This document shows positions 1-64,000 of a stretch of 64,000 nucleotides of DNA, piece by piece. Under the pieces are notes generated by a model. It was given only the letters and a program-made list of their open reading frames with translations. It was not told the origin of the DNA and did no database searches. Both the position numbers and the translations under genes were made by a program. Position 1 is the stretch's first letter. Every line of letters begins with the position of its first letter. Origin of the DNA: Phycisphaerales bacterium (lineage in GTDB: Bacteria; Planctomycetota; Phycisphaerae; Phycisphaerales; SM1A02); the NCBI GenBank assembly GCA_029247205.1, contig JAQWLT010000031.1, positions 1-64,000 on the forward strand. Reading direction: 5' to 3'.

Positions 1-187
1 GTGCATTGCCATAGACAGCATCGATTCGAGCACCTTCATCAAGGTTGGCATACAGACGATAGGTATCGCCTTGGTCGCCGCTGTTAACGAGCTCCATAGT
101 CAATGATTGGAGCGGTGAAGCCATAGCCGTACCGGCTAAAACAAGGCCACCAACCGCACCAGCTAAGATTCCAAATTTCATTTTCAT
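1..187 (-). CDS. Secreted PEP-CTERM-type protein, 3' end cut off by window
   Basis: This minus-strand gene runs off the left edge, so only the first 62 codons are visible. It starts with a short lysine-containing n-region and a hydrophobic stretch ending in ...AGTAMAS, a typical signal peptide. After it come TYRLYANLDEG and RIDAVYGNA, which match TYTVRVYADMDSG and RLDAVYGNS in the neighbouring gene at 917-1609, so the two are paralogues in tandem. ATG at 187 is chosen; a second in-frame ATG lies at 181. By analogy with the neighbour it is probably an exported surface protein with a C-terminal PEP-CTERM sorting tail, but that end is outside the window. Function unknown. Confidence 0.75.
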   Translation of the reverse strand, partial: MKMKFGILAGAVGGLVLAGTAMASPLQSLTMELVNSGDQGDTYRLYANLDEGARIDAVYGNA

Positions 188-607
188 TTCCGAACTTCTC
201 CTCTGAGCCGTGTCCTCGACTCAATCCTATAGGGGTGTAATTCCGCAGCGTGACGGCTGTGGCTTTCGATTCTCCCCACTGAAGTTGCATGCCTCTTTTT
301 CAAGCTTCAGATCACGTCACCAATCCGTTGCCAAGGCCTGAGCTCCCTACGATTCCGCTTCCAGTCACAAACTACTCCAATAGGCTCCGCGGTCAAGGAA
401 GTCTGGATCCCTCAAACTAGTTCAATTTGCGGAAGATCCGGTTTATGCGGGCAATCCTTGCGTCTTTCAGGGTACCTGAGGGATCTAAGGCACAGTCCGA
501 ACGATGATTCTTGCTGCAACAGGGGGTGACGGTTCCGAATGGCGTACGCCCGAACCATGCCATGCATGCAACCCATTGGCACTCAAGACATTCTGCTGCA
601 AATTTGA
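188..607. other. Intergenic region, nothing assignable
   Basis: This lies upstream of the partial minus-strand gene and should hold its promoter. I see no convincing reading frame. A 9-base inverted repeat (406-414 and 477-485) has its arms 62 bases apart and is too weak to interpret. Confidence 0.4.
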
Positions 608-850
608 TGGGAGTACCCCTTTGACATCCTCTCAGTCAGGCTTGAGGGAATCGCGGATTCAACCGGACCAGGCTTCGAGTATGAGCAGGAGATCACGCAC
701 GCCGGCCCTGGCGGCAAAGTGGCACCACATGTTGGGCTCGAGCGGACCGAGTGGATTGAGGGCACGGAGGCACAAACGGCGGATGTCCAACACCGACCGA
801 GAGGGCATAAAAAGGCACCCGCCGCTGCGGGGGAATGCAGCGGCGGGTGA
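608..850 (+). pseudogene. Possible eroded coding remnant (unrecognised)
   Basis: A plus-strand frame open from just after a TGA at 605-607 to a TGA at 848-850 reads like ordinary protein, with phrases such as PFDILSVRLEGIADSTGPG and TEWIEGTEAQTADVQH. It has no start codon and no signal for one. Upstream of the TGA the same frame continues with TQDILLQI, so a single stop might interrupt an older gene. The last codons run through the terminator hairpin of the opposite-strand gene, which argues against a functional gene. No family recognised; it may be chance. Confidence 0.15.
807..849 (-). terminator. Rho-independent terminator of the PEP-CTERM gene
   Basis: A perfect 12-base inverted repeat (816-827 with 838-849; CACCCGCCGCTG and its complement) encloses a 10-base loop. 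On the minus strand it is followed by a run of five T (complement of 809-813). It sits 67 bases beyond the stop of the gene at 917-1609, as expected for its terminator. Confidence 0.85.
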
Positions 851-916
851 TCTTTGAGGTCAGGACTGGAGCCCGGGCAAATCCCGAGCAACCCGGTCTC
901 CAGAAAGTCGAACAGA

Positions 917-1609
917 TCAGGCGCGACGACGACGACGGCCTGCAAGGCCTGCGAGGCCGAGCAAAGCAATCGCACCAGGAGCAGGAACAGCTTCACCAGT
1001 GATCATGACTGTGTGTCCGGCCTGCCAAGTCTCGCCACTGGAATCCTTACCCTGGAAACCTGCGGTGAATGAGATGTCATACTCGCCGGAACCAGCATAG
1101 GTTGTGAACTGAGCCACGAGAACGCGGCCACCTACTGCTTCGCCCTGAGCGTCAGCTGGGGTCACGAACCAAGTGCCGTTCGCACTGTAGAGATCGCCGC
1201 CATCGGGGTCCCAACTGGTCCAGTCCATGCCGATATTCTGAAGAGCATTGTCTCCGCTGTACAGATTACCAATCGTCACGTAACTGTCCCACTCCATCGA
1301 AGGGGCGAAAGCGAAGTATGCATCGTTGATCGACTGGCTGGTTGCGCCGCCGAGTGCGTCCTGGTAAGCGCTCGCTCCATCTAGATACGAAACGTTGATT
1401 TGATTCTCAGAGTTGCCATACACGGCATCTAGACGGTCTCCAGAATCCATGTCGGCGTACACACGCACGGTGTAAGTGCCAGCAACGGCACCAGCACCCA
1501 CCTGCTCAGTGAGGTCATAAGAAAGACCGTTCATGCCGGCGACAGCGGTGCCCGCAAGGGCAATACCGCAGACTGTGCCTGCAAACATAGAAATACGCTT
1601 TGTGTTCAT
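917..1609 (-). CDS. PEP-CTERM sorting-domain surface protein
   Basis: A 230-residue exported protein. Residues 1-25 form a signal peptide (basic start, hydrophobic ALAGTAVAG end). The C-terminus has the PEP-CTERM layout: VPAPGAIALLGLAGLAG followed by RRRRRA, that is, a VPAP motif, a hydrophobic helix and an arginine cluster. In this family the tail is recognised by an exosortase/archaeosortase-like enzyme, which is not encoded in the window. The middle (YADMDSGDRLDAVYG, then a WFVTP segment) resembles a planctomycete family of unknown function and the partial gene at 1-187. ATG at 1609 is preceded by AGAAAGG about 10 bases upstream. A strong terminator follows. Confidence 0.85.
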   Translation of the reverse strand: MNTKRISMFAGTVCGIALAGTAVAGMNGLSYDLTEQVGAGAVAGTYTVRVYADMDSGDRLDAVYGNSENQINVSYLDGASAYQDALGGATSQSINDAYFAFAPSMEWDSYVTIGNLYSGDNALQNIGMDWTSWDPDGGDLYSANGTWFVTPADAQGEAVGGRVLVAQFTTYAGSGEYDISFTAGFQGKDSSGETWQAGHTVMITGEAVPAPGAIALLGLAGLAGRRRRRA

Positions 1610-1913
1610 TTTTCAGAACCTTTCTCTTCTCGTTAGAGGTCCACCAAATATAGATCCAGATCGTCCCCCACTTCCTCACTCGGGATTGAGGCTATGGCCT
1701 CTCGTGGAGATTGATCAGTTATGCCGACCACGCGTCGGCTTTAATCACTTCTTTGTTGTTAGAAACCACTCCCCCTGTGGGTCTACCCTTTCAATTCTCT
1801 TCGCGGCCGTAACCACACATTCTCACTTCGCACGTGCCTCTCCCATGAGTGGCAGACCGACTTCTTCGGTAAGTATCCTTCCGACCATACCTTCCGACCA
1901 GAACCAGTCAAGG
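1610..1913. other. Intergenic region between miaB and the PEP-CTERM gene
   Basis: It should carry the promoter of the PEP-CTERM gene and the end of the miaB transcript. A small hairpin (GCCGAC at 1723-1728 with GTCGGC at 1734-1739, then TTT on the plus strand) and a short near-repeat of CCTTCCGACCA near 1876-1901 are visible. No gene is supported. Confidence 0.4.
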
Positions 1914-3590
1914 TCACAAGTGGGCTGACTGAGACTTTTTTACGGGCCTTTGAGCTTCTAGATCCCCCAAATTGGAATGATTGTGAATGACAGTACTGCC
2001 CTGATTATCCACAGCAGTGGCCTTGGATGGTTCCACAAGCGAGCCCATAAGCAGCCGTGGAGCCGCTGAATCTACCTTTACAGGCACAATATGGCCAATA
2101 AACGCCGCTGCGGAGGCTGAATCCACCACATCAAATACTGTAATCATGTCCCCTGAAGTCCTACCCGATAACTGCACAGTGGATTTCTCCCACCCCAACT
2201 GCACAGGGCCGCTCTGCGGACGGGATTGCCCAAGTTTTTCCACAAAAACATTCTGAATCCGCCCAATCTCCCGCTCATGGACCCGGCGGCTGACCTCCGA
2301 TTGAATATCCAGCAACTGATTGATACGCAATCGCTTAACGTCCTCAGGGACATCGTCAGGGAATCGATTGATTGCCACCGTGCCTGGACGCGGCGAATAC
2401 TTGAAGACGAAATTATTCTTGAATGGCACCCGTCGCACGAGGTCACAGGTTGCCTCGAAGTCAGCCTCAGTCTCGGTCGGAAAGCCAACAATGATGTCAC
2501 CGGCGATACCAGCGTCAGGCAGAAAGTGCTCAACCCGATCGATAAATTCCAAGTATTGACCCACCGAATACCCACGATTCATGGCAGTCAGAATGCGATC
2601 CGAGCCCGACTGCGCCGGCACGTGTAAGTACCGACAGATTCGGGGAGAGTCTCGCATGACCTGCAAGGCGTCATCGCCAAAGTCACGAGGATAGCTGGTC
2701 ACAAATCGCAGTCGCAAGATCTCGGGAACTTCTTCGTGAATACGGTGGAGCAAGTCGGCAAAACTGGTGACGCGGCGGCCTGCAGCACCTCGATCCTCCC
2801 GCCGAAAGGCCGCGAGGCCGGGGCCGACCTGATCGCACTCCTTCCCCTCAGCCGATACCGCGGCTCCGTGGACGTACACATAGTGGTTGACCGTCTGCCC
2901 AAGAAGCGTCACCTCGATCACGCCCCGGTCCGCAAGCCGCCGGCACTCCTCCACGATTGCGTCCGGCGGACGATGCACCTCGGCGCCCCGCGTATTGGGC
3001 ACGACGCAGTAGGTGCAGAACTTATTGCACCCACGAGTAATTCGTACATAGGCGGTCCGCCCCCCCGATTCTCCATCAACAGGCTCAAAGGCGCGGGAGA
3101 GGTCCAATGCTTCAAGTGAGTCCTCGGCGGCGGCAAGCGTGGCGGTGCGCCGGCTTTTTGAGCCCTGTAAAGCCATGCGATCTTGACGCGAGACCATTTC
3201 ATTCTTCAGCACGTTATCAAGCAGCATTGGTAGCCGATCGAGTTCGGCAGGACCGCAGAGCAAATCGATTTCGGGTCGCTCTGCAAGTAAGGCTTCGCCC
3301 TCCCGCTCGGCCAAACATCCCAAAAGCCCAATGGTCACCTCACGACCGGCCATCTTTTCCTGCTTGAGCCGACCAACCCGGCTGAGCACTTTGTTCTCAG
3401 CCTGTTGTCGCACTGAGCATGTGTTGAACAGAATCACGTCCGCCACATCGCGATCGCTCGTGAATTGATAGCCAAGTGCCCGTAAGTGCCCCTTCACGAG
3501 TTCGCTGTCAAGCTCGTTCATCTGGCAGCCGAATGTCTCGAGGTAGACAAGTGGGCCGACTGACTGGCCATGAATCGTAGGCGTTTCCAT
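1914..3590 (-). CDS. miaB: tRNA-2-methylthio-N6-dimethylallyladenosine synthase (MiaB)
   Basis: A radical-SAM methylthiotransferase that adds the 2-methylthio group to i6A37 of tRNAs in the cytoplasm, using two Fe-S clusters. The N-terminal UPF0004 domain has its three cluster cysteines (about C22 in YLETFGCQMN, C58 in NTCSV, C92 in LLGCLAER). The radical-SAM motif is GCNKFCTYC at 187-195, and a TRAM-like RNA-binding segment lies near the C-terminus. At 558 residues it is about 100 longer than usual: there is an extra segment at about 238-275 and a C-terminal extension past TRAM. The start METPTIHG (ATG at 3590) is preferred to an upstream in-frame ATG at 3659 because the family begins just before YLETFGCQ. 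Confidence 0.92.
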   Translation of the reverse strand: METPTIHGQSVGPLVYLETFGCQMNELDSELVKGHLRALGYQFTSDRDVADVILFNTCSVRQQAENKVLSRVGRLKQEKMAGREVTIGLLGCLAEREGEALLAERPEIDLLCGPAELDRLPMLLDNVLKNEMVSRQDRMALQGSKSRRTATLAAAEDSLEALDLSRAFEPVDGESGGRTAYVRITRGCNKFCTYCVVPNTRGAEVHRPPDAIVEECRRLADRGVIEVTLLGQTVNHYVYVHGAAVSAEGKECDQVGPGLAAFRREDRGAAGRRVTSFADLLHRIHEEVPEILRLRFVTSYPRDFGDDALQVMRDSPRICRYLHVPAQSGSDRILTAMNRGYSVGQYLEFIDRVEHFLPDAGIAGDIIVGFPTETEADFEATCDLVRRVPFKNNFVFKYSPRPGTVAINRFPDDVPEDVKRLRINQLLDIQSEVSRRVHEREIGRIQNVFVEKLGQSRPQSGPVQLGWEKSTVQLSGRTSGDMITVFDVVDSASAAAFIGHIVPVKVDSAAPRLLMGSLVEPSKATAVDNQGSTVIHNHSNLGDLEAQRPVKKSQSAHL

Positions 3591-3734
3591 TGAATCGCCC
3601 ACTATAGAGGCATGCGAGCGACAAGGGTGTACCGCACAGAATCCCGTATCGTCGAGCAATCACAAAGCGTGATTTACACAGCCTCCTGCCATGCTCTGGC
3701 GGCGTAGCCCCCCTGCAACCGATAGCACTGACAG

Positions 3735-4868
3735 ATGCCTCCTCGTGATCTCTTGCTGGTAACCGCCGCTGCCCTGCTGATGGTGGGCACGGTTGTTGTG
3801 CAGTCTGCTGGAATGACCGTCACCGAGGCTGGCACCATGGTGGAGTTGATCACCGATCGAACGGCCTTGCTCGCACTCGCGGCCTTTGCTGCGTTGCTCG
3901 TCGGTAGATGGGCACCAGCCCGTCTCATGAATTCAAAGGCTGTATCTATTGGCCTGGTCGTGATTGCCATCGTCTTGTTAGTGGCAGTACTCGCCCCTGG
4001 CGTAGGGCGTGAAGTCAACGGGGCCCGGCGATGGATTGACATCGGCCCCATCGGATTCCAACCAAGTGAAGTCGCGAAGTGGGCTCTGGTGCTCTTCCTT
4101 GCGTGGTACGCGACACGGCCAAGCCGCAAACTTGGCTTGATCGTTTCTGGCTTGCTGCCCGCGCTCTTGGTAGTCGCCATGGTGTGTGGATTGACGCTGC
4201 TGGAAGACCTCGGTACAGCTGTACTGATCGCCGCCGTCGCAACCATCATGCTGCTCGCTGGCGGCGCCCGCATCTGGCATATGGGCATGCTTGCGATCCC
4301 AGCGGGCGGTGTCATCGTGGCCGCCATCGCCACGGAGGGGTATCGGATCCAACGGCTCAAGGCCTTTCTTGACCCGTGGGCTGACCCCGCCGGCTCTGGG
4401 TACCACGTCATTCAGTCAATGAAGGCCATTGCACGTGGTGACATTGGAGGCCTCGGCCTCGGCAACGGGGTGCAGAAGTTTGGGTACCTCCCCGAAGACA
4501 CCACCGACTTCATCGTCGCAATCGTGGCTGAGGAGTTCGGCGCCCTTGGTTGCATCTTGGTAGTCGCTCTCTTCCTGACCCTCCTCTGGGCTGGCTGGCG
4601 AATTGTGCAGATGCAGCGAAATCCGCAACGCCAACTACTCGCTCTAGGCATCACGGCAACGGTTTCTCTTCAAGCGATGATGAATCTGCTTGTCGTCACT
4701 GGCCTAGCGCCCACAAAAGGCATTGCTTTGCCACTCGTCTCGTCGGGCGGGACAGGGTGGATTCTCACTGCGTTGATGATTGGATACCTTGCTTCGCTCG
4801 ACCCCACGCCAACGACCTCACGTACACCCACAACACGCCCGCAAGTTGTGCCGGACCCCACTGCGTGA
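3735..4868 (+). CDS. ftsW: FtsW/RodA-family peptidoglycan polymerase (SEDS)
   Basis: A polytopic inner-membrane SEDS glycosyltransferase of 377 residues that polymerises lipid II. Diagnostic motifs are FLDPWADPAGSGYH (holding the catalytic-region aspartate), GYLPEDTTDFI and the last-loop IALPLVSSGGTGW. The length and about ten hydrophobic segments fit the family. Its stop overlaps the GTG start of murG by 4 bases, so polymerase and lipid II synthase are translationally coupled. The pairing with murG points to FtsW rather than RodA. The remaining division/cell-wall cluster genes are absent here. Confidence 0.9.
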   Translation: MPPRDLLLVTAAALLMVGTVVVQSAGMTVTEAGTMVELITDRTALLALAAFAALLVGRWAPARLMNSKAVSIGLVVIAIVLLVAVLAPGVGREVNGARRWIDIGPIGFQPSEVAKWALVLFLAWYATRPSRKLGLIVSGLLPALLVVAMVCGLTLLEDLGTAVLIAAVATIMLLAGGARIWHMGMLAIPAGGVIVAAIATEGYRIQRLKAFLDPWADPAGSGYHVIQSMKAIARGDIGGLGLGNGVQKFGYLPEDTTDFIVAIVAEEFGALGCILVVALFLTLLWAGWRIVQMQRNPQRQLLALGITATVSLQAMMNLLVVTGLAPTKGIALPLVSSGGTGWILTALMIGYLASLDPTPTTSRTPTTRPQVVPDPTA

Positions 4869-5974
4869 GTGGCCCTGTCGTGCTGCTTGCCGGCGGTGGC
4901 TCAGGTGGGCACATCAGCCCTGGATTGGCCATTGCTGAAGCCGTCAAAGCAGCGAACCCTGATGCCACCTGCCTCTTTGCCCACTCTCAGCGGCCGATTG
5001 ACTCATCCATGCTGGATCAAGCAGGCCAGACTGGGTTCCCGCTTCCTGCCCTGCCACCCTCTCTCTACCCAACCAAGGCGTTGCGATTCATCCGTCGATT
5101 CACGGCGAGCCGGCGAATCGCTGAACAGCGGTTGCGTGAAGACGGCGTAGACGTCGTCGTCCTACTCGGTGGATTTGTTGCCGCGCCAGTGGCAGCTGCG
5201 GCACGCCGTGTGGGCATCCCAAGTTTGCTCGTCAATCTCGACCGCGTGCCCGGACGAGCCAATCGGTGGATGCGGCCTCGAGCAACACACCTCATGTCGG
5301 CAGTGAGCACAATCACTCCATTTGCAGACGACGTCATTGGGATGCCGATTCGACGCGCTGCCACTCCCCCAGGTGATGCTGCACACTGCCGGCAAGCACT
5401 CGGACTCGATCAAGAGCGGCCGACCCTGCTCATCACCGGCGCCTCACAAGGCGCTGGCACTATTAATCGTGTGATTCCTGCACTTGCTGCAACGCACCAG
5501 TCACTCCTTGACACGTGGCAGATTGTCCATCTGGCTGGACCGGGCGGGGCAACGGATGTGCGAGATCGCTGGCGAGCGACAAGCATGAACGCAACCGTGC
5601 TCGACTTTCGACATGACATGGGCGTCTTGTGGGGATGCGCCGATCTCGTCGTCAGCAGAGCTGGCGCATGCTCCGTGGCAGAGATCGAGTACGCGGGACT
5701 GCCTGCCATCTACTTGCCTTATCCCCATCACCGTGACCAGCACCAGCGACATAACGCTGCGCCGAGTGTCGATGCCCAAGCGGCCATCTGTATCGAAGAT
5801 TCAACAGATATCGATCAGACGCGGGCCGCCCTCGCAACCATGGCATCGGGCCTGCTAGAGCGTGGAGATGTCTTCAGGGCCATGCAAAGGGCGGCCAAGG
5901 CACGCAGTGGCCTCAATGGCAGCATGCCAGTAGCCAAAATGGTCGATGCCCTCGCCCGTCCTGGAGGCGGCTAG
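4865..5974 (+). CDS. murG: UDP-GlcNAc:undecaprenyl-PP-MurNAc-pentapeptide GlcNAc transferase
   Basis: A peripheral membrane GT28 glycosyltransferase converting lipid I to lipid II. The N-terminal nucleotide-fold motif is LLAGGGSGGHISPGLAIAEA. The second domain has GASQGAGTIN and SRAGACSVAEIEYAG followed by PYPHHRDQHQRHNA, matching the MurG signature. The usual HEQN motif of the acceptor site is degenerate (VNLDRVPGRANR keeps only the PGxxNR part). The start is GTG at 4865, overlapping the ftsW stop by 4 bases; this gives 369 residues, the normal length. A longer upstream reading would lie inside ftsW and is rejected. Confidence 0.9.
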   Translation: MSGPVVLLAGGGSGGHISPGLAIAEAVKAANPDATCLFAHSQRPIDSSMLDQAGQTGFPLPALPPSLYPTKALRFIRRFTASRRIAEQRLREDGVDVVVLLGGFVAAPVAAAARRVGIPSLLVNLDRVPGRANRWMRPRATHLMSAVSTITPFADDVIGMPIRRAATPPGDAAHCRQALGLDQERPTLLITGASQGAGTINRVIPALAATHQSLLDTWQIVHLAGPGGATDVRDRWRATSMNATVLDFRHDMGVLWGCADLVVSRAGACSVAEIEYAGLPAIYLPYPHHRDQHQRHNAAPSVDAQAAICIEDSTDIDQTRAALATMASGLLERGDVFRAMQRAAKARSGLNGSMPVAKMVDALARPGGG

Positions 5975-6083
5975 AAGGCCATACAAGCCACTCAGCACCA
6001 GACACTTAGGCAAAAACGTCCTCGCCCACTGAAATTGGCGAGATACACTGCAAGTGAACGCTTTGAGGAGATCACGCCCCGCC

Positions 6084-6623
6084 ATGGCGTCTAAGAAGAC
6101 AGGTAAGCAAAAGATGCAAGGTCCGGGCCAAACGCCCAGGCTCGTAGGTGGTGATGGCGATGACGCTCAGCCATGCGTCTTGCACCCCTGCGTCGTGCTG
6201 GCATCGGCCAGTCAGCAGCAGCTCACCGATGCCTTTCATACCGCACTGCTTGAAGAGGGTCTCGTGCCGCGAGTTGAACATGACCCACGCATGGCGATGG
6301 CCGAGGTGTGCCTGCTTCGCCGAGAAGCGAAGCAACGCCGTGGCACAGGAGCCGATCGCAGTACGGCAGCACCACTCATTCTCCTTGATCTCACTTGTCA
6401 ACTGACCAACGAACTCATCGCAGCAATGCGGCAACATGTTCCAGACATTCCAGTGCTGCACTTTGATGGCACATCGCTGAACACTGTGCACAAAGCCCTT
6501 GATGCGGCAACCAAGCAACCGCCGGTCATTGTTCAGCCGCCACGCAGTATTGAAGTCAATGAAGATGAGTTGATGTCGCTACTCCGTTCATCGACAACTC
6601 ATGACAAGGCGTCGAACTCATGA
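6084..6623 (+). CDS. Unknown protein, possible degenerate receiver domain
   Basis: A 179-residue soluble protein with a basic N-terminus. The middle, from HPCVVLASAS through LILLDLTC to VPVLHF, has the beta-strand spacing of a response-regulator receiver, but no clear phospho-acceptor aspartate with acidic partners, so any receiver would be degenerate. The gene overlaps the following diguanylate cyclase by 4 bases (ATGA), suggesting joint function as a partner or regulator of the cyclase. ATG at 6084 has GAGGAG 13 bases upstream; a GTG at 6054 is the alternative start. No family is assigned with confidence. Confidence 0.6.
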   Translation: MASKKTGKQKMQGPGQTPRLVGGDGDDAQPCVLHPCVVLASASQQQLTDAFHTALLEEGLVPRVEHDPRMAMAEVCLLRREAKQRRGTGADRSTAAPLILLDLTCQLTNELIAAMRQHVPDIPVLHFDGTSLNTVHKALDAATKQPPVIVQPPRSIEVNEDELMSLLRSSTTHDKASNS

Positions 6624-7852
6624 GCGCCACCCAACCACGCAAACGACGTCGGCGCATACTGACGATCGGGCCAGTGGCAGACATCAACGACCCCGCCTCA
6701 ATCACCACCGAGGCGGTCGCGTCCCTCTTTGATGCGCTTGGGCTTATCGCCACATGCCCCGCACGAAAGCCAATTGAAGCAGTCCTGATCGCTGCGGAGT
6801 CGCCTCATGCGTTACACGAAGTCGTCCGGTCTGCGGAAGCAATTCGCCGCATTGATCCAACCATTCAAGTCATTCTTGTGGCAGAACATGCGCTAGGGTC
6901 CCCGATTGCCTCTCAAGTCGATCAATGCCTCGAACCCCCACTTGACGGGCCCTCGCTCGAACGGGCACTCGACGGAGTGCCGCACATCCCGCTCACAACA
7001 CCGAGCATAGAACCTGCACAAACCGAGTCGATACCCACACACGCCATTGGTGACGCCGAACTACTCGAAGCAGTATTGCAAGACACCGGGCAACTCATTG
7101 CCCTTGCGGTGCAGGCCATTGAGCAACGAACCAATATCAAGGGCATCACATTCATAGCGGGCGGTGCCGGCGGTCCAGACGCTACACCAGTCAGGCGAGG
7201 CCTCGCCACATGGGGATGCCTCGAAGGTGGCCCTGTCGAAACCCTCGAAGTGTGGGCAGGCTGGCTTGCGAAATGGATTGCCCTCGCCGAAATGGTCAAC
7301 TCACTACAGCAAGAAGCAAACCGGGACTTCTTGACCGGTACTTGGAACCGACGATGCTTTGAGCAGTACACCGCATCCGCAATCACGGACGCCCGCAACC
7401 TCCGCCAAGAACTAACGCTCTTTGTCTTTGACATCGATGGCTTCAAACAATTCAACGATCGGTTCGGTCACGAAGCGGGCGACACGATTCTGATCGCCAT
7501 GGTCCGCTTACTTGGCTCGGTGATCCGCGAGGGGGATCGTGTGGCTCGGCTCGGCGGCGACGAATTTGCCGTGCTCTTCAGCGACTTCAGCGGGCCCCGA
7601 ACGCCGGGCTCGAGACATCCCGACAGCGTAGAAGTACTCGCCCACCGATTCCAGAATCAAATCAACGATCTGCGCTTTCCCGAACTTGGACTCGCAGCCC
7701 CAGGCAGGCTCAGCATTTCCGGTGGACTCGCGACATTTCCTTGGGACGGCGACGATACGGCATCACTCTTGCGAATTGCCGACCAACGGGCGATCGAATC
7801 AAAACGACGAGGCAAAAACTGCCTCACATTTGGTCCAGACGACGTCGACTAG
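6620..7852 (+). CDS. Diguanylate cyclase (GGDEF domain)
   Basis: A 410-residue cytoplasmic protein making cyclic di-GMP from GTP. The GGDEF domain occupies roughly residues 235-405: it opens with RDFLTGTWNRR, contains FDIDGFKQFNDRFGHEAGD, the intact active-site GGDEF at 312-316, and an RxxD product-inhibition site at 303-306, exactly five residues before it. The first ~200 residues resemble a degenerate receiver-like fold (PARKPIEAVLIAAESP...) plus a linker. It is translationally coupled to the upstream receiver-like gene. It is predicted to be active and feedback-inhibited. An HD-GYP phosphodiesterase gene lies at 40864. Confidence 0.88.
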   Translation: MSATQPRKRRRRILTIGPVADINDPASITTEAVASLFDALGLIATCPARKPIEAVLIAAESPHALHEVVRSAEAIRRIDPTIQVILVAEHALGSPIASQVDQCLEPPLDGPSLERALDGVPHIPLTTPSIEPAQTESIPTHAIGDAELLEAVLQDTGQLIALAVQAIEQRTNIKGITFIAGGAGGPDATPVRRGLATWGCLEGGPVETLEVWAGWLAKWIALAEMVNSLQQEANRDFLTGTWNRRCFEQYTASAITDARNLRQELTLFVFDIDGFKQFNDRFGHEAGDTILIAMVRLLGSVIREGDRVARLGGDEFAVLFSDFSGPRTPGSRHPDSVEVLAHRFQNQINDLRFPELGLAAPGRLSISGGLATFPWDGDDTASLLRIADQRAIESKRRGKNCLTFGPDDVD

Positions 7853-7859
7853 CGGACTA

Positions 7860-8717
7860 CTACCCAAGAACACGCCGGATCCACTGCCCAGTTTGGCGGA
7901 CGGCGTCGATGTCTACGCCCGTTGACAATCCCCGATCGGCGCAGAGTTCCAACAAGGACGTTGTCGAGAGGTTTCCCGGGGCGCCGGGCGCAAACGGACA
8001 TCCTCCTAGTCCGCCGCAGGCTGAATCGAAATGCCGAATCCCGCAATCGATAGCGCGGGCGGCGCATGCGAGCGCTTCGCCTTGCGTGTCATGCAGATGC
8101 AGTACCAGACGATCAACCGGCTCGACTGGCGAGACGACCTCAATCAGGTGCTCAATATCAGCTGGCGTCGCCGCGCCAATCGTGTCTCCCAGATCAATTT
8201 CCATCGGGCCCAACTCCAACAGTCGCTCGGTCAGGTCGCGCACAGTTTCTGCATCGATTGGGCCTTCATACGGACAGGCGACCACACAACTGATGTAGGT
8301 GCGGACCGGGATGTTGGCCTCGCTGGACTGCTGCACAACGGGACGAAATCGTTCGATAGTCTCGTCGACGGTGGCATTGGTATTGCGAGCCGTGAATGCC
8401 TCACTCGCAGCAGTAAAGAGGGAGATCTTGTCAGCACCCGACTCGATCGCACGCTGCAGGCCCCGCTCATTCGGAACGAGCGCCGAGTACAACGTGCCTG
8501 CTCTGCGTTTGATCGCTGCGAAGACCTCTGCAGCATCAGCAAGTTGGGGCACACGATCAGGACGTACAAAGGCAGACACCTCGACTTCCGGCAGTCCGGC
8601 CTCGGCCAACTCTTCCACAAGACGCACTTTGTCCTCAAGAGACACGATGCACGACTCATTCTGCAAACCATCCCGCGGTCCGACGTCGGTGATCATGATG
8701 TCGTGGCAAGTCGTCAT
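7860..8717 (-). CDS. mvaB: Hydroxymethylglutaryl-CoA lyase
   Basis: A TIM-barrel metal-dependent lyase (285 residues) splitting HMG-CoA into acetyl-CoA and acetoacetate, the last step of leucine breakdown. The family start DVGPRDGLQNE is at residues 11-21, LHDTQG holds a metal ligand, and the lyase signature with the catalytic cysteine appears as SACGGLGGCPFAPGAPGN. Its start overlaps the stop of the upstream small membrane gene by 4 bases; it is the last gene of a four-gene overlapping operon. A related homocitrate or isopropylmalate synthase role is unlikely given the GGLGGCPFA motif. Confidence 0.9.
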   Translation of the reverse strand: MTTCHDIMITDVGPRDGLQNESCIVSLEDKVRLVEELAEAGLPEVEVSAFVRPDRVPQLADAAEVFAAIKRRAGTLYSALVPNERGLQRAIESGADKISLFTAASEAFTARNTNATVDETIERFRPVVQQSSEANIPVRTYISCVVACPYEGPIDAETVRDLTERLLELGPMEIDLGDTIGAATPADIEHLIEVVSPVEPVDRLVLHLHDTQGEALACAARAIDCGIRHFDSACGGLGGCPFAPGAPGNLSTTSLLELCADRGLSTGVDIDAVRQTGQWIRRVLG

Positions 8718-8887
8718 TGACCGTCTCCCTGCCGCCGTTGCCGTCTCTCTGCCAACTGCTGGCGAATGAAGAACACCAGCATGAAGGTACCCACAGCAAG
8801 TGTCAGGAACACGCCAAGTCCGAGCAACACCAATTCAGCAGTTGAGATGGCGCCAGCTTCTGGTAATGGTTCTAACGGCGCCATCAT
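8714..8887 (-). CDS. Small single-span membrane protein
   Basis: A 57-residue protein: about 18 N-terminal residues, one hydrophobic helix (LVLLGLGVFLTLAVGTFMLV) and a basic tail (RQQLAERRQRRQGDGQ), consistent with N-out/C-in topology. ATG at 8887 overlaps the upstream stop (ATGA), and the end overlaps the ATG of the HMG-CoA lyase gene. Both couplings favour this short start over one about 100 bases upstream. No family is recognised; size and topology resemble accessory subunits of membrane enzymes, but nothing more specific can be said. Confidence 0.65.
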   Translation of the reverse strand: MMAPLEPLPEAGAISTAELVLLGLGVFLTLAVGTFMLVFFIRQQLAERRQRRQGDGQ

Positions 8888-10077
8888 GACTGCGGCTCCT
8901 CGGACATGAGTTCGCGAACTTCTACGGGCACCAACTCGCCATCGGCCACCACCGAGACAACCGTTCCAGGCAACGCACTCGCCCAACGGATGGTGGCAAT
9001 TGCAACTGTAGACCCACCGCGGAGAGGCGCTGGCGCACTGGATGTCACGGCGCCGATTGGATCACCCGGCGAGGACTCATTCCCCGCAAACACTTGCCCG
9101 CCTGCGATCGGCAGACGTGTGTCTGGCATCGAAAGCATTCTCGCCACTTGTTTGGGGTGCCCGAGATTCTGCATGCGAGCGACGACCTCTTGGCCGGGGT
9201 AGCAGCCCTTTGTAAAGCTCACCCGGCTGTCCAACACGCCAGTCTCATGCGGAAGACTGGTTGAGCCAAAGTCGATATTCCACCATGGCGTTCCTGCCTC
9301 GACACGGGCCATATTAAAAGCGAACCAACCAACAGTGCGGCATGCTTCGCATGCCTTGCGGCCATGGTCATGTAGCTGCTGCCATACCGCAGGCAGCAAC
9401 CCTGTTGGGACATACATTCGAACGCCGGTTTCACTGGTCGTATCCAGCCGAGCAATGGCGCATAGAGCCTCGCCAAATGTAATGAGTTTGGACTCGCCAA
9501 CCTGCGGCAGCGAACCACCAGCAGACTTGAGCAACGCGCTCAGGCCCGGACCGTGTACTTCCACCACACTGCATTCTGGTGCAATTTGTACCTGTACATC
9601 TTCTGCAAAGATCACCGCCTCGACGGCTGCTGCCACTTGGTCAACATCACATCGATCGCAGTCAAGCAAGATCATGTCGTCTTTGGCGACCACAAGAAGG
9701 TCCGCGATGATGCGGCCAGTACGCTGCAGGAGAAATGCCGAGGCAACGTGGCCTGGCCGAAGATGCTTGAGTTCTTGAGTCAGCAAGCAACCGAGCAAGT
9801 CGAGTCGATCCGCGCCACTTAATTGAACCACGCCTCGCTGCGACGCATCAATCAGCCCAACTCCTCGACGAATCGCTGCGTACTCCAGTTCGACCGATCC
9901 CACACTTGCCAGCACGGTTGTCTCTACGGCACTGTCATCAGGGCCCCAGTGAATGTATTCTGGTTCGCCGCCCGCCAACTCCGCCCGATCAGCGCCTGGA
10001 CGATCAGCGCCACTGCGATCAATATCAGTGTGTGCCAAAGACGCTGCGAATTGGCGATGGTGCTCATGAAGCGGCAT
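8884..10077 (-). CDS. YgfZ/GcvT-fold folate-binding protein
   Basis: A 397-residue member of the aminomethyltransferase-fold (COG0354) family linked to tetrahydrofolate-dependent Fe-S cluster maintenance and tRNA modification. The YgfZ hallmark KGCYPGQEVVARMQNLGHPK is present, and the N-terminal part has RRGVGLIDASQRGVVQLSGAD, typical of the folate-binding barrel. ATG at 10077 (MPLHEHHRQF) is chosen because it overlaps the upstream gene end by only 14 bases; a start at 10170 would lie deep inside that gene. It is the second gene of the overlapping operon. It is not a glycine-cleavage T-protein, since it has the YgfZ cysteine motif. Confidence 0.85.
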   Translation of the reverse strand: MPLHEHHRQFAASLAHTDIDRSGADRPGADRAELAGGEPEYIHWGPDDSAVETTVLASVGSVELEYAAIRRGVGLIDASQRGVVQLSGADRLDLLGCLLTQELKHLRPGHVASAFLLQRTGRIIADLLVVAKDDMILLDCDRCDVDQVAAAVEAVIFAEDVQVQIAPECSVVEVHGPGLSALLKSAGGSLPQVGESKLITFGEALCAIARLDTTSETGVRMYVPTGLLPAVWQQLHDHGRKACEACRTVGWFAFNMARVEAGTPWWNIDFGSTSLPHETGVLDSRVSFTKGCYPGQEVVARMQNLGHPKQVARMLSMPDTRLPIAGGQVFAGNESSPGDPIGAVTSSAPAPLRGGSTVAIATIRWASALPGTVVSVVADGELVPVEVRELMSEEPQS

Positions 10078-10744
10078 GACGCACGCCTCCGGCAGCAAGG
10101 ATGAGTTGGCTGAAGAGCATCGCTCCAAGTGGTCCCTCGCCGCTGCGTTCGGGATGCCACTGCACGCCAACCCGAAAGGCCGCCGACTGATCTGCGATCG
10201 CCTCGATCACGCCATCGGAGGCGGTAGCCACGACATCGAACGATCCTGATGAACGCATCGCCTGGTGGTGCCTGCTGTGCACGCTTCCCACGCCAAGTGT
10301 CCCCGCCACATCATGCTGTTGACCACCAAGATGCATCTCGGCTGTTGGCCACGAGTCCGGCAGATGTTGATCAAGTTCACCACCAGCATCGAGCCCCATG
10401 AACTGCATGCCCAAGCATACGCCCAAGATGGGCATATCACGCTCACACGCTCGTCGGTACACCGCGAGGTCAAAGGCTTGTCGTAACTGCTCTACTTTTT
10501 GGGCACCAGGGTGGGTCGGCCGCCCCCACTCTTCCATGATTGGATCATCGCCCCCAGAGAGAATCAACCCATCACATGCCTCAAGGAGGGCTGGCACGGC
10601 CTCGAGCACAGGTGGCAGTACCACCGGAGTGCCGCCTGCTCGCACCACTGCAGCTGCATAGGCAGGTGAGAGTTTCATGCGACTGTCTGAGAGATCGGCT
10701 GTAATACCGATGATTGGGCCGGATTTCGGTCCAGATTGGGTCAT
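10064..10744 (-). CDS. Class I glutamine amidotransferase, gamma-glutamyl-GABA hydrolase family
   Basis: A 226-residue peptidase C26 protein, the family of PuuD, which hydrolyses gamma-glutamyl amides such as gamma-glutamyl-GABA. The opening IIGITADLSDSR, SGGDDPIMEEWG, the nucleophile in GVCLGMQF and the catalytic His-Glu of VQWHPERSGEG are all present. The start is ATG at 10744 with AGAAGGG about 11 bases upstream; an ATG at 10765 has no ribosome site. It is the first gene of the operon that continues with the YgfZ-like gene (14-base overlap). The natural substrate cannot be read from sequence. Confidence 0.82.
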   Translation of the reverse strand: MTQSGPKSGPIIGITADLSDSRMKLSPAYAAAVVRAGGTPVVLPPVLEAVPALLEACDGLILSGGDDPIMEEWGRPTHPGAQKVEQLRQAFDLAVYRRACERDMPILGVCLGMQFMGLDAGGELDQHLPDSWPTAEMHLGGQQHDVAGTLGVGSVHSRHHQAMRSSGSFDVVATASDGVIEAIADQSAAFRVGVQWHPERSGEGPLGAMLFSQLILAAGGVRHAAS

Positions 10745-10861
10745 GTTGGTCAAGTCCCTTCTCATAGCACGCTGATTCGGCTACCATTTCCGATTCGTCG
10801 CCTCGGACACGCTGTCCGGGGCTACTGACCCCCAGTATCCACGACGAGGATTGAATCCGCC

Positions 10862-11104
10862 ATGGCAGCAGTTCGAGGAAATAGGCGTTCCCGCCAAATC
10901 AAGATTGTCCACAAAGATCACAAGGGTAATCCCTGGGTCGACTACAAGGATGTCGAAGACTTGCGGCGACTGATGACACCCAACGGCAAGATCTACTCAC
11001 GCAAGCGTCTCGGCACTGGTGCCGCAGAGCAGCATCGTGTGAGTCAAGCCATCAAGCGTGCTCGGTTCATGGGCCTTCTGCCCTACACCAGCGGCACCCT
11101 GTAG
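10862..11104 (+). CDS. rpsR: 30S ribosomal protein S18
   Basis: An 80-residue small-subunit ribosomal protein with a basic start and the core VDYKDVEDLRRLMTPNGKI followed by SQAIKRARFMGLLPYTS, the conserved S18 end. It binds 16S rRNA in the platform next to S6. Here it stands alone, without rpsF, ssb or rplI, which usually flank it. GAGG lies 11 bases before the ATG. Divergent from the amidotransferase operon, so its promoter is within 10745-10861. Confidence 0.93.
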   Translation: MAAVRGNRRSRQIKIVHKDHKGNPWVDYKDVEDLRRLMTPNGKIYSRKRLGTGAAEQHRVSQAIKRARFMGLLPYTSGTL

Positions 11105-11132
11105 ACATCAGCACCCCACACGCCCAGTAAAC

Positions 11133-12488
11133 CTACTTCGCACCCATCAGCCTGCGAACAAGGTTGGCGACGCGCCGAAGACGCAGCCGTGTCCGAATAC
11201 GGCGAAGTGGTTCGTCATTCGGGTGAAGTGCAAACCCACGCTTCATCCATCCAGCAGCTTCAACGAGCCGATTGGCCTGGAGCGAGGCAAACGCCAAATT
11301 CGAGATCGATGCGATACATGCTGGGTCCGATCGCAGGATGCGACGACTCACACGCCTGCCGCCCGGCTGGTCTCCCGACAGATACCGGGCGCGGGCCAAC
11401 GGACGAAGGATCGATACATCATCCGAGCCAGCATGGTTTGCAACAAACTCCAACACAAATACCGCTTCAGCAAACAGCTCGGCGGACAACAACAATTGAC
11501 CTAATTTCAGCAAAGAATCAGCTGAGTCTCCCGCCAAGTCATTGGCCTTGGCGTCGCGAAGTCGCTGTACGTTCAGCACAAGCAATCGCTTAGCGTCGCC
11601 AACTTGGCCGAGTTGCAAAAGGCAGGCAGCCAAGTCGCGATCGCACTGCAGGTGTGTCCGGTCGAGGCGACGCACAAGTTGAAATGCAACCGCAGCCTGC
11701 TGGTAATGCCCTTGCGATGCGCAGGCAACGCCGAGTCGATAGTGCACATCTGGGTTGGCTGGGTCAGCATCGAGTACGCGTCTCAACACGTCCGCAGACT
11801 CTGGCTCCCGGCCAACGCGAGATAAAAGGTCAGCCCACGCAATGGCCACCTGTGCATCAACGGGTGACTCGCGGACCAGTTGTTCGTACAGCGGCAAAGC
11901 CACATCGAGTTGATCGGTTGCCACCAACACTTGGGCCAAATACTGTCGCGCTTCGCTATTGGCTGGCGCCATTCGAATTGCTTCCTCGAGGCACCACTTC
12001 GCCCGGTCCCATTCGCAACATTCAGCCAAGCTGCGAGCAATCGCCACCAGGCAGAGTCGGCTTCGTTCCTCTAAATGTAGTTCTGCGAGATAGAAACTTG
12101 TCTCCGCCTCGTCATGCTTGCCAGCGGCAGCTTGCACATCAATCAAACGAGCCCATGTGGCATCATCGGCAGGCTCGAGTCGCAACATGTGTTGCAGCCG
12201 CTCGGCAGCGCCATTCAGGTCTCCAAACCGGACACGTGCAGCGACGGTTGCATCGAGATACTCCCTTACACTGGGCTCGGCTTTGGCAGCGCAATCGAAT
12301 GAGACGATGGCCTCAGCGAGACGGCCAGACTCAGTCAGAATCATGCCCAACTGGTGGTGCCACTCTGCCTGATCCGAGTCAATTTCAATTGCCTGGCGTA
12401 GCGAGGCCTCAGCATCTGCGAGCTGGCCCGACTCGAACAGGTCCATCGCTGTGCGTGCGAGAGTTTCGGCATCCACCCAATCGCTCAT
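11133..12488 (-). CDS. TPR-repeat protein
   Basis: A 451-residue protein built mainly of tetratricopeptide repeats: helices such as AMDLFESGQLADAEASLRQA, LGMILTESGRLAEAIVSFD and LGVACASQGHYQQAAVAFQL recur at about 34-residue spacing from residue 10 to about 440. No signal peptide or catalytic domain is seen, so it is probably a cytoplasmic scaffold. ATG at 12488 follows AAGGAGCACGC, a good ribosome site; upstream ATGs at 12512 and 12536 lack one. Divergent from the HEAT lipoprotein gene. A related TPR protein lies at 39205-40608. Confidence 0.75.
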   Translation of the reverse strand: MSDWVDAETLARTAMDLFESGQLADAEASLRQAIEIDSDQAEWHHQLGMILTESGRLAEAIVSFDCAAKAEPSVREYLDATVAARVRFGDLNGAAERLQHMLRLEPADDATWARLIDVQAAAGKHDEAETSFYLAELHLEERSRLCLVAIARSLAECCEWDRAKWCLEEAIRMAPANSEARQYLAQVLVATDQLDVALPLYEQLVRESPVDAQVAIAWADLLSRVGREPESADVLRRVLDADPANPDVHYRLGVACASQGHYQQAAVAFQLVRRLDRTHLQCDRDLAACLLQLGQVGDAKRLLVLNVQRLRDAKANDLAGDSADSLLKLGQLLLSAELFAEAVFVLEFVANHAGSDDVSILRPLARARYLSGDQPGGRRVSRRILRSDPACIASISNLAFASLQANRLVEAAGWMKRGFALHPNDEPLRRIRTRLRLRRVANLVRRLMGAK

Positions 12489-12596
12489 GCGTGCTCCTTG
12501 ATGGGCTGTCATTGGCGTTGCGGCCAATTCGCCCAATTGCGAAGACGCAGTCTACAGCCGCGACGCCACCACAATGCATAGAATGCGAGCCTGACA

Positions 12597-14690
12597 ATGC
12601 CATATAAACGCGCAAGTCTGGTCCCCCTTCTCTTGTTGAGCTGTTCGTGCGCGTCGCTGCCCAGCCCTGGAGCCAATTCGAGCCTCGATCCGGTGCCTGC
12701 AGAGTTGGATGCTTCGAGTCAAAGGCGGCTCCAACTAGCCTCACTCATTCTTGCAAGTGACTCAGCCAACGTCGATCAGGCGGCCCGAACGGCCGCTGCC
12801 TCGGAGTTGGTATCGCTCTCGCTTCCCCAGTCCAGAGAAGTACTCATTGAAGCAATCCAAGGAGATCAGCTGGATGTGCTTCGAGCAGTTCTTGAAGCCA
12901 TGCTTGCCGCCGGCCCAATTGACCCGGCCATGCGGGGCCCACTGCTCATCCTGCTCCCTACATCACCCAGCGACGTACAAGACGTACTCGGTGAGTTGCT
13001 CGCTCGGCACGGCCAACTCGACAGCGGCACGCTCTCAGCCATTGGAGCCATCGCAAGCGATCAGGCATTGCCGCCCGAGGCACGCGTCGCCGCGATTCGA
13101 GCAATTGGATCGTTTCGCCATACACCAGCCAGTGCCGCCAGTTATCTCACTGCAGTGCTGCAACAACCCGAGCCAAACCCACCCGCTGTTGTGACTGCAG
13201 CAACTACGCAACTGTCACATCTCACCGGTCTTCCCAAGAATGAGAATGTCGAGCACTGGCTTCGTTGGTGGCAAGAAAATCGCGACCGGCCATCGGAACG
13301 CTGGTTAGAAGACACCGTCGATGCGCTCACTCGACAGGCAACGCGACAGGCACAAGACCTTGCCGCTGCCCAAGCCGATCGCGACCGCATGGCCGCTCGG
13401 CTCCTCGACACGATTCGTAGTTTTTGGCCCTTCCTAGCCATCGAACAGCAGCAAACAAGGCTCATTCCACTGCTCAATGATGAGCTTGCATCAGTCCGCC
13501 TATTCGGACTCGAGCGATTCGGCGTCCACCTACGGGACGGTCATAATGCTGAGGGAACCCAAGCCGCCGCCATGTCGCTCTTGCAAGACCCAGATCCGAC
13601 GGTTCGCAGAGCGGTTGCGTTGCTGCTTCCAGAACTCGATCCCACTGCCGCCAATGCTGCGGCGATCGCGCGGTTTGGAGAGGAACGCGACTCTGTCGTG
13701 TTGGTCGCCTTGCTACCGCGGGTGGCGACAGCCAAACCTGGGCTCCTCACGGCAGAGACGGTCGACCCATTGCTCAACAACCCTGAGGTTCGCGCAGCCG
13801 TCATCGATGCCCTCGGCACCGTGTTTGCAGATGCCGCACGGCGAGGCACACCGGAAGCAACGGCCTTGCTGCCGGTCGTCAGGCAGAGCTTTGTCACGAC
13901 ACCGACACCGCAATCGGGCCAAGTATTGGCACTAATCGGCACCGACGAAGATCTTGACATGCTCGAGACGCGCCTTGACGATGAGAACACCGCATGGCGA
14001 ACGTCGATCGCAAGTGCCATGTTTGCCCGTGGTGTGCATGCCCCGCTTCTTGCACGTGCCAACGATCCGGCGATTTACCCGGTCGCACTGCAAGCGGTGC
14101 AGCAAGTCACGGGCATCAACGGCGTGCTATCGCTCGCCACGATGAGCCCGCCCGAACAACACACCGCACTGTGGACACAGTCCTTGTTAGATGCCGCAGC
14201 CAATGTTCCGCCAGCTGATACGTTGGCCGCGGATGATGCCATCGCAGAAGTCGAGGCCATTTCAGCGGCCCAGCGGGTCGCATTGCTACGGGAGGCCTAT
14301 ACATCAGAGGACTTGCCCGAAGCCTATGTCGCTCCCATCGCTGCCCGGCTTGCACCGCTGGTACTGCTGACCGGCGATCCTCGAGCCGCCTACGGGCTAC
14401 TTGAGCAAGTCCCCGAAAGTCGGCTCACCGAGGAACTTCGACGACTCAAATTTGAGTCTGCTATTCGAGGAAGACTGTACGACGATGCCGCCACCGTCGA
14501 TGATGGTGCACTTGCCTGGATCGCCATGTACGAGTCGCTGCATGAGTCACAACCAGATGCGGCTGACTTGGTACGTACAGAGATTGTTCGCCGCTTCACC
14601 GAAGCACTTGACGATTCCATGCGAGAACGCCTTGGCGTCGCCGAAGACCCCATGATGGGTGATGCGAGCCAAGACACATCGCCCGAGTAA
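12597..14690 (+). CDS. HEAT-repeat lipoprotein
   Basis: A 697-residue exported protein. The N-terminus (basic MPYKR, LVPLLLLSCSCASL) is a lipoprotein signal with a possible lipobox at C16 (LLSC) or C18, so the mature protein should be membrane-anchored. The body is alpha-helical with HEAT-type repeats (for example AVALLLPELDP, AVIDALGTVFADAARRG, LIALIGTDEDLDM-like helices) and alanine/leucine-rich composition. No enzyme motif is seen. The stop lies 49 bases before fumC. Probably an envelope scaffold; the function is unknown. Confidence 0.72.
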   Translation: MPYKRASLVPLLLLSCSCASLPSPGANSSLDPVPAELDASSQRRLQLASLILASDSANVDQAARTAAASELVSLSLPQSREVLIEAIQGDQLDVLRAVLEAMLAAGPIDPAMRGPLLILLPTSPSDVQDVLGELLARHGQLDSGTLSAIGAIASDQALPPEARVAAIRAIGSFRHTPASAASYLTAVLQQPEPNPPAVVTAATTQLSHLTGLPKNENVEHWLRWWQENRDRPSERWLEDTVDALTRQATRQAQDLAAAQADRDRMAARLLDTIRSFWPFLAIEQQQTRLIPLLNDELASVRLFGLERFGVHLRDGHNAEGTQAAAMSLLQDPDPTVRRAVALLLPELDPTAANAAAIARFGEERDSVVLVALLPRVATAKPGLLTAETVDPLLNNPEVRAAVIDALGTVFADAARRGTPEATALLPVVRQSFVTTPTPQSGQVLALIGTDEDLDMLETRLDDENTAWRTSIASAMFARGVHAPLLARANDPAIYPVALQAVQQVTGINGVLSLATMSPPEQHTALWTQSLLDAAANVPPADTLAADDAIAEVEAISAAQRVALLREAYTSEDLPEAYVAPIAARLAPLVLLTGDPRAAYGLLEQVPESRLTEELRRLKFESAIRGRLYDDAATVDDGALAWIAMYESLHESQPDAADLVRTEIVRRFTEALDDSMRERLGVAEDPMMGDASQDTSPE

Positions 14691-14739
14691 TTCAACATCG
14701 CCGAACATTGATCGGCGTACTGATCACATGAGGACACCT

Positions 14740-16197
14740 ATGGCCACCAAGAAGACAACAAGGAACCCACGAATGCGTTCCGAACACGACTCCATGGGCG
14801 AAATGCAGGTGCCGGCCGACGTGCTCTACGGCGCATCAACACAGCGAGCAGTCCTCAACTTTCCCATATCAAGTCGGCCCGTTGGATGGGAGATGATTCG
14901 CGCCTTTGCAAGGCTCAAGCGATCCGCCGCCTACGCCAACCGTGAACTTGGAAAGCTGGACGCCCGTCGCACTAAGTTGATTGTCGCTGCATGTACCGAG
15001 ATCATGACTGCACTGACTGACCCCGCCACACGAGCTGGCATGATGCGCCACTTCCCCGTCGATACCTATCAGACAGGGTCTGGAACTTCGACCAATATGA
15101 ATGTCAATGAAGTTATCTCAAATATGGCATGCAAAGCTGCCGGCAAGCGAATTGGCGCACAAGATCCAGTACACCCCAATGACCATGTCAACATGGGGCA
15201 GTCATCCAACGACACATTCCCAACAGTCATGCAGGTTGCCGCAGCAGTCCACATGAAGGGAGTGATGATTCCATCGCTCCAAAAACTTGCGCGTGCACTT
15301 CACAGCAAGGCGAAAGCATTCGACGGCATCGTCAAGATCGGCCGAACACACCTACAAGATGCAACACCAATCAGGCTGGGGCAAGAGTTCAGCGGGTTCG
15401 CCTCGCAAATCGACAATGCTGTCGCTCGTGCGAAGTTGGCAATCGACGCAATTACCCCCCACCTGCCAATCGGCGGCACAGCGGTCGGAACAGGGATCAA
15501 CACCGATCCGAAGTTTGCCTCACTCATTGCCAAACGCCTGACAAAGGAAACGGGAATGCGGTTCCGCGAAGCAAAGAACCACTTCGAGGCCCAGGCAACA
15601 CGTGACTGCATGGTCGAGGCCCACGGGCACCTGCGAACGATCGGCGTCAGTCTGTCAAAGATCGCCAGCGACATTCGATTCATGGGATGTGGCCCCCGTT
15701 GTGGCATTCACGAGTTGGAACTACCTGCCGTGCAACCTGGGTCTTCAATCATGCCCGGAAAGGTCAACCCCGTCATGGTGGAGTCGGTGATGCAAGTCGC
15801 GATGAAAGTTGCTGGCAATGATGTCACCATTGGAATTGCTGGCATGGGTGGAACTGGATCACTGATGGAACTCAATCTTGCCATGCCCTTGCTTGCAGAG
15901 ACCGTTCTTGAAAGTATTGCATTGATCGGAAATGTCTCAGCCGTGTTCAGCGACAAATGCGTCAAGGGGCTGAAGCCTAATCGCAAAGAGATCGCAGCCA
16001 CTGTTGAACGAAGCTTGATGCTTGGAACAACGCTGGCCCCGGTCATCGGCTACAACGAGGCTTCCAAGATCGCCAAGGCTTGCTTCAAGTCAGGGCAAAC
16101 GATTCGCGAGTACTGCATTGAGCACGAGGTGCTGCCGGCGGATGAACTCGACAAGGTGCTGAACGTCATCGAGATGACACATCCGCATACAACTTAA
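14740..16197 (+). CDS. fumC: Class II fumarate hydratase
   Basis: A cytosolic homotetrameric iron-independent fumarase of the TCA cycle, interconverting fumarate and malate. Motifs: TGSGTSTNMNVNEVI, HPNDHVNMGQSSNDTFP, IGRTHLQDATPI and the superfamily signature GSSIMPGKVNP. Length 485 including a short lysine-rich N-terminal extension (MATKKTTRNPR). ATG at 14740 is chosen because GAGGA sits 5-6 bases upstream; ATG at 14728 overlaps that site. Aspartase is the main alternative in this superfamily, but the substrate-site sequence fits fumarase. The gene is convergent with the next one, 7 bases away. Confidence 0.92.
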   Translation: MATKKTTRNPRMRSEHDSMGEMQVPADVLYGASTQRAVLNFPISSRPVGWEMIRAFARLKRSAAYANRELGKLDARRTKLIVAACTEIMTALTDPATRAGMMRHFPVDTYQTGSGTSTNMNVNEVISNMACKAAGKRIGAQDPVHPNDHVNMGQSSNDTFPTVMQVAAAVHMKGVMIPSLQKLARALHSKAKAFDGIVKIGRTHLQDATPIRLGQEFSGFASQIDNAVARAKLAIDAITPHLPIGGTAVGTGINTDPKFASLIAKRLTKETGMRFREAKNHFEAQATRDCMVEAHGHLRTIGVSLSKIASDIRFMGCGPRCGIHELELPAVQPGSSIMPGKVNPVMVESVMQVAMKVAGNDVTIGIAGMGGTGSLMELNLAMPLLAETVLESIALIGNVSAVFSDKCVKGLKPNRKEIAATVERSLMLGTTLAPVIGYNEASKIAKACFKSGQTIREYCIEHEVLPADELDKVLNVIEMTHPHTT

Positions 16198-16204
16198 GAT
16201 CGCT

Positions 16205-16846
16205 CTATCGATCTGGCCACAATAGACTCGCCAGCGAGGCGATCGGCCAGGCTGGAATGCCTTGGGCATTCAGGATTTGCCGAAGCCCGTGGCCTCGCCC
16301 ATCCCATGAATCAGCAAGCCGTATTGACTCAACGCGGCTGTCGCCCTTGCAGCCCGCTGCAATGAGTGCACCAAAGCCAGTTGCCTCAATGACAATGGCG
16401 GAAGCATCGAGCATGTGGAGCAGTACCTCCAAGTCGCTCACCTCCAGAGGACCAAGCGAGCAGGCCCCGTCCGCACCATCGTGCCCTCGAAGGGTTGGAA
16501 TGAGAATGCGTGTATTGGATTGCGTCAGTTCGCTCGCTCGTGGCAGCATCGTGAGCGGCGCCTCGGCCCAGCCGTGAATGAGGACTACCACTGGCCCATT
16601 TCCGCTGCCTTGAATATCCATGACCGGCAGATCAAGCCCATCCCGCGTTCGCATGATCCAAGACGTGCCGGTGAGGCCAGCTGTATCAATATCAATCGGC
16701 TGCGCCGACGCAAGCGCACGCCCCGCTGCACCACCCCGAGGATGACGAGCGGCATGTATGAGCATCCAAGTTCCGCCCACCAGCCAGATCAACAGCGCAA
16801 TTCCAAACACAGCAAGCAGTGCCATCTCCCAATAGTACTCTTGCAC
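16205..16846 (-). CDS. Membrane-anchored alpha/beta-hydrolase-fold protein lacking the nucleophile
   Basis: A 213-residue protein with one N-terminal membrane helix (about residues 8-30) followed by an alpha/beta-hydrolase core: VVVLIHGWAEAP (oxyanion strand, HG at 91-92), ILIPTLRGHDGADG, then the strand-turn-helix VIEATGFGALIAAG. At the nucleophile elbow the GxSxG serine is replaced by glycine (A155-T-G157-F-G159). The protein also stops soon after the next strand, before the region where the catalytic histidine normally lies. It is probably not a hydrolase. Its start is only 15 bases from the divergent thioesterase start (an ATG at 16825 is an alternative). Confidence 0.62.
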   Translation of the reverse strand: MQEYYWEMALLAVFGIALLIWLVGGTWMLIHAARHPRGGAAGRALASAQPIDIDTAGLTGTSWIMRTRDGLDLPVMDIQGSGNGPVVVLIHGWAEAPLTMLPRASELTQSNTRILIPTLRGHDGADGACSLGPLEVSDLEVLLHMLDASAIVIEATGFGALIAAGCKGDSRVESIRLADSWDGRGHGLRQILNAQGIPAWPIASLASLLWPDR

Positions 16847-16861
16847 CTACCATGCCGCCCC

Positions 16862-17281
16862 ATGAAGCCATCACTTCAAATTGGCGAGATATGCGAGGTC
16901 CAGGTGCAGGTCACCGAAGACATGTGCCCCGCCTTCGATGGCATCATCGTGCACCACGTGTACTCGACCTGGTCGATGGCCCACCACATGGAACTCGCGG
17001 CCCGCAAGGTGCTCGCACCGCACCTCGAGGCAGATGAAGAGGGAATCGGTGGTCATCTCTCAATCGATCATGTTGCCCCCGCAATCGTTGGTACGAGCGT
17101 CTGTGTTCGTGCCGAGGCCATCTCTGTAGATGAATCAGGCGTGACTTGCGAGGTGACGGCGTGGCAGGGTGATACCCTGCTCGGTCGCGGGCGGCAGGTG
17201 CAGCGTGTGTTGCCCAAGTCGGTCCTTGCCAAGATCATCGACCGCGCCACTCGGCGCGATTCTTCGGAGCCTGCCCAGTGA
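16862..17281 (+). CDS. FlK-like hotdog-fold acyl-CoA thioesterase
   Basis: A 139-residue single hotdog-domain protein resembling fluoroacetyl-CoA thioesterase FlK: VYSTWSMAHHMELAARKVL, then EEGIGGHLSIDHVAPAIVG and a basic VLPKSVLAKII end. From memory of FlK, its triad is Thr42-Glu50-His76; here T36, E44 and H70 have the same spacing (8 and 26). It overlaps paaF by 4 bases, so it probably takes the place that PaaI occupies in proteobacterial paa operons, clearing dead-end aryl-acetyl-CoA thioesters. Substrate unproven. No clear ribosome site precedes ATG 16862, so it may be leaderless. Confidence 0.78.
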   Translation: MKPSLQIGEICEVQVQVTEDMCPAFDGIIVHHVYSTWSMAHHMELAARKVLAPHLEADEEGIGGHLSIDHVAPAIVGTSVCVRAEAISVDESGVTCEVTAWQGDTLLGRGRQVQRVLPKSVLAKIIDRATRRDSSEPAQ

Positions 17282-18054
17282 GTGAGCAAACACATCTGTT
17301 GACCGAGGTCGACGGCCACGTCGCCATCATTTCAATCAACCGGCCAAAGGTGCTCAATGCACTCAATCTGGAACTCATGCAAGATCTTGCCGGACTTCTT
17401 GAAAGCTATGACGCTGATGATTCTATTCGCGTGATTTTGCTTGCTGGCAGCGAGCGTGCATGGGCAGCAGGCGCCGACATTGGCGACATGGCCACTGCCA
17501 CTCGCAAGGACATGGAATCGCGTGACCAATTCACACAGTGGGAGCGCATCAAGTCGATCAAAAAACCGATCGTCGCCGCCGTCAGCGGCTTTGCACTCGG
17601 GGGCGGATGCGAGTTGATGATGCACTGCGATGTCATCATCTGCAGTGAGACCGCCAAGATCGGCCAGCCGGAAATCAATATCGGTGTCATGCCAGGAGCC
17701 GGCGGCACGCAGCGACTCACCCGGGCCGTTGGCAAGGCGCTCGCGATGGACATTGTGCTCAGTGGACGATTCCTTTCAGCTAAGGAAGCACTGGCATACG
17801 GACTCGTCAGCCGTGTCGTGCCACGTGAGCACTGGATGGATGAAGCCAAACGCGTGGCCCACGCCATCGCCACCAAGGCGCCGATCTCGCTGCGAAATGC
17901 GAAGGAGTCGGTACTCAATAGCGAAGAGCAGTCGCTCAGCGCAGGACTCGTCCGCGAGCGGCAGTTGTTCTATGAGTTGTTTGATACCGAGGATCAGAAG
18001 GAAGGCATGAGTGCCTTCATCGAAAAACGTCGCCCATCATTCACGGGCAAGTGA
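17278..18054 (+). CDS. paaF: Enoyl-CoA hydratase, probable 2,3-dehydroadipyl-CoA hydratase
   Basis: A crotonase-fold enzyme of 258 residues. The CoA-binding loop AWAAGADIGDM, the oxyanion-hole segment FALGGGCELMMHCD and GQPEINIGVMPGAGGTQRL keep both catalytic glutamates of true hydratases. In the phenylacetate pathway PaaF hydrates 2,3-dehydroadipyl-CoA to 3-hydroxyadipyl-CoA. GTG start at 17278 overlaps the thioesterase stop (GTGA). It is followed 8 bases later by the paaG-like gene, which supports the pathway assignment over a general fatty-acid role. Confidence 0.83.
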   Translation: MSEQTHLLTEVDGHVAIISINRPKVLNALNLELMQDLAGLLESYDADDSIRVILLAGSERAWAAGADIGDMATATRKDMESRDQFTQWERIKSIKKPIVAAVSGFALGGGCELMMHCDVIICSETAKIGQPEINIGVMPGAGGTQRLTRAVGKALAMDIVLSGRFLSAKEALAYGLVSRVVPREHWMDEAKRVAHAIATKAPISLRNAKESVLNSEEQSLSAGLVRERQLFYELFDTEDQKEGMSAFIEKRRPSFTGK

Positions 18055-18062
18055 GGTAGATC

Positions 18063-18869
18063 ATGGCAACCGCCACCGAGTTCAAAACCATTGCAATGAC
18101 TTGTGTCGACCACGTCGGCACAATCACCCTCAATCGACCCGATGTTCTGAACGCGTTCAATGACGACATGGGCGTTGAGTTCATCGCGGCGCTCAAGCAA
18201 GCCGCAAAGGACACAGATGTCCGCGTTCTTGTCATTACCGGAGCGGGACGAGCGTTTAGTAGTGGACAGGACCTTGGTGATCTCGAACGGAAGTATGTGC
18301 CCGGCCACGTGCCAGCTCTTGGAGCTGACCTTAAAAAACGCTACGACCCATGGGTCAAGCTGATTCGCGCGATGGACAAGCCAGTCATCGCTGCGGTCAA
18401 CGGAGTCGCCGCTGGTGCGGGATGCAGTCTTGCGCTTGCATGTGACTTGCGGATTGCATCTGAACATGCCAAATTTATCGAGGTCTTCATCAATGTCGGG
18501 CTCATTCCAGATACGGCCAGCACGTGGATGCTGCCGCGACTCATCGGGCTCGGCCGAGCAATGGAACTCTGCATGAGCGGCCGACCTGTCAAGGCCGACG
18601 AGGCACTCGCTATCGGTCTGGTCAATCAAGTCGTGCCCGCTGATGATCTTGAAGCGGCTGCCGCAAAGATGGCCGGCCGTCTGGCCTCTCTACCAGGCAA
18701 GGCACTCTCACTCACCAAGCGGCTACTCAACGAATCCTTTGAGCGATCACTTGTCGAACAACTTGACGCTGAATCGTTCGCTCAAGAAACTGCCGGCCGA
18801 ACGGCCGATCACTTTGAGGGCGTCACAGCCTTTCTCCAGAAACGCACGCCTGAATTTACAGGTAAGTAG
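18063..18869 (+). CDS. paaG: Epoxyphenylacetyl-CoA isomerase (oxepin-CoA forming), PaaG type
   Basis: A crotonase-fold isomerase (268 residues) that converts ring-1,2-epoxyphenylacetyl-CoA to the oxepin. Unlike the preceding hydratase it has GAGCSLALACDLRIA with no glutamate in that loop, and INVGLIPDTASTWMLPRLIG, whose aspartate fits the PaaG catalytic residue. The FSSGQDLGDLERKY segment and the C-terminal RTPEFTGK fit the family. It lies between paaF and paaH with 8-base gaps on both sides, so it is certainly co-transcribed. Confidence 0.88.
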   Translation: MATATEFKTIAMTCVDHVGTITLNRPDVLNAFNDDMGVEFIAALKQAAKDTDVRVLVITGAGRAFSSGQDLGDLERKYVPGHVPALGADLKKRYDPWVKLIRAMDKPVIAAVNGVAAGAGCSLALACDLRIASEHAKFIEVFINVGLIPDTASTWMLPRLIGLGRAMELCMSGRPVKADEALAIGLVNQVVPADDLEAAAAKMAGRLASLPGKALSLTKRLLNESFERSLVEQLDAESFAQETAGRTADHFEGVTAFLQKRTPEFTGK

Positions 18870-18877
18870 GACCACAG

Positions 18878-20086
18878 ATGCCAACGGTTGGAATACTCGG
18901 AGCTGGCGCCATGGGCGCTGGTATTGCGCAGGTCGCGGCGACCGCTGGCTGGGACGTGCGGCTCATCGACGTCGATCCAGCGACTGCAACCGCTGCCATT
19001 ACGGGAATTGAAAAACGAATTGAGCGCAGTGTCGCCAAGGGTCGAATGACGTGTGAGCAAGGCAAGACGCTCATGCAACGGCTCCACGCATCGGTCATGA
19101 CAGATCTCAACAACTGCGACCTCTTCATCGAAGCTATTGTCGAGGATCTCAACATCAAGGTTGCGGCCATGACCCCCGCAATTGAAGTACTGCCTGAATC
19201 AGCCATCATTGCAACCAACACATCATCACTCTCGGTCTCTGAACTGGGCGAGCGAATCGGGCAACCGGCCCGAACCTGCGGCATGCACTTCTTCAATCCT
19301 GCGCCGATCATGAAGCTCGTTGAAGTTGTTCGTGGTAAGTCCACCGACGATGCGTTGCTTGATCGCGTCGCGGACATCGCAGCGTCTTGGGGAAAGCAGG
19401 TGGCCCGCTGCGCCGACACCCCCGGCTTTATCGTCAACCGAGTGGCACGACCCTATTACCTCGAAGCATTTCGCTGCCTCGAAGACGGGGTGGCCGACCC
19501 GGCGACAATCGACGATGCCATGCGGAGCATCGGCGGATTCCGTATGGGCCCATTTGAACTCACCGACTTCATTGGCCATGACGTCAACACCGCGACAACT
19601 CGAAGTGTGTGGGAACAGTGGGACCGCCCCTCGCGGCTCTCGCCAAGCGCCACGCAAGAACGACTTGTCTCAGACGGCACGCTTGGCAAGAAGAGTGGCT
19701 GTGGCGTCTACGACTGGTCAGGTGACTCGCCGGTATGCGTGCTGCGACCGCCACAGGACGGCCGCACAGCCAGCGACGGCTTATCTGGCCCGGCGTCGGA
19801 ATTCTGCCTCAAGGCAACGATTGATTCGGACAGCGCAGCCAAGGCCTCCGATGCGCAGCGAATCGTATTCACACGAATCCTGCTTGCCGTACTCAACGAA
19901 GCCGCATGGGCTGCGCACGATGGCGTCGCCGAGCCCGCAGACATCGACATCGCGATGCGTGCCGGGGTCAATTATCCGCGTGGGCCCTTTGCGTGGTCGC
20001 AAGACATCGGAGAGTCAGTCGTGTCCGAAACGCTTCGTGCACTTGACGATTCCGTTGATGACGGGCGATTCTCGCCGCCCGGCTGA
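18878..20086 (+). CDS. paaH: 3-hydroxyacyl-CoA dehydrogenase (3-hydroxyadipyl-CoA), PaaH type
   Basis: An NAD-dependent dehydrogenase of 402 residues oxidising 3-hydroxyadipyl-CoA to 3-oxoadipyl-CoA. The Rossmann motif is GILGAGAMGAGIAQVAA (residues 5-21), GMHFFNPAPIMKLVEVVRG holds the catalytic histidine region, and DTPGFIVNRVARPYYLEA starts the C-terminal domain. A second, degenerate 3HCDH_C-like copy follows (about 320-395). Shorter than E. coli PaaH (about 475). It ends four bases from the convergent kinase gene, so the pathway continues only beyond that gene with paaJ. Confidence 0.88.
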   Translation: MPTVGILGAGAMGAGIAQVAATAGWDVRLIDVDPATATAAITGIEKRIERSVAKGRMTCEQGKTLMQRLHASVMTDLNNCDLFIEAIVEDLNIKVAAMTPAIEVLPESAIIATNTSSLSVSELGERIGQPARTCGMHFFNPAPIMKLVEVVRGKSTDDALLDRVADIAASWGKQVARCADTPGFIVNRVARPYYLEAFRCLEDGVADPATIDDAMRSIGGFRMGPFELTDFIGHDVNTATTRSVWEQWDRPSRLSPSATQERLVSDGTLGKKSGCGVYDWSGDSPVCVLRPPQDGRTASDGLSGPASEFCLKATIDSDSAAKASDAQRIVFTRILLAVLNEAAWAAHDGVAEPADIDIAMRAGVNYPRGPFAWSQDIGESVVSETLRALDDSVDDGRFSPPG

Positions 20087-20089
20087 GCC

Positions 20090-23000
20090 TCACGGCGTAC
20101 TCGGCGTCTCGACCACTTCAGCCGGCGCTCGCTCCGCCTCGGCCATCGCCGCACGGTACTCGTCGAGTTTCTCTTGCCCGCTTTCTCGCTCCGTTTGTTT
20201 GGCGGCGTCAAGATGCAACTCCTGCCAATGCACGGCTTGGGCAGGGTTACCCATCGCAAAGTGCAACTGCGCCAATAGCCGCTCACTCCCGTCCTCGGAC
20301 TGGTCATGCACACGCATTGCCGCAGCCATCAACGCATCGGCATCCAATGCAAGGAGCCGCGCGGAGTCGCGAGCAATCACATACAAGACAAGCTCCCGCA
20401 TCTCCTGAGGAGCTTTCTCCTCCCTGGCAGCGAGCAGTGGTGTGAGAATGGCCTTGGCCTCATCAACTCGGTCGAGCCGCGCCAGCGCATCGGCGCGAAG
20501 CACAGTCAGCTTCTGGCGATTGACTGGTTCAGGCTCCTCGACCGCGTCGGAATGCTCGATCGCCTCATCGATGAGTTCCAGAGCAGGCTGAGGCTCGTCA
20601 TGTTGCAAGAGCGCACTGGCGTAACTCCGGACCGCTCCATGTCGAGTGGTGGAGTCGGGTTCCAGATGCGCCTTGGCAGACTCGGCCGCTTCCTTGCGAA
20701 TCGCAAACGCCACTTCGTCCCGGTCGGCCAAGTCATACAGCCTGGCGGCGATAGATTGCAGGCCGATGAAACCATCGTCATCCGCTCCAAGATGATCACG
20801 AGCCTTTGCAAGCCACCTTTCAGTTTGTGAGAGGCCACGCTCGACCTGGTCAGATTCCACCAGTGCGGCGATCAATAGGGCCTGTAAATTTTGAACGTTA
20901 GGGTGGTATGGGCCCAGGAGGGCCTTCACCATCTCGATGGACGTCTGCATGAGTGGCTCACCCTCTTCGATCTCACCCTTGCTAAGCAAGACGACAGCCA
21001 AGGCCGCGCGAGCGTTGAGGACAGTGTGATGGTCCGGGGCGTGCTGTGCGAGCAATTGTTCATACGTGTCGCGAAGCCCCCCCACGTCGATGATCTCACC
21101 GCTGAGGGCAGCGCGGGCCTGCTGGAGACGCATCATGACGCTCTGGGTCAACGCATTGCCTCGGCCGAAGCGGCGTTCGTACCCCTCGTGGGCTCGTGTG
21201 AGCAATGTCTCGCCTTGGGCCATCATCTCGCCGTCAGTCGCAGCGGCTCCAACCAAAAACGTAATGACGCCGTGAATGTGGATGATGTCAAGCACCGCTG
21301 CATGGTCTTCGCCAAGCACCTCCTGCAGCGCATCGGTGGCCTGCTGAAGCGCGACTACCTCGTCCTCGAGTCGCTCTTCCTGTATCGCCTTCCCCCACTG
21401 CGTAAGGGCCAAGAGCGCATCGGCCTGAAGTGTGATCGGGTGCTTGGGACCAAGCACAGTGGAGCCAGTCTCTGAAGCTGCTTCCAAGAGTTCCAGCCCC
21501 TCAGCGTTCATGCGGGCCTCCACATCCTGCTCGGTGGTCATGCTCGCATTCTGTAAGAGCATGCGTGCATACGTCGTCTTAGCATTCAGTGTTTGCTCAT
21601 GGGACTCGCCGTAGCGGCGGCTTGCGACGGCATGCCACTCGCGGCTCAGTTCCAACGCCTCGGGAAGACGAGTCAAAAATACCAACGCCAGTACGCGGGC
21701 CGCCATGGCCTCAATCAGAATCGGATCGTCTTCAGAGAGACTCGCACGTGCCCGTGCCAACACATCAAGCGTCAGACTGTCGGCTTGGCGTGGACGCCCC
21801 TGCTCAGTCCGCATCCGCCCCAACACGGTCATCGCATGAAGCACGCGGAGATCATCGGGGCCCTGCCGCGCCTCAACTGCTGCCATGCCCGAGGTCAACT
21901 GCTGGTCCGCATCCTGAAACATCTGCAACTCGAACATCAACTCACCGATCATCAGCCGTGTCTCGGCGGCCAACTCAGGCAGGTCAATAAAGCGTGTGTC
22001 GATCCCCCCAGCCGCCACCTGAAGTACCTGCTGTGTATTGAGCGTTCGCCCCTGCGCATTGCGGGGGCTGGCCATGCCCAGCACGCTCTGGAGAAACAAC
22101 TTCTGCGCCGCGGCCTTGGACAACTCGGCTTCAACCTGCTGCTGCGCAGCCACAGCCACCTCCTGAGCCCGATGCGCCTTGACTGCCAGCACAATGCTCA
22201 CGGCGGTTGCTGAAACGAGTACCGCGGCAATGACCATCGTCGCCACCACTGCAGCTTTATTACGTCGCATCAACAATGAGAGTTGATAGGTCAGGCTCAG
22301 CGGACGCGCTGAGATCGGTTCTCCCTTGATGTACCGCTCAAGATCCTGCTTAAGTTCCAGTGCCGACTGATATCTGTACTCGGGGTCCTTGGCCATCGCC
22401 TTGGACACGATCGTCTCCAAATCGCCACGAAGTAGTGGATTCACTACCGACAAACGCGCCGGAGGTTGTTCTCGCACAATCTTGGCGGCATCGAAAATAG
22501 GAACCGATTCCAGATCGTATGGCGCCTTGCCACAGAGCATCTGATACAGCACCACACCCATCGCATACACATCGCTGCGCGTATCAATAATGTCTGGGTC
22601 TGCTTCACACTGCTCGGGGCTCATGTACTGCAGCGTCCCCACAAGCACACCCACATCCGTCTGCTGTGTTGTGACGGCCAAATCAGAGTCGGTCGAACGC
22701 GCAACCCCAAAGTCAATCACCTTCGGATTGCCTTGCCGATCAATCAGAATATTGCCGGGCTTGAGATCGCGATGAATGATGCCCTTCTGATGACCATGAT
22801 GCACCGCATCGCACACTCGAGCGAAGAGTTCTAACTTCTGAGGAGTGTCGAGTTTCTTGTCGATGGAAAACTGATTCAGTGTCTTAGCGCCCGCGATGAA
22901 CTCCATCGCAAAGAATGGAACGCCGCCGGTGCCGTCGTCCCAGGTACCGGCCTCGTAGATCTGCGCGATGCCTGGATGATGCAAGCGGGCCAAAACCTGC

Positions 23001-23284
23001 GATTCAAATTGGAATCGTCGCAGGGCGCTGCTGCTGGTGATGCCCCGCTTCATGACCTTGATGGCCACCTTGCGGCGTGGACTCTCCTGCATGGCCTCGT
23101 AGACGATGCCCATGCCGCCCGAACCAATCACCCGCCGAATCGAAAAAGGGCCGATCGTCGGAGGTAGATTCGCCTGCGGAGGTTGTGGTGTCGGCGGCAT
23201 CTGAACCGTCTGGCGATTGCGAATATTGTCCGCTGGGTCGTCCTGCGAATCTTCACCGCCTGGATTGACGCTATCCGCCATCAT
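20090..23284 (-). CDS. Membrane Ser/Thr protein kinase with TPR repeats
   Basis: A PknB-like receptor kinase of 1064 residues. The cytoplasmic kinase domain covers about 46-318: glycine loop GSGGMGIVYEA, AIK lysine, catalytic HRDLKPGN, DFGVA and the MSPEQ variant of the APE motif. A transmembrane helix follows (about 345-368). The long C-terminal part is an array of TPR-like helices, probably a sensor or docking platform. ATG at 23284 is preceded by GGGGAG at 8 bases; an upstream GTG overlaps that site. It lies opposite to and inside the paa region, convergent with paaH and divergent from paaJ (65 bases), which makes regulation of the pathway conceivable but unproven. Confidence 0.88.
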   Translation of the reverse strand: MMADSVNPGGEDSQDDPADNIRNRQTVQMPPTPQPPQANLPPTIGPFSIRRVIGSGGMGIVYEAMQESPRRKVAIKVMKRGITSSSALRRFQFESQVLARLHHPGIAQIYEAGTWDDGTGGVPFFAMEFIAGAKTLNQFSIDKKLDTPQKLELFARVCDAVHHGHQKGIIHRDLKPGNILIDRQGNPKVIDFGVARSTDSDLAVTTQQTDVGVLVGTLQYMSPEQCEADPDIIDTRSDVYAMGVVLYQMLCGKAPYDLESVPIFDAAKIVREQPPARLSVVNPLLRGDLETIVSKAMAKDPEYRYQSALELKQDLERYIKGEPISARPLSLTYQLSLLMRRNKAAVVATMVIAAVLVSATAVSIVLAVKAHRAQEVAVAAQQQVEAELSKAAAQKLFLQSVLGMASPRNAQGRTLNTQQVLQVAAGGIDTRFIDLPELAAETRLMIGELMFELQMFQDADQQLTSGMAAVEARQGPDDLRVLHAMTVLGRMRTEQGRPRQADSLTLDVLARARASLSEDDPILIEAMAARVLALVFLTRLPEALELSREWHAVASRRYGESHEQTLNAKTTYARMLLQNASMTTEQDVEARMNAEGLELLEAASETGSTVLGPKHPITLQADALLALTQWGKAIQEERLEDEVVALQQATDALQEVLGEDHAAVLDIIHIHGVITFLVGAAATDGEMMAQGETLLTRAHEGYERRFGRGNALTQSVMMRLQQARAALSGEIIDVGGLRDTYEQLLAQHAPDHHTVLNARAALAVVLLSKGEIEEGEPLMQTSIEMVKALLGPYHPNVQNLQALLIAALVESDQVERGLSQTERWLAKARDHLGADDDGFIGLQSIAARLYDLADRDEVAFAIRKEAAESAKAHLEPDSTTRHGAVRSYASALLQHDEPQPALELIDEAIEHSDAVEEPEPVNRQKLTVLRADALARLDRVDEAKAILTPLLAAREEKAPQEMRELVLYVIARDSARLLALDADALMAAAMRVHDQSEDGSERLLAQLHFAMGNPAQAVHWQELHLDAAKQTERESGQEKLDEYRAAMAEAERAPAEVVETPSTP

Positions 23285-23349
23285 CAATTCCACTCCCCTT
23301 TGTTTCGATCACTTTAACAACTCAACTTGGCTGGGCTGTCCAAAGTACA

Positions 23350-24567
23350 ATGCCGCCCATGCCACGCCGCGCCGCCATCGTGTCCGCCGTTCGTACCCCC
23401 TTTGGCAGGTATGCCGGCGGTCTAAGCAGTATTCGCCCCGATGATTTAGCCGCCCATGTCATTCGCATCGCCGTCGAACGAGCCGGCATTGACCCAACCA
23501 CCATCGATGACGTCTATCTTGGTGCCGCCAATCAGGCAGGCGAGGACAATCGCAATGTTGCCCGAATGGCCGCCCTGCTCGCCGGACTTCCGCTCGAGAC
23601 TCCAGGCTGCACGGTCAATCGCTTGTGCGCTTCCGGACTTGAGGCAATCAATATTGCGGCAAGAATGATCGAGGCCAATGCGGGTGATGTGTATATCGCC
23701 GGCGGCGTCGAAAGCATGAGCCGCGCTCCATTTGTCATGGCCAAAGGCACGCGTGCCTTCGACCGTACACACGACGTTCATGACACCACCATTGGTTGGC
23801 GTTTCACGAACCCCACACTCGCCGCGATGTACCACCCCTTTGGCATGGGCGAAACTGCCGAAAATGTCGCACGAAAGTTTGGCATCTCGCGTGAGGCCCA
23901 AGACCGCTTTGCTGTACTCAGCCAACAACGCTGGGCGCTTGCCGATGAAATGGGTTTCTTTGCAGACGAACTTGTCCCAGTCGAGGTGCCACAACGCAAG
24001 GGCGACCCACTGATTGTGGATCGAGACGAACACCCACGATCCGGAACAACGCTCGAAGCGCTTGCCAAATTGCGGCCTGCTTTCGCGACTGACGACCTTG
24101 GCACTGTGACAACAGGCAACTCCAGCGGCGTCAATGATGGCGCTGCCGCCCTCGTGCTGATGGAGGCCGAACGGGCAGTTGCCCAAGGGCTACCAATCTT
24201 AGCACTGGTCGGCCCCTCCGCCTCGGCAGGCGTTGATCCGGCAACCATGGGCCTCGGGCCAATTCCTGCCACACGCAAAGTCTTAGATCGCGCCAAATTG
24301 AAAGTTGCCGATATTGACCTGTTTGAGCTCAATGAGGCCTTTGCCGCGCAGTCAATTGCGTGCACACAGGAACTGAATCTCGATCTTGACCGCGTTAACG
24401 TCAAAGGTGGTGCAATCGCGATTGGGCATCCACTCGGCGCCAGTGGTGCCCGTCTTGCAACAACCCTTGTTCACGAGATGATTCGACGTGAATCTCGCCA
24501 TGGTGTGGCTACACTCTGTGTAGGCGTTGGGCAGGGACTTGCGACTGTGTTTGAACACCCTGCCTAA
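23350..24567 (+). CDS. paaJ: 3-oxoadipyl-CoA / acetyl-CoA acyltransferase (thiolase)
   Basis: A thiolase of 405 residues that cleaves 3-oxoadipyl-CoA (and possibly the C8 intermediate) to succinyl-CoA and acetyl-CoA. The nucleophile lies in NRLCASGLEAI (C93), and the C-terminal catalytic motifs are GGAIAIGHPLGASGAR and ATLCVGVGQGLA. NEAFAAQS and the SRAPFVMAK segment are typical of PcaF/PaaJ. It heads the second paa transcription unit, 34 bases before paaA. A general beta-ketothiolase would look similar; context decides. Confidence 0.88.
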   Translation: MPPMPRRAAIVSAVRTPFGRYAGGLSSIRPDDLAAHVIRIAVERAGIDPTTIDDVYLGAANQAGEDNRNVARMAALLAGLPLETPGCTVNRLCASGLEAINIAARMIEANAGDVYIAGGVESMSRAPFVMAKGTRAFDRTHDVHDTTIGWRFTNPTLAAMYHPFGMGETAENVARKFGISREAQDRFAVLSQQRWALADEMGFFADELVPVEVPQRKGDPLIVDRDEHPRSGTTLEALAKLRPAFATDDLGTVTTGNSSGVNDGAAALVLMEAERAVAQGLPILALVGPSASAGVDPATMGLGPIPATRKVLDRAKLKVADIDLFELNEAFAAQSIACTQELNLDLDRVNVKGGAIAIGHPLGASGARLATTLVHEMIRRESRHGVATLCVGVGQGLATVFEHPA

Positions 24568-24601
24568 GATCAACCGTCACACGTGCGAAAGGACTACTGC
24601 T

Positions 24602-25624
24602 ATGAGCGGCGCTGCAAACCCTGTCTCGCCTCCGGATATCACAATCACGGCCGACCCTGAAAAGTTGGCCGCGTTTGAGCAACGCATCGCAGATGGAATC
24701 CTGATCGAGCCAGGTGACTGGATGCCTGACTCGTATCGCACGCTGATGCTCCGCATGGCTGAACACCACGCCAATAGTGAGATCATCGGCGCGCTGCCTG
24801 AAGGCGAATGGATCACCCGCGCGCCAAGCATGCTTCGCAAACTCGCGTTAACTGCCAAGGTGCAGGACGAAGTTGGCCATGGACAAATGCTCTACCGCGT
24901 TTCGCAAGAACTCGGCAAAAGTCGCGACGACATGCTTCGCGACCTCGTGACTGGCGTGACCAAATACCACAACTGCTTCAACTACCCGTGCCCTACATGG
25001 GCGGACATTGCGATGGTTCAGTGGCTCATCGATGGGGCTGCCATCATGAACCAGAAGACACTCGCTGATGGCGCCTACGGCCCCTATGTCCGAACCATGA
25101 ATCGCATCAATATGGAAGAGGCCTTCCACTTCAAAAGTGGCGAGGACATGGTGCTCACGCTCATGAGCGGCACCAAGGGCCAGAAAGCGATGACGCAAGA
25201 AGCCTTCGATCGCTGGTGGCCAATCTCTCTGGCATTCTTTGGCCCCGCCGATAAACCAAATTGCGAAGAGTTGCCTCCAATGAAATGGCGACTGAAGATC
25301 GAACGAAACGACTCTCTTCGTCGTCGCTTTGTCAATCGGTTTGCTCCCGCTGCCATCGATCTTGGCCTCATCATCAATGTGGTCACCAAGAATGAGCAGG
25401 GCTTCGTAACATCTGCCAAACCCGATGAGGCCATCGCATTGGACAAGTCGACCGGAGACTGGTCCTTCACACAACCAGATTGGGATGAGTTCTGGAGAGT
25501 CATTCGTGGCAACGGCCCATGCAATGCGCACCGACTTGCCTTGCGGCGGTTCTCCTATGACCAAGGCGCGTGGGTTCGCCGGGCAATTGGCGATGGAGCG
25601 GTGGCCACGCCACCTGCTGCCTAA
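24602..25624 (+). CDS. paaA: Phenylacetyl-CoA 1,2-epoxidase, catalytic subunit A
   Basis: The diiron catalytic alpha subunit of the multicomponent monooxygenase that epoxidises the ring of phenylacetyl-CoA. At 340 residues it has the family length. Ferritin-like iron-ligand motifs are KVQDEVGHGQMLY (E90, H93) and INMEEAFHFKSGED (E-E-x-x-H); KYHNCFNYPCPTWADIAMV is characteristic of PaaA. ATG at 24602 has GAAAGG about 9 bases upstream. It is immediately followed by paaB without any gap. Confidence 0.93.
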   Translation: MSGAANPVSPPDITITADPEKLAAFEQRIADGILIEPGDWMPDSYRTLMLRMAEHHANSEIIGALPEGEWITRAPSMLRKLALTAKVQDEVGHGQMLYRVSQELGKSRDDMLRDLVTGVTKYHNCFNYPCPTWADIAMVQWLIDGAAIMNQKTLADGAYGPYVRTMNRINMEEAFHFKSGEDMVLTLMSGTKGQKAMTQEAFDRWWPISLAFFGPADKPNCEELPPMKWRLKIERNDSLRRRFVNRFAPAAIDLGLIINVVTKNEQGFVTSAKPDEAIALDKSTGDWSFTQPDWDEFWRVIRGNGPCNAHRLALRRFSYDQGAWVRRAIGDGAVATPPAA

Positions 25625-26233
25625 ATGTCAAAAGTGCGAGAACGAACGAGGTCGCCAGAGGGTGATCTCCCTGCCCCCACCCCGGACGCCAAGCAGTGGG
25701 TCGTCTACACACAAAAACGTGAGGGGGCCCCATTCAAGTGGGCCGGGACAGTCGAGGCAGTCGACACCGAACTCGCCCTGCAGTACGCAAGGGAGCACTA
25801 CGGGCTTGATGAAGCCTGTGTGGGCCTCATCACCTATGAGCATGGCGACAGTGTTGACGGCGAATACAGCATTGGGCCGCTTGTGCCTCAGAAAGCTGAT
25901 GGCACAGATGGGGACGAGTGGCTCGTCTTTACGCTCGCCAAGCGTGGCGGCAATCACCAAACTGCCGGAACAGTCAACGCACCCGATGCCGCAACCGCAA
26001 TCAACCGTGGCACTGCAGCATTCGCCGATGGCAAAGCATGCAATATTCGCGTCGTCCTTGCCAGCGATGTACATGAGACGACCGACGAAGAAATGGTCAT
26101 CTGGCGAACACATGACATGACCTACAAACTGGCCAAGGGCTATAGCAAGCAAGTGCGCTCCAAGTGGACTCGCATCCGCGACAACCCGGCCTACGAGCAA
26201 TACCAAAAAGAAGACATCGAAACGCACTTCTAA
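25625..26233 (+). CDS. paaB: Phenylacetyl-CoA epoxidase subunit B, tandem-domain form
   Basis: PaaB is a small non-catalytic subunit needed for epoxidase complex assembly, normally a single domain of about 95 residues. This protein has 202 residues and reads as two PaaB-like units: 24-77 (QWVVYTQKREG...WAGTVEAVDTELALQYARE) and 98-165 (EWLVFTLAKRGG...TAGTVNAPDAATAINRG), sharing the W-V-hydrophobic strand, GTV and alanine helix. The second unit ends with the PaaB-like IWRTHDMTYKLAKGY. The ATG directly abuts the paaA stop. No frameshift signs; it looks like an ancestral duplication or fusion. Confidence 0.82.
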   Translation: MSKVRERTRSPEGDLPAPTPDAKQWVVYTQKREGAPFKWAGTVEAVDTELALQYAREHYGLDEACVGLITYEHGDSVDGEYSIGPLVPQKADGTDGDEWLVFTLAKRGGNHQTAGTVNAPDAATAINRGTAAFADGKACNIRVVLASDVHETTDEEMVIWRTHDMTYKLAKGYSKQVRSKWTRIRDNPAYEQYQKEDIETHF

Positions 26234-26245
26234 GGCAAACGCATC

Positions 26246-27010
26246 ATGCAGAACATGCTGGCAGACCAACTCGCAAATATCGTGCTGATGCACGCCGATG
26301 ACAAACTCATGCTCGGCCACATCCAGAGCGACTGGACTGGGCTCGCGCCAATACTTGAAGAAGACATCGCCGCTTCGGCAATGGCCCAAGATGATCTCAG
26401 CCATGCGCTGGTGTTGTATGAGTTTCTTGGCGAACGGTTCAAACTTGATCCGGATGCCATTGCATTCGACCGTGACCCCTGCGACTACCGCTGCTGCGAC
26501 TTGGTGACGATCCCAGATGAGTTTGACTGGGCCACTTCGGTGGTCAAGCGATGGCTCACCGCTACATTCTCTCAATTGGGCCTTCACCGGCTTGCAACAA
26601 TGACTGAAGGTGATCTCGGAGATCGTGCCAAACGACTGCTAGATGAGCAAACTATCCAAGTCACCCATCTCAACCGTTGGATGACACGCCTCGGCCGTGG
26701 CTCTATAGAGTCGCATGATCGCATGCAAGCGGCGCTGGACCGCCTCTCAAGTTCGGCTGGCATGATGTTCGAGCCGCCAGACGCCACACTTACTGAAGAC
26801 GAATCGTTCTGCTGCGGACGCGACGAGCTCTTTACTGAGTGGGCCAAAGGCATTGGCATCACACTTGACGCTGCCGGCCTGTCGGCGACAATCACGCTGC
26901 CAGATCGATCAACAGGCGGCGGTCGACGCGGCGAACATGCGCCGCACTTCATCGATCAACATGCTGAACTTACCGAAGTACGGCACAGTGACCCGGCTAC
27001 GTCATGGTGA
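26246..27010 (+). CDS. paaC: Phenylacetyl-CoA epoxidase subunit C
   Basis: The structural ferritin-like beta subunit of the PaaABC epoxidase, 254 residues. Start ANIVLMHADDKLMLGHIQSDW matches the PaaC N-terminus (LADDxLILGxRLSEW style), and AMAQDDLSHALVLYEFLGER holds a D-D-x-x-H motif (D49, D50, H53). Later helices include TFSQLGLHRLATM and HLNRWMTRLGRG. It overlaps paaD by 7 bases. PaaC pairs with PaaA; context and motifs make this secure. Confidence 0.9.
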   Translation: MQNMLADQLANIVLMHADDKLMLGHIQSDWTGLAPILEEDIAASAMAQDDLSHALVLYEFLGERFKLDPDAIAFDRDPCDYRCCDLVTIPDEFDWATSVVKRWLTATFSQLGLHRLATMTEGDLGDRAKRLLDEQTIQVTHLNRWMTRLGRGSIESHDRMQAALDRLSSSAGMMFEPPDATLTEDESFCCGRDELFTEWAKGIGITLDAAGLSATITLPDRSTGGGRRGEHAPHFIDQHAELTEVRHSDPATSW

Positions 27011-27492
27011 GCATCGCTGACATCGATGGCGTGCTCGATGGGGTACCGGATCCCGAGTTGCCGATCAGCATTGTGGAACTCGGCATGGTCATCGGCGTTG
27101 AGTTGCAGGGCAGCGAAGCGAACATACGTCTCGTACCCACCTATACGGGTTGCCCAGCACTTCCAATGATTGAAAAAGATGTGCGAGAGCAAGTCGGACA
27201 ACTCGATGGAATCGACTCTTGCACCGTGCAGTGGTGCTTTGAACCAGCATGGACACCCGATCGGATCTCACCAGGAGGCCGCGCCAAACTGTCGGCCCAC
27301 GGCGTCACCACGCCCGCGTGTGCTTGCAGCGGTCAGACCACGGTCATTCTTCGTACCTCAGCCATCGGATGCCCCTACTGCGGCTCATTCAATACCAGGG
27401 TCGACAGTCCATACGGGCCGACTCGATGCCGCGCCATCCACTTTTGTGAGGCCTGTAGAAACCAGTTCGAGCACATGAAGCCGCGAAGCTAA
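27004..27492 (+). CDS. paaD: PaaD, MIP18-type Fe-S assembly protein for the epoxidase system
   Basis: A 162-residue protein. Residues 5-85 form a MIP18/DUF59 domain (VPDPELPISIVELGMVIGVE, PTYTGCPALPMIEKDV), and the C-terminus is a zinc ribbon with CPYCGS and CEACRNQF. PaaD is needed for phenylacetyl-CoA epoxidase activity, probably by maturing an Fe-S cluster of the reductase PaaE. PaaE itself is not in this window. It overlaps paaC by 7 bases and is the last recognised epoxidase gene, 42 bases before the dehydrogenase E1 alpha gene. Confidence 0.9.
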   Translation: MVSIADIDGVLDGVPDPELPISIVELGMVIGVELQGSEANIRLVPTYTGCPALPMIEKDVREQVGQLDGIDSCTVQWCFEPAWTPDRISPGGRAKLSAHGVTTPACACSGQTTVILRTSAIGCPYCGSFNTRVDSPYGPTRCRAIHFCEACRNQFEHMKPRS

Positions 27493-27534
27493 GCCGCAAG
27501 GCCACAAGCTCGGGACTGCTACCATGGGCGGTCC

Positions 27535-28701
27535 ATGTCTGGCCTAGAACCTGACAAACCGATCGAAGCCTCGTGTGACCCAATGCAGGCATCTCCACCG
27601 CTCCCTGCGAGCGGATTTAACACTCGCGCAATTGATCTGGGCCGTATCGAGTGTCTGCAAATACTGGATGAGCATGGCGATATCGAAGAGGGGCTCCAGC
27701 CCGATATCGAAGACAACGAATTGCTCCGTGTCCATCGTGCAATGCTCTTAAGCCGCGCCTTCGACTCGCGCATGCTTGCCATGCAACGCCAAGGACAGAT
27801 GGGCACATTTGCTCCAAACCTGGGGCAAGAAGCGTGCATGATCGGGCAGGTTTGGCCTCTTGGCGATGAGGATTGGTTCTCACCCTCGTACCGTGCCTTT
27901 GGCGCGCAGATTTGGCGCGGCTGGTCGATGGAACGCCTGATGACGCTTTGGGCTGGATACCACGACGGCTTTCCTCCGCCCGATGATGTGAAGGATCTAC
28001 CATTTTCGATTGTCATTGGCTCGCATGTCCTACCCGCAACGGGCATTGCCATGGCCATGCGCCGGGCCAAAGACCCACACTGCATGGTTGTCAACTTCGG
28101 CGATGGGGCATTCTCCCAAGGTGCGATCACCGAAGCAATGAACTTCGCGGCTGTTGATCAAGCGCCTATCGTCTTTGTGTGCGAGAACAATGGCTGGGCG
28201 ATCTCAACACCACTGGATAAACAGGCTGGAAATGAAGTGCTTGCCGCACGTGGCGCCGGCTATGGCGTGCACTCGATTCGTGTCGACGGCAACGACATCC
28301 TTGCCATGATGACAGCGATGAAAGAAGCCTGTGATCGAGCTCGACGCGGCGAAGGACCAACCCTGATCGAAGCCATCACGTTTCGGATGAGTTTGCACAC
28401 AACCGCCGATGATCCCACTGTCTATCGCGACGAGTCGCTCGTCGAGCCATGGCACAACCGGTGCCCTATTCGACGATTTGAGTTATGGCTCACACGCACC
28501 AATCGACTGACCACACAAGACTGCGATCGTATTCGCGAGGAGTGTGAGCAAGAGGTACTCGATGCGCGTGCGTACTTCCGCAAAAACGCGACTGCAAAAC
28601 CGCGCGAGATATTCGATCACATCTACGACACCATCACCCCTGAACTCGAATCGCAGCGCATGGATTACCTTCGCCGCCTCGATCGCAAGGGGGTGGAGTG
28701 A
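27535..28701 (+). CDS. 2-oxoacid dehydrogenase complex E1 alpha subunit
   Basis: The thiamine-diphosphate-binding alpha subunit of a pyruvate or branched-chain/aryl 2-oxoacid dehydrogenase, 388 residues. Motifs: MQRQGQMGTFAPNLGQEAC, the TPP site VNFGDGAFSQGAITEAMNFA with the terminal ENNGWAIS, and a phosphorylation-loop-like YRDESLV. The sequence style is that of heterotetrameric PdhA/BkdA1 enzymes, and substrate cannot be decided from it. Downstream of paaD and overlapping E1 beta by one base (TGATG), so the complex appears to be transcribed with the paa genes. Confidence 0.87.
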   Translation: MSGLEPDKPIEASCDPMQASPPLPASGFNTRAIDLGRIECLQILDEHGDIEEGLQPDIEDNELLRVHRAMLLSRAFDSRMLAMQRQGQMGTFAPNLGQEACMIGQVWPLGDEDWFSPSYRAFGAQIWRGWSMERLMTLWAGYHDGFPPPDDVKDLPFSIVIGSHVLPATGIAMAMRRAKDPHCMVVNFGDGAFSQGAITEAMNFAAVDQAPIVFVCENNGWAISTPLDKQAGNEVLAARGAGYGVHSIRVDGNDILAMMTAMKEACDRARRGEGPTLIEAITFRMSLHTTADDPTVYRDESLVEPWHNRCPIRRFELWLTRTNRLTTQDCDRIREECEQEVLDARAYFRKNATAKPREIFDHIYDTITPELESQRMDYLRRLDRKGVE

Positions 28702-29687
28702 TGCCCAAATGCACAATGGTGGAGGCTCTCAATCTGGCGCTCGATGAGGCGCTGGGGAATGATCAACAAGTCTGCTTGATGGGACAAGACATCGGCGTCA
28801 ATGGTGGTGTGTTCCGGGTCACCAAAGATCTCCAAACTAAGTACGGCGCCGACCGCGTGATGGATACACCCCTGGCCGAATGTGGCATCATTGGTACCGC
28901 TGTGGGCATGGCGATCTATGGAATGAAACCCATTGCCGAGATTCAATTCTCTGGCTTTACGATGCAGGCCTTTGACCAAATCGAGCAGAATATGGCTCGC
29001 TATCGCAATCGCACCCAGGGCCGATTCAACATCGACATGGTGATGCGAGCGCCCTACGGTGGGGGCATTCGAGCCGTAGAACATCACAGTGAATCACGCG
29101 AAGCCTATTGGGTTCACACGCCTGGCCTGAAGGTGGTCATTCCATCTGGGCCACGCAATGCTCGCGCCTTACTGGCGGCCTCCATTGCTGACCCAGGACC
29201 CGTCATCTTCTACGAGCCAAAGGCCATCTACCGCGCCTTCCGCGAGGATGTTCCTGACTCGCCGGAAACGATGGAACTTGGCAAGGCCAATATCGCGCAG
29301 TCTGGCGATGACATCACAATCATTTCGTATGGCGCCATGATGCGGCCTGCCCGTGAAGCGGTTGAAGATCTCACCGAGTTACACAGCATCAACGCCGAAC
29401 TCATTGACCTCTTAACGATCTCGCCAATTGATACTGAAACGCTGCTGCAATCAGTGACCAAGACAGGCCGCTGCATCATCGTGCATGAGGGACACCAAAC
29501 GTGCGGCGTCGGTGCTGAGATCGCAGCAAGGCTCGCCGAGGGTGGTGCGTTCGAGTATCTCGTTGCGCCGCTTAAACGCTTGACAGCCCCGGACATCCCC
29601 CACCCCTACTTCCAAGTTGAACAGCACTTCCTACCCGACCCAGATGACATCATCGGCGCGGCGCGGGAACTCATGGAGTGGACCTAG
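28701..29687 (+). CDS. 2-oxoacid dehydrogenase complex E1 beta subunit
   Basis: A transketolase-like beta subunit of 328 residues that completes the E1 active site. Conserved segments are MGQDIGVNGGVFRVTKDL, DTPLAECGIIGTAVGMAIYG, APYGGGIRAVEHHSES and the C-terminal domain with VHEGHQTCGVGAEIAARL and RLTAPDIPHPYF. ATG 28701 is favoured (GGAG upstream) over a GTG three bases earlier. With E1 alpha it decarboxylates the 2-oxoacid and acylates the lipoyl group of E2. Confidence 0.9.
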   Translation: MPKCTMVEALNLALDEALGNDQQVCLMGQDIGVNGGVFRVTKDLQTKYGADRVMDTPLAECGIIGTAVGMAIYGMKPIAEIQFSGFTMQAFDQIEQNMARYRNRTQGRFNIDMVMRAPYGGGIRAVEHHSESREAYWVHTPGLKVVIPSGPRNARALLAASIADPGPVIFYEPKAIYRAFREDVPDSPETMELGKANIAQSGDDITIISYGAMMRPAREAVEDLTELHSINAELIDLLTISPIDTETLLQSVTKTGRCIIVHEGHQTCGVGAEIAARLAEGGAFEYLVAPLKRLTAPDIPHPYFQVEQHFLPDPDDIIGAARELMEWT

Positions 29688-29692
29688 TCGAA

Positions 29693-31000
29693 ATGACCTC
29701 GACGATGTATCAATTCAAGTTGCCCGATCTCGCCGAGGGTGTCCATGAAGGTCAGGTCATTCGCGTGCACGTGCAGGCAGGGCAATCGGTTTGCGAAGAC
29801 GATCCACTGATGGAAGTCGAAACCGACAAAGCCGCCGTCGAAATCCCCTCTCCGGTATCCGGCCGCGTCGTCGAAGTACATGTATCCGAGAGCGAACTTG
29901 TTCACGTTGGCGACGTCATGGTTACGTTTGATAGCTCCAGCGCTCCAGCGGCGAGTGCGCCGGCTCCAGCTACAACCACCACGCCCATTGCAGCAACGAA
30001 CACACCTCCTGCCGATCCGAGTGGCAAGCGAAGGCCCGCATCACCCTCGGTACGTCGACTTGCACGGGAACGCGGGCTCGACCTCACCCAAGTACGCGGA
30101 TCAGGACCTGGCGGACGTGTTACTCGCGCTGATGTCGAGCAAGCCGCAACTGCTCGAATGACTGACTCGCAGGTACCCCCCCCGGCCGTCTCGCCCGACG
30201 TCTTGAGCAGTGAGACATCCACACCGATCGCTGCAGTCCGCATTACGCCTCCGCAATCAACTCCAACGACTGCCATTGAAGGCGTTGCTGACAGTGATCA
30301 GTACGGAAGTATCGTTCGGCAAGGTCTCTCGCAAGCCCGGCGAACAATCGCTCGCGTCATGCAAACATCGTGGCAGACGATTCCACATGTCACCGATAGC
30401 AATGACGCTGACATCACCGAACTTGAGGCAATGCGTGGCTCTTTTGTTGACAGCGATTATCCAGATCGCCGCATCACGACACTCGCATTTGTTATTCGCG
30501 CCGTATGCCGAGCGATGCAGAAACATCCAATTCTCAATGCCACGCTTGATCTAGAACGCGACGAAGTGATCTTTCGCGAATATGTCAATATCGCAGTAGG
30601 TGTGGAAACACCCCGCGGACTCGTCGCGCCTGTCATTCACAACGCACATCTCATGGGCATTGGTAAGATTTCTGACCACCTAGCGGTCATGGCGCACAAC
30701 ACCCGAAGTGGTGCCTTTGGCGTAGAAGACACTCGCGGTGCGACTTACACAATTTCAAACGCCGGTGCCATGGGGCGAACGCGATACTCAACACCCATCA
30801 TCATGCCTGGCACCGTCGCTTGCCTAGCAGTTGGCCGTGCCCGCAAAATGCCATGGGTCGTTGATGATGAAATCGTGCCACGCCTGATCATGCCACTCAG
30901 CCACTCCATGGATCATCGTCTCGTGGACGGCGGCCGCGAAATCCCCTTCATTGGGCATGTCATCGATGATCTTGAACACCCCATGCGGTTCGCTCTCTAG
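29693..31000 (+). CDS. Dihydrolipoamide acyltransferase (E2)
   Basis: A 435-residue E2 core protein with three parts: one N-terminal lipoyl domain (about 5-80, lipoylation lysine in VETDKAAVEI), a proline/alanine linker, a peripheral-subunit-binding domain (SPSVRRLARERGLDL, GSGPGGRVTRADV) and the catalytic acyltransferase domain ending in SHSMDHRLVDGG, whose His and Asp are the active site. It transfers the acyl group to CoA. ATG 29693 is chosen; alternatives are GTG 29678 (overlapping E1 beta) and ATG 29705. Product could be acetyl-, branched-acyl- or aryl-acetyl-CoA. Confidence 0.88.
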   Translation: MTSTMYQFKLPDLAEGVHEGQVIRVHVQAGQSVCEDDPLMEVETDKAAVEIPSPVSGRVVEVHVSESELVHVGDVMVTFDSSSAPAASAPAPATTTTPIAATNTPPADPSGKRRPASPSVRRLARERGLDLTQVRGSGPGGRVTRADVEQAATARMTDSQVPPPAVSPDVLSSETSTPIAAVRITPPQSTPTTAIEGVADSDQYGSIVRQGLSQARRTIARVMQTSWQTIPHVTDSNDADITELEAMRGSFVDSDYPDRRITTLAFVIRAVCRAMQKHPILNATLDLERDEVIFREYVNIAVGVETPRGLVAPVIHNAHLMGIGKISDHLAVMAHNTRSGAFGVEDTRGATYTISNAGAMGRTRYSTPIIMPGTVACLAVGRARKMPWVVDDEIVPRLIMPLSHSMDHRLVDGGREIPFIGHVIDDLEHPMRFAL

Positions 31001-31068
31001 CAATAGATGCGGTTCGTTATCGTTATAGACCGCTCCCCCCAATGGGGAGTCTCTACGAAAGGAAGACC

Positions 31069-32184
31069 ATGCGACCACTTATGACCCTCGCAGCCGGACT
31101 GGCTTGCACCCTCACCTTCTCCGCAACAGCCCAAGACAGCGCACCCGCCGAAGGCGCCAAAGCACCAGAGAAGTCGCTTTCTATTGGCGACAAAGCTCCG
31201 GGCATCAAGGTGGCCAAGTTCTACCACGGCACACCTGTTTCAGAATTCACGCCCGGCAAGACCTATGTCATGGAGTTCTGGGCAACGTGGTGCGGACCGT
31301 GCGTCGCGCAGATCCCCCACCTTGCCAAGATGCAGGCCGAGTACAAGGACCAAGGCGTTCAATTCGTAAGCACAGCTGTTTGGCAACGCGAAGACACGCA
31401 GGCACTGAAAGAGAAAGCCGTTGCTGACTTTGTCACTGGCAAGGACGGCAAAATGGCTTACACCGTTGCCATCGATGATGATGGTTGGATGGCTGACAAT
31501 TGGATGAAGCCGGCCGGCCAAAATGGCATTCCTGCGGCCTTTCTCGTTGGCAAGACTGGTGTGGTCGAATGGATCGGACACCCCGGTTCCCTCGACGATG
31601 TGCTCAAGCAATACGAGGCTGGTACGTGGGACCGCGAGCAAGCCAAGAAGGAATTCCAACAAGCCAAGAAGGAATTCCAAGAGGAGCGTCGCTTTGCCAC
31701 GAAGGGCCGTGAGATGATGATGAAGATCATGATGGCTGAGCAATCCGGTGACCGCGAAGCAGCAGGCGTTGCACTGGCCGAGGCCATCAAGGAATTCCCC
31801 AATAACCTCAACGTCCAAATGATGCAGTTTTCATTCCTCTTGGCCGACCAAACCACGGCTGGCGAGGGCTACGCACTTGGCAAGCGAATCATGAAACAGC
31901 ATTGGGATAATGCCGGGATTCTGAACTTCCTCTCATGGCATGTCGCAGACGACAAGACCGTCAAGAGACGCGACATGGACTTCGCCCTCGAAGCGGCAAA
32001 GCGTGCCGACGATATCACCGGCAACGCCGACCCATCGATCCTTGATACGCTTGCCCGCGTCTACTGGGAGAAGGGCAATCGGGCCAAGGCCATCGAAATG
32101 CAGCAAAAGGCTATTGCCGGGGCGGACGAATCTCAGAAGGGCGAACTCGAGACCACGCTCGCGTCCTATCAGTCAGAAGAGTAG
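31069..32184 (+). CDS. Exported TlpA-like thioredoxin-fold protein
   Basis: A 371-residue protein with a signal peptide (about 1-22, TFSATAQ), a TlpA/thioredoxin domain at about 38-180 with the redox motif WCGPC (C75, C78), and a helical C-terminal half with TPR-like helices. Two perfect copies of a 21-base repeat encode AKKEFQQ-AKKEFQE in the linker. AAAGGAAG precedes the ATG by a few bases, and a small hairpin (31033-31049) lies just ahead. It sits between E2 and E3 genes although it should act in the periplasm, which is unusual. Function unknown beyond thiol-disulfide chemistry. Confidence 0.8.
   Translation: MRPLMTLAAGLACTLTFSATAQDSAPAEGAKAPEKSLSIGDKAPGIKVAKFYHGTPVSEFTPGKTYVMEFWATWCGPCVAQIPHLAKMQAEYKDQGVQFVSTAVWQREDTQALKEKAVADFVTGKDGKMAYTVAIDDDGWMADNWMKPAGQNGIPAAFLVGKTGVVEWIGHPGSLDDVLKQYEAGTWDREQAKKEFQQAKKEFQEERRFATKGREMMMKIMMAEQSGDREAAGVALAEAIKEFPNNLNVQMMQFSFLLADQTTAGEGYALGKRIMKQHWDNAGILNFLSWHVADDKTVKRRDMDFALEAAKRADDITGNADPSILDTLARVYWEKGNRAKAIEMQQKAIAGADESQKGELETTLASYQSEE
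31639..31680 (+). repeat. Perfect 21-base tandem duplication inside the TlpA-like gene
   Basis: Bases 31639-31659 and 31660-31680 are identical. The unit is 21 bases, so the frame is kept and seven residues are duplicated in a charged helical linker. Perfect identity suggests a recent slippage event. Confidence 0.95.
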
Positions 32185-32208
32185 ACAATCACTCACAGAG
32201 AAGCCTTG

Positions 32209-32241
32209 ACGATGGCCCGTTGCCTCGCGACGGGCCATCGT
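32209..32241 (+). terminator. Strong hairpin, possible terminator or attenuator before lpd
   Basis: A perfect 12-base inverted repeat (32209-32220 with 32230-32241; ACGATGGCCCGT and its complement) with a 9-base loop lies between the TlpA-like gene and lpd. The T-run after it is weak (TTAC), so it may reduce rather than end transcription, or stabilise the upstream mRNA. Confidence 0.5.
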
Positions 32242-32254
32242 TACAATTCCGCTC

Positions 32255-33577
32255 ATGGTTGTGGGTGAATTTACAGAAGATGCAGATATCGTCGTCATTG
32301 GCGGTGGGCCCGCTGGCTACGCCTGCGCCTTTCGCGCGGCTGAATTGGGCCGGGATGTGGTCTTGGTTGATCCTCGTGGCGTGCTTGGTGGGAACTGTCT
32401 GCACGAAGCATGTATTCCAACCAAGACTGTGCTGCATGCAATTGATCTGACTCGGCAGTCATCGCACCCATGCCTGACGGGCGATCCTCCCAGCATCGAC
32501 GCCGACGCAACCCGCAAGTGGATTGACCGCATCACCAAGCGGCTTGGTGGTGGGCTCGCTGCGGCGGCAAAGGCCAAAGGCGTTGAGATTCTTGCCGGTC
32601 GTGCAAGGTTTCTCAGCAACCGCGAGATTCAAGTTGCAGGGGAACACGTCAGCCGAATTCGATTCAAGCGGGCAGTCATTTGCTGCGGCGGTGGCGAGCA
32701 ACAATCCGCTAACGGGGCATTGACAGTCAATGCACTGTGCGATTCGCTTGATCGCGTGAGCGGCACAGCCGTCGTTCTTGGGAATGGGCCGTGGGCCCTT
32801 GAAGCAGCCGCGATCTGCTACAGCATGGGGGCATCCACCACGCTCGTGCCAGGCAAGCACCCTGTGCTGCCGGGCGTGCCCACCCAACTTGTCGACACCA
32901 TTGGCAAGGCCTGTGGTTTTGACATCATGCAAACCGGCGAAGCCAGTGTTGAGGCGACCAATGATGGTTGCCGCATTACAGTTGGCGAGCAAACGCTTGA
33001 CCCTGATGTCTTCATCGATGCCTCATCCAAACCACCAAACCTCGACGGCCTCGATCTTGACGCTGCAGGCGTAGAACTCACTGACGGAGGTTTGATTGAC
33101 ACTGATGAACGTTGCGTCACCAGCGAACCCCGCATCCTTGCTGCCGGAGCCTGCGCCGAAAGTATGGGGGACGCAGGCATGTCGCTTGCACAGGGACGCG
33201 TAGCCGCAGAAGTCATCGCTGGCCGCGCTGCCGCCTGGGACCCTGCCGCCGTTCCGACACTGGTGTTCTCGCATCCACAACTTGCATGGTCTGGATCATG
33301 CCCAGACGACGCCGAAACGCTACTCATCCCGTGGTCGCATAGTGGGCTCGCCATCGGTATGAATGCTGGCACCGGTTGCACACTGATCTGCTGGGACAAG
33401 GAATCAGGCACGCTGCTCGGCGCTGGGGCTGTTGGCGTTGGGGCATCCGAAATGGCAGACCTCTTTACGGTCACGATTGAACTCGGCTCTACGTTGCAGG
33501 ACCTCGCTGACATGTCGCCAGCTCACCCCACCCGCAGCGAGTTGCTGCTCGAAGCGGCGCGGCAGGCACTCGGATGA
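32255..33577 (+). CDS. lpd: Dihydrolipoamide dehydrogenase (E3), divergent
   Basis: A flavin disulfide reductase of 440 residues that reoxidises the lipoyl group of E2 with NAD+. FAD motif VVIGGGPAGYACAFRAAELG, redox disulfide GGNCLHEACIPTK (C48 and C53), an NAD-domain segment VVLGNGPWALEAAA, and the C-terminal HPTRSELL with the catalytic histidine. Overall divergent from standard E3: the NAD motif lacks the usual GxGxxG form (GNGPWA) and the central domain is short of several consensus positions. The pairing with E1/E2 genes supports the call. Its stop overlaps the next gene by 4 bases. Confidence 0.85.
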   Translation: MVVGEFTEDADIVVIGGGPAGYACAFRAAELGRDVVLVDPRGVLGGNCLHEACIPTKTVLHAIDLTRQSSHPCLTGDPPSIDADATRKWIDRITKRLGGGLAAAAKAKGVEILAGRARFLSNREIQVAGEHVSRIRFKRAVICCGGGEQQSANGALTVNALCDSLDRVSGTAVVLGNGPWALEAAAICYSMGASTTLVPGKHPVLPGVPTQLVDTIGKACGFDIMQTGEASVEATNDGCRITVGEQTLDPDVFIDASSKPPNLDGLDLDAAGVELTDGGLIDTDERCVTSEPRILAAGACAESMGDAGMSLAQGRVAAEVIAGRAAAWDPAAVPTLVFSHPQLAWSGSCPDDAETLLIPWSHSGLAIGMNAGTGCTLICWDKESGTLLGAGAVGVGASEMADLFTVTIELGSTLQDLADMSPAHPTRSELLLEAARQALG

Positions 33578-34047
33578 GTAAGAAGTCCCCATCGATCGGC
33601 ATGTTCCTACTCGTACTGGTTGCACTTGAAGCCGTGCTGGTTGGAATCATCGTGCTGATCATCCAATACCTGCCCGCATGGCAAGGCCCTGGCATTAGTG
33701 TCATTACTTTCGTGGGCATCGCGCTCATTGCCAGAGCAGCCTTCCGGCTGCTCTGGAATCGAATGCTGGCACCGTGGCCTCCGCTGGAGATCCCCAGTCA
33801 AGCAGTACGCCGCTCGTTCCAATCATTCAGTTTCGGCAACGTCAATATGACGTTCAGCATCAATGCAGCCGTCGATGACACATACTTGCATTTGGAACCC
33901 ATTCTTCCATGGCGAGTACTGGGCGCTCACTCGGCAAGTATCCCGTTTTCAGCGATGACACCATCGGACCGCAGCCGCACGGTGCGAATCGGAAACCACA
34001 CCGTATGGGGGCCGAAGTGGTGTTTCAAGAACGCGATGGCCGACTAA
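33574..34047 (+). CDS. Unknown membrane protein coupled to lpd
   Basis: A 157-residue protein with two hydrophobic helices near the N-terminus (FLLVLVALEAVLVGIIVLII and VITFVGIALIARAAF) and a soluble C-terminal domain rich in aromatic and polar residues (PPLEIPSQAVRRSFQSFSFG, LHLEPILPWRVLGAHSASIP). ATG overlaps the lpd stop (ATGA). Its TAA directly abuts the stop of the convergent paaY gene. No family recognised; the C-terminal part might be a small beta-rich domain. Confidence 0.7.
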   Translation: MSKKSPSIGMFLLVLVALEAVLVGIIVLIIQYLPAWQGPGISVITFVGIALIARAAFRLLWNRMLAPWPPLEIPSQAVRRSFQSFSFGNVNMTFSINAAVDDTYLHLEPILPWRVLGAHSASIPFSAMTPSDRSRTVRIGNHTVWGPKWCFKNAMAD

Positions 34048-34656
34048 TTACGCGTCCCGGCTCGTCTTCTTGGTCTCGTACAACACATCAGGAACACGCT
34101 GCGCCAAGCGACTTTCAGAAGCTGACGAAAGAGGCTCTACTTCTTCTTCGGTCTGAAGATGTCGCTGCGCCAAGTGCTGATACACCTCGGTGCCCCGCGA
34201 CTTCCAGCCGATCTCCTTTTCAGAGAGTTCGCGAATCTGCTTGGCTGGCGACCCAGCCCACAACGTATTGGTCGGAATCTCAGTTCCTTCCTTCACAAAT
34301 GCAAGTGCGCCAACGATACTGTTCTCGCCGACGACCACGTCGTCCATAAGTACGGCATTCATTCCAATGAGTGCGTTACGGCCCACCGTGCACCCATGGA
34401 GAACCGCCCCGTGACCAACGTGACCGTTCTCGTGAACGACCACGTCCTTTCCGGGAAAGCAGTGCACCACGCATGTGTCTTGTACATTGCTGCCAGCCTT
34501 GAGTTCAAGGCGACCAATATCACCGCGAAGAACAGCGGCTGGCCCCACGAGACAGCCCTCACCAATGATGACATCCCCGATGAGCACCGCTGTTGGATGC
34601 ACAAACGCGCTTGGGTCGACGACCGGCGTGATGCCTTCATACTTATAAGATGGCAT
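34048..34656 (-). CDS. paaY: PaaY-like hexapeptide-repeat protein (gamma-carbonic-anhydrase fold thioesterase)
   Basis: A left-handed beta-helix protein of 202 residues. [40 protein letters not shown] and [24 protein letters not shown] match PaaY closely, including metal-binding histidines. Known PaaY proteins hydrolyse CoA thioesters such as the inhibitory 2-hydroxycyclohepta-1,4,6-triene-1-formyl-CoA formed when the pathway stalls. The start overlaps the paaN stop by one base, so both are co-expressed. A plain gamma-carbonic anhydrase is the alternative. Confidence 0.87.
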
Positions 34657-36350
34657 CAGCTGACGGCCTCTTCAACAGGCGCCGGAACTGGAACGCGACT
34701 GGCCACAAAGCGGAATCGATCGGCCACAAATGCAGCGTCGCACAACGTGGCGTTGCCAGATGGATTGGCACCAGACACATGAAAGTCACTGAACGCAGAT
34801 GACTGATTGACCCAAATCTGCCCTGATAAATTACAAGATGTCGAGACACCCGCAGCGGTCAATGCATCTACAGCACGATCCAGCACATCATTGCTTCGGC
34901 TCCAGACAGCTGCGGTCAAGCCTCCTTGTGATCGCGCCGTATCAGCTGCGATCGCAATTGACTCGGCTGAGTCGGCCGTCCGAACGATGTACACGATTGG
35001 GCCGAATGCTTCTTGTTGATACTGCAACGCATCGCTGGCATCAACTTGCAAGATCAGCGGTGTGGCAGTGCGAGCGTCTGGGAATCGCTCGTTATCGATC
35101 GTAGTGGAATCTCGCAGAACGGTCGTTGCCGAGCTTCGGGCGGCGTCAATTCTCGCTGCAGTGTGCGTTGATTGAATCGCACCCAACACTTCTGCAGCAC
35201 GAGCAGGGTCAGATACAAACCAGTCCACAGCCTTCACGATTGCGGCGGCAGCATCATCAAAGGACATACGACCCTCAGGCGTGTCAATGCCACCTTCCGG
35301 AATGTAGATATTCTGCGGGGTCGTGCACATCTGACCAGAGAACAAGCAGAGTGAGAACGCGATATTTCCGGTCGTACCACGCACGTCATCAGTTCCATCG
35401 AGCACAATCGAGTTCACGCCAGCCTTTTCGGTATAGACCCGGGCTTGGCGGGCATGTGCTTCAATCCAATCTCCAAAGGCGTTCCCGCCAGTAAAGTCGA
35501 CAATGCCAATATCGGGCCGCGTCACAAGGTCTTGGGCCACTGGCTCATCGTGTGAATCGCAAACCAATGTGATGACATTGGGATCAAAACCTGCTTCAGC
35601 CAAGACTTCTCTCATGACTTCTACTGTGATCGCAAGAGGCAACACCGCGCCAGGATGGGGTTTGACGATCACTGCATTACCGGTGACCAAACTGGCAAAG
35701 ATGCCGGGGTATCCATTCCATGTGGGGAAGGTCGAGCAGCCCACCGTCACGCTGATGCCGCGCGGAATGATTCGCCACGTCTTCTCAAGCGTCACGGTTT
35801 CGGTCTTCGAGACACGCTTCTGCCATGTTGCTGTCGTCGGGCAGCGTTTCATTTCTCGGTAAGCGTAGGCCACTGCTTCAAGTCCACGATCCTGCGCATG
35901 TGGACCACCCGCTTGGAAGGCCATCATGAATCCTTGGCCAGTGGTGTGCATGACTGCGCAGGCCATCTCGAATGAGCGTTGGTTCAAGCGATGTAAGATT
36001 TCAAGACACACGCCAGTTCGCGTCTCGATTGTTGCCTGTTGCCATGCTGTACATGCAGCACCGACAGATTCGCACAGAATGTCGAGATCAACACGTGGAT
36101 ACGAGATGCCCGTCTCGATTCCATACGGAGACTGCTCTCCATCGATCCACCCGTTGATGCCAGGTTGATCAAGTTCAAAGCGGCCACCTAATCTTGACTT
36201 CCACGCTTGGCGCCCATCTTCCTTCGCAGTCTCGCCATAGATGCGTCCGCTTGGAACCTCGGGGTAGGCCGACCAGAACCCACGGGTCTCACTGGCGGCC
36301 AGGGCCCCGTCGAGTGTCTCGCGATATCTTTCAAACCAGTCTTGTGCCAC
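34656..36350 (-). CDS. paaN: Phenylacetate degradation aldehyde dehydrogenase PaaN
   Basis: A 564-residue aldehyde dehydrogenase of the PaaN type. The N-terminal region ([30 protein letters not shown]) is characteristic of PaaN and absent from ordinary aldehyde dehydrogenases. The NAD fold has [18 protein letters not shown], the active-site region [14 protein letters not shown] and the nucleophile in [11 protein letters not shown]. It probably oxidises the ring-opened semialdehyde to 3-oxo-5,6-dehydrosuberyl-CoA. The hydratase domain that PaaZ uses for oxepin opening is missing, so ring opening must involve another protein. Upstream of paaY in one operon. Confidence 0.87.
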
Positions 36351-36468
36351 GGGTGATCTCCTTCAAACGAGATGCATTGTAGGTCCACTGAGTGCCGAGG
36401 CATGGCTCGGCTCGCTGCCGACTGTACAATTGACTCGGCCATCCATTGTTGGAGGCGACGAATACTCG

Positions 36469-38553
36469 ATGACCACACCCCCACATACCGCCGGACTACG
36501 CAAAGACATTTCACTCTTTGGCGTTTTTGCGATCGCTCTGGGCACTACGATCAGCAGTGGTTTCTTCCTCCTTCCCGGCTTGGCCTTTGCTCAGGCCGGC
36601 CCAGCCATCATTGTCTCGTACTTGCTTGCAGGGCTTGTAGTTCTCCCCCCCCTACTCTGTAAATCGGAACTCGCTACAGCCATGCCTCGGGCAGGGGGCG
36701 TGTACTTCTACATGGACCGCGCATTTGGACCGCTTGCAGGCACCATTGCTGGGCTGAGTACATGGATCTCGCTCACGCTCAAGACCTCCTTTGCCCTCGT
36801 TGGTTCAGGCTACTACATTGGACTTTTCATTCCTGATCCACCAGTTCTGCTCATTGCGATCGTTCTTGCGCTGCTCTTTGGCGGGATCAACCTCCTGGGT
36901 GCAGGCAAGACAACGCGCATGCAATCAATGCTGGTAATCTGCGTACTCGTGCTTCTCTGCTGGTTTTCCACATGGGGCAGCTTTGACATCGACACAAGCC
37001 GATTCAACAACTTCTGGGGTGCCGGAAGTGAAACCGTCATTTCAATGGTAGGCGTTGTCGTAGTTTCGTATATGGGGCTGACCAAGGTGGCGACTCTCGC
37101 CGAGGAGGTCCGTAATCCTGAACGCAATCTCCCACGTGGCATGCTTCTTGCACTCTTGGCAGCGGGTCTTATCTACATGACAGGGTTGGCCGTGATGATC
37201 GGTGTCATTCCTGCAGCGGAGCTGGCAGAGACGTATACACCTGCAGCACTCGCTGCCAAGTACTTCTCAGGCCAAGCCGGCATGATCACCATTTCTATTG
37301 CTGCCATTGCGTCATTCTTATCTGTTGCCAATGCCGGCATCTTGAGCGCCTCCCGATATCCATTGGCGATGGCTCGTGATCACATCTTCCCTCGCTTGTT
37401 TCGTCGGCTAGGCCGATTTGGGACACCGCTCCCGGCCATTTCTTTGACAGTGGCGCTGATCATTGCAGAAGTCATTTTTCTCGATCCACTCATCATTGCA
37501 AAGTACGCCGGCACAATGAAGCTTCTTCTCTTTGCCGGCGTATCTGCAGCGGTCATCGTCATGCGAGAAAGCAAACTCGATTCATATGACCCAGGGTTCA
37601 AAGTTGCTTGGTATCCATGGGTCCCACTGCTTGGCATCGTCCTGTGCGTGGCTGCAATATCCGTTCTTGGAGCCGCCTCAATCATCTTTGCGGTCATCAT
37701 GATCGCGATCGCCGTCATCTGGTTCCATTTCTATGCATCCGACCGTGTCGATCGATATGGCGCCATCTTTCACGTCTTTGCAAGACTCGGCGAGCAACGA
37801 TTTGACGCGCTCGACACCGAGTTGCGTGGCATCATCAAGGAGAAAGGGCTCCGGGCTGCAGATCCATTCGATGAGACGATTGCGAAGGCTCGCGTATTGG
37901 AAGGCGACGCTGGAACCGACTTTGAAACCCTTGCCGCTGAAGTCGCCGGTGCCCTCTCGACTGAGACCGGTCGCTCTTCCAAGCACTTCCTTCAGGGATT
38001 CTTGGAAGGCACGCAGATTGGAGCGACGCCCGTCACGGGTGGCGTGGCGCTTCCCCACCTTCGGCTACAAGGGCTTCAGCGATCCCACCTGGTTCTTGTG
38101 AGATGCAAAAATGGCCTGAATCTTGAAGTTGGCTCGGGAATACCTGGCGGCAAGTCATCACAACATGTGCAGGCACTCTTTTTCATGGCAAGCCCCGAAG
38201 AAGATCCTGCGCAACATCTGCGATTGCTTGCCAGCCTTGCCGGTGCAGTCGAGCAAGAGGGGTTCATGAATCGCTGGCTCGGTGCCGAAGGGCATGCCGA
38301 TCTGAAGGCTGCACTCCTGCGAAGCGATTACAGTCTGACACTCACAATCGAAGCTGGTTCGCTTACGGGAACCTGGATTGACCGATCAATCGCCTCGCTC
38401 GATTTACCGGATGGCATCCTGGTTGCGCTGGTACATCGCGGCACCGAACGAATTATCCCAACTGGCCGCACGAAGATTGAACGTGGCGATCGCGTCATCG
38501 TCATTGGTGAACAGGATGATATTCAACAACTGCGGCAGGACCTTGGCCTCTAG
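36469..38553 (+). CDS. APC amino-acid permease fused to PTS EIIA-like and RCK_C-like domains
   Basis: A 694-residue three-part protein. Residues 10 to about 420 are an APC-family transporter with about 12 membrane helices (start ISLFGVFAIALGTTISSGFF, then TLAEEVRNPERNLPRG). Residues about 450-590 resemble a PTS EIIA (fructose/nitrogen) domain with GGVALPHLRL, keeping the phospho-accepting histidine position (H530) and FFMASPEEDPAQHLRLLASL. Residues about 618-694 look like RCK_C/TrkA-C (ERIIPTGRTKIERGDRVIVIG), a ligand-binding regulatory domain. ATG 36469 is preferred; an in-frame TTG at 36430 is weaker. Divergent from paaN, suggesting import of a pathway substrate. Confidence 0.82.
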   Translation: MTTPPHTAGLRKDISLFGVFAIALGTTISSGFFLLPGLAFAQAGPAIIVSYLLAGLVVLPPLLCKSELATAMPRAGGVYFYMDRAFGPLAGTIAGLSTWISLTLKTSFALVGSGYYIGLFIPDPPVLLIAIVLALLFGGINLLGAGKTTRMQSMLVICVLVLLCWFSTWGSFDIDTSRFNNFWGAGSETVISMVGVVVVSYMGLTKVATLAEEVRNPERNLPRGMLLALLAAGLIYMTGLAVMIGVIPAAELAETYTPAALAAKYFSGQAGMITISIAAIASFLSVANAGILSASRYPLAMARDHIFPRLFRRLGRFGTPLPAISLTVALIIAEVIFLDPLIIAKYAGTMKLLLFAGVSAAVIVMRESKLDSYDPGFKVAWYPWVPLLGIVLCVAAISVLGAASIIFAVIMIAIAVIWFHFYASDRVDRYGAIFHVFARLGEQRFDALDTELRGIIKEKGLRAADPFDETIAKARVLEGDAGTDFETLAAEVAGALSTETGRSSKHFLQGFLEGTQIGATPVTGGVALPHLRLQGLQRSHLVLVRCKNGLNLEVGSGIPGGKSSQHVQALFFMASPEEDPAQHLRLLASLAGAVEQEGFMNRWLGAEGHADLKAALLRSDYSLTLTIEAGSLTGTWIDRSIASLDLPDGILVALVHRGTERIIPTGRTKIERGDRVIVIGEQDDIQQLRQDLGL

Positions 38554-38588
38554 TTCAGTACTACACCTCTTTGACCCTGGAGCTCTTC

Positions 38589-39161
38589 ATGGAAACGAAC
38601 TCACCAACCGCTGCCAAGCGACGCATTGATCCGATCGACCAGCCCCGCCGACAAACGGGTACATGGATGACAATGCTCGACGGCGTACTGCTCATTCTCA
38701 TTGGCGTGGTACTCGTGATCCCATCTCAAGAAGCACATGATTGGCTCATTCGCGGCCTCGGTCTATTGTTGTGCGCGGCAGCATTTGGCGTTGGGGCGAA
38801 GTTATGGATAGCCAGCACCGCACGGAGATATGGACTGTTTGCTTGGATTGCATGCATCGCGCCGCTGGTAGTCGGCTTGATTCTCTTGATTTGGCCGAAG
38901 GAGTCGCTTGATGCCATCACGGTCACTGTCGGCGTGGTCGTACTGATTCGTGGTGTGATTGAGACAGGCATCGGCCTGTCAGTTCGGCCAGGCAATGGGT
39001 GGGAGCTGTGGCTCATCCGAGGTCTTGTCACCATCGGCTTGGGCATCTTCTTCCTTGCCGTCAAGGAGTGGGCGGCCTACTTGCTATTGATCCTACTCGG
39101 CATCGATCTCGTTGTTCGCGGAGCAACCGGCTTGTCTGGACACAAGCCTTCGGGGCAGTAG
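38589..39161 (+). CDS. HdeD-like (DUF308) multi-pass membrane protein
   Basis: A 190-residue inner-membrane protein with about six short hydrophobic helices after a charged N-terminus: MLDGVLLILIGVVLVIPSQE, WLIRGLGLLLCAAAFGVG, LVVGLILLIWPKESLDA, ITVTVGVVVLIRGVIE, LVTIGLGIFFLAVKEW and LLLILLGIDLVVRGATGL. The repeated LLILLGxxxLVRG pattern fits the HdeD/DUF308 family, whose role in most bacteria is unclear (acid resistance in E. coli). GGAG sits 6 bases before ATG 38589. It lies 35 bases downstream of the permease gene, so possibly co-transcribed. Confidence 0.75.
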   Translation: METNSPTAAKRRIDPIDQPRRQTGTWMTMLDGVLLILIGVVLVIPSQEAHDWLIRGLGLLLCAAAFGVGAKLWIASTARRYGLFAWIACIAPLVVGLILLIWPKESLDAITVTVGVVVLIRGVIETGIGLSVRPGNGWELWLIRGLVTIGLGIFFLAVKEWAAYLLLILLGIDLVVRGATGLSGHKPSGQ

Positions 39162-39204
39162 ACAGGCCTTGGGCATCTCGAGTGATCTGTGAGTTGCTCC
39201 GTAG

Positions 39205-40608
39205 TCAACGCAATCGTTTGTGCAGTCGAGCGGCAAGCGGCGAACCTGCCGCATCAAGTCGCTCGTACTGGCCGAGCGCACCAACGACACTTCCGGCACG
39301 CAAGTGCGCACGGCCTAACCAGTATCGCGCTTCGTAGGCATGGTCATTGAGTGACAGTGCATGCTCAAACGATTGAATGGCCTCCTCAATGCGATCACCT
39401 GCAAGGTCAATCTGCCCACGAAGAGTCCAAGACTCTGCTCGCTGCCCACTCAACGCGAGAGACTTGGCGATCGCAATCTCAGCCTCGGCGAATTCCCGCT
39501 CTCGCAGGCATCGCCGAGCGATATGTGAATAGACCCGAGCAAACCCGGGGTCAGTTTCGAGCGATTCCCGCCAAAAGACCATTGCCTGCACAGGGTTACC
39601 GAGATCATCATGGATAAGTCCCAAGAGTTCCTGCGCCGTAGCCTTTAAGTCGCCCCAGTCCAAAAACTCATCAAGCACCTCAATTGCATCAAGATGCTGC
39701 CGATGACATCGCATCGTGCGAGCAGCCAGAATGCGAGTCCTCGCACACGCGGGAAAATCCCGCATGACACTTTGCAGGCACGCGATAGATTCGTCCCATC
39801 GATGCGCTTTGGCAAGTACTAAGCCGAGGTTGAACCGCGGTCGCCATGTCCACTGATCGCTATCCTCAATTGAAGTAAGTAGTTCAATTGCTTCATCAAA
39901 TCGGCGACGCTTCGCCAGGAGCGCCCCAAGATTATTCAAAGTGGAGGCATGCATTGGCTCAAGTCGCAACACATGCTTATATTCCTGCTCTGCTTCAGCC
40001 TTGTGACCTGTGCGGGCGAGAATATTTCCGAGATTGAATCGCAACTGCACACGATCTGGATCAACCCTGCACGCTGCGTGAAATGCTTGCACCGCCTCTT
40101 CATCGTGGCCAGCACTCATCAAGGCAGCCGCAAGACCAGAACACGCGCCCAGCAAATCTGGGCACAACTGAACAGACTCTCGATAGGCCGCGATACTCTT
40201 TTCAGTTTGACTCAACTTCAAGTAGGCATAGCCAAGGCAGGCAAATGCTCTTGGCGTATGAAGTTCGACCCTTCTTGAATCACTCTCAATGACGCTACGC
40301 ATTGAGTCGGCAGCCTCAAACCACAACTTACGCCGAAGTTGATCGACCCCGTGAATGAAAACATCCGTTGGTGTGGCGGTCGGGCCTGGCTTGACCATCT
40401 CAAGCCCATCTACTGAGATCTCGCTAGCGGGATCGCTGCTGGCTCGTATCAATCCATCGAAGTCAGTCTCTGCAACCAAAAAAACCGAGGACTCGTCGCC
40501 CTCGAGTGCAGGCTGTTCTGCCAATGTCAAATCGAGTGTTTGCTCGGAATCAGGCAGATCATTCAAGCCGCCAAGTGTGTCATACCCCATTGCTGCAGTA
40601 TCGTGCAT
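39205..40608 (-). CDS. TPR-repeat protein
   Basis: A 467-residue protein with an acidic, unstructured first ~85 residues followed by about ten tetratricopeptide repeats, such as ACLGYAYLKLSQTEKSIAAY, LRFNLGNILARTGHKAEAEQ and LNNLGALLAKRRRFDEAIEL. No signal peptide, membrane helix or enzyme domain. Same length and general design as the TPR protein at 11133-12488 but not obviously a close copy. ATG 40608 has no clear ribosome site; ATG 40590 is an alternative. Function unknown, probably protein-protein interaction. Confidence 0.72.
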   Translation of the reverse strand: MHDTAAMGYDTLGGLNDLPDSEQTLDLTLAEQPALEGDESSVFLVAETDFDGLIRASSDPASEISVDGLEMVKPGPTATPTDVFIHGVDQLRRKLWFEAADSMRSVIESDSRRVELHTPRAFACLGYAYLKLSQTEKSIAAYRESVQLCPDLLGACSGLAAALMSAGHDEEAVQAFHAACRVDPDRVQLRFNLGNILARTGHKAEAEQEYKHVLRLEPMHASTLNNLGALLAKRRRFDEAIELLTSIEDSDQWTWRPRFNLGLVLAKAHRWDESIACLQSVMRDFPACARTRILAARTMRCHRQHLDAIEVLDEFLDWGDLKATAQELLGLIHDDLGNPVQAMVFWRESLETDPGFARVYSHIARRCLREREFAEAEIAIAKSLALSGQRAESWTLRGQIDLAGDRIEEAIQSFEHALSLNDHAYEARYWLGRAHLRAGSVVGALGQYERLDAAGSPLAARLHKRLR

Positions 40609-40675
40609 TGTGCCGCTGTGTCAACCAATGCAAACCGAGCGGTCGCTCTGGACTGGTACCATGCGAGCCCTTTAT

Positions 40676-40749
40676 GCCCCGGTAGCTCAGTTGGACAGAG
40701 CAGGGCTTTCCTAAAGCTCAGGTCGTAGGTTCGAATCCTGCCCGGGGTG
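40676..40749 (+). tRNA. tRNA-Arg, anticodon CCT
   Basis: A complete 74-base cloverleaf: acceptor stem GCCCCGG (40676-40682) with CCGGGGT (40742-40748, first pair G-U), D stem GCTC/GAGC, anticodon stem GGGCT/AGCTC around the loop TTCCTAA with anticodon CCT (40110-type position 34-36 at 40710-40712), T stem GTAGG/CCTGC around TTCGAAT, discriminator G. CCA is not encoded. It reads AGG codons. Confidence 0.95.
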
Positions 40750-40752
40750 TGC

Positions 40753-40863
40753 ATGGCGTTGAAATCGCCCTGCGAACTGATCAACCCCCAAAAATTGCCC
40801 GAATGGGCCCGCAAACACGAAAGACCACGCCAATGGGGCGTCTTGTCGGTGCGAGGACCCTAG
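40753..40863 (+). other. 36-codon open frame in phase with the HD-GYP gene, ended by TAG
   Basis: ATG 40753 lies three bases after the tRNA and opens a 36-codon frame ending with TAG at 40861-40863, immediately before and in the same frame as the ATG of the HD-GYP gene. It contains ordinary-looking protein (CELINPQKLPEWARKHERP). It has no ribosome site, since the tRNA occupies that space. It may be an N-terminal extension of the HD-GYP protein lost to an amber codon, or chance. Confidence 0.2.
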
Positions 40864-41532
40864 ATGCACCAACACACTCCCATCGTGACCATTCCAATGC
40901 TTGAATCTGCCGTTTTGGAACGCATCGGCAAGCCATGCGGAACGCCGCCTGCGAGCTGCCCATCTGGCGGGATCGAACTGCTTGACCAACTCGGCAAGTG
41001 GGATATGGCCTCTCGTGAACACTGCGGCCGCGTTGGCGTTGCGGCTGATGCCTTTGGCCGCTTCCTTGGGCTGCATGACGCGACGCTGCAGACGCTCTCA
41101 ATCGCTGCGCATCTGCATGATGTTGGAAAGATTCGTACACCGATCGACATTCTGACTCAGGATGGACCGCTCTCAGATGCGCAGTATGCCCGCGTGAAAT
41201 GCCACGCAGCCGACGGCGCCGACCTGCTTGCCGAAGCAGGGCTCAGCGCAGAAGTCGTCAAAATTACTCGAACACATCATGAGTGGTGGGATGGTCGTGG
41301 CTACCCCGAGGGCATTGCTGAACACGACATCCCTCAGGCTGCCCGCATCATTGCAATCGTCGATGCATGGGATGCAATTTCGGCGCGTCGCTCTTATCAC
41401 CGTCGTCGACCAGAATTCCTCGCGCTGACCGAGATTCGAAAAGGTGGAGGAACCCAATTCGACCCAGAACTTGTTCAGGCATTCGTCGATCATGTATGCG
41501 AACGCTTGGCAGGCACGCGACGCTGCGCCTGA
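40864..41532 (+). CDS. HD-GYP domain phosphodiesterase
   Basis: A 222-residue soluble protein with an HD-GYP domain from about residue 40: SIAAHLHDVGKIRTPIDIL (the HD pair), then HHEWWDGRGYPEGIAEHDIP (the extended GYP signature) and ARIIAIVDAWDAIS. This family hydrolyses cyclic di-GMP to GMP or pGpG with a bi- or trinuclear iron centre. No receiver or membrane domain is attached; about 40 N-terminal residues are unassigned. GAGG lies 7 bases upstream of ATG 40864. It could oppose the diguanylate cyclase at 6620. Confidence 0.87.
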   Translation: MHQHTPIVTIPMLESAVLERIGKPCGTPPASCPSGGIELLDQLGKWDMASREHCGRVGVAADAFGRFLGLHDATLQTLSIAAHLHDVGKIRTPIDILTQDGPLSDAQYARVKCHAADGADLLAEAGLSAEVVKITRTHHEWWDGRGYPEGIAEHDIPQAARIIAIVDAWDAISARRSYHRRRPEFLALTEIRKGGGTQFDPELVQAFVDHVCERLAGTRRCA

Positions 41533-41542
41533 TCACGACCCA

Positions 41543-43111
41543 TCAAGACAATTGATAGCCCGCAGCGAGTGCCTGAAATTCAGCCACTTGAGATGTGGTC
41601 CATGCACCATCCCGACCAAGCTCCCCCGCAAGTAGCCCCGCCACATCTTCCGCGCACTCGAAAGCTGCTGCCGCATCAAGTAGCAGCGCCCGAGTTCGTC
41701 TCGAAAGAACATCTTCCACAGTGCGAGCCGCTTCATACCTGGCAGCATGCAAAACGACACCGCGTGGGTACGGAAGTCGCTCGTGCAGCAACTCGTGACC
41801 CCGCTCGATTCCATCACAGGCTCGCATGACCTCATCAGCATCAGCACCGTACACGCGGAGCCAGTTCTGATCTGGCATCTTGGGATCGTCGCGGTCAAGC
41901 CACCCTCTGATCTGAAGGTGTTCGCTCTTACAGTCTCGCCGCTCAAGACCACCGACGTCAATCGCATGATCCATGACATCCGCAGCCATACGGCGATAGG
42001 TCGTCCACTTTCCGCCAATCACCGTGACAAGACCACCACGGGACACAAGCACTTCATGCTCACGCGAAATCCGCTTTGTTGCTTGGCCTTCATGACGAAC
42101 GAGCGGGCGAAGACCAGCAAAGACACTGAGCACATCTGAACGAACCGGGTCTCGTGACAAGTATCGAGCCGCATTTCGCAAGATGAACTCGACCTCCTCA
42201 TCCGAAGCACGTGGCTCAAGAATAGGTTCTGGCGCTGACTCGTCCGTCGTACCCACAAGACATCGCTCATGCCATGGAATAACAAAGAGCACGCGTCCAT
42301 CATCGGTATGGGGAACCATGATGGCCGTTTCGCCTTGCAGAAAAGAACTATCAAGCACGAGATGCACGCCCCGACTTGGCTCGACAACTGAGAGGGCTTC
42401 CGACTCTTCCATACGTCTGACAGCATTGGCGAACACCCCGGTCGCGTTCACAACGACGGAACCCACGGATGTGTGGCTCTCGCCGGTTTCATCGTCAATA
42501 AAGGAGACACCACAAACATGCCCATCGCCGTCTCGCTCGAGACCAGTGACCCTTGCATGATTGAGTATGACCGCTCCGTGATCACTGGCTGTTCGCACAA
42601 GTGAAACACACATTCGAGCGTCATCAAACTGTCCGTCGTGATACTCAGTGCCGCCATCAAGGCCTTCTTGCTCAAGATTTGGAATCTTCTCGATCGTCGC
42701 AGCGGCACTCAAGCTCTTCGATCGAGCGAGATTGAGCCGACCGGCGAGCAAGTCATAGAGCTTCAGGCCGATTCCGTAGAAAGGCCCCTCCCACCACTTA
42801 TAGCGAGGGACGACAAAGGCGAGATTTGTCACCAGATGTGGCGCGTTGTCGTACATCAATCCGCGTTCGTGCAGCGCCTCCCGAACAAGTGAAATATTGC
42901 CCTGTTGAAGGTATCGCACGCCACCATGCACCAACTTAGTTGATCGACTACTGGTGCCCTTGGCAAAGTCAACTTGTTCCAGCAGCAGCGTTGTGTAGCC
43001 GCGTGATGCCGCATCAACCGCAACGCCAAGACCACTGGCTCCACCACCAATGACAATGATGTCGAATGATCCGCCAGACGCCCGCCTAACAAGTTCCTCT
43101 CTATTCAACAT
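41543..43111 (-). CDS. glpD: Glycerol-3-phosphate dehydrogenase (FAD, aerobic)
   Basis: A membrane-associated flavoenzyme (522 residues) oxidising sn-glycerol 3-phosphate to dihydroxyacetone phosphate and passing electrons to quinone. FAD motif FDIIVIGGGASGLGVAVDAASRG followed by the family signature SSRSTKLVHGGVRYLQQG, VFAGLRPLVRH and a C-terminal helical domain. ATG 43111 (MLNREELVRRA) overlaps the end of glpK by 11 bases, so the two are coupled. Length and domains are normal. Confidence 0.92.
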   Translation of the reverse strand: MLNREELVRRASGGSFDIIVIGGGASGLGVAVDAASRGYTTLLLEQVDFAKGTSSRSTKLVHGGVRYLQQGNISLVREALHERGLMYDNAPHLVTNLAFVVPRYKWWEGPFYGIGLKLYDLLAGRLNLARSKSLSAAATIEKIPNLEQEGLDGGTEYHDGQFDDARMCVSLVRTASDHGAVILNHARVTGLERDGDGHVCGVSFIDDETGESHTSVGSVVVNATGVFANAVRRMEESEALSVVEPSRGVHLVLDSSFLQGETAIMVPHTDDGRVLFVIPWHERCLVGTTDESAPEPILEPRASDEEVEFILRNAARYLSRDPVRSDVLSVFAGLRPLVRHEGQATKRISREHEVLVSRGGLVTVIGGKWTTYRRMAADVMDHAIDVGGLERRDCKSEHLQIRGWLDRDDPKMPDQNWLRVYGADADEVMRACDGIERGHELLHERLPYPRGVVLHAARYEAARTVEDVLSRRTRALLLDAAAAFECAEDVAGLLAGELGRDGAWTTSQVAEFQALAAGYQLS

Positions 43112-44600
43112 CAACCTGCCTCGCCCAACCCCGCACACTATCGACGGCTCGCTTCCATTGTTGCATTTTTACTGCCCGATGCGATTGGTCAACTTCTGGC
43201 TTGAACTGCCGATCAAGCTGCCAGTGCCCTGCGACATCATCGGCTGACTGATACACACCTGCCCCAAGACCTGCCATTGCAGCAGCCCCCCACGCAGTTG
43301 TCTCCAACATAGTTGGTCGACAAACAGTGGTATCAAGAACGTCTGACTGCATTTGCATGAGCAAATTACTCGCAGCCGCACCCCCGTCAACTTTGAGTTC
43401 ATGCAGCGTGATACCCGAGTCCATTTCCATGGCTTGCAGTACATCGCCGACGCTCATCGCAACACCTTCGAGCGTGGCTCGAGCAATATGAGCAGATGTC
43501 GTTCCGCGAGACATACCAAGGATTGCGGCTCTACCCCACGCGTCCCAGTGAGGCGCGCCAAGCCCAGCAAAAGCTGGAACCATTACAACGCCATCAGTGT
43601 CCGGAACGGATGCAGCCAATGAGTTGACTTCAGGTGCTGATTTGATAATTCCGAGACCATCACGCAACCACTGAATTGAAGCGCCTCCCATGAACACGCT
43701 TCCTTCCAACGCAAATACAGTTTCGCTGCCTGGGAGCCGCCATGCAATCGTCGACAATAATCCACTCTCGCTTACGACATGCTGCGTGCCTGTGTTCATC
43801 AACAGAAAGCAGCCAGTTCCATATGTCGTCTTGGCATCGCCAGCAATCTGACAGCCTTGGCCGAAAAGTGCTGATTGCTGATCGCCAATCATTCCATTCA
43901 CGGACAAACCATCAAAGCCGTCAATCATCCCAAAGTGGCCTGCGCAATCAACGACCTCAGGCAGTACCGATTCAGGAATGTCAAAGAGCTGAAGCAACTC
44001 GTCGCACCAACACTCACGCGTGATATCAAAGAGCATTGTGCGAGCAGCGTTGCTCACATCTGTGGCATGTGTCTTGCCACCAGTAAAGCACCACAGCAAC
44101 CAACACTCGATGGTGCCAAAGGCAAGATGCCCGTCGCGAGCGGCGGCACGGGCGCCATCGACATGGTCAAGTATCCACTTCAGTTTGCTGGCTGAGAAAT
44201 ATGGGTCAAGCACAAGGCCTGTACGCTCCCGCACCATGTCCTCGACACCATCCTCACCGGCAAGCCGTTCCATCTCGAGTGCAGTGCGTCGATCCTGCCA
44301 CACAATGGCACGATGTATGGGCTCTCCAGTACGGCGATCCCAGACGACGACTGTCTCACGCTGATTCGTAATCCCAACTCCCGCGATGGAGGAGGCCTCG
44401 TCACCGAGTTGCCCGATCACATCAACCAATGTCTCCAATTGTCGATCCCGAATTTCACATGCATCGTGCTCAACCCAACCCTGCTGAGGGAAGTGCTGTT
44501 GCAACTCTTTCTGCGACAGTGCCTTGATATTGCCATCAAGATCAAATGCCACGGTACGGCAACTACTTGTGCCTTCATCAATCGCGAGTAGTACAGTCAA
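43101..44600 (-). CDS. glpK: Glycerol kinase
   Basis: A FGGY-family kinase of 499 residues making sn-glycerol 3-phosphate from glycerol and ATP. N-terminal AIDEGTSSCRTVAFD phosphate loop, TNQRETVVVWDRRTGEP, LDPYFSASKLKWILDH (substrate region), YGTGCFLLMNTG and KVDGGAAASNLLMQ match GlpK. The start codon is TTG at 44600 with GGAG six bases upstream; this reading gives the family's exact N-terminus. It is first in a glpK-glpD operon; no glycerol facilitator gene is nearby. Confidence 0.93.
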   Translation of the reverse strand: MTVLLAIDEGTSSCRTVAFDLDGNIKALSQKELQQHFPQQGWVEHDACEIRDRQLETLVDVIGQLGDEASSIAGVGITNQRETVVVWDRRTGEPIHRAIVWQDRRTALEMERLAGEDGVEDMVRERTGLVLDPYFSASKLKWILDHVDGARAAARDGHLAFGTIECWLLWCFTGGKTHATDVSNAARTMLFDITRECWCDELLQLFDIPESVLPEVVDCAGHFGMIDGFDGLSVNGMIGDQQSALFGQGCQIAGDAKTTYGTGCFLLMNTGTQHVVSESGLLSTIAWRLPGSETVFALEGSVFMGGASIQWLRDGLGIIKSAPEVNSLAASVPDTDGVVMVPAFAGLGAPHWDAWGRAAILGMSRGTTSAHIARATLEGVAMSVGDVLQAMEMDSGITLHELKVDGGAAASNLLMQMQSDVLDTTVCRPTMLETTAWGAAAMAGLGAGVYQSADDVAGHWQLDRQFKPEVDQSHRAVKMQQWKRAVDSVRGWARQVDVE

Positions 44601-44637
44601 TGAGAACTCCTATTTCTAGAGCGAAGTATCGTCGGAA

Positions 44638-44925
44638 GTGTTACCAGGCAACGTATCACGGTCTAAAATTTATCTGATTGAAACAACTTTTTCACAAGTG
44701 ACTGACCACCTTCGAGTTACATCATTTGAGGTCGTTGGCATCGATATTGAGCAGCAACGGATATTGCAACGGAAGGTCCGGGAACCTATTGCAAATGCAC
44801 CACTTCGCGTTCCATTTCCCGCCCGTCCACCGCGATGGTGGATAAATGGTGAAAAAATCAGCCACCCCACTTGGCTCATCTTTTTCAAGTTAGTTTCAAG
44901 CATGAAGGTGGTCCGCATCCGATAA
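44638..44925 (+). other. Candidate small ORF or ncRNA region upstream of a terminator
   Basis: The 44601-45258 interval has no firm gene. One plus-strand frame is open from 44638 to a TAA at 44923-44925 (up to 95 codons) and contains protein-like text (FPARPPRWWINGEKISHPTW), but the only starts are GTG or TTG without a ribosome site, and third positions are AT-richer than in neighbours. A strong plus-strand terminator follows 66 bases later, so something is transcribed here in this direction. It could be a decayed or foreign small gene, or a noncoding RNA. The left end should also hold the glpK promoter. Confidence 0.25.
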
Positions 44926-44990
44926 AGGATTGGACGGGCGTATCAAACCGCCTGATCTTTCCGGATCAGTCTTCTTTCTCTTCTCTTCCG

Positions 44991-45027
44991 TCACCTCCAA
45001 GCTTCGCGGCTTGGAGGTGATTTTTTT
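44991..45027 (+). terminator. Strong plus-strand Rho-independent terminator
   Basis: A perfect 12-base stem (TCACCTCCAAGC at 44991-45002 with GCTTGGAGGTGA at 45009-45020), a 6-base loop TTCGCG and then seven T residues (45021-45027). On the minus strand no T-run follows. A smaller hairpin (CTGATC...GATCAG, about 44952-44968) precedes it. No confident plus-strand gene ends here. Confidence 0.9.
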
Positions 45028-45258
45028 ATGACCTCCTACAGCCGGTGCGACGCTCTACCAACATCCCAAGACTGTGCCACGATCGGCACCAACACGGGTC
45101 ACCCACGAAAGTGCAAAGCACGCCTTGAGCTCCCACAGGACGGGAGTAGGCACTACGAGGCAGTATCCACAAACTTGGATTACGCGTTCGACCACCGGCG
45201 GCAGGTGCAACCCGCCTGCCTGCTCAGAGACTCTTTGCCTGAGCGGAACTTGAGCCAG
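45028..45258. other. Intergenic region
   Basis: Between the plus-strand terminator and the 3' end of the minus-strand lipoprotein gene I see no supported gene. A plus-strand ATG frame begins right after the terminator T-run but lacks a ribosome site and runs into the lipoprotein gene antisense, so it is not called. Confidence 0.4.
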
Positions 45259-45513
45259 CTACTTCTGTGCGACTATGTAGCCGTTCTTCTGATCATCAGA
45301 CCAGTCGTTCCATCGCTTTGCGCAGCCGCCGCAGCAGAAGCCCACTGATTCACCATGCCAATCTGCCGTGGGCGATCCTTCTCCAACAGGCTTTCCAGAA
45401 AATGGGCAACCATCGTTGATCATGCCAGGAGCGGCCTTGGCACTGGATGACCCGGTGGATTGGCAACCAGCAAAGATGAATGTGGAGGCGGCAATTGCAG
45501 CAAATAGTTTCAT
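45259..45513 (-). CDS. Small YHS-like cysteine-rich lipoprotein
   Basis: An 84-residue lipoprotein: signal MKLFAAIAASTFIFAGC with the lipobox cysteine at C17, a serine-rich linker, then a compact domain with NDGCPFSGKPVG and SVGFCCGGCAKRW (C36, C60, C61, C64). This arrangement resembles YHS domains, short metal-binding modules often attached to copper-handling proteins. Start at 45513 is supported by GAGGAG 7 bases upstream; a longer frame to 45624 is not. Metal binding in the periplasm is inferred. Standing alone as a lipoprotein is unusual. Confidence 0.75.
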   Translation of the reverse strand: MKLFAAIAASTFIFAGCQSTGSSSAKAAPGMINDGCPFSGKPVGEGSPTADWHGESVGFCCGGCAKRWNDWSDDQKNGYIVAQK

Positions 45514-45637
45514 GGTGGGCTCCTCTGTAGTGACCGGTAGGAAAGATGGCAGGATACCCCCCAACCAGACCCTCATGGGCAAGCAGCAGCCATGACCAAT
45601 TCGAAGCTCATATGAGCCCACCACGCAGATCTCTCAA

Positions 45638-46684
45638 CTAGACGTTGAACAAGAAGTGGACGACATCACCATCCTGCATTGCATAGGACTTGCCTTCGCT
45701 TCGGAGCTTCCCTGCTTCCTTAATAGCCTTCTCATTCTTGAGTTCAAAGAGGTCGTCGCAGTGATAGCACTCGGCTCGAATGAAGCCTCGTTGGATATCA
45801 CTGTGAATGGTGCCAGCAGCTTCCGGGGCTGAAGCGCCCGCCGTAATGCTCCACGCTCGCACTTCCTTTTCGCCTGCTGTATAGAACGTTGACAATCCAA
45901 GTACTACGTTCATGGCCGCTGCGAGCACGCCGATTGCAGGACGCTCAATACCCATTGACTCGAGCATTTCGCTGCGATCCGATTCGGCCATCTCCGAGAT
46001 CTCAGACTCAATCATGGCGCAGACCGTCACAGCAGTTGTTCCAAGGTCCTTGGCTGCTGCGTGCACCGCGTCTGCGGCCTTTGAGCCACCTGCCACATCG
46101 TCTTCACCAACATTAGCCACAAGTAGTATTGGCTTGGCCGACATAAATCCGTATGACTTCAGAAGCGCTCGCTGTGCTGCATCCCACACTTCATTGCGAA
46201 TAGCCCTCTCTTCACTTAATACTTCTTGCACTTTCTCAAGCACCGCAACCCGCTTCTTCGCGTCAGCATCACCACTTCGTGCGGCACGTGCTGCCTTGTC
46301 AACAGCACCTTCAACCACCACCAAGTCGGTCAGGATGAGTTCTGCATCCATCGACGCGACGTCAGCAGCAGCATCACGCGAGTCCCAACAATTCACAACA
46401 TGCACAATTGCATCGACGTTGCGAATATGCGCAAGCACCTGGTTCAAACTTGCGGCGCCACCACCCGATGGAACCCCAGGGATGTCCACCACCTGCACGG
46501 TCGCTGGGATGAGTTTTTCTGGCGGAATGAACTCGGCAATCCGTTCAAGGCGAGGATCGGGCATCGATGCAATGCCTACATTGGGTTTCATCGACCCAAC
46601 CTGCACAGGGACCGCATGCGCGGTCAGGGCCTGAAATAGGGTCGTTTTTCCAACGCCCTGCAATCCAATGAGTCCGCATTCCAT
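45638..46684 (-). CDS. ychF: YchF/EngD family P-loop ATPase
   Basis: An Obg-related nucleotide-binding protein (348 residues), usually an ATPase associated with ribosomes and stress responses. Walker A is GLQGVGKTT (commonly GLPNVGKST), followed by PDPRLERIAEF and VVDIPGV, an unusual short switch loop (PSGGGAASLNQ in place of the typical GASKGEGLGN), VANVGEDD, and a TGS domain at the end (GFIRAECYHCDDL, SYAMQDGDVVHFLFNV). The family C-terminus is intact. Independent of its neighbours. Confidence 0.9.
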   Translation of the reverse strand: MECGLIGLQGVGKTTLFQALTAHAVPVQVGSMKPNVGIASMPDPRLERIAEFIPPEKLIPATVQVVDIPGVPSGGGAASLNQVLAHIRNVDAIVHVVNCWDSRDAAADVASMDAELILTDLVVVEGAVDKAARAARSGDADAKKRVAVLEKVQEVLSEERAIRNEVWDAAQRALLKSYGFMSAKPILLVANVGEDDVAGGSKAADAVHAAAKDLGTTAVTVCAMIESEISEMAESDRSEMLESMGIERPAIGVLAAAMNVVLGLSTFYTAGEKEVRAWSITAGASAPEAAGTIHSDIQRGFIRAECYHCDDLFELKNEKAIKEAGKLRSEGKSYAMQDGDVVHFLFNV

Positions 46685-46723
46685 GATTCATCCTGCTCCA
46701 TGCTGCAAAGGGCGTGAATTCTA

Positions 46724-47977
46724 TCAGCGTGGCACCACTGAGCAAGGGGTCATCTTCCACGTCGCAATGGATCCAATCACCATGACGACAGCAAAGATGC
46801 CCAGCACAACTTGCATGATCAGCAGTGAAGAGTCACTCACGAAGTAGAATACAAGCCCCGGTACCACCTGAAAGATCCCAGCCGAAAGTATCGCCACAGC
46901 ATTCACCATGCCAATTGCTGCACCCGCATTGGCCGGACTCACTGCATCGCAAGCGATCGGGAAGGTCAAGACGGCCGTGCCGATTCCGAGTCCAAGTACC
47001 AACAGCGTTCCAGCAATGAACCAACTGGGGGCAGGGGCAGGCAAGATCAAAATGATCAGCACGGCGAGCAAGGACACGGCTTGTCCACAGAGAAGAATCG
47101 GACGGCGACGTCTCCATTTGTCCGCAGCCCAACCGGCAAATGGAGGCATGATCGCCACCCCGATGAAGATCCAAGTATTGAAGGAATTCGACTGCTCAAG
47201 TGAGTATCCGAATGCTTCCTGCAAAGAGATATCCCAGAGGCCGCCAAAGCCAAAGAGCATCGCCATCATCGCAGCAGCAGTCACCGCAGCAAGTCGCACC
47301 TGCTGCACCGACCACACTTCCGCCATCGATTGGCGGAGAGGCTTGGATAACGCCTCCGCACTGGCGTGTTGGCCACGCTTTGATGTCGAGCCGATGAACA
47401 GCCAACAGATGAAAGAAATGCCCACGCCAACGAAGGCGAAATCAACCATCGTGTCCTGCCACGACTGGATCGCCATCAACTTGCTGACGCCAAACTCACC
47501 AAAGTAAGCGCCAGCGCCAAACGCAAGATCGATAAGACCCATTGCGAGCGCAAAATTCTTTGCCGGCAAACGCCGCCGTGCGATGAGGCCGGCACCAGGG
47601 AATGCAACCGCCGCAAATGCCCCCATCAGTGCCCGAGCAGCAACCGCTGACCAGAACCCACTGGAAATCGATAGCAGCCACGCCGCACCCGCGACACCAA
47701 GTGCAGCGGGTGGAAGTAGACGCCTTGGTTGATACCGGTCCAACAACATCCCCGCAGGGAGTTGCATGACGGCGTACACAAACAGAAAGGTCGCAGAGAC
47801 AATTCCAACTTCCATCATGGAGATGGACAAGTCGTGCCCCATTGCCGCCTTCATTGCGCCAATGGAATTCTGCGTAGCCAGTTGATAAAGCACAAACAGT
47901 GTGGCAGCCGCCCAAGCGGCCCAACTCACAATCTTTGTCTTGGTATCCCAACGCGGCTGTGATTGCTCATCAGTCAT
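46724..47977 (-). CDS. Major facilitator superfamily transporter
   Basis: A 417-residue inner-membrane protein with about 12 hydrophobic helices and MFS signatures: the loop 2-3 motif AGMLLDRYQPRRLLPPA and a loop 8-9 counterpart AGWAADKWRRRRPILLCG. The RALMGAFAAVAFPGAGLIARRRL segment suggests the anion:cation symporter or nitrate/sugar-acid type, but the substrate cannot be assigned. ATG 47977 is 71 bases from the end of the tauE-like gene and may be in the same transcript. No associated enzyme reveals its cargo. Confidence 0.85.
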   Translation of the reverse strand: MTDEQSQPRWDTKTKIVSWAAWAAATLFVLYQLATQNSIGAMKAAMGHDLSISMMEVGIVSATFLFVYAVMQLPAGMLLDRYQPRRLLPPAALGVAGAAWLLSISSGFWSAVAARALMGAFAAVAFPGAGLIARRRLPAKNFALAMGLIDLAFGAGAYFGEFGVSKLMAIQSWQDTMVDFAFVGVGISFICWLFIGSTSKRGQHASAEALSKPLRQSMAEVWSVQQVRLAAVTAAAMMAMLFGFGGLWDISLQEAFGYSLEQSNSFNTWIFIGVAIMPPFAGWAADKWRRRRPILLCGQAVSLLAVLIILILPAPAPSWFIAGTLLVLGLGIGTAVLTFPIACDAVSPANAGAAIGMVNAVAILSAGIFQVVPGLVFYFVSDSSLLIMQVVLGIFAVVMVIGSIATWKMTPCSVVPR

Positions 47978-48047
47978 GCTGTTCCAGTATCACATTCCGG
48001 CGTCGCGCCGTCCAGCCTACTGGCAGCAACTGCCAGATGAAGAACCA

Positions 48048-48905
48048 TCAGGTCGCACGCATCCCATTGAAGGGGGCAGGGAGACGCTCATTCGTTTCAT
48101 CAGATTCCACTTGTTGGACGCCCTCCTCAATCTCGAAGAGCGAGATCGTCTCTTTCACACCAATAACAATTCCCATCACAACAAGAAAGACGCCGAACCA
48201 CCGGCGCAAGCTCCGCGAGTCAATCCGCCCACCAATACGGCTACCGAGAATCGCCCCACCTCCGCCAATTGCAATGAAGAGGCCGATGGTCTGCCAATCG
48301 ACATGCATGTCGAGTTCGCCCAGCACGCCGAGATACTTCCAGAAACCAGCGGCAGACTTGACTGCAATGATGACAAGACTCGTCGCAACGGCCTGTCGCA
48401 TACCAAGTCCGCCCATCAGCACCAAGGCCGGCACAATCAAGAAGCCCCCGCCAACACCCACAAGCCCAGTCAGCACGCCGACACCGAGTCCTTCAGCCAG
48501 CACAAGCACAACATGAGGCCCATCTGATCCACCGCCCCCATCCTTAGCAGTTGGGCCGCGACCACGAAGCATCAATCCCGCGGCAAGCAACATGACAATC
48601 GCGAAGATCAGCAGTTGCACAGCACCGGGTACCCACAAAGACACCAAAGCGCCAAGCCAGGTGCCAGCCATCGCCGGCACGCCAAAGAACAGCACCATCC
48701 GCCAGTCCACTCGCTTTCCAAACACGCCTGGCAATGCGCCGATCAACGCTATCCCACCAACAATTGCCAGTGACTCGGCGATGGCTGGCTTGTCCGCATG
48801 CCCCAGCACATACACCAATACTGGCACAGTCAAGATTGAGCCGCCAGAGCCCAATAGACCGAGACTCAGCCCAATCACAACCGCCCCAACAACCGCCCAC
48901 ATCAT
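48048..48905 (-). CDS. TauE/SafE family permease (probable sulfite exporter)
   Basis: A 285-residue multi-pass membrane protein with two homologous halves typical of TauE/SafE: GLSLGLLGSGGSILTVPVLVYVLG and VGVLTGLVGVGGGFLIVPALVL, each a GxxxGxxGxGGG repeat. Members export sulfite, sulfoacetate or similar anions. Its ATG overlaps the stop of the tiny ORF at 48902-49057, which in turn overlaps the persulfide dioxygenase gene, so exporter and sulfur enzyme are coupled. This layout recalls the cst operon of Staphylococcus, where TauE accompanies CstB. Confidence 0.86.
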   Translation of the reverse strand: MMWAVVGAVVIGLSLGLLGSGGSILTVPVLVYVLGHADKPAIAESLAIVGGIALIGALPGVFGKRVDWRMVLFFGVPAMAGTWLGALVSLWVPGAVQLLIFAIVMLLAAGLMLRGRGPTAKDGGGGSDGPHVVLVLAEGLGVGVLTGLVGVGGGFLIVPALVLMGGLGMRQAVATSLVIIAVKSAAGFWKYLGVLGELDMHVDWQTIGLFIAIGGGGAILGSRIGGRIDSRSLRRWFGVFLVVMGIVIGVKETISLFEIEEGVQQVESDETNERLPAPFNGMRAT

Positions 48906-49057
48906 GTCAACTGCTCCAGTGCTCTACTGCATTCACCACTCGTGAATACGTGCCATCCTGGCAAAGCGCATTGCTCACACCGCCGATCGTACTCAATCGG
49001 CTGAAAAGTACTTTGCGGATGGCCTCCAGTGCCCGCCGCAGGAGCTGAAATTGTCAC
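48902..49057 (-). CDS. Tiny coupled ORF, cysteine-containing, unknown
   Basis: A 51-codon frame starting with GTG at 49057, which overlaps the upstream stop by 4 bases (GTGA), and ending in a TGA that overlaps the next ATG by 4 bases (ATGA). The double overlap is the same pattern used by certain genes elsewhere in this window. It contains YDRRCEQCALPGW and SGECSRALEQL, that is, a CxxC plus a further cysteine, compatible with metal or persulfide binding. It is shorter than TusA or CstR. It could be chance, since no homologue is recognised. Confidence 0.45.
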   Translation of the reverse strand: MTISAPAAGTGGHPQSTFQPIEYDRRCEQCALPGWHVFTSGECSRALEQLT

Positions 49058-50508
49058 GAGGTCTGCTGTGGCGTCCGCGAAGCGTCGTCCTGCTTCGCCG
49101 CGGTCCACGCCATATAACCACCCTCAAGGTTGGCGACTGTGCGACCCGATCGAGCGAGCATGCTGCACGCCGCTGCGGACCGGGTGCCACCTTTGCAATT
49201 GATAATGATGGGTTCACCGCATGGAAGTTCGTCAAATCGGTCCAGCAACTGGGTATACGGAATATTGACCGCACCCTCAATCATGCCATGTTCACACTCA
49301 ACTGTCGTGCGAACATCTAATACGGCCGCCCCAGCATCCCGCATCGCCGGCACGTCGCCTGGCGAGACAGTGTCAAGACAAACGCCACCACCGATCGACT
49401 CCAACGCGACGGCCAAAGTCGAGGGGCTCGCCCAGCCAACCACCCGGTCCAGACCGATGCGGATGAGTTGCCGAACCGTCTCCTCCAAGCGGTCTCGCTC
49501 CACAATCAGCACAATGTCCTCGTCAGGTCGGATGAACGATCCGACACTCGACAAGAAGCCCACACCACCGAGAGACATGATGCTCCCTGCAAGATGCCCA
49601 CGCTGATATTTCTGAGGTCCACGGGTGTCGACGACCGCAACCTTCTTTGAGTCAATCGCAGCAAGCTGCTCGGCAGCGAAGTGCTCGGGGTGAGGCAATC
49701 CATCGAGCACAGGCACACCATCGCGATTGAGTTGCTTCATTCGAGAAAAGTACTGTGGTGGATCAGGCTGACCAGACAGGATGAATTTGATAAATGCGTC
49801 TGTGTCATCAGCCAACTGCAAAGCTGGGTTGTATCGACGCTCATAGCCAACAGTAGTCTGCGGCACAGCACCGAGTGCCTTCCCGCAAGCGCTGCCGCTG
49901 CCATGGCCAGGCCATAGCTGTAAGTAATCCGGGAACTCTAGAAACGCAACAGCCGACTTTCCTAGCTCGCGTGCGGATGGTTCCTTCGTCGCCGCAACAC
50001 CTGCAGCGGTTTCAAGCAAGTCTGGACGTCCGAGATCACCCACAAACACAAAATCGCCTGTAATCAAACCCATCGGCTCGCTGGCTCCAGCACCGAGATC
50101 GGTCACTTCAAAGGCGAGGTGTTCGGGTGTGTGCCCAGGCGTGTGCAGTGCGCGAAATCGAATAGTGCCAATGTGAAAGGTGTCGCCGTCAACAAGTAAG
50201 CGATGCTCGTAAGCGCCGCCACCTGTGCGGTCGTTCAACCATCCGTAGGTCCAGTCAGTACCGCCCTCAGCCGAGACATACACAGTCGAATCAACACGCT
50301 CAGCCAGCTCGCGCGATCCTGACAAAAAGTCGGCGTGAATATGCGTTTCAGCCGTCGCAACGATTCGCAGCCCGTTTGCTGCAGCAAGCTCGATATAGCG
50401 GTCGACATCCCGCTCTGGATCAAAAACGATCGCCTCGCCAGTCTCCTGACAGCCAATCAAGTAGGCCGCCTGGGCCAAGGAATCGTCATAAATTAATCTC
50501 AGTAGCAT
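49054..50508 (-). CDS. Persulfide dioxygenase-sulfurtransferase fusion (CstB-like)
   Basis: A 484-residue three-domain protein. Residues 1 to about 250 form a metallo-beta-lactamase domain with THIHADFLSG (H56, H58, D60), LHTPGHTPEHLAFEV and ITGDFVFVGDLGRPDL, as in non-heme iron persulfide dioxygenases. Residues about 275-370 are a rhodanese fold without cysteine at the active position (LIVERDR). Residues about 390-475 are an active rhodanese with INCKGGTRS. This order is that of CstB, which oxidises low-molecular-weight persulfides to thiosulfate. ATG 50508 has GGGAG about 9 bases upstream. Coupled downstream to the tiny ORF and tauE-like exporter. Confidence 0.87.
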   Translation of the reverse strand: MLLRLIYDDSLAQAAYLIGCQETGEAIVFDPERDVDRYIELAAANGLRIVATAETHIHADFLSGSRELAERVDSTVYVSAEGGTDWTYGWLNDRTGGGAYEHRLLVDGDTFHIGTIRFRALHTPGHTPEHLAFEVTDLGAGASEPMGLITGDFVFVGDLGRPDLLETAAGVAATKEPSARELGKSAVAFLEFPDYLQLWPGHGSGSACGKALGAVPQTTVGYERRYNPALQLADDTDAFIKFILSGQPDPPQYFSRMKQLNRDGVPVLDGLPHPEHFAAEQLAAIDSKKVAVVDTRGPQKYQRGHLAGSIMSLGGVGFLSSVGSFIRPDEDIVLIVERDRLEETVRQLIRIGLDRVVGWASPSTLAVALESIGGGVCLDTVSPGDVPAMRDAGAAVLDVRTTVECEHGMIEGAVNIPYTQLLDRFDELPCGEPIIINCKGGTRSAAACSMLARSGRTVANLEGGYMAWTAAKQDDASRTPQQTS

Positions 50509-50663
50509 TGGCTTGTCACTCCCGCCCAATCCCGTTCGACCTCAAGATCTAAACCTGCAGATTCAGGGGCATGCGTTGGTGTTGGCGTTTCAGAAATTGT
50601 TGTCCGTTTCGCAGGATCCTCCCCAATCGTAGCGGAGCCGCCACCATCAGGCTCGGTGGTAGC

Positions 50664-50930
50664 ATGTCACTGGAGATCCTCCACTTGCCATTCTCAACGA
50701 TCGCCAATAACTCAGGACCGGGCTCGGACACATCCGAGGACGCTCAACTTCTCTTGCAAGCCCCTGGCGGCCTGAAATTTGGGTTTTGCTGCCGCTTCGG
50801 CGATCGCGAAGATGATGCCGCAGATCTCGTACAAGCGACCATTTTTGAGATCTTTCCTAGTTGGATCCATTTCCGAGGCGTCTCCAGGGTCACCACTTGG
50901 CTTAACCGCATTCTGGCGAGCAAAGCCTGA
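50664..50930 (+). pseudogene. Truncated ECF sigma factor remnant (region 2 only)
   Basis: An 88-codon frame whose second half reads FGDREDDAADLVQATIFEIF, then FRGVSRVTTWLNRILASKA, which matches sigma-70 region 2 of ECF factors (consensus GDxEDAxDLVQExF ... FRGxSxFxTWLxRIA). The -10 recognition part is present, but the protein stops right there and region 4 is missing; the preceding part of region 2 also appears shortened. The stop lies ten bases before the adenylate cyclase ATG. It is probably a decayed or cut-down sigma gene, though expression as a short protein cannot be excluded. Confidence 0.6.
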
Positions 50931-50940
50931 GTAACCACCA

Positions 50941-52536
50941 ATGCGAATTCGATCCATCCTACTTCTGCTTCTTGCCATGCAACTCATACTCGTTGGGATC
51001 TTGATTGCACTCGCCGTTGCCATGCAACAGACACAACTCTTGGCTGAAGAAGCGGAAGAACGACGGTTTGATTCCTATCAACTCGCTGATGAACTTCGGC
51101 AGTCCTCAGACGACCTCACACGCTTCGCCCGGACCTATGTCACTACCTCTGATGAACGCTACGAGCAGTACTTCCTCGAGATCTTGGCCATTCGCGATGG
51201 CGAGTCGCCTCGCCCCGAAGGCTACGCCGGTGTTTACTGGGACTTGATCGCCGCTGGACTCGGCAAGGACTGGCCGGAGGGACCGACTCTGTCGCTTCGA
51301 AGTCGCATGCTTGAAGCGGGATTTACGAACAAAGAGTTCGACAAGTTGAGTGAAGCTCAGAACCGCTCCGATGCGCTTGTTCGCCTCGAAAATGTGGCGA
51401 TGAACGCCATAAAGGGACAGTTCGACGACGGGACCGGCACGTTTGCACTCGTTGGGGAGCCCGACCACGATCAGGCCATCACGCTCCTTCATGGCGAGGC
51501 CTATCACGCCGCGAAGGCACGGATTATGGAACCCATCGACGAGTTCATGAGGATGATTGATCAACGAACGGCGATGGAAGTGCATTCGCTCAATGTCCGC
51601 CAATCCTGGCTTGAGATTGTGGACATCAGCATCGCATGCTTGTTGCTCTTGGGCACCTTGTATTCGGTCTGGCTCATTCGAGCTCGCGTACTTCTACCAA
51701 TCGAAACGATATCGCAGGTTGCATCTCGCGTATCTGCCGGCGACATGTCTGCGCGTGCTGAACTCGCCGGTGGCGGCGAACTTGCCACATTTGGTCGCGC
51801 TTTCGACAGCATGGTGGGAGTGGTCGATCTACATATTAAAGAGATCGAAGCGGCGAAGGAGGCACTCGCCGAACAAGCAAAGTCAATTCAGCATGAGCAA
51901 CAGCGCAGTGAAAAACTGCTGCTCAATGTTCTTCCAGCAGCCATCGCCGATCGACTCAAGAATGGCGAGGACACGATTGCGGAGTCATACCCTGAAGTAA
52001 CGGTGTTGTTCAGCGACATTGTCGGCTTCACCGAAATGAGTGCTCGGATCGGAGCCAAGCAGGTTGTAGACATGTTGAATGAAGTCTTTGGCGTGCTTGA
52101 TGAACTTGCAGAGAAACATAGCATCGAGAAGATCAAGACCATCGGCGACTGCTACATGGTGGTGGCTGGTGTTCCCGACCGCAGTCCGACGCACGCGCAA
52201 CAGATCGCTGCATTCGCGCTTGATATGCAAAAAACGCTGAAGGCTTATAGCGAGCATTCTGGCCGAGGTTTGTCAATGCGAACTGGCGTCCATACTGGCA
52301 CCGTAGTTGCAGGCATCGTCGGAACCAGCAAGTTTGCATACGACCTGTGGGGTGATGTCGTGAACATCGCTAGCCGAATGGAGTCTTCAAGCGAAGCGGG
52401 CTGTATTCAGGTATCCGACGCTGTTCGCGTTCGACTCGCCGATGACTTTGTGTTTGAAGCACGTGGCGACATTGACATCAAGGGCAAGGGCATGATGCAC
52501 ACGTGGTATCTCACTGGCCGTAAAGGCGATAGTTGA
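50941..52536 (+). CDS. Membrane class III adenylate cyclase with HAMP domain
   Basis: A 531-residue receptor cyclase. Helix 1 is at about 5-27, a periplasmic sensor region at about 28-222, helix 2 at about 224-246, then a HAMP linker (LLPIETISQVASRVSAGDM) and a coiled coil, and the cyclase domain at about 340-515. Catalytic features: VTVLFSDIVGFTEM with metal aspartate D359, EKIKTIGDCYM with K399 and D403, and YDLWGDVVNIASRME. Lysine and aspartate at the base-recognition positions indicate ATP rather than GTP as substrate. It follows a sigma factor remnant; no cognate CRP-like regulator is in the window. Confidence 0.9.
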   Translation: MRIRSILLLLLAMQLILVGILIALAVAMQQTQLLAEEAEERRFDSYQLADELRQSSDDLTRFARTYVTTSDERYEQYFLEILAIRDGESPRPEGYAGVYWDLIAAGLGKDWPEGPTLSLRSRMLEAGFTNKEFDKLSEAQNRSDALVRLENVAMNAIKGQFDDGTGTFALVGEPDHDQAITLLHGEAYHAAKARIMEPIDEFMRMIDQRTAMEVHSLNVRQSWLEIVDISIACLLLLGTLYSVWLIRARVLLPIETISQVASRVSAGDMSARAELAGGGELATFGRAFDSMVGVVDLHIKEIEAAKEALAEQAKSIQHEQQRSEKLLLNVLPAAIADRLKNGEDTIAESYPEVTVLFSDIVGFTEMSARIGAKQVVDMLNEVFGVLDELAEKHSIEKIKTIGDCYMVVAGVPDRSPTHAQQIAAFALDMQKTLKAYSEHSGRGLSMRTGVHTGTVVAGIVGTSKFAYDLWGDVVNIASRMESSSEAGCIQVSDAVRVRLADDFVFEARGDIDIKGKGMMHTWYLTGRKGDS

Positions 52537-52660
52537 GCGGCGAGAAGACCCTCGAGCACATTCGATGGCGGAGTGCGCCACCGATGAAACACTTCCACAG
52601 ATCAACATACGAACTTCGATGCAAGTAGACCGATGGGCCAGCATTTCAGATACTCAAACT

Positions 52661-53278
52661 TCATTCTGAAACGCTCGACGCTGCTTCAGGACTGGTGCGA
52701 TACGACTCCAACTTCGACGCGCTCGACTGACAGACACACAGCCTCGCCAAGACTTCAGCATCGAATGCACTGAATTCTGCGGCAAGTGAATTGAGTACTG
52801 CCGAACGTTTTTCATTTGAGTCCGCCTTCGCCAGCGTGCTGGCAAGAGCTGAAATGTAATTACACGCCTTCTGTTGTGTCACTAAAAACTCAGTTTCAAA
52901 AGATTCACCTGCGAGCAAGAGCGTAGCTGCCTGCGTATTCATGATGTGATTACGTACGCTCACTTCAATGAGTGGAAGACCTTGCGCTGTTGTCTTGATG
53001 GGCGGCGCCAATACCTGAAGGTCCTGCACAGCCCGAAGGCCATTGGCCGCAGCATTACTGATGCGGCGAACAAGTGCTTCTGTCCCCTTGCTCGCGTGTT
53101 TGACGCCAAAGATAAGCGTCGCCGAAGACTCGGGTTGCAGTACGGCGACAAGTAAGCCGTAACCATGATCGAGCGTCCGGACAGCCGCTTCTGGCCGGTC
53201 CGAATCGAGCGGACCCTTCAAAACCGGCGCACAACTCGCAGTGATGAAGAGACACAACATGGCAATTGATGGTCGCAC
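52661..53278 (-). CDS. Putative lipoprotein, unknown function
   Basis: A 205-residue protein with a short lipoprotein signal (SIAMLCLFITASC; lipobox cysteine about residue 16) and a mostly helical mature part rich in alanine and serine (ALVRRISNAAANGLRAVQDL, LASTLAKADSNEKRSAVLNS). The start is GTG at 53278, or ATG at 53260, which would leave a very short signal; neither has a clear ribosome site. Convergent with the adenylate cyclase gene. No family recognised. Confidence 0.6.
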   Translation of the reverse strand: MRPSIAMLCLFITASCAPVLKGPLDSDRPEAAVRTLDHGYGLLVAVLQPESSATLIFGVKHASKGTEALVRRISNAAANGLRAVQDLQVLAPPIKTTAQGLPLIEVSVRNHIMNTQAATLLLAGESFETEFLVTQQKACNYISALASTLAKADSNEKRSAVLNSLAAEFSAFDAEVLARLCVCQSSASKLESYRTSPEAASSVSE

Positions 53279-53365
53279 TTCGTCAGCGTACCACGCGTTT
53301 TGGCAGCCATTTCAGAATGGCACACGCTGGGCCATAGAGTGGCAAACGACACAGGAGAACCAGAC

Positions 53366-53896
53366 ATGATCATGCCCGCTCCCCAACATCAGCCCAATGA
53401 GCACCGACCTTCCACATCGCCCGCATTGAGCAGCGAATATATGGCTACTTGGCTGGAATCCGCCCGGGACTGGGACCCCGAAACCGCGCCATCGTGGCTT
53501 GATCAGCTGAGGAGTGACGGCATACAGGTGCCATCGCCTGAAACTGTGCTTGCTGGCGATCTACCTGATGTGCTTGGCGTGCTCATCAAAGCCCTCAGCG
53601 AGCGGCATGTGTACCTCTGCCATACGAATCACCTAGACGATGCTGCGTTGTACGCGTATCTGGTCAATACAGCACTTGCGGTCACTGCCCTTCCCCGCCA
53701 ACCCACCGCTTATGAGGTCATCGATCTCTGCCCGCTCTATGGCAAGGGAATTGACACCATGCTGGCCTGCCACGCCTCGGACTCTTTGCGAGCGAGCCTT
53801 CAAGCCCTCGGCGTGGATGTTCCACCCCGGCGAGCACTGATCGCCAATCGAGATCAGTGGCTTCCCCGCCCTGAGGGCATCAATATTCCGCTTTAG
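53366..53896 (+). CDS. Unknown soluble protein
   Basis: A 176-residue protein without signal peptide or membrane helices. The first ~30 residues are proline-rich and disordered (MPAPQHQPNEHRPSTSP); the rest is a compact helical domain (ATWLESARDWDPETAPSWLD, LGVLIKALSERHVYLCHTNH, YLVNTALAVTALP). ATG 53366 is supported by AGGAG 8 bases upstream; a start at 53300 is not. Stands alone, 204 bases before a PEP-CTERM gene. No catalytic motif or family recognised. Confidence 0.6.
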   Translation: MIMPAPQHQPNEHRPSTSPALSSEYMATWLESARDWDPETAPSWLDQLRSDGIQVPSPETVLAGDLPDVLGVLIKALSERHVYLCHTNHLDDAALYAYLVNTALAVTALPRQPTAYEVIDLCPLYGKGIDTMLACHASDSLRASLQALGVDVPPRRALIANRDQWLPRPEGINIPL

Positions 53897-54100
53897 TCAG
53901 CATGCGGAGCAATTTGCCTGCCTCTTGGGACCTGCGTCTGAATGGACAGTCTGTGCGGTCTGGTTGGGTGATGTGGCCTGCATGCGCAATTCTGGCCTGC
54001 TTTGTTGCTTGAGGTGGCTCGAATGCTGCATTGTCTCCGAAGTCACATGGGCGTAGAGCCCCCCACAACACATCAGGGAAGTAAGCGAAGACACAAAGGG

Positions 54101-54778
54101 ATGAGCATTGTGAGAAAAGCATTGATCGGGTCGGCCATACTTGGAATTGCCGCAGTAGCGAGTGGCGATGTACTACTCGATCAGATCGGTCCGATGGATG
54201 GTTCTGCATTGGCCGGTAACACCTATGGAAGCATGCACTTTCTGCCAGATTCGCCAAAGACCGATGATCTTGGAGCCGTGGACAACTTCACGCTCGATCA
54301 AGCAAACGTCCTCGATAGCGTCGAATTCGTACTCGATGGTTGGTACTACTTCGATGATCCAAACGACATCGTGCAGTACGAAATCAACATCTACTCAGGC
54401 ATTCAGGCAGTCGCCGAGAATCTCATTGGCGACCTCTACACAAGCATCAGTGAACCAGTGTTCATCGACTCTTGGACCGGACCCGGCTACCTCCTACGGC
54501 TTGCCATCGACGTCGAGCTTGAACCTGGCGAATACTTCCTAAGCGTGATCATGTCAAATCCCTATCCGGATAATGGCTGGGTTGGTGTCGCGACAAGTGA
54601 GCTTGGCGACGACTCGGCATGGGCTGTCAGCCCGAACGGCGATTATGTCTTCAGTCCATTTCTCGCAACCTCAGATAATTTGGCCTATCGGGTCACAGGC
54701 AGAGCGAACGTGCCGGCACCAGCTTCGATCACACTGCTCATCGGCGTCTTCTGTTTCACCACGCGTCGACGACGCTAA
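54101..54778 (+). CDS. PEP-CTERM sorting-domain surface protein
   Basis: A 225-residue exported protein: N-terminal signal (VRKALIGSAILGIAAVASG), a beta-rich middle with acidic segments (FVLDGWYYFDDPNDIVQYEI) typical of secreted planctomycete proteins, and the tail VPAPASITLLIGVFCF followed by TRRRR, a PEP-CTERM signal. ATG 54101 is given, but AAGGG lies directly against it and is 9 bases from an in-frame GTG at 54110, which may be the true start. Sorted by an exosortase system encoded elsewhere. Function unknown. Confidence 0.78.
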   Translation: MSIVRKALIGSAILGIAAVASGDVLLDQIGPMDGSALAGNTYGSMHFLPDSPKTDDLGAVDNFTLDQANVLDSVEFVLDGWYYFDDPNDIVQYEINIYSGIQAVAENLIGDLYTSISEPVFIDSWTGPGYLLRLAIDVELEPGEYFLSVIMSNPYPDNGWVGVATSELGDDSAWAVSPNGDYVFSPFLATSDNLAYRVTGRANVPAPASITLLIGVFCFTTRRRR

Positions 54779-54811
54779 GCAAACCGCTGGCCAACCTGCC
54801 ACAATGGGAAT

Positions 54812-56563
54812 ATGGCTCGCCGCGATCGTCTCACTATTGTTGCTCAAGTTGCTGATGCACCACCCGCCGAAGCAGAGGCATTGCTTCGCAAGCACCTCCG
54901 CAAGCAGCCTCGAGACTTCGTTGCCTTAACGGCGCTGGCCGATGTTCTGGCACCACAATCTCGACTGGGTGAAATTGGTCACGCGTTGGCGACTGCCGCC
55001 ATGACGCCACGAGCCACAGTCGCGTTGATCGAGTACGCATGCGCGGCTGCGTATGCACTGAACGAACCAGAAGCGGCACTTCGAATTGCGACCAAGGGAA
55101 CCCAACTTCACGCGGAGTGCGCTCAGATCTGGCAGCAACTGGGCAAGGCCGAGATAGCAACCGCCGACGCGCCTTCGGCAGCGATTTCACTAGAGCGTGC
55201 GCATGAGTTGGCGCCGAACGATACTGCAATTCTGGCAATGCTGGCCGATGCCGACTTGTCGAAAGGCGGCTTTCCACTACCGGACCACTACGCACGCCTG
55301 CTGCTAGATATCGAGCCAATGGTCGCTTCACACCATGTGCGACTTGGAACATCACAGCGATTTAATGATCAACTAGATGAGGCTGAAGCCTGCTTTCGTC
55401 GTGCGATCGAATTAGATCCAAACCTACCATCAGCGTACGCTGGCCTCGCAGAAACACTCGAGTCCAAGGGGAATAGTGAAGCCGCTGCCACAGAGTTGTC
55501 GCCAATCATCGAAACCGGCTCGGCTTCATTCGCAGTCGTGTCGGCCTGGTCTCGGGTACAGCAGCGGCTGGGCGATCTACCTGCGGCCATCGCGGCAATG
55601 GAACGGTACCTCGCAAGCAATCGAGGTGGGTTGACCCACCAATGCAATATATTGATGCGACTCGGCCGAGCCTACGAGCAAGCAGGCCGCTACGACGATG
55701 CGTTCAGATGTTGGACACAGGGAAACCGTGCACATCAAGGGCGATGGAACCCGGACTTACAAGAAGAATTCGTAGATCGAATGATCGCGACACTCAGCCG
55801 CGAGCGGCTTGCAGAATTGCCTCGCGCAAGTCCTGCCCCGTTCACACCAGTACTGGTAGTTGGCATGTACCGCAGCGGCACAACGCTCACCGAACAAATT
55901 CTCGCGTCCCATCCAGATGTGGTCCCTGCAGGCGAAAGCCCGGCAATGCCTCTGGCAGTCAAAGACTTGGCCCAAGACGCCGGACCGTTAGAGCGATTTC
56001 CAGACACGCTTGGGGATGTGACGAAGGAGCAAATCGAGCGCGCCCGCAATACATATGTCAGCGAGATGCGACAACACACAGACACGACAAACTATCTCGT
56101 TGACAAACTGCCGATGAATTATCTCAATATGGGTATCGCATCACTTGTGCTACCCAATGTGAGGGTGTTGCATATTGTCCGCGATCCGCTTGATACCGCC
56201 ATTTCCTGCTACAGCCAATCCTTTACGTCTCGCATGGCCTTCACTGCAGATCTCGAGCATCTTGGTCGAGCGATTACCCAGGAGAGACGAGTCATGGATC
56301 ATTGGCACGAGGCGTGCGACGTGCCGATGCTGAAGATCCGATATGAAACACTCGTTAACGAGCCAGAAGACACACTGCAAGGCGTGCTTACGTTCCTTGG
56401 GCTGCAATGGGATAAGGCCGTACTCAACTTTCATACGTCCAAACGTGTCGCCGCCACGCCCAGCATGGATCAAGTTCGAAAGCCCTTGAATACCTCGGCA
56501 ATCGGTCGGGCAGCCCGCTTCGAAGCCCATATTGGCCCGCTGCGTGATGCCATGAACGTGTAG
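54812..56563 (+). CDS. TPR-sulfotransferase fusion protein
   Basis: A 583-residue protein. Residues 15 to about 330 are tetratricopeptide repeats (LLRKHLRKQPRDFVALTALA, AEACFRRAIELDPNLPSAYA). Residues about 345-583 are a sulfotransferase domain with the PAPS 5'-phosphosulfate loop GMYRSGTTLTEQILASHP near residue 350 and the 3'-phosphate site LHIVRDPLDTAISCYSQSF. Such fusions are common in planctomycetes and proteobacteria and are thought to sulfate proteins or glycans. The acceptor is unknown. Starts 33 bases after the PEP-CTERM gene, so possibly in one transcript. Confidence 0.85.
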   Translation: MARRDRLTIVAQVADAPPAEAEALLRKHLRKQPRDFVALTALADVLAPQSRLGEIGHALATAAMTPRATVALIEYACAAAYALNEPEAALRIATKGTQLHAECAQIWQQLGKAEIATADAPSAAISLERAHELAPNDTAILAMLADADLSKGGFPLPDHYARLLLDIEPMVASHHVRLGTSQRFNDQLDEAEACFRRAIELDPNLPSAYAGLAETLESKGNSEAAATELSPIIETGSASFAVVSAWSRVQQRLGDLPAAIAAMERYLASNRGGLTHQCNILMRLGRAYEQAGRYDDAFRCWTQGNRAHQGRWNPDLQEEFVDRMIATLSRERLAELPRASPAPFTPVLVVGMYRSGTTLTEQILASHPDVVPAGESPAMPLAVKDLAQDAGPLERFPDTLGDVTKEQIERARNTYVSEMRQHTDTTNYLVDKLPMNYLNMGIASLVLPNVRVLHIVRDPLDTAISCYSQSFTSRMAFTADLEHLGRAITQERRVMDHWHEACDVPMLKIRYETLVNEPEDTLQGVLTFLGLQWDKAVLNFHTSKRVAATPSMDQVRKPLNTSAIGRAARFEAHIGPLRDAMNV

Positions 56564-56577
56564 CCCAAGCGCGTACC

Positions 56578-58932
56578 ATGCCGGACATGATAATCCTCTT
56601 GTGTACCGCCATTCTGGCAACAACGCCAATTCCCCTGACCACCGCTGACGTTCCCCTGAGTACGTTCAACATCACAGTCACCGACTCACTGGGAACAGCG
56701 CTTCCAGTGAAGTTGACGTTTCTCAAGGGCGACGGCACCGATCCAGGGAAGATCTTTGACATTACCGACGGCGATCCGAATCACATCGCCGTCCGAAGGA
56801 ATGTGGTCTATGTAATCGACGGCAAGGCATCCTTGTCAATCCCCGCTGGCGCATGGCAGGTCTATGCCAGCCGTGGCATGGAGTTTGGTATCTCGAAAGC
56901 GCATGTTGATGTGCTACCTGGCAGCACCGTCGGGTGGGCAACGTCGCTTCCGCGAGTACTGAATACCGAAGGCTGGGCAGGCGGTGACTTTCACCTACAC
57001 ACACTGACGCACAGCGGGCACGGCGACTCCAACATGCCCGAACGTATGATTTCAATCGCCGGAGAGGGCGTCGAATTTGCTGTCGCCACCGATCACAACG
57101 TCAATATCGACTACGGACCAACCATGAAGCAAGTTGGTGCCGACCCCCACTTCACTGCTGTGACCGGCAATGAGATATCAGCCTCATACGGGCACTTCAA
57201 TGCCTATCCGCTCGATCCGAAGGCACCCGTCATCGACTGGACAGCCGAGACACCTGCGATCTTTGCCGAAACACGAGCCAATACAAATAGTGCTGGAATC
57301 GTGCCGATCATTCAAGTCAATCACCCTCGTTGGGGAAACATCGACTACTACGGCGCACGAGGACTCGACCCGTGGAGTGGCGAAGCCGATGAGCCCAACT
57401 GGTCATGGGACTTTGACGCGGTTGAAGTGATGAATGAGAACTCTGGCTGGGGCTGGTACGACGCCGCCATCGACAGCGAAGCGGTCGATGCCTGTCGCCA
57501 CAGCGTCATGCGTGACTGGATCAATATGGTCAACGCTGGCCGCCGTGTTGCTCCCATGGGCAATAGTGACTCACACACAGTGCAATCTAATGTCGCTGGT
57601 ATTCCGCGAACGTATGTTCGCGTCAACGACAACAATCCGGCGGCCATTGATGTTGCCGAAGTAGCAGATGCTGTTCGCCGCGGCGCTGTGATGGCGACGA
57701 CAGGACCCTTCATCACCGTCAGCGCCAACGGCGCTGGACCGGGTGACCTCGCGCAGACAACAGACGGCAACATAGAACTGATCATTAACGTGCAGTCGGC
57801 GCCATGGATTCCAGTAGATCGCATTCGCGTGCTTACAGATGGCGATGAATTGTTTTCATTTGACTTAAAAGAAGACGGGTACCTGCCGCCTATTACGATC
57901 GGGCCGCTCTCGATCGTCGCGAAGGAAGACGCATGGATTACAATCCTTGCCGATTCGAACCGCGAAATGGGTCCATTCCTGCCGACGCGGCAGCGTCCCA
58001 TTCGGCCGATGGCGATGACCGGGCCAATTCGCATTGACGCTGATGGCGATGGAAAGTGGACCCCACCACTGGCGACTGCGTACATTGAGGTAGCCGAGGC
58101 TGATGGCCAGTGGGATACGATTTTGCTCAGGTGGAACCGCAGCGGACCCTTTGGCCGCGCCATGCTGACGCGGGCAGCGGCAACCGATCCACGGCTCGCT
58201 ACTGCTGTCATTGAAGCGGCACTGCAAGACGATGATCGGCTGGTGCAAGCTGCTGGCATTGCCGCCGCGAAAAAGACCAACGCTCGCGACTTCCGTCCAA
58301 TGATTGCAGCCCTCGTGACCGACCCGGCAGCCGATCGAGCGCTCGCCTACACCGCATGGGCAACCTGCGACCAATGGCAGCCCTCGCCGGAACTTTTCGA
58401 AGCCTATGTCGATCGATTCGGGCTTGAAACAGCTCGGCGTTATGCAAATGAACACCCATTCAGACTTCCAGGCGACTTTGTCCGTGAGTGGCAAGTCACC
58501 GGCTACTTTGATGCACCGTCGATGGACACACTCGCCGCAAAGCAAGCACCAGAGCCAAGAGTCGTGCACATCACACCGCCCAAGACCAAAGACGGCAAAG
58601 TGCTGGCTTGGCGCCATGTGAAGACAGCAGAAGACGGGCACCTTCAACTCAATGATGGCACCGACTTAGCTGACCACTCAGTGGTGTACGCCAAGGCGAC
58701 CGTGCATAGTGACGATGCCCGCATGGCTCAGTTCACGGTTGGCAGCGACGACGGCTGCCGCATCTGGATTGGTGACACACTCGTGTGGGAAGACACCGCG
58801 CACCAAGTCGCAAGCCCCGATGCGAAATTCTTCGAAGCCCAGTTAGAGCCAGGCGATAACGAAATTCTTGTCAAAGTCCTCAATGGAACCGGCGGCTTCG
58901 GCCTCTATCTCCGCACTCCAACCGGCGGCTGA
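56578..58932 (+). CDS. CehA/McbA-type metallohydrolase with C-terminal accessory domains
   Basis: An exported 784-residue protein (hydrophobic start MIILLCTAILATTP). After a beta-rich N-terminal domain, a PHP-like metallohydrolase domain begins with AGGDFHLHTLTHSGHGDSN near residue 137 and includes VEFAVATDHNVNIDYGP, HFNAYPLD, QVNHPRWG and APMGNSDSH, the histidine and aspartate ligands of CehA/McbA esterases and phosphoesterases. A helical HEAT-like section (about 525-600) follows, and a C-terminal jelly-roll-like domain (SDDGCRIWIGDTLVWEDTAH). Substrate unknown. ATG 56578 or 56587. Confidence 0.8.
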   Translation: MPDMIILLCTAILATTPIPLTTADVPLSTFNITVTDSLGTALPVKLTFLKGDGTDPGKIFDITDGDPNHIAVRRNVVYVIDGKASLSIPAGAWQVYASRGMEFGISKAHVDVLPGSTVGWATSLPRVLNTEGWAGGDFHLHTLTHSGHGDSNMPERMISIAGEGVEFAVATDHNVNIDYGPTMKQVGADPHFTAVTGNEISASYGHFNAYPLDPKAPVIDWTAETPAIFAETRANTNSAGIVPIIQVNHPRWGNIDYYGARGLDPWSGEADEPNWSWDFDAVEVMNENSGWGWYDAAIDSEAVDACRHSVMRDWINMVNAGRRVAPMGNSDSHTVQSNVAGIPRTYVRVNDNNPAAIDVAEVADAVRRGAVMATTGPFITVSANGAGPGDLAQTTDGNIELIINVQSAPWIPVDRIRVLTDGDELFSFDLKEDGYLPPITIGPLSIVAKEDAWITILADSNREMGPFLPTRQRPIRPMAMTGPIRIDADGDGKWTPPLATAYIEVAEADGQWDTILLRWNRSGPFGRAMLTRAAATDPRLATAVIEAALQDDDRLVQAAGIAAAKKTNARDFRPMIAALVTDPAADRALAYTAWATCDQWQPSPELFEAYVDRFGLETARRYANEHPFRLPGDFVREWQVTGYFDAPSMDTLAAKQAPEPRVVHITPPKTKDGKVLAWRHVKTAEDGHLQLNDGTDLADHSVVYAKATVHSDDARMAQFTVGSDDGCRIWIGDTLVWEDTAHQVASPDAKFFEAQLEPGDNEILVKVLNGTGGFGLYLRTPTGG

Positions 58933-59001
58933 ACATCTGTTCGTCAGGCGAGCACGTACAGGCTGATAGGTTCGTGCCCGACTGTCGCATCAACAGAAGA
59001 A

Positions 59002-60321
59002 TTACCCTTCGGGTCGAATATTGTTCAGGATGGAGCGGAGGAGTTCTTCGCGGCCTGATTTCAAAGTTGGCTCGCCCGATGTAGAGGCGTGTTGTTCGAG
59101 TTCCTCGAGCGTGCACTCGCCGTTGGCAATTTTGCGGCCAAGTGCTGAGTCCCAACTCGCGTATCGCTCGGCCAACAAGTCATCGATACGACCATCTGCT
59201 CGAATCGCAGCGGCAACCCGTAGACCTCTGGCGCAGGCATCCATGCCAGCGATGTGTGAGTGAAAGAGATCAACCGGCTCGAATGAACCACGCCGCCGCT
59301 TGGCATCAAAGTTCAGGCCACCAGTAACGAAGCCACCCATGCGAAGGACGACTCGCATGATTGCGGTCGTCATGTACAGGTCTGTCGGAAAATGGTCGGT
59401 GTCCCAGCCAAGATGTGCGTCGCCCATATTTGCATCGATCGAACCGAGGGCGCCAGCTGCAGCGGCGACTTCCAACTCATGCTCCATCGAGTGCCCGGCG
59501 AGCGTCGCATGGTTTGTTTCAATATTGAGCGAGAACTCATCCAGCAAGTCATGCTCGCGGAGAAAGTTCAAACACGTCGCCGCGTCGTAGTCATACTGGT
59601 GAGCCGTCGGCTCCTTGGGCTTTGGCTCTAGATAGAACGCTCCCTGAAAGCCAATTCGTTTCTTGTACTCAACAGCCATTCGTAGAAAGCACGCCACGTG
59701 ATCAAGTTCACGAGACATGTCCGTATTGAGCAATGTGTCGTAGCCTTCGCGTCCGCCCCAGAACACATACCCCTCGCCGCCTAGCTGATGTGTCGCATCA
59801 ATCGCCCGCCGCACCTGCGACGCAGCATGGGCAAACACATCGACATTCGGTGCACTCGCTGCGCCGTGGACGTATCTCGGATGACCAAAGAGGCAGGCTG
59901 TTCCCCACAACAGACGCTTTCCACTCGACTGCTGCTTCGCGCCAAGCACACGCACCATATGGTCGAGGTTTGCATTCGTCTCTTCGATCGAATGAGCTTC
60001 CGGCGCAATATCTCGGTCGTGAAAGCAATAGAAGTCGATGTTGATCTTGGTAAGAAACTCGAAGAACACTTCCGCTCGACGCTCGGCATTTTCAAGCGTG
60101 TCGCTGCCGTCATCCCAAGGCATCTGCGCGGTGCCAGCACCAAATGGGTCGGCGAGTAGATTCCGCATGGTGTGCCAGTAACTACATGCAAACCGCAAGT
60201 GCTCGCGCATCGGCTTGCCTTCGACGGTCGCTTCAGGGTCGTACCACTTGAACGCCAACGGATCGCGAGAGTCCGGACCGGCATAGCAAATGCGAGAGAC
60301 ATCTGGAAAGTAGTTGCTCAT
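59002..60321 (-). CDS. xylA: Xylose isomerase
   Basis: A cytosolic TIM-barrel enzyme (439 residues) converting D-xylose to D-xylulose with two divalent metals. Catalytic [12 protein letters not shown] (His-Asp pair), [34 protein letters not shown] and [17 protein letters not shown] hold the active site and metal ligands; [19 protein letters not shown] is conserved too. The length is that of class II enzymes. Its ATG overlaps the stop of the upstream Gfo/Idh gene by 4 bases, with xylB divergent beyond it. Confidence 0.95.
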
Positions 60322-61478
60322 GCGTCGAACTCAATCCAGCCTTGACCGGACCCAGCAATGACGGCATTGATAAACCTCACGCCCCGAGCACCGTCTGTGA
60401 CATTGGGGTAGTCGAAAAACTCACCGTCATCGCGTCCTGCCCGAATCGCAGCTGCGGCAGCTCGATACACATTGGCAAAGGCTTCGATGAACGCTTCAGG
60501 GTGCCCGCCAGGAAGCCGCGTTGCATCTGCTGCAGGTGCTCCCACATTCGCGTCGCCTGTGCGATGAATCAAATCAGTGCCATCTAATGACGTCTCAAGC
60601 AATTCATTGGGTGTCTCTTGGCACCATTCGAGGCCACCGGTTTCGCCCCATACACGCAGTCGCAAGCCGTTCCGACAACCCGGACAAATCTGCGAGGCCG
60701 TCAAGATTCCACTCGCTCCATTGCAAAATCGAAGCAATACGGTTGTGTCATCATCGATTTTGCGCCCATCGACATGCGTGACCGCCTCGGCATTGATTGA
60801 GCCGACCTGAAGGCCCGTTACATACGACATGAGATTCTCGGCGTGCGAGCCGATGTCGCCCATCGCCCCAGCGCCTGCACGAGCGGGGTCGGTACGCCAA
60901 TCAGCCTGTTTTTGCCCCGACTGTTCTAGCGGTGTCGCCAACCATCCTTGCAAGTATTCAACCATCACCTTGCGAATCTCGCCAAGCGATCCAGATCGAA
61001 CAAGTTCACGAGCCTGCTTGACCATCGGATAGCCCGTGTAGTTGTAGGTAACTACAAAGACCTTGCCGCTCGCCTGCTGCGCCGCAACGAGTTTCTCTGC
61101 TTCGTCCACCGTCAACACAAGTGGCTTGTCACAGACCACATGAAAGCCAGCCTCGAGCGCAGCCATTGCCACCTTGAAATGCACGTGGTTCGGCGTCACG
61201 ATAGTCACGACTTCGATACGTTCATTTTCTGGAAGCGCCAATTCACCCACCAGCATGTCTTGCCAAGATCCGTAGCAGCGAGACTCATCAAGCCCAAGCG
61301 CGAGCCCACTGGCGATCGCCTTCTCTGGCGTCGACGACAACGCGCCAGCCACCAGCCGCATACTTTCGTCGAGCTGCGCTGCCATGCGATGCACGGCGCC
61401 AATAAATGCGTCTTGCCCACCACCGACCATGCCCATGCGAATCGATCGTTCAGCCCGTGCTGCCATGTGTTCTGTCAT
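60318..61478 (-). CDS. Gfo/Idh/MocA family NAD(P)-dependent oxidoreductase
   Basis: A 386-residue dehydrogenase: N-terminal Rossmann start [50 protein letters not shown] (the DKP version of the catalytic EKP motif), and C-terminal domain motif [19 protein letters not shown] with the catalytic Asp/His region. The substrate is probably a sugar, given its coupling to xylA (ATGA overlap) and divergence from xylB, perhaps a pentose or derivative feeding the isomerase. ATG 61478 is chosen; 61466 is an alternative. The divergent promoter region is under 40 bases. Confidence 0.85.
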
Positions 61479-61515
61479 GCGCGGCATCGTACCGGGCCTG
61501 ATAGCCTTGGAGCAC

Positions 61516-62976
61516 ATGGCAGATGGACGATATGTGCTGGCAATTGACCTTGGAACTGGCGGGGCCCGTGGCTTGCTGGTCCATCAGCACACTGGCGATG
61601 TGGTCGCAACGGCCAACGCGACCTATTCACTTGATTGCCCGCAGCCCGGCTGGTCCCAGCAGGACCCCCGCCAGTGGTGGCAGGCGTGCGTACACGTGAT
61701 CAAAACGATCCTTCAAGAGCATGCCGAGGCAGAGGATATTGCGTGTATCGGGCTCACCGGGCAGATGCATGGCCTCGTCTTGCTCGACGCCAATAATGCA
61801 CTACTACGGCCTGCAATCCTGTGGAATGATCAGCGAACACAAACTGAATGCGAGGCGATACACGAATTATTGGGTGAGCAGCGACTCATCGAACTCACTG
61901 GCAAGCCGGCGCTCACGAGTTTCACCGCACCGAAACTGCTTTGGGTCCGTACCCACGAACCAGAAATCTACGCCCGTATTCGACATGTCCTGCTGCCAAA
62001 GGATGCCATGCGACTGCACCTCACTGGCCGCCACGCCATTGATGTCACCGATGCATCCGGCACATCTTGGCTAGACATCCACACACGTCAGTGGTCAACC
62101 GAGATACTGACTGCACTTGAGTTGAACCCAGAGTGGCTTCCTCAAGTGCTTGAAAGCACCGAGCATGCTGGCTGCATTTCCTCACAAGCCGCCGCCGAAA
62201 CTGGTCTGCTTGAAGGCACGCCTGTCGTTGCTGGCGCAGGCGATCAGGCTGCGGCTGGCATTGGTTGCGGCATCAATGACCCGAGCACCATCTCGGTCAA
62301 CATGGGAACTTCTGGTGTGGTCTTCGCAGCGTGCGATGGTGTGCCCATCGATCCATCTGGCGCAATGCATACCTTCTGCCATGCCGTCACAGGAAAATGC
62401 CATTTGATGGGTTGCATGCTCAGTGCTGGCGCCAGCCTTCGGTGGTATCGAGACACGTTCTGCAATGGAATGCACTACGACGCCATTATCGAGGAAGCCA
62501 CACTTGTCCCTGCTGGCAGTGAAGGTCTTCGATTCATGCCCTATCTCGCGGGCGAACGGACGCCACACAATGATCCGAACTTAACTGCAAGTTTCATGGG
62601 CATCACGGGTCGGCATACGCGGGCGCACTTCAGTAGGGCTGTACTCGAGGGAATTCTGTATGGGCTGGCCGATGGCATTGACCTTGTAAGTAGATCTGGC
62701 GCACAGATAGACCGCATTCGCATGAGTGGCGGCGGCGCTCGCAGCGGCGTGTGGCGTGCGATGGCCGCAGATGTATTTGGGGTTCCAGTTGCGACCGTGA
62801 AGAACGTCAACGGAAGTGCCTATGGCGCGGCGCTGCTTGCAATGGTCGGAAGCGGACAATTCAAGACCGTCGGTGATGCCATGCGTGCGCATGTGCATGA
62901 GGCCAAGGTAGCGCAACCAACTGGTGACACCATCCAGTATCAGGGTCTTCATGCAGCATGGAAGCATGGGTTGTGA
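61516..62976 (+). CDS. xylB: Xylulokinase
   Basis: A FGGY-family kinase of 486 residues phosphorylating D-xylulose to xylulose 5-phosphate. N-terminal [30 protein letters not shown] (substrate histidine region), [26 protein letters not shown] and GMLSAGASL-like [14 protein letters not shown], plus [20 protein letters not shown], fit XylB. ATG 61516 is chosen because it starts the conserved domain; a longer frame overlaps the divergent dehydrogenase. With xylA it forms the complete isomerase pathway; no xylose transporter is present here. Confidence 0.93.
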
Positions 62977-63040
62977 GGCTTTTTGAACTCACGACAAAGC
63001 CAGACACGTCTCTCACTCAAACCTCCGCTACTCTGGCACA

Positions 63041-64000
63041 ATGCCAACTATGCGATATGCCAGCATGCTCTGTCTTCTCCTCATACTCACCCCGCAGGCG
63101 TCTGTAGCAGACTTCCTTGCAGGGCCATACCTACAACGTCCGACACCCACGTCCATGGTCATTGGCTTTGAGTCTGGAGCCGATACAACCAGCGAGGTCT
63201 TGTGGGGCATCTCCCCCACGTTGGGAAATCAGACGACCGGCAATTGGATCCCCTCCTCTGCTGGCACGCACATTCATCATGTCGAGTTGACCGACCTGCA
63301 ACCAGGCACCAGATACTGGTACGTCGCGCAGACCGAGTCATCTGCAAGCGATACGTGGTCTTTCACCACTCCACCAACTGGACAAGACGAGGCGCCGATG
63401 ACCTTCCTTGCCATGTCCGACGCGCAAATCGGCAGCGACTCTACGAAACTCGCAGAGATCGTCAACGATGGGATCATCCCATTCATGCTGGTGGACTCGG
63501 GCGGACAAGACTTGGCGAGCTCAACAGACTTCATGATCATCCCCGGCGATCTCGTCGGGACAGGCAGTAAGCATGCGCACTGGACCGACCACTTCTTCGG
63601 CCAAGCCGGACCAGTGTTACGCGAGGTCCCCCTTCTTCCAGCGCTTGGCAATCATGAAGCCAATGCGAGCCTCTACTTCGAGTATTTCGATCTCCCCACT
63701 GACAGCGGCACCGAGAATTGGTACGTCACCGATCTTGGCAATGTCCGCGTCATCACGCTTGACTCCAATATAGGCGGACAGTCGCAATTAATTTGGCTTG
63801 ACGATCTGCTCAACCAAGCCGCTGACATGGATGAGATTGACTTTGTCATTGCGCAGTTGCACCACCCACATGAGTCCGAACAGTGGTTGCCCGGCGAGTC
63901 GACATTCACCACCAATGTCGTCGAACACCTCGAATCATGGACAACAGCCACCGGCAAACCGAGCGTGCATGTGTTCGGCCATACCCACGGGTACTCACGC
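63041..64000 (+). CDS. Purple-acid-phosphatase-like metallophosphoesterase, 3' end cut off
   Basis: The first 320 codons of an exported enzyme, open to the right edge. A signal peptide (MRYASMLCLLLILTPQASVA) is followed by a fibronectin-III-like N-terminal domain typical of purple acid phosphatases (AGPYLQRPTPTSMVIGFE, LTDLQPGTRYWYVAQTESS). The catalytic domain shows SDAQIGSD, IPGDLVG, the metal motif ALGNHEANAS, and later QLHHPHES and FGHTHGYSR, matching the seven-ligand dinuclear site. The start is ATG 63041 or 63050. It lies 64 bases after xylB. Substrate unknown: an extracellular phosphoester is likely. Confidence 0.85.
   Translation, partial: MPTMRYASMLCLLLILTPQASVADFLAGPYLQRPTPTSMVIGFESGADTTSEVLWGISPTLGNQTTGNWIPSSAGTHIHHVELTDLQPGTRYWYVAQTESSASDTWSFTTPPTGQDEAPMTFLAMSDAQIGSDSTKLAEIVNDGIIPFMLVDSGGQDLASSTDFMIIPGDLVGTGSKHAHWTDHFFGQAGPVLREVPLLPALGNHEANASLYFEYFDLPTDSGTENWYVTDLGNVRVITLDSNIGGQSQLIWLDDLLNQAADMDEIDFVIAQLHHPHESEQWLPGESTFTTNVVEHLESWTTATGKPSVHVFGHTHGYSR

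Follow-up and report, generated by a model that had tools for sequence, protein, structure and literature searches.

The window, by which we mean the whole stretch of 64,000 nucleotides of Phycisphaerales DNA that was analysed, carries at positions 36469–38553 (+ strand) an open reading frame for a protein of 694 amino acids built of an APC transporter domain, a linker, an EIIA domain, and an RCK_C domain. Frames on the strand opposite this gene are only 109–126 amino acids long and broken. The APC domain (residues 14–404; 36508–37680, +) was assigned from Pfam and from its best solved relative, a bacterial CAT homologue (5oqt/6f34), with AA_permease_2 matching residues 14–399 (E-value 3.1e-44, 152 bits against a cut-off of 27). 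It is followed by a membrane-proximal linker (residues 425–474; 37741–37890, +), a type 2, PtsN-like EIIA domain (residues 475–620, approximately; 37891–38328, +), and an RCK_C (TrkA_C) domain (residues 622–694; 38332–38550, +), the last two assigned from Pfam and fold; PTS_EIIA_2 (PF00359) matched residues 498–616 (2.2e-12, 47.6 bits) and TrkA_C (PF02080) residues 635–691 (3.7e-14, 52.8 bits), each against a cut-off of 27. An AlphaFold model of the permease, made from 45 aligned rows, had a mean pLDDT of 83.6, and its membrane part matched solved APC carriers, best of all 5oqt (TM-score on target 0.85, E-value 4.4e-22); a separate model of the tail (residues 424–694) had a mean pLDDT of 80.3. 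A first-pass annotation of this DNA had named the same three domains and proposed a search with EIIA and RCK_C profiles; that search accepted both accessory domains rather than rejecting them, all three domains lie above their Pfam cut-offs, and the predicted structures agree. Within the permease protein, Pfam gave no match to RCK_N and none to EIIB or EIIC domains up to an E-value of 1, so that its composition is not that of a PTS sugar permease (EII complex). By Pfam and by predicted fold, the protein is a member of the APC superfamily, and amino-acid transport is its predicted function.

Divergent from the permease gene is paaN (34656–36350, −; TIGR02288, 788.3 bits against a cut-off of 578.75), as had been noted at first pass, and next to paaN is a gene for a paaY-like hexapeptide protein (34048–34656, −; TIGR02287, 277.8 bits, below the cut-off of 319.6). 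Downstream of the permease is a gene for a DUF308 membrane protein (38571–39161, +), a neighbour retained at related loci within the paa-linked clade described below. The core of a paa cluster is encoded on the + strand by paaA (24527–25624; TIGR02156 above cut-off), paaB (25625–26233; PF06243 above cut-off in two stretches), paaC (26246–27010; TIGR02158 above cut-off), and paaD (27004–27492; TIGR02159 above cut-off). The TIGR02156 match begins at residue 50, and the true start of paaA is probably downstream of the annotated one. The names of all paa-type genes other than paaA, B, C, D, and N denote best matches below the model cut-off; on the + strand these are a paaJ/pcaF-like thiolase (23350–24567; TIGR02430, 549.3 bits, cut-off 597), a paaH-like 3-hydroxyacyl-CoA dehydrogenase (18878–20086), a paaG-like isomerase (18063–18869; TIGR02280, 283.1 bits, cut-off 345), and a paaF-like enoyl-CoA hydratase (17278–18054).

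Placed between paaD and paaY are four + strand genes of a 2-oxoacid dehydrogenase, encoding an E1 alpha-like subunit (27535–28701), an E1 beta-like subunit (28698–29687; best NCBIfam match below cut-off), an E2 acyltransferase (29678–31000; Pfam above cut-off), and an E3, dihydrolipoyl dehydrogenase-like protein (32255–33577; best NCBIfam match below cut-off). From knowledge of the pathway, we infer that this enzyme may turn phenylpyruvate into phenylacetyl-CoA. Its E1 alpha type is restricted to PaaA-positive genomes: at 56% identity or more, it occurs in 15 of 31 genomes, all of them PaaA-positive, and in 0 of the 15 that are PaaA-negative, the sixteenth PaaA-positive genome (G007) having no E1 alpha of this type and only a 38-residue piece of PaaA. 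Because a second, more distant E1 alpha match is also present in 14 of those 15 genomes, the paa-type subunit is probably dedicated.

Two TACAAT boxes, pointing outwards, lie between paaN and the permease gene, out of five in the whole window (10.3 expected). The one at 36425–36430 (+) is a possible −10 element of the permease, and after it comes a TCNGCCA motif that related permeases share in their upstream regions; the one at 36376–36381 (−) faces paaN and, as a sequence match, could be a divergent −10 element. The sequence TACAATNNNNTCCGCCA was found in 7 of 92 loci, always just upstream of such a permease, and the window has a variant of it with TCGGCCA. The boxes may act as promoters.

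The three-part protein is not peculiar to this genome. We aligned 45 rows, namely the window protein and 44 planctomycete homologues picked for near-full-length match; weaker matches were left out of the domain scan. The APC and EIIA domains are present in 45 of 45 rows (PF00359 at an E-value of 0.001 or better in every one), and TrkA_C in 36, including the window protein, so that nine have an APC-EIIA build without RCK_C. Conservation of the three-part build in homologues rules out a chance or artefactual fusion. These domain profiles say that the APC-EIIA build is old and kept in planctomycetes, a statement that, given the length-based choice of rows, does not extend to every relative. Across the phylum, a permease match at an E-value of 1e-60 or better occurred in at least 53 of 392 genomes, a lower bound since two candidates were scored per genome. 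Other arrangements also exist; for example, two planctomycete permeases (L087 and L088) have an APC domain, a Usp-like stretch (just below the Pfam cut-off in one and above it in the other), and EIIA without RCK_C, and a Myxococcales protein (L036) is arranged APC-RCK_N-RCK_C without EIIA. A tree built from the carrier domain accounts for the RCK_C group by a single, modestly supported change (66/79).

Nine genomes were found to have PaaA together with a close homologue of the permease, and in seven of these (G000, G002, G003, G005, G008, G012, and G015) the two are 11–14 kb apart on one contig. In the other two (G001 and G006) each sits on a contig of its own, the E1 alpha gene of G006 being on the contig of the permease. 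Two incomplete metagenome-assembled genomes (MAGs) have one partner each: G004 has a piece of the permease and no PaaA match, and G007 the reverse. Next to the permease, paaN was found in 11 of 52 loci, representing 10 genomes, most loci being read with a flank of 1.5 kb only. The nine paaN-adjoining permeases included in the tree form one clade (support 100/100), within which the divergent paaN-permease pair is kept across four genera. In eight loci outside this clade, for which wider flanks were read, no paaN was found, and the one neighbour scanned in each belonged to six different families in six loci and to none in two. Close permease homologues are also encoded in the PaaA-negative genomes G014 and G038, so that a tie to aromatics does not hold for the entire family, and six of the 31 genomes (G011, G017, G018, G039, G043, and G047) are PaaA-positive without a close homologue. 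As judged from gene content and order, the paa link is real for the paa-linked clade, not for the whole permease family. For the window permease, the tie to aromatic catabolism is stronger than the first-pass annotation knew, with a paa cluster in the window itself and a linkage conserved in related genera.

What the permease carries has to be read from this context, as none of the NCBIfam substrate models reached its cut-off for the protein: the best match was TIGR00909 (194.7 bits against 556.8), the second best the branched-chain transporter BcaP (171.5 bits against 690), and the phenylalanine transporter model gave 79 bits against 851. We favour, at a probability of about one half, an APC transporter that imports an aromatic amino acid (phenylalanine, for example), is controlled by its EIIA tail, and feeds the paa pathway. 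Its main competitor, to which we give a little less than an even chance, is that the substrate is a non-aromatic amino acid, for instance a branched-chain amino acid, or else an aromatic acid (e.g., phenylacetate), the position beside paa reflecting shared regulation or inheritance. The missing substrate assignment, the rank of BcaP, and the family members in PaaA-negative genomes all fit that reading, as do an aspartase/fumarase-type lyase gene just upstream of the permease on the same strand in one relative (G026) and the possibility that the dehydrogenase is of the branched-chain type. However, it leaves aside the preservation of the divergent pair across four genera and the co-occurrence of the E1 alpha type with PaaA; moreover, there is no PaaK-like ligase among the window proteins scanned, which fits entry at phenylpyruvate better than entry as phenylacetate. 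The same scan gave no aminotransferase. An importer of aromatic amino acids would most likely bring in phenylalanine, which would be transaminated to phenylpyruvate; the dehydrogenase of the paa cluster would then convert this to phenylacetyl-CoA, on which the Paa epoxidase acts.

We then turned to the two domains of the tail. EIIA domains of this sort are commonly switched by phosphate passed along the sugar/nitrogen phosphotransferase relay, and RCK_C domains often serve as sensors of small nucleotides. The end of the tail matched the RCK_C structures 5f29, 4ys2, and 3jxo by Foldseek (TM-scores on target of 0.77 for 5f29_B and 0.72–0.73 for 3jxo). The titles of 5f29 and 4ys2 describe RCK domains "with cda", which we take to mean c-di-AMP, both structures presumably being of CpaA. 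Diadenylate cyclase genes are present in 60 of 61 genomes, and since two solved relatives carry c-di-AMP by title and the cyclases are so widespread, c-di-AMP is a candidate ligand of the RCK_C domain. Alternatively, RCK_C may merely dimerise the protein without a ligand, which we regard as a tentative reading, clearly short of an even chance. Its best-conserved positions (R657, D674, G680, and P664) look generic for RCK_C by eye and the permease has no RCK_N match, both in favour of this reading; the two ligand-bearing relatives and the near-universal cyclases speak for a ligand instead. In one report, the RCK_C domains of KtrA, KtrC, CpaA, KhtT, and BusR are described as binding c-di-AMP (PMC8517857), and another gives the USP domain of KdpD as a c-di-AMP receptor (PMC8214093). 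As both RCK_C and Usp are thus kinds of module known to receive c-di-AMP in other proteins, a large part of the carrier family might answer jointly to c-di-AMP and the PTS, although we consider this unlikely.

A possible association with a second, DacZ-like cyclase was also considered. Among 61 relatives, a close permease homologue occurred in 12 of 14 genomes with this cyclase versus 11 of 47 without it, in a tally that counted pieces, was read by eye, excluded a 36-bit match in G039, and was uncorrected for kinship. The association was gone in the 392 genomes of the phylum (13 of 53 permease genomes versus 64 of 339 others), and we put it down to shared ancestry. The DacZ-like cyclase gene adjoins frames that resemble, by eye, peptidyl-prolyl isomerase and GatB.

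The EIIA part of the tail model matched EIIA-Ntr proteins with VIA-align Z-scores of 17.7–18.8, the top one being 2a0j (Z 18.8, rmsd 2.3, 146 residues); matches to the EIIA part occupy the VIA-align table, and RCK_C was therefore judged from Foldseek and profiles. Two histidines, H530 (codon 38056–38058, +), the putative phosphorylation site, and H583 (codon 38215–38217, +), the second active-site histidine, are conserved without exception in the 45 rows, even in those only 35% identical to the window protein; H530 is the histidine of the ALPHLR motif, numbered as at first pass. The third active-site residue differs. An arginine, whose role is known from EIIA-Mtl and PtsN, occupies this position in the genome's own PtsN, and the window permease has G514; among the 36 RCK_C-type rows, 29 have Gly, three Ser, one Trp, and three Arg, whereas Arg is retained in eight of the nine rows without RCK_C. 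At position 516, 22 of the 36 RCK_C-type rows carry Arg or Lys, which might, at a guess, compensate for the lost arginine. Loss of this pocket residue argues against a fully canonical EIIA.

It also gives some weight to the idea that the EIIA domain is a non-phosphorylated assembly or docking module, like the EIIA-like folds of animal SLC4 anion exchangers. Indeed, SLC4 transporters match the tail model as well (7x1i, Z 14.4; 8jnj, Z 12.9), and the arginine is gone in 33 of the 36 RCK_C-type rows. We nevertheless find this doubtful: both histidines are fixed in a domain that is divergent overall, the arginine survives in the rows without RCK_C, and HPr and EI are present in the lineage. Across the 36 RCK_C-type rows, mean column entropy is 1.12 bits for the linker, 1.43 for the APC domain, 1.85 for EIIA, and 1.94 for RCK_C; the linker thus has the lowest value of the four parts, which is what a part that passes a signal would show.

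Partners for such phosphorylation were sought in the genome, a MAG that is 86% complete, and in its relatives. The first-pass annotation had reported no EI or HPr gene near the permease and suggested a genome-wide search for ptsI and ptsH; the observation holds, and of the two products sought, HPr was found and EI was not. The sole HPr match, with the motif GLHARP, is on another contig (C58), its gene lying beside that of a ptsN-like EIIA and one that resembles hpf by eye. A second free EIIA is also encoded in the genome. A profile search of the MAG gave no match to the EI N-terminal family, and HPr kinase was not found in it. All 60 relatives have EI, complete or fragmented, which rules out that the PTS is missing from the lineage, and EI exceeds the model cut-off in 57 of 61 genomes. 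In one relative (G001), EI is beside frames named gatC and gatA by eye; in the genome itself, the match to this gatA begins at residue 104 and breaks off where contig C11 ends. Because gatA ends at a contig end just where EI would be expected, going by the gene order of that one relative, the absence of EI is best read as an assembly gap. The hint in the annotation that phosphorylation partners might be lacking is accordingly not borne out, given HPr in the genome, EI in all relatives, and a contig that breaks off at the expected EI site.

On our preferred reading of a tail-controlled aromatic amino acid importer, H530 would be phosphorylated by HPr~P, and phospho-H530 would alter the packing of EIIA against the linker and RCK_C. 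The conserved linker would in this way relay the state of EIIA to the inner gate, so that uptake would track the PEP/pyruvate state of the cell, much as PtsN controls the antiporter YcgO in trans and a IIA tail works in LacS. RCK_C would dimerise and/or bind a small nucleotide, with c-di-AMP as the candidate, and would serve as a second input. That phosphate and a nucleotide both gate the protein is a plausible proposal. The most ambitious version, a single-chain permease that integrates PTS phosphorylation through EIIA with c-di-AMP through RCK_C and so ties aromatic uptake to energy and turgor, we consider unlikely.

Such a protein would matter in several ways. It would offer a one-gene system in which to study the gating of a LeuT-fold carrier by EIIA phosphorylation, it suggests a possible job for planctomycete PTS proteins, and the paa linkage yields a concrete substrate prediction for the permease. 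It is established that PTS-Ntr regulators can work on transporters in trans; the window permease has its EIIA built in. A literature search gave no APC-EIIA-RCK_C protein in titles or the beginnings of abstracts among the matches listed; an earlier mention of IIA-transporter fusions is possible.

Each part of the protein has a counterpart among known systems. With the bacterial CAT homologue 5oqt/6f34, which we take to be GkApcT, it shares the APC fold at 29% identity, and the solved chains, of 471 residues or fewer, are without such a control tail. With EIIA-Ntr/PtsN (2a0j, 1a6j, and 3urr), it shares the fold and both histidines; unlike in these, its EIIA is fused to a permease, and the arginine is replaced in most RCK_C-type rows. 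The Myxococcales protein L036 (25% identity) also combines an APC domain with a C-terminal RCK_C, but has RCK_N in place of EIIA. KtrA, KtrC, CpaA, KhtT, and BusR have the RCK_C fold in common with it; theirs is part of cation transporters or a regulator. Of the worked-out parallels consulted, the closest is the E. coli K+/H+ antiporter YcgO, which has a putative RCK domain and is described as inhibited by unphosphorylated PtsN; PtsN binds its cytoplasmic region and is proposed to keep the putative RCK domain from activating it (PMC11808508). As described there, PtsN acts on YcgO in trans, probably on the CorC domain of a cation antiporter, whereas the window permease carries its own EIIA.

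In build, LacS comes closest. The lactose and raffinose permeases LacS and RafP are secondary transporters with a C-terminal PTS IIA domain, the histidine of which can be phosphorylated by HPr. Like them, the window permease is a secondary carrier with a C-terminal IIA domain; unlike LacS, a GPH sugar carrier with a domain of the EIIA-Glc type, it joins an APC carrier to a domain of the EIIA-Ntr/Mtl type and to RCK_C. Taken together, these comparisons indicate that a secondary carrier with a IIA tail is already known as a kind, and that APC-EIIA-RCK_C is an unusual, conserved combination of ordinary parts.

The paa cluster contains the E1a, E1b, E2 and E3 genes of a 2-oxoacid dehydrogenase (window 27535-33577), and among the 31 genomes compared this type of E1a co-occurs with the epoxidase component PaaA. 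Taken together, the position of the gene set and this co-occurrence suggest that phenylpyruvate is converted by the dehydrogenase and serves as a source of phenylacetyl-CoA. Between E2 and E3 lies a gene for a redoxin/TPR protein (window 31042-32184), a relative of which is present at L035, a locus from a related Phycisphaerales MAG.

The intergenic region between paaN and the permease gene carries a divergent pair of TACAAT boxes within window 36376-36469. At related loci, an inverted repeat, CCGCC...GGCGG, was seen by eye between the putative permease −10 box and the start codon, where it overlaps a ribosome-site-like stretch (GGGGCGG/GGAGGCG); this repeat may represent a leader hairpin or an operator. 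Downstream of the permease is a gene encoding a DUF308 membrane protein (window 38571-39161), a neighbor retained at related loci of the paa-linked clade. In the genome of the relative G003, paaN and paaY are separated by a gene (L104 9985-11790) whose product includes a trypsin-like peptidase domain.

The window's own genome also encodes a second, DacZ-like diadenylate cyclase (L082 5748-6617), which scored under the cut-off of the DacZ model; matches to it were found in 77 of 392 genomes sampled from the phylum.

Other tail modules occur on related transporters: two planctomycete APC permeases (L087 5060-7717 and L088 4482-7181) have a Usp-like stretch followed by a C-terminal EIIA domain, and a Myxococcales permease (L036 5983-8007) is arranged as APC-RCK_N-RCK_C, without EIIA.
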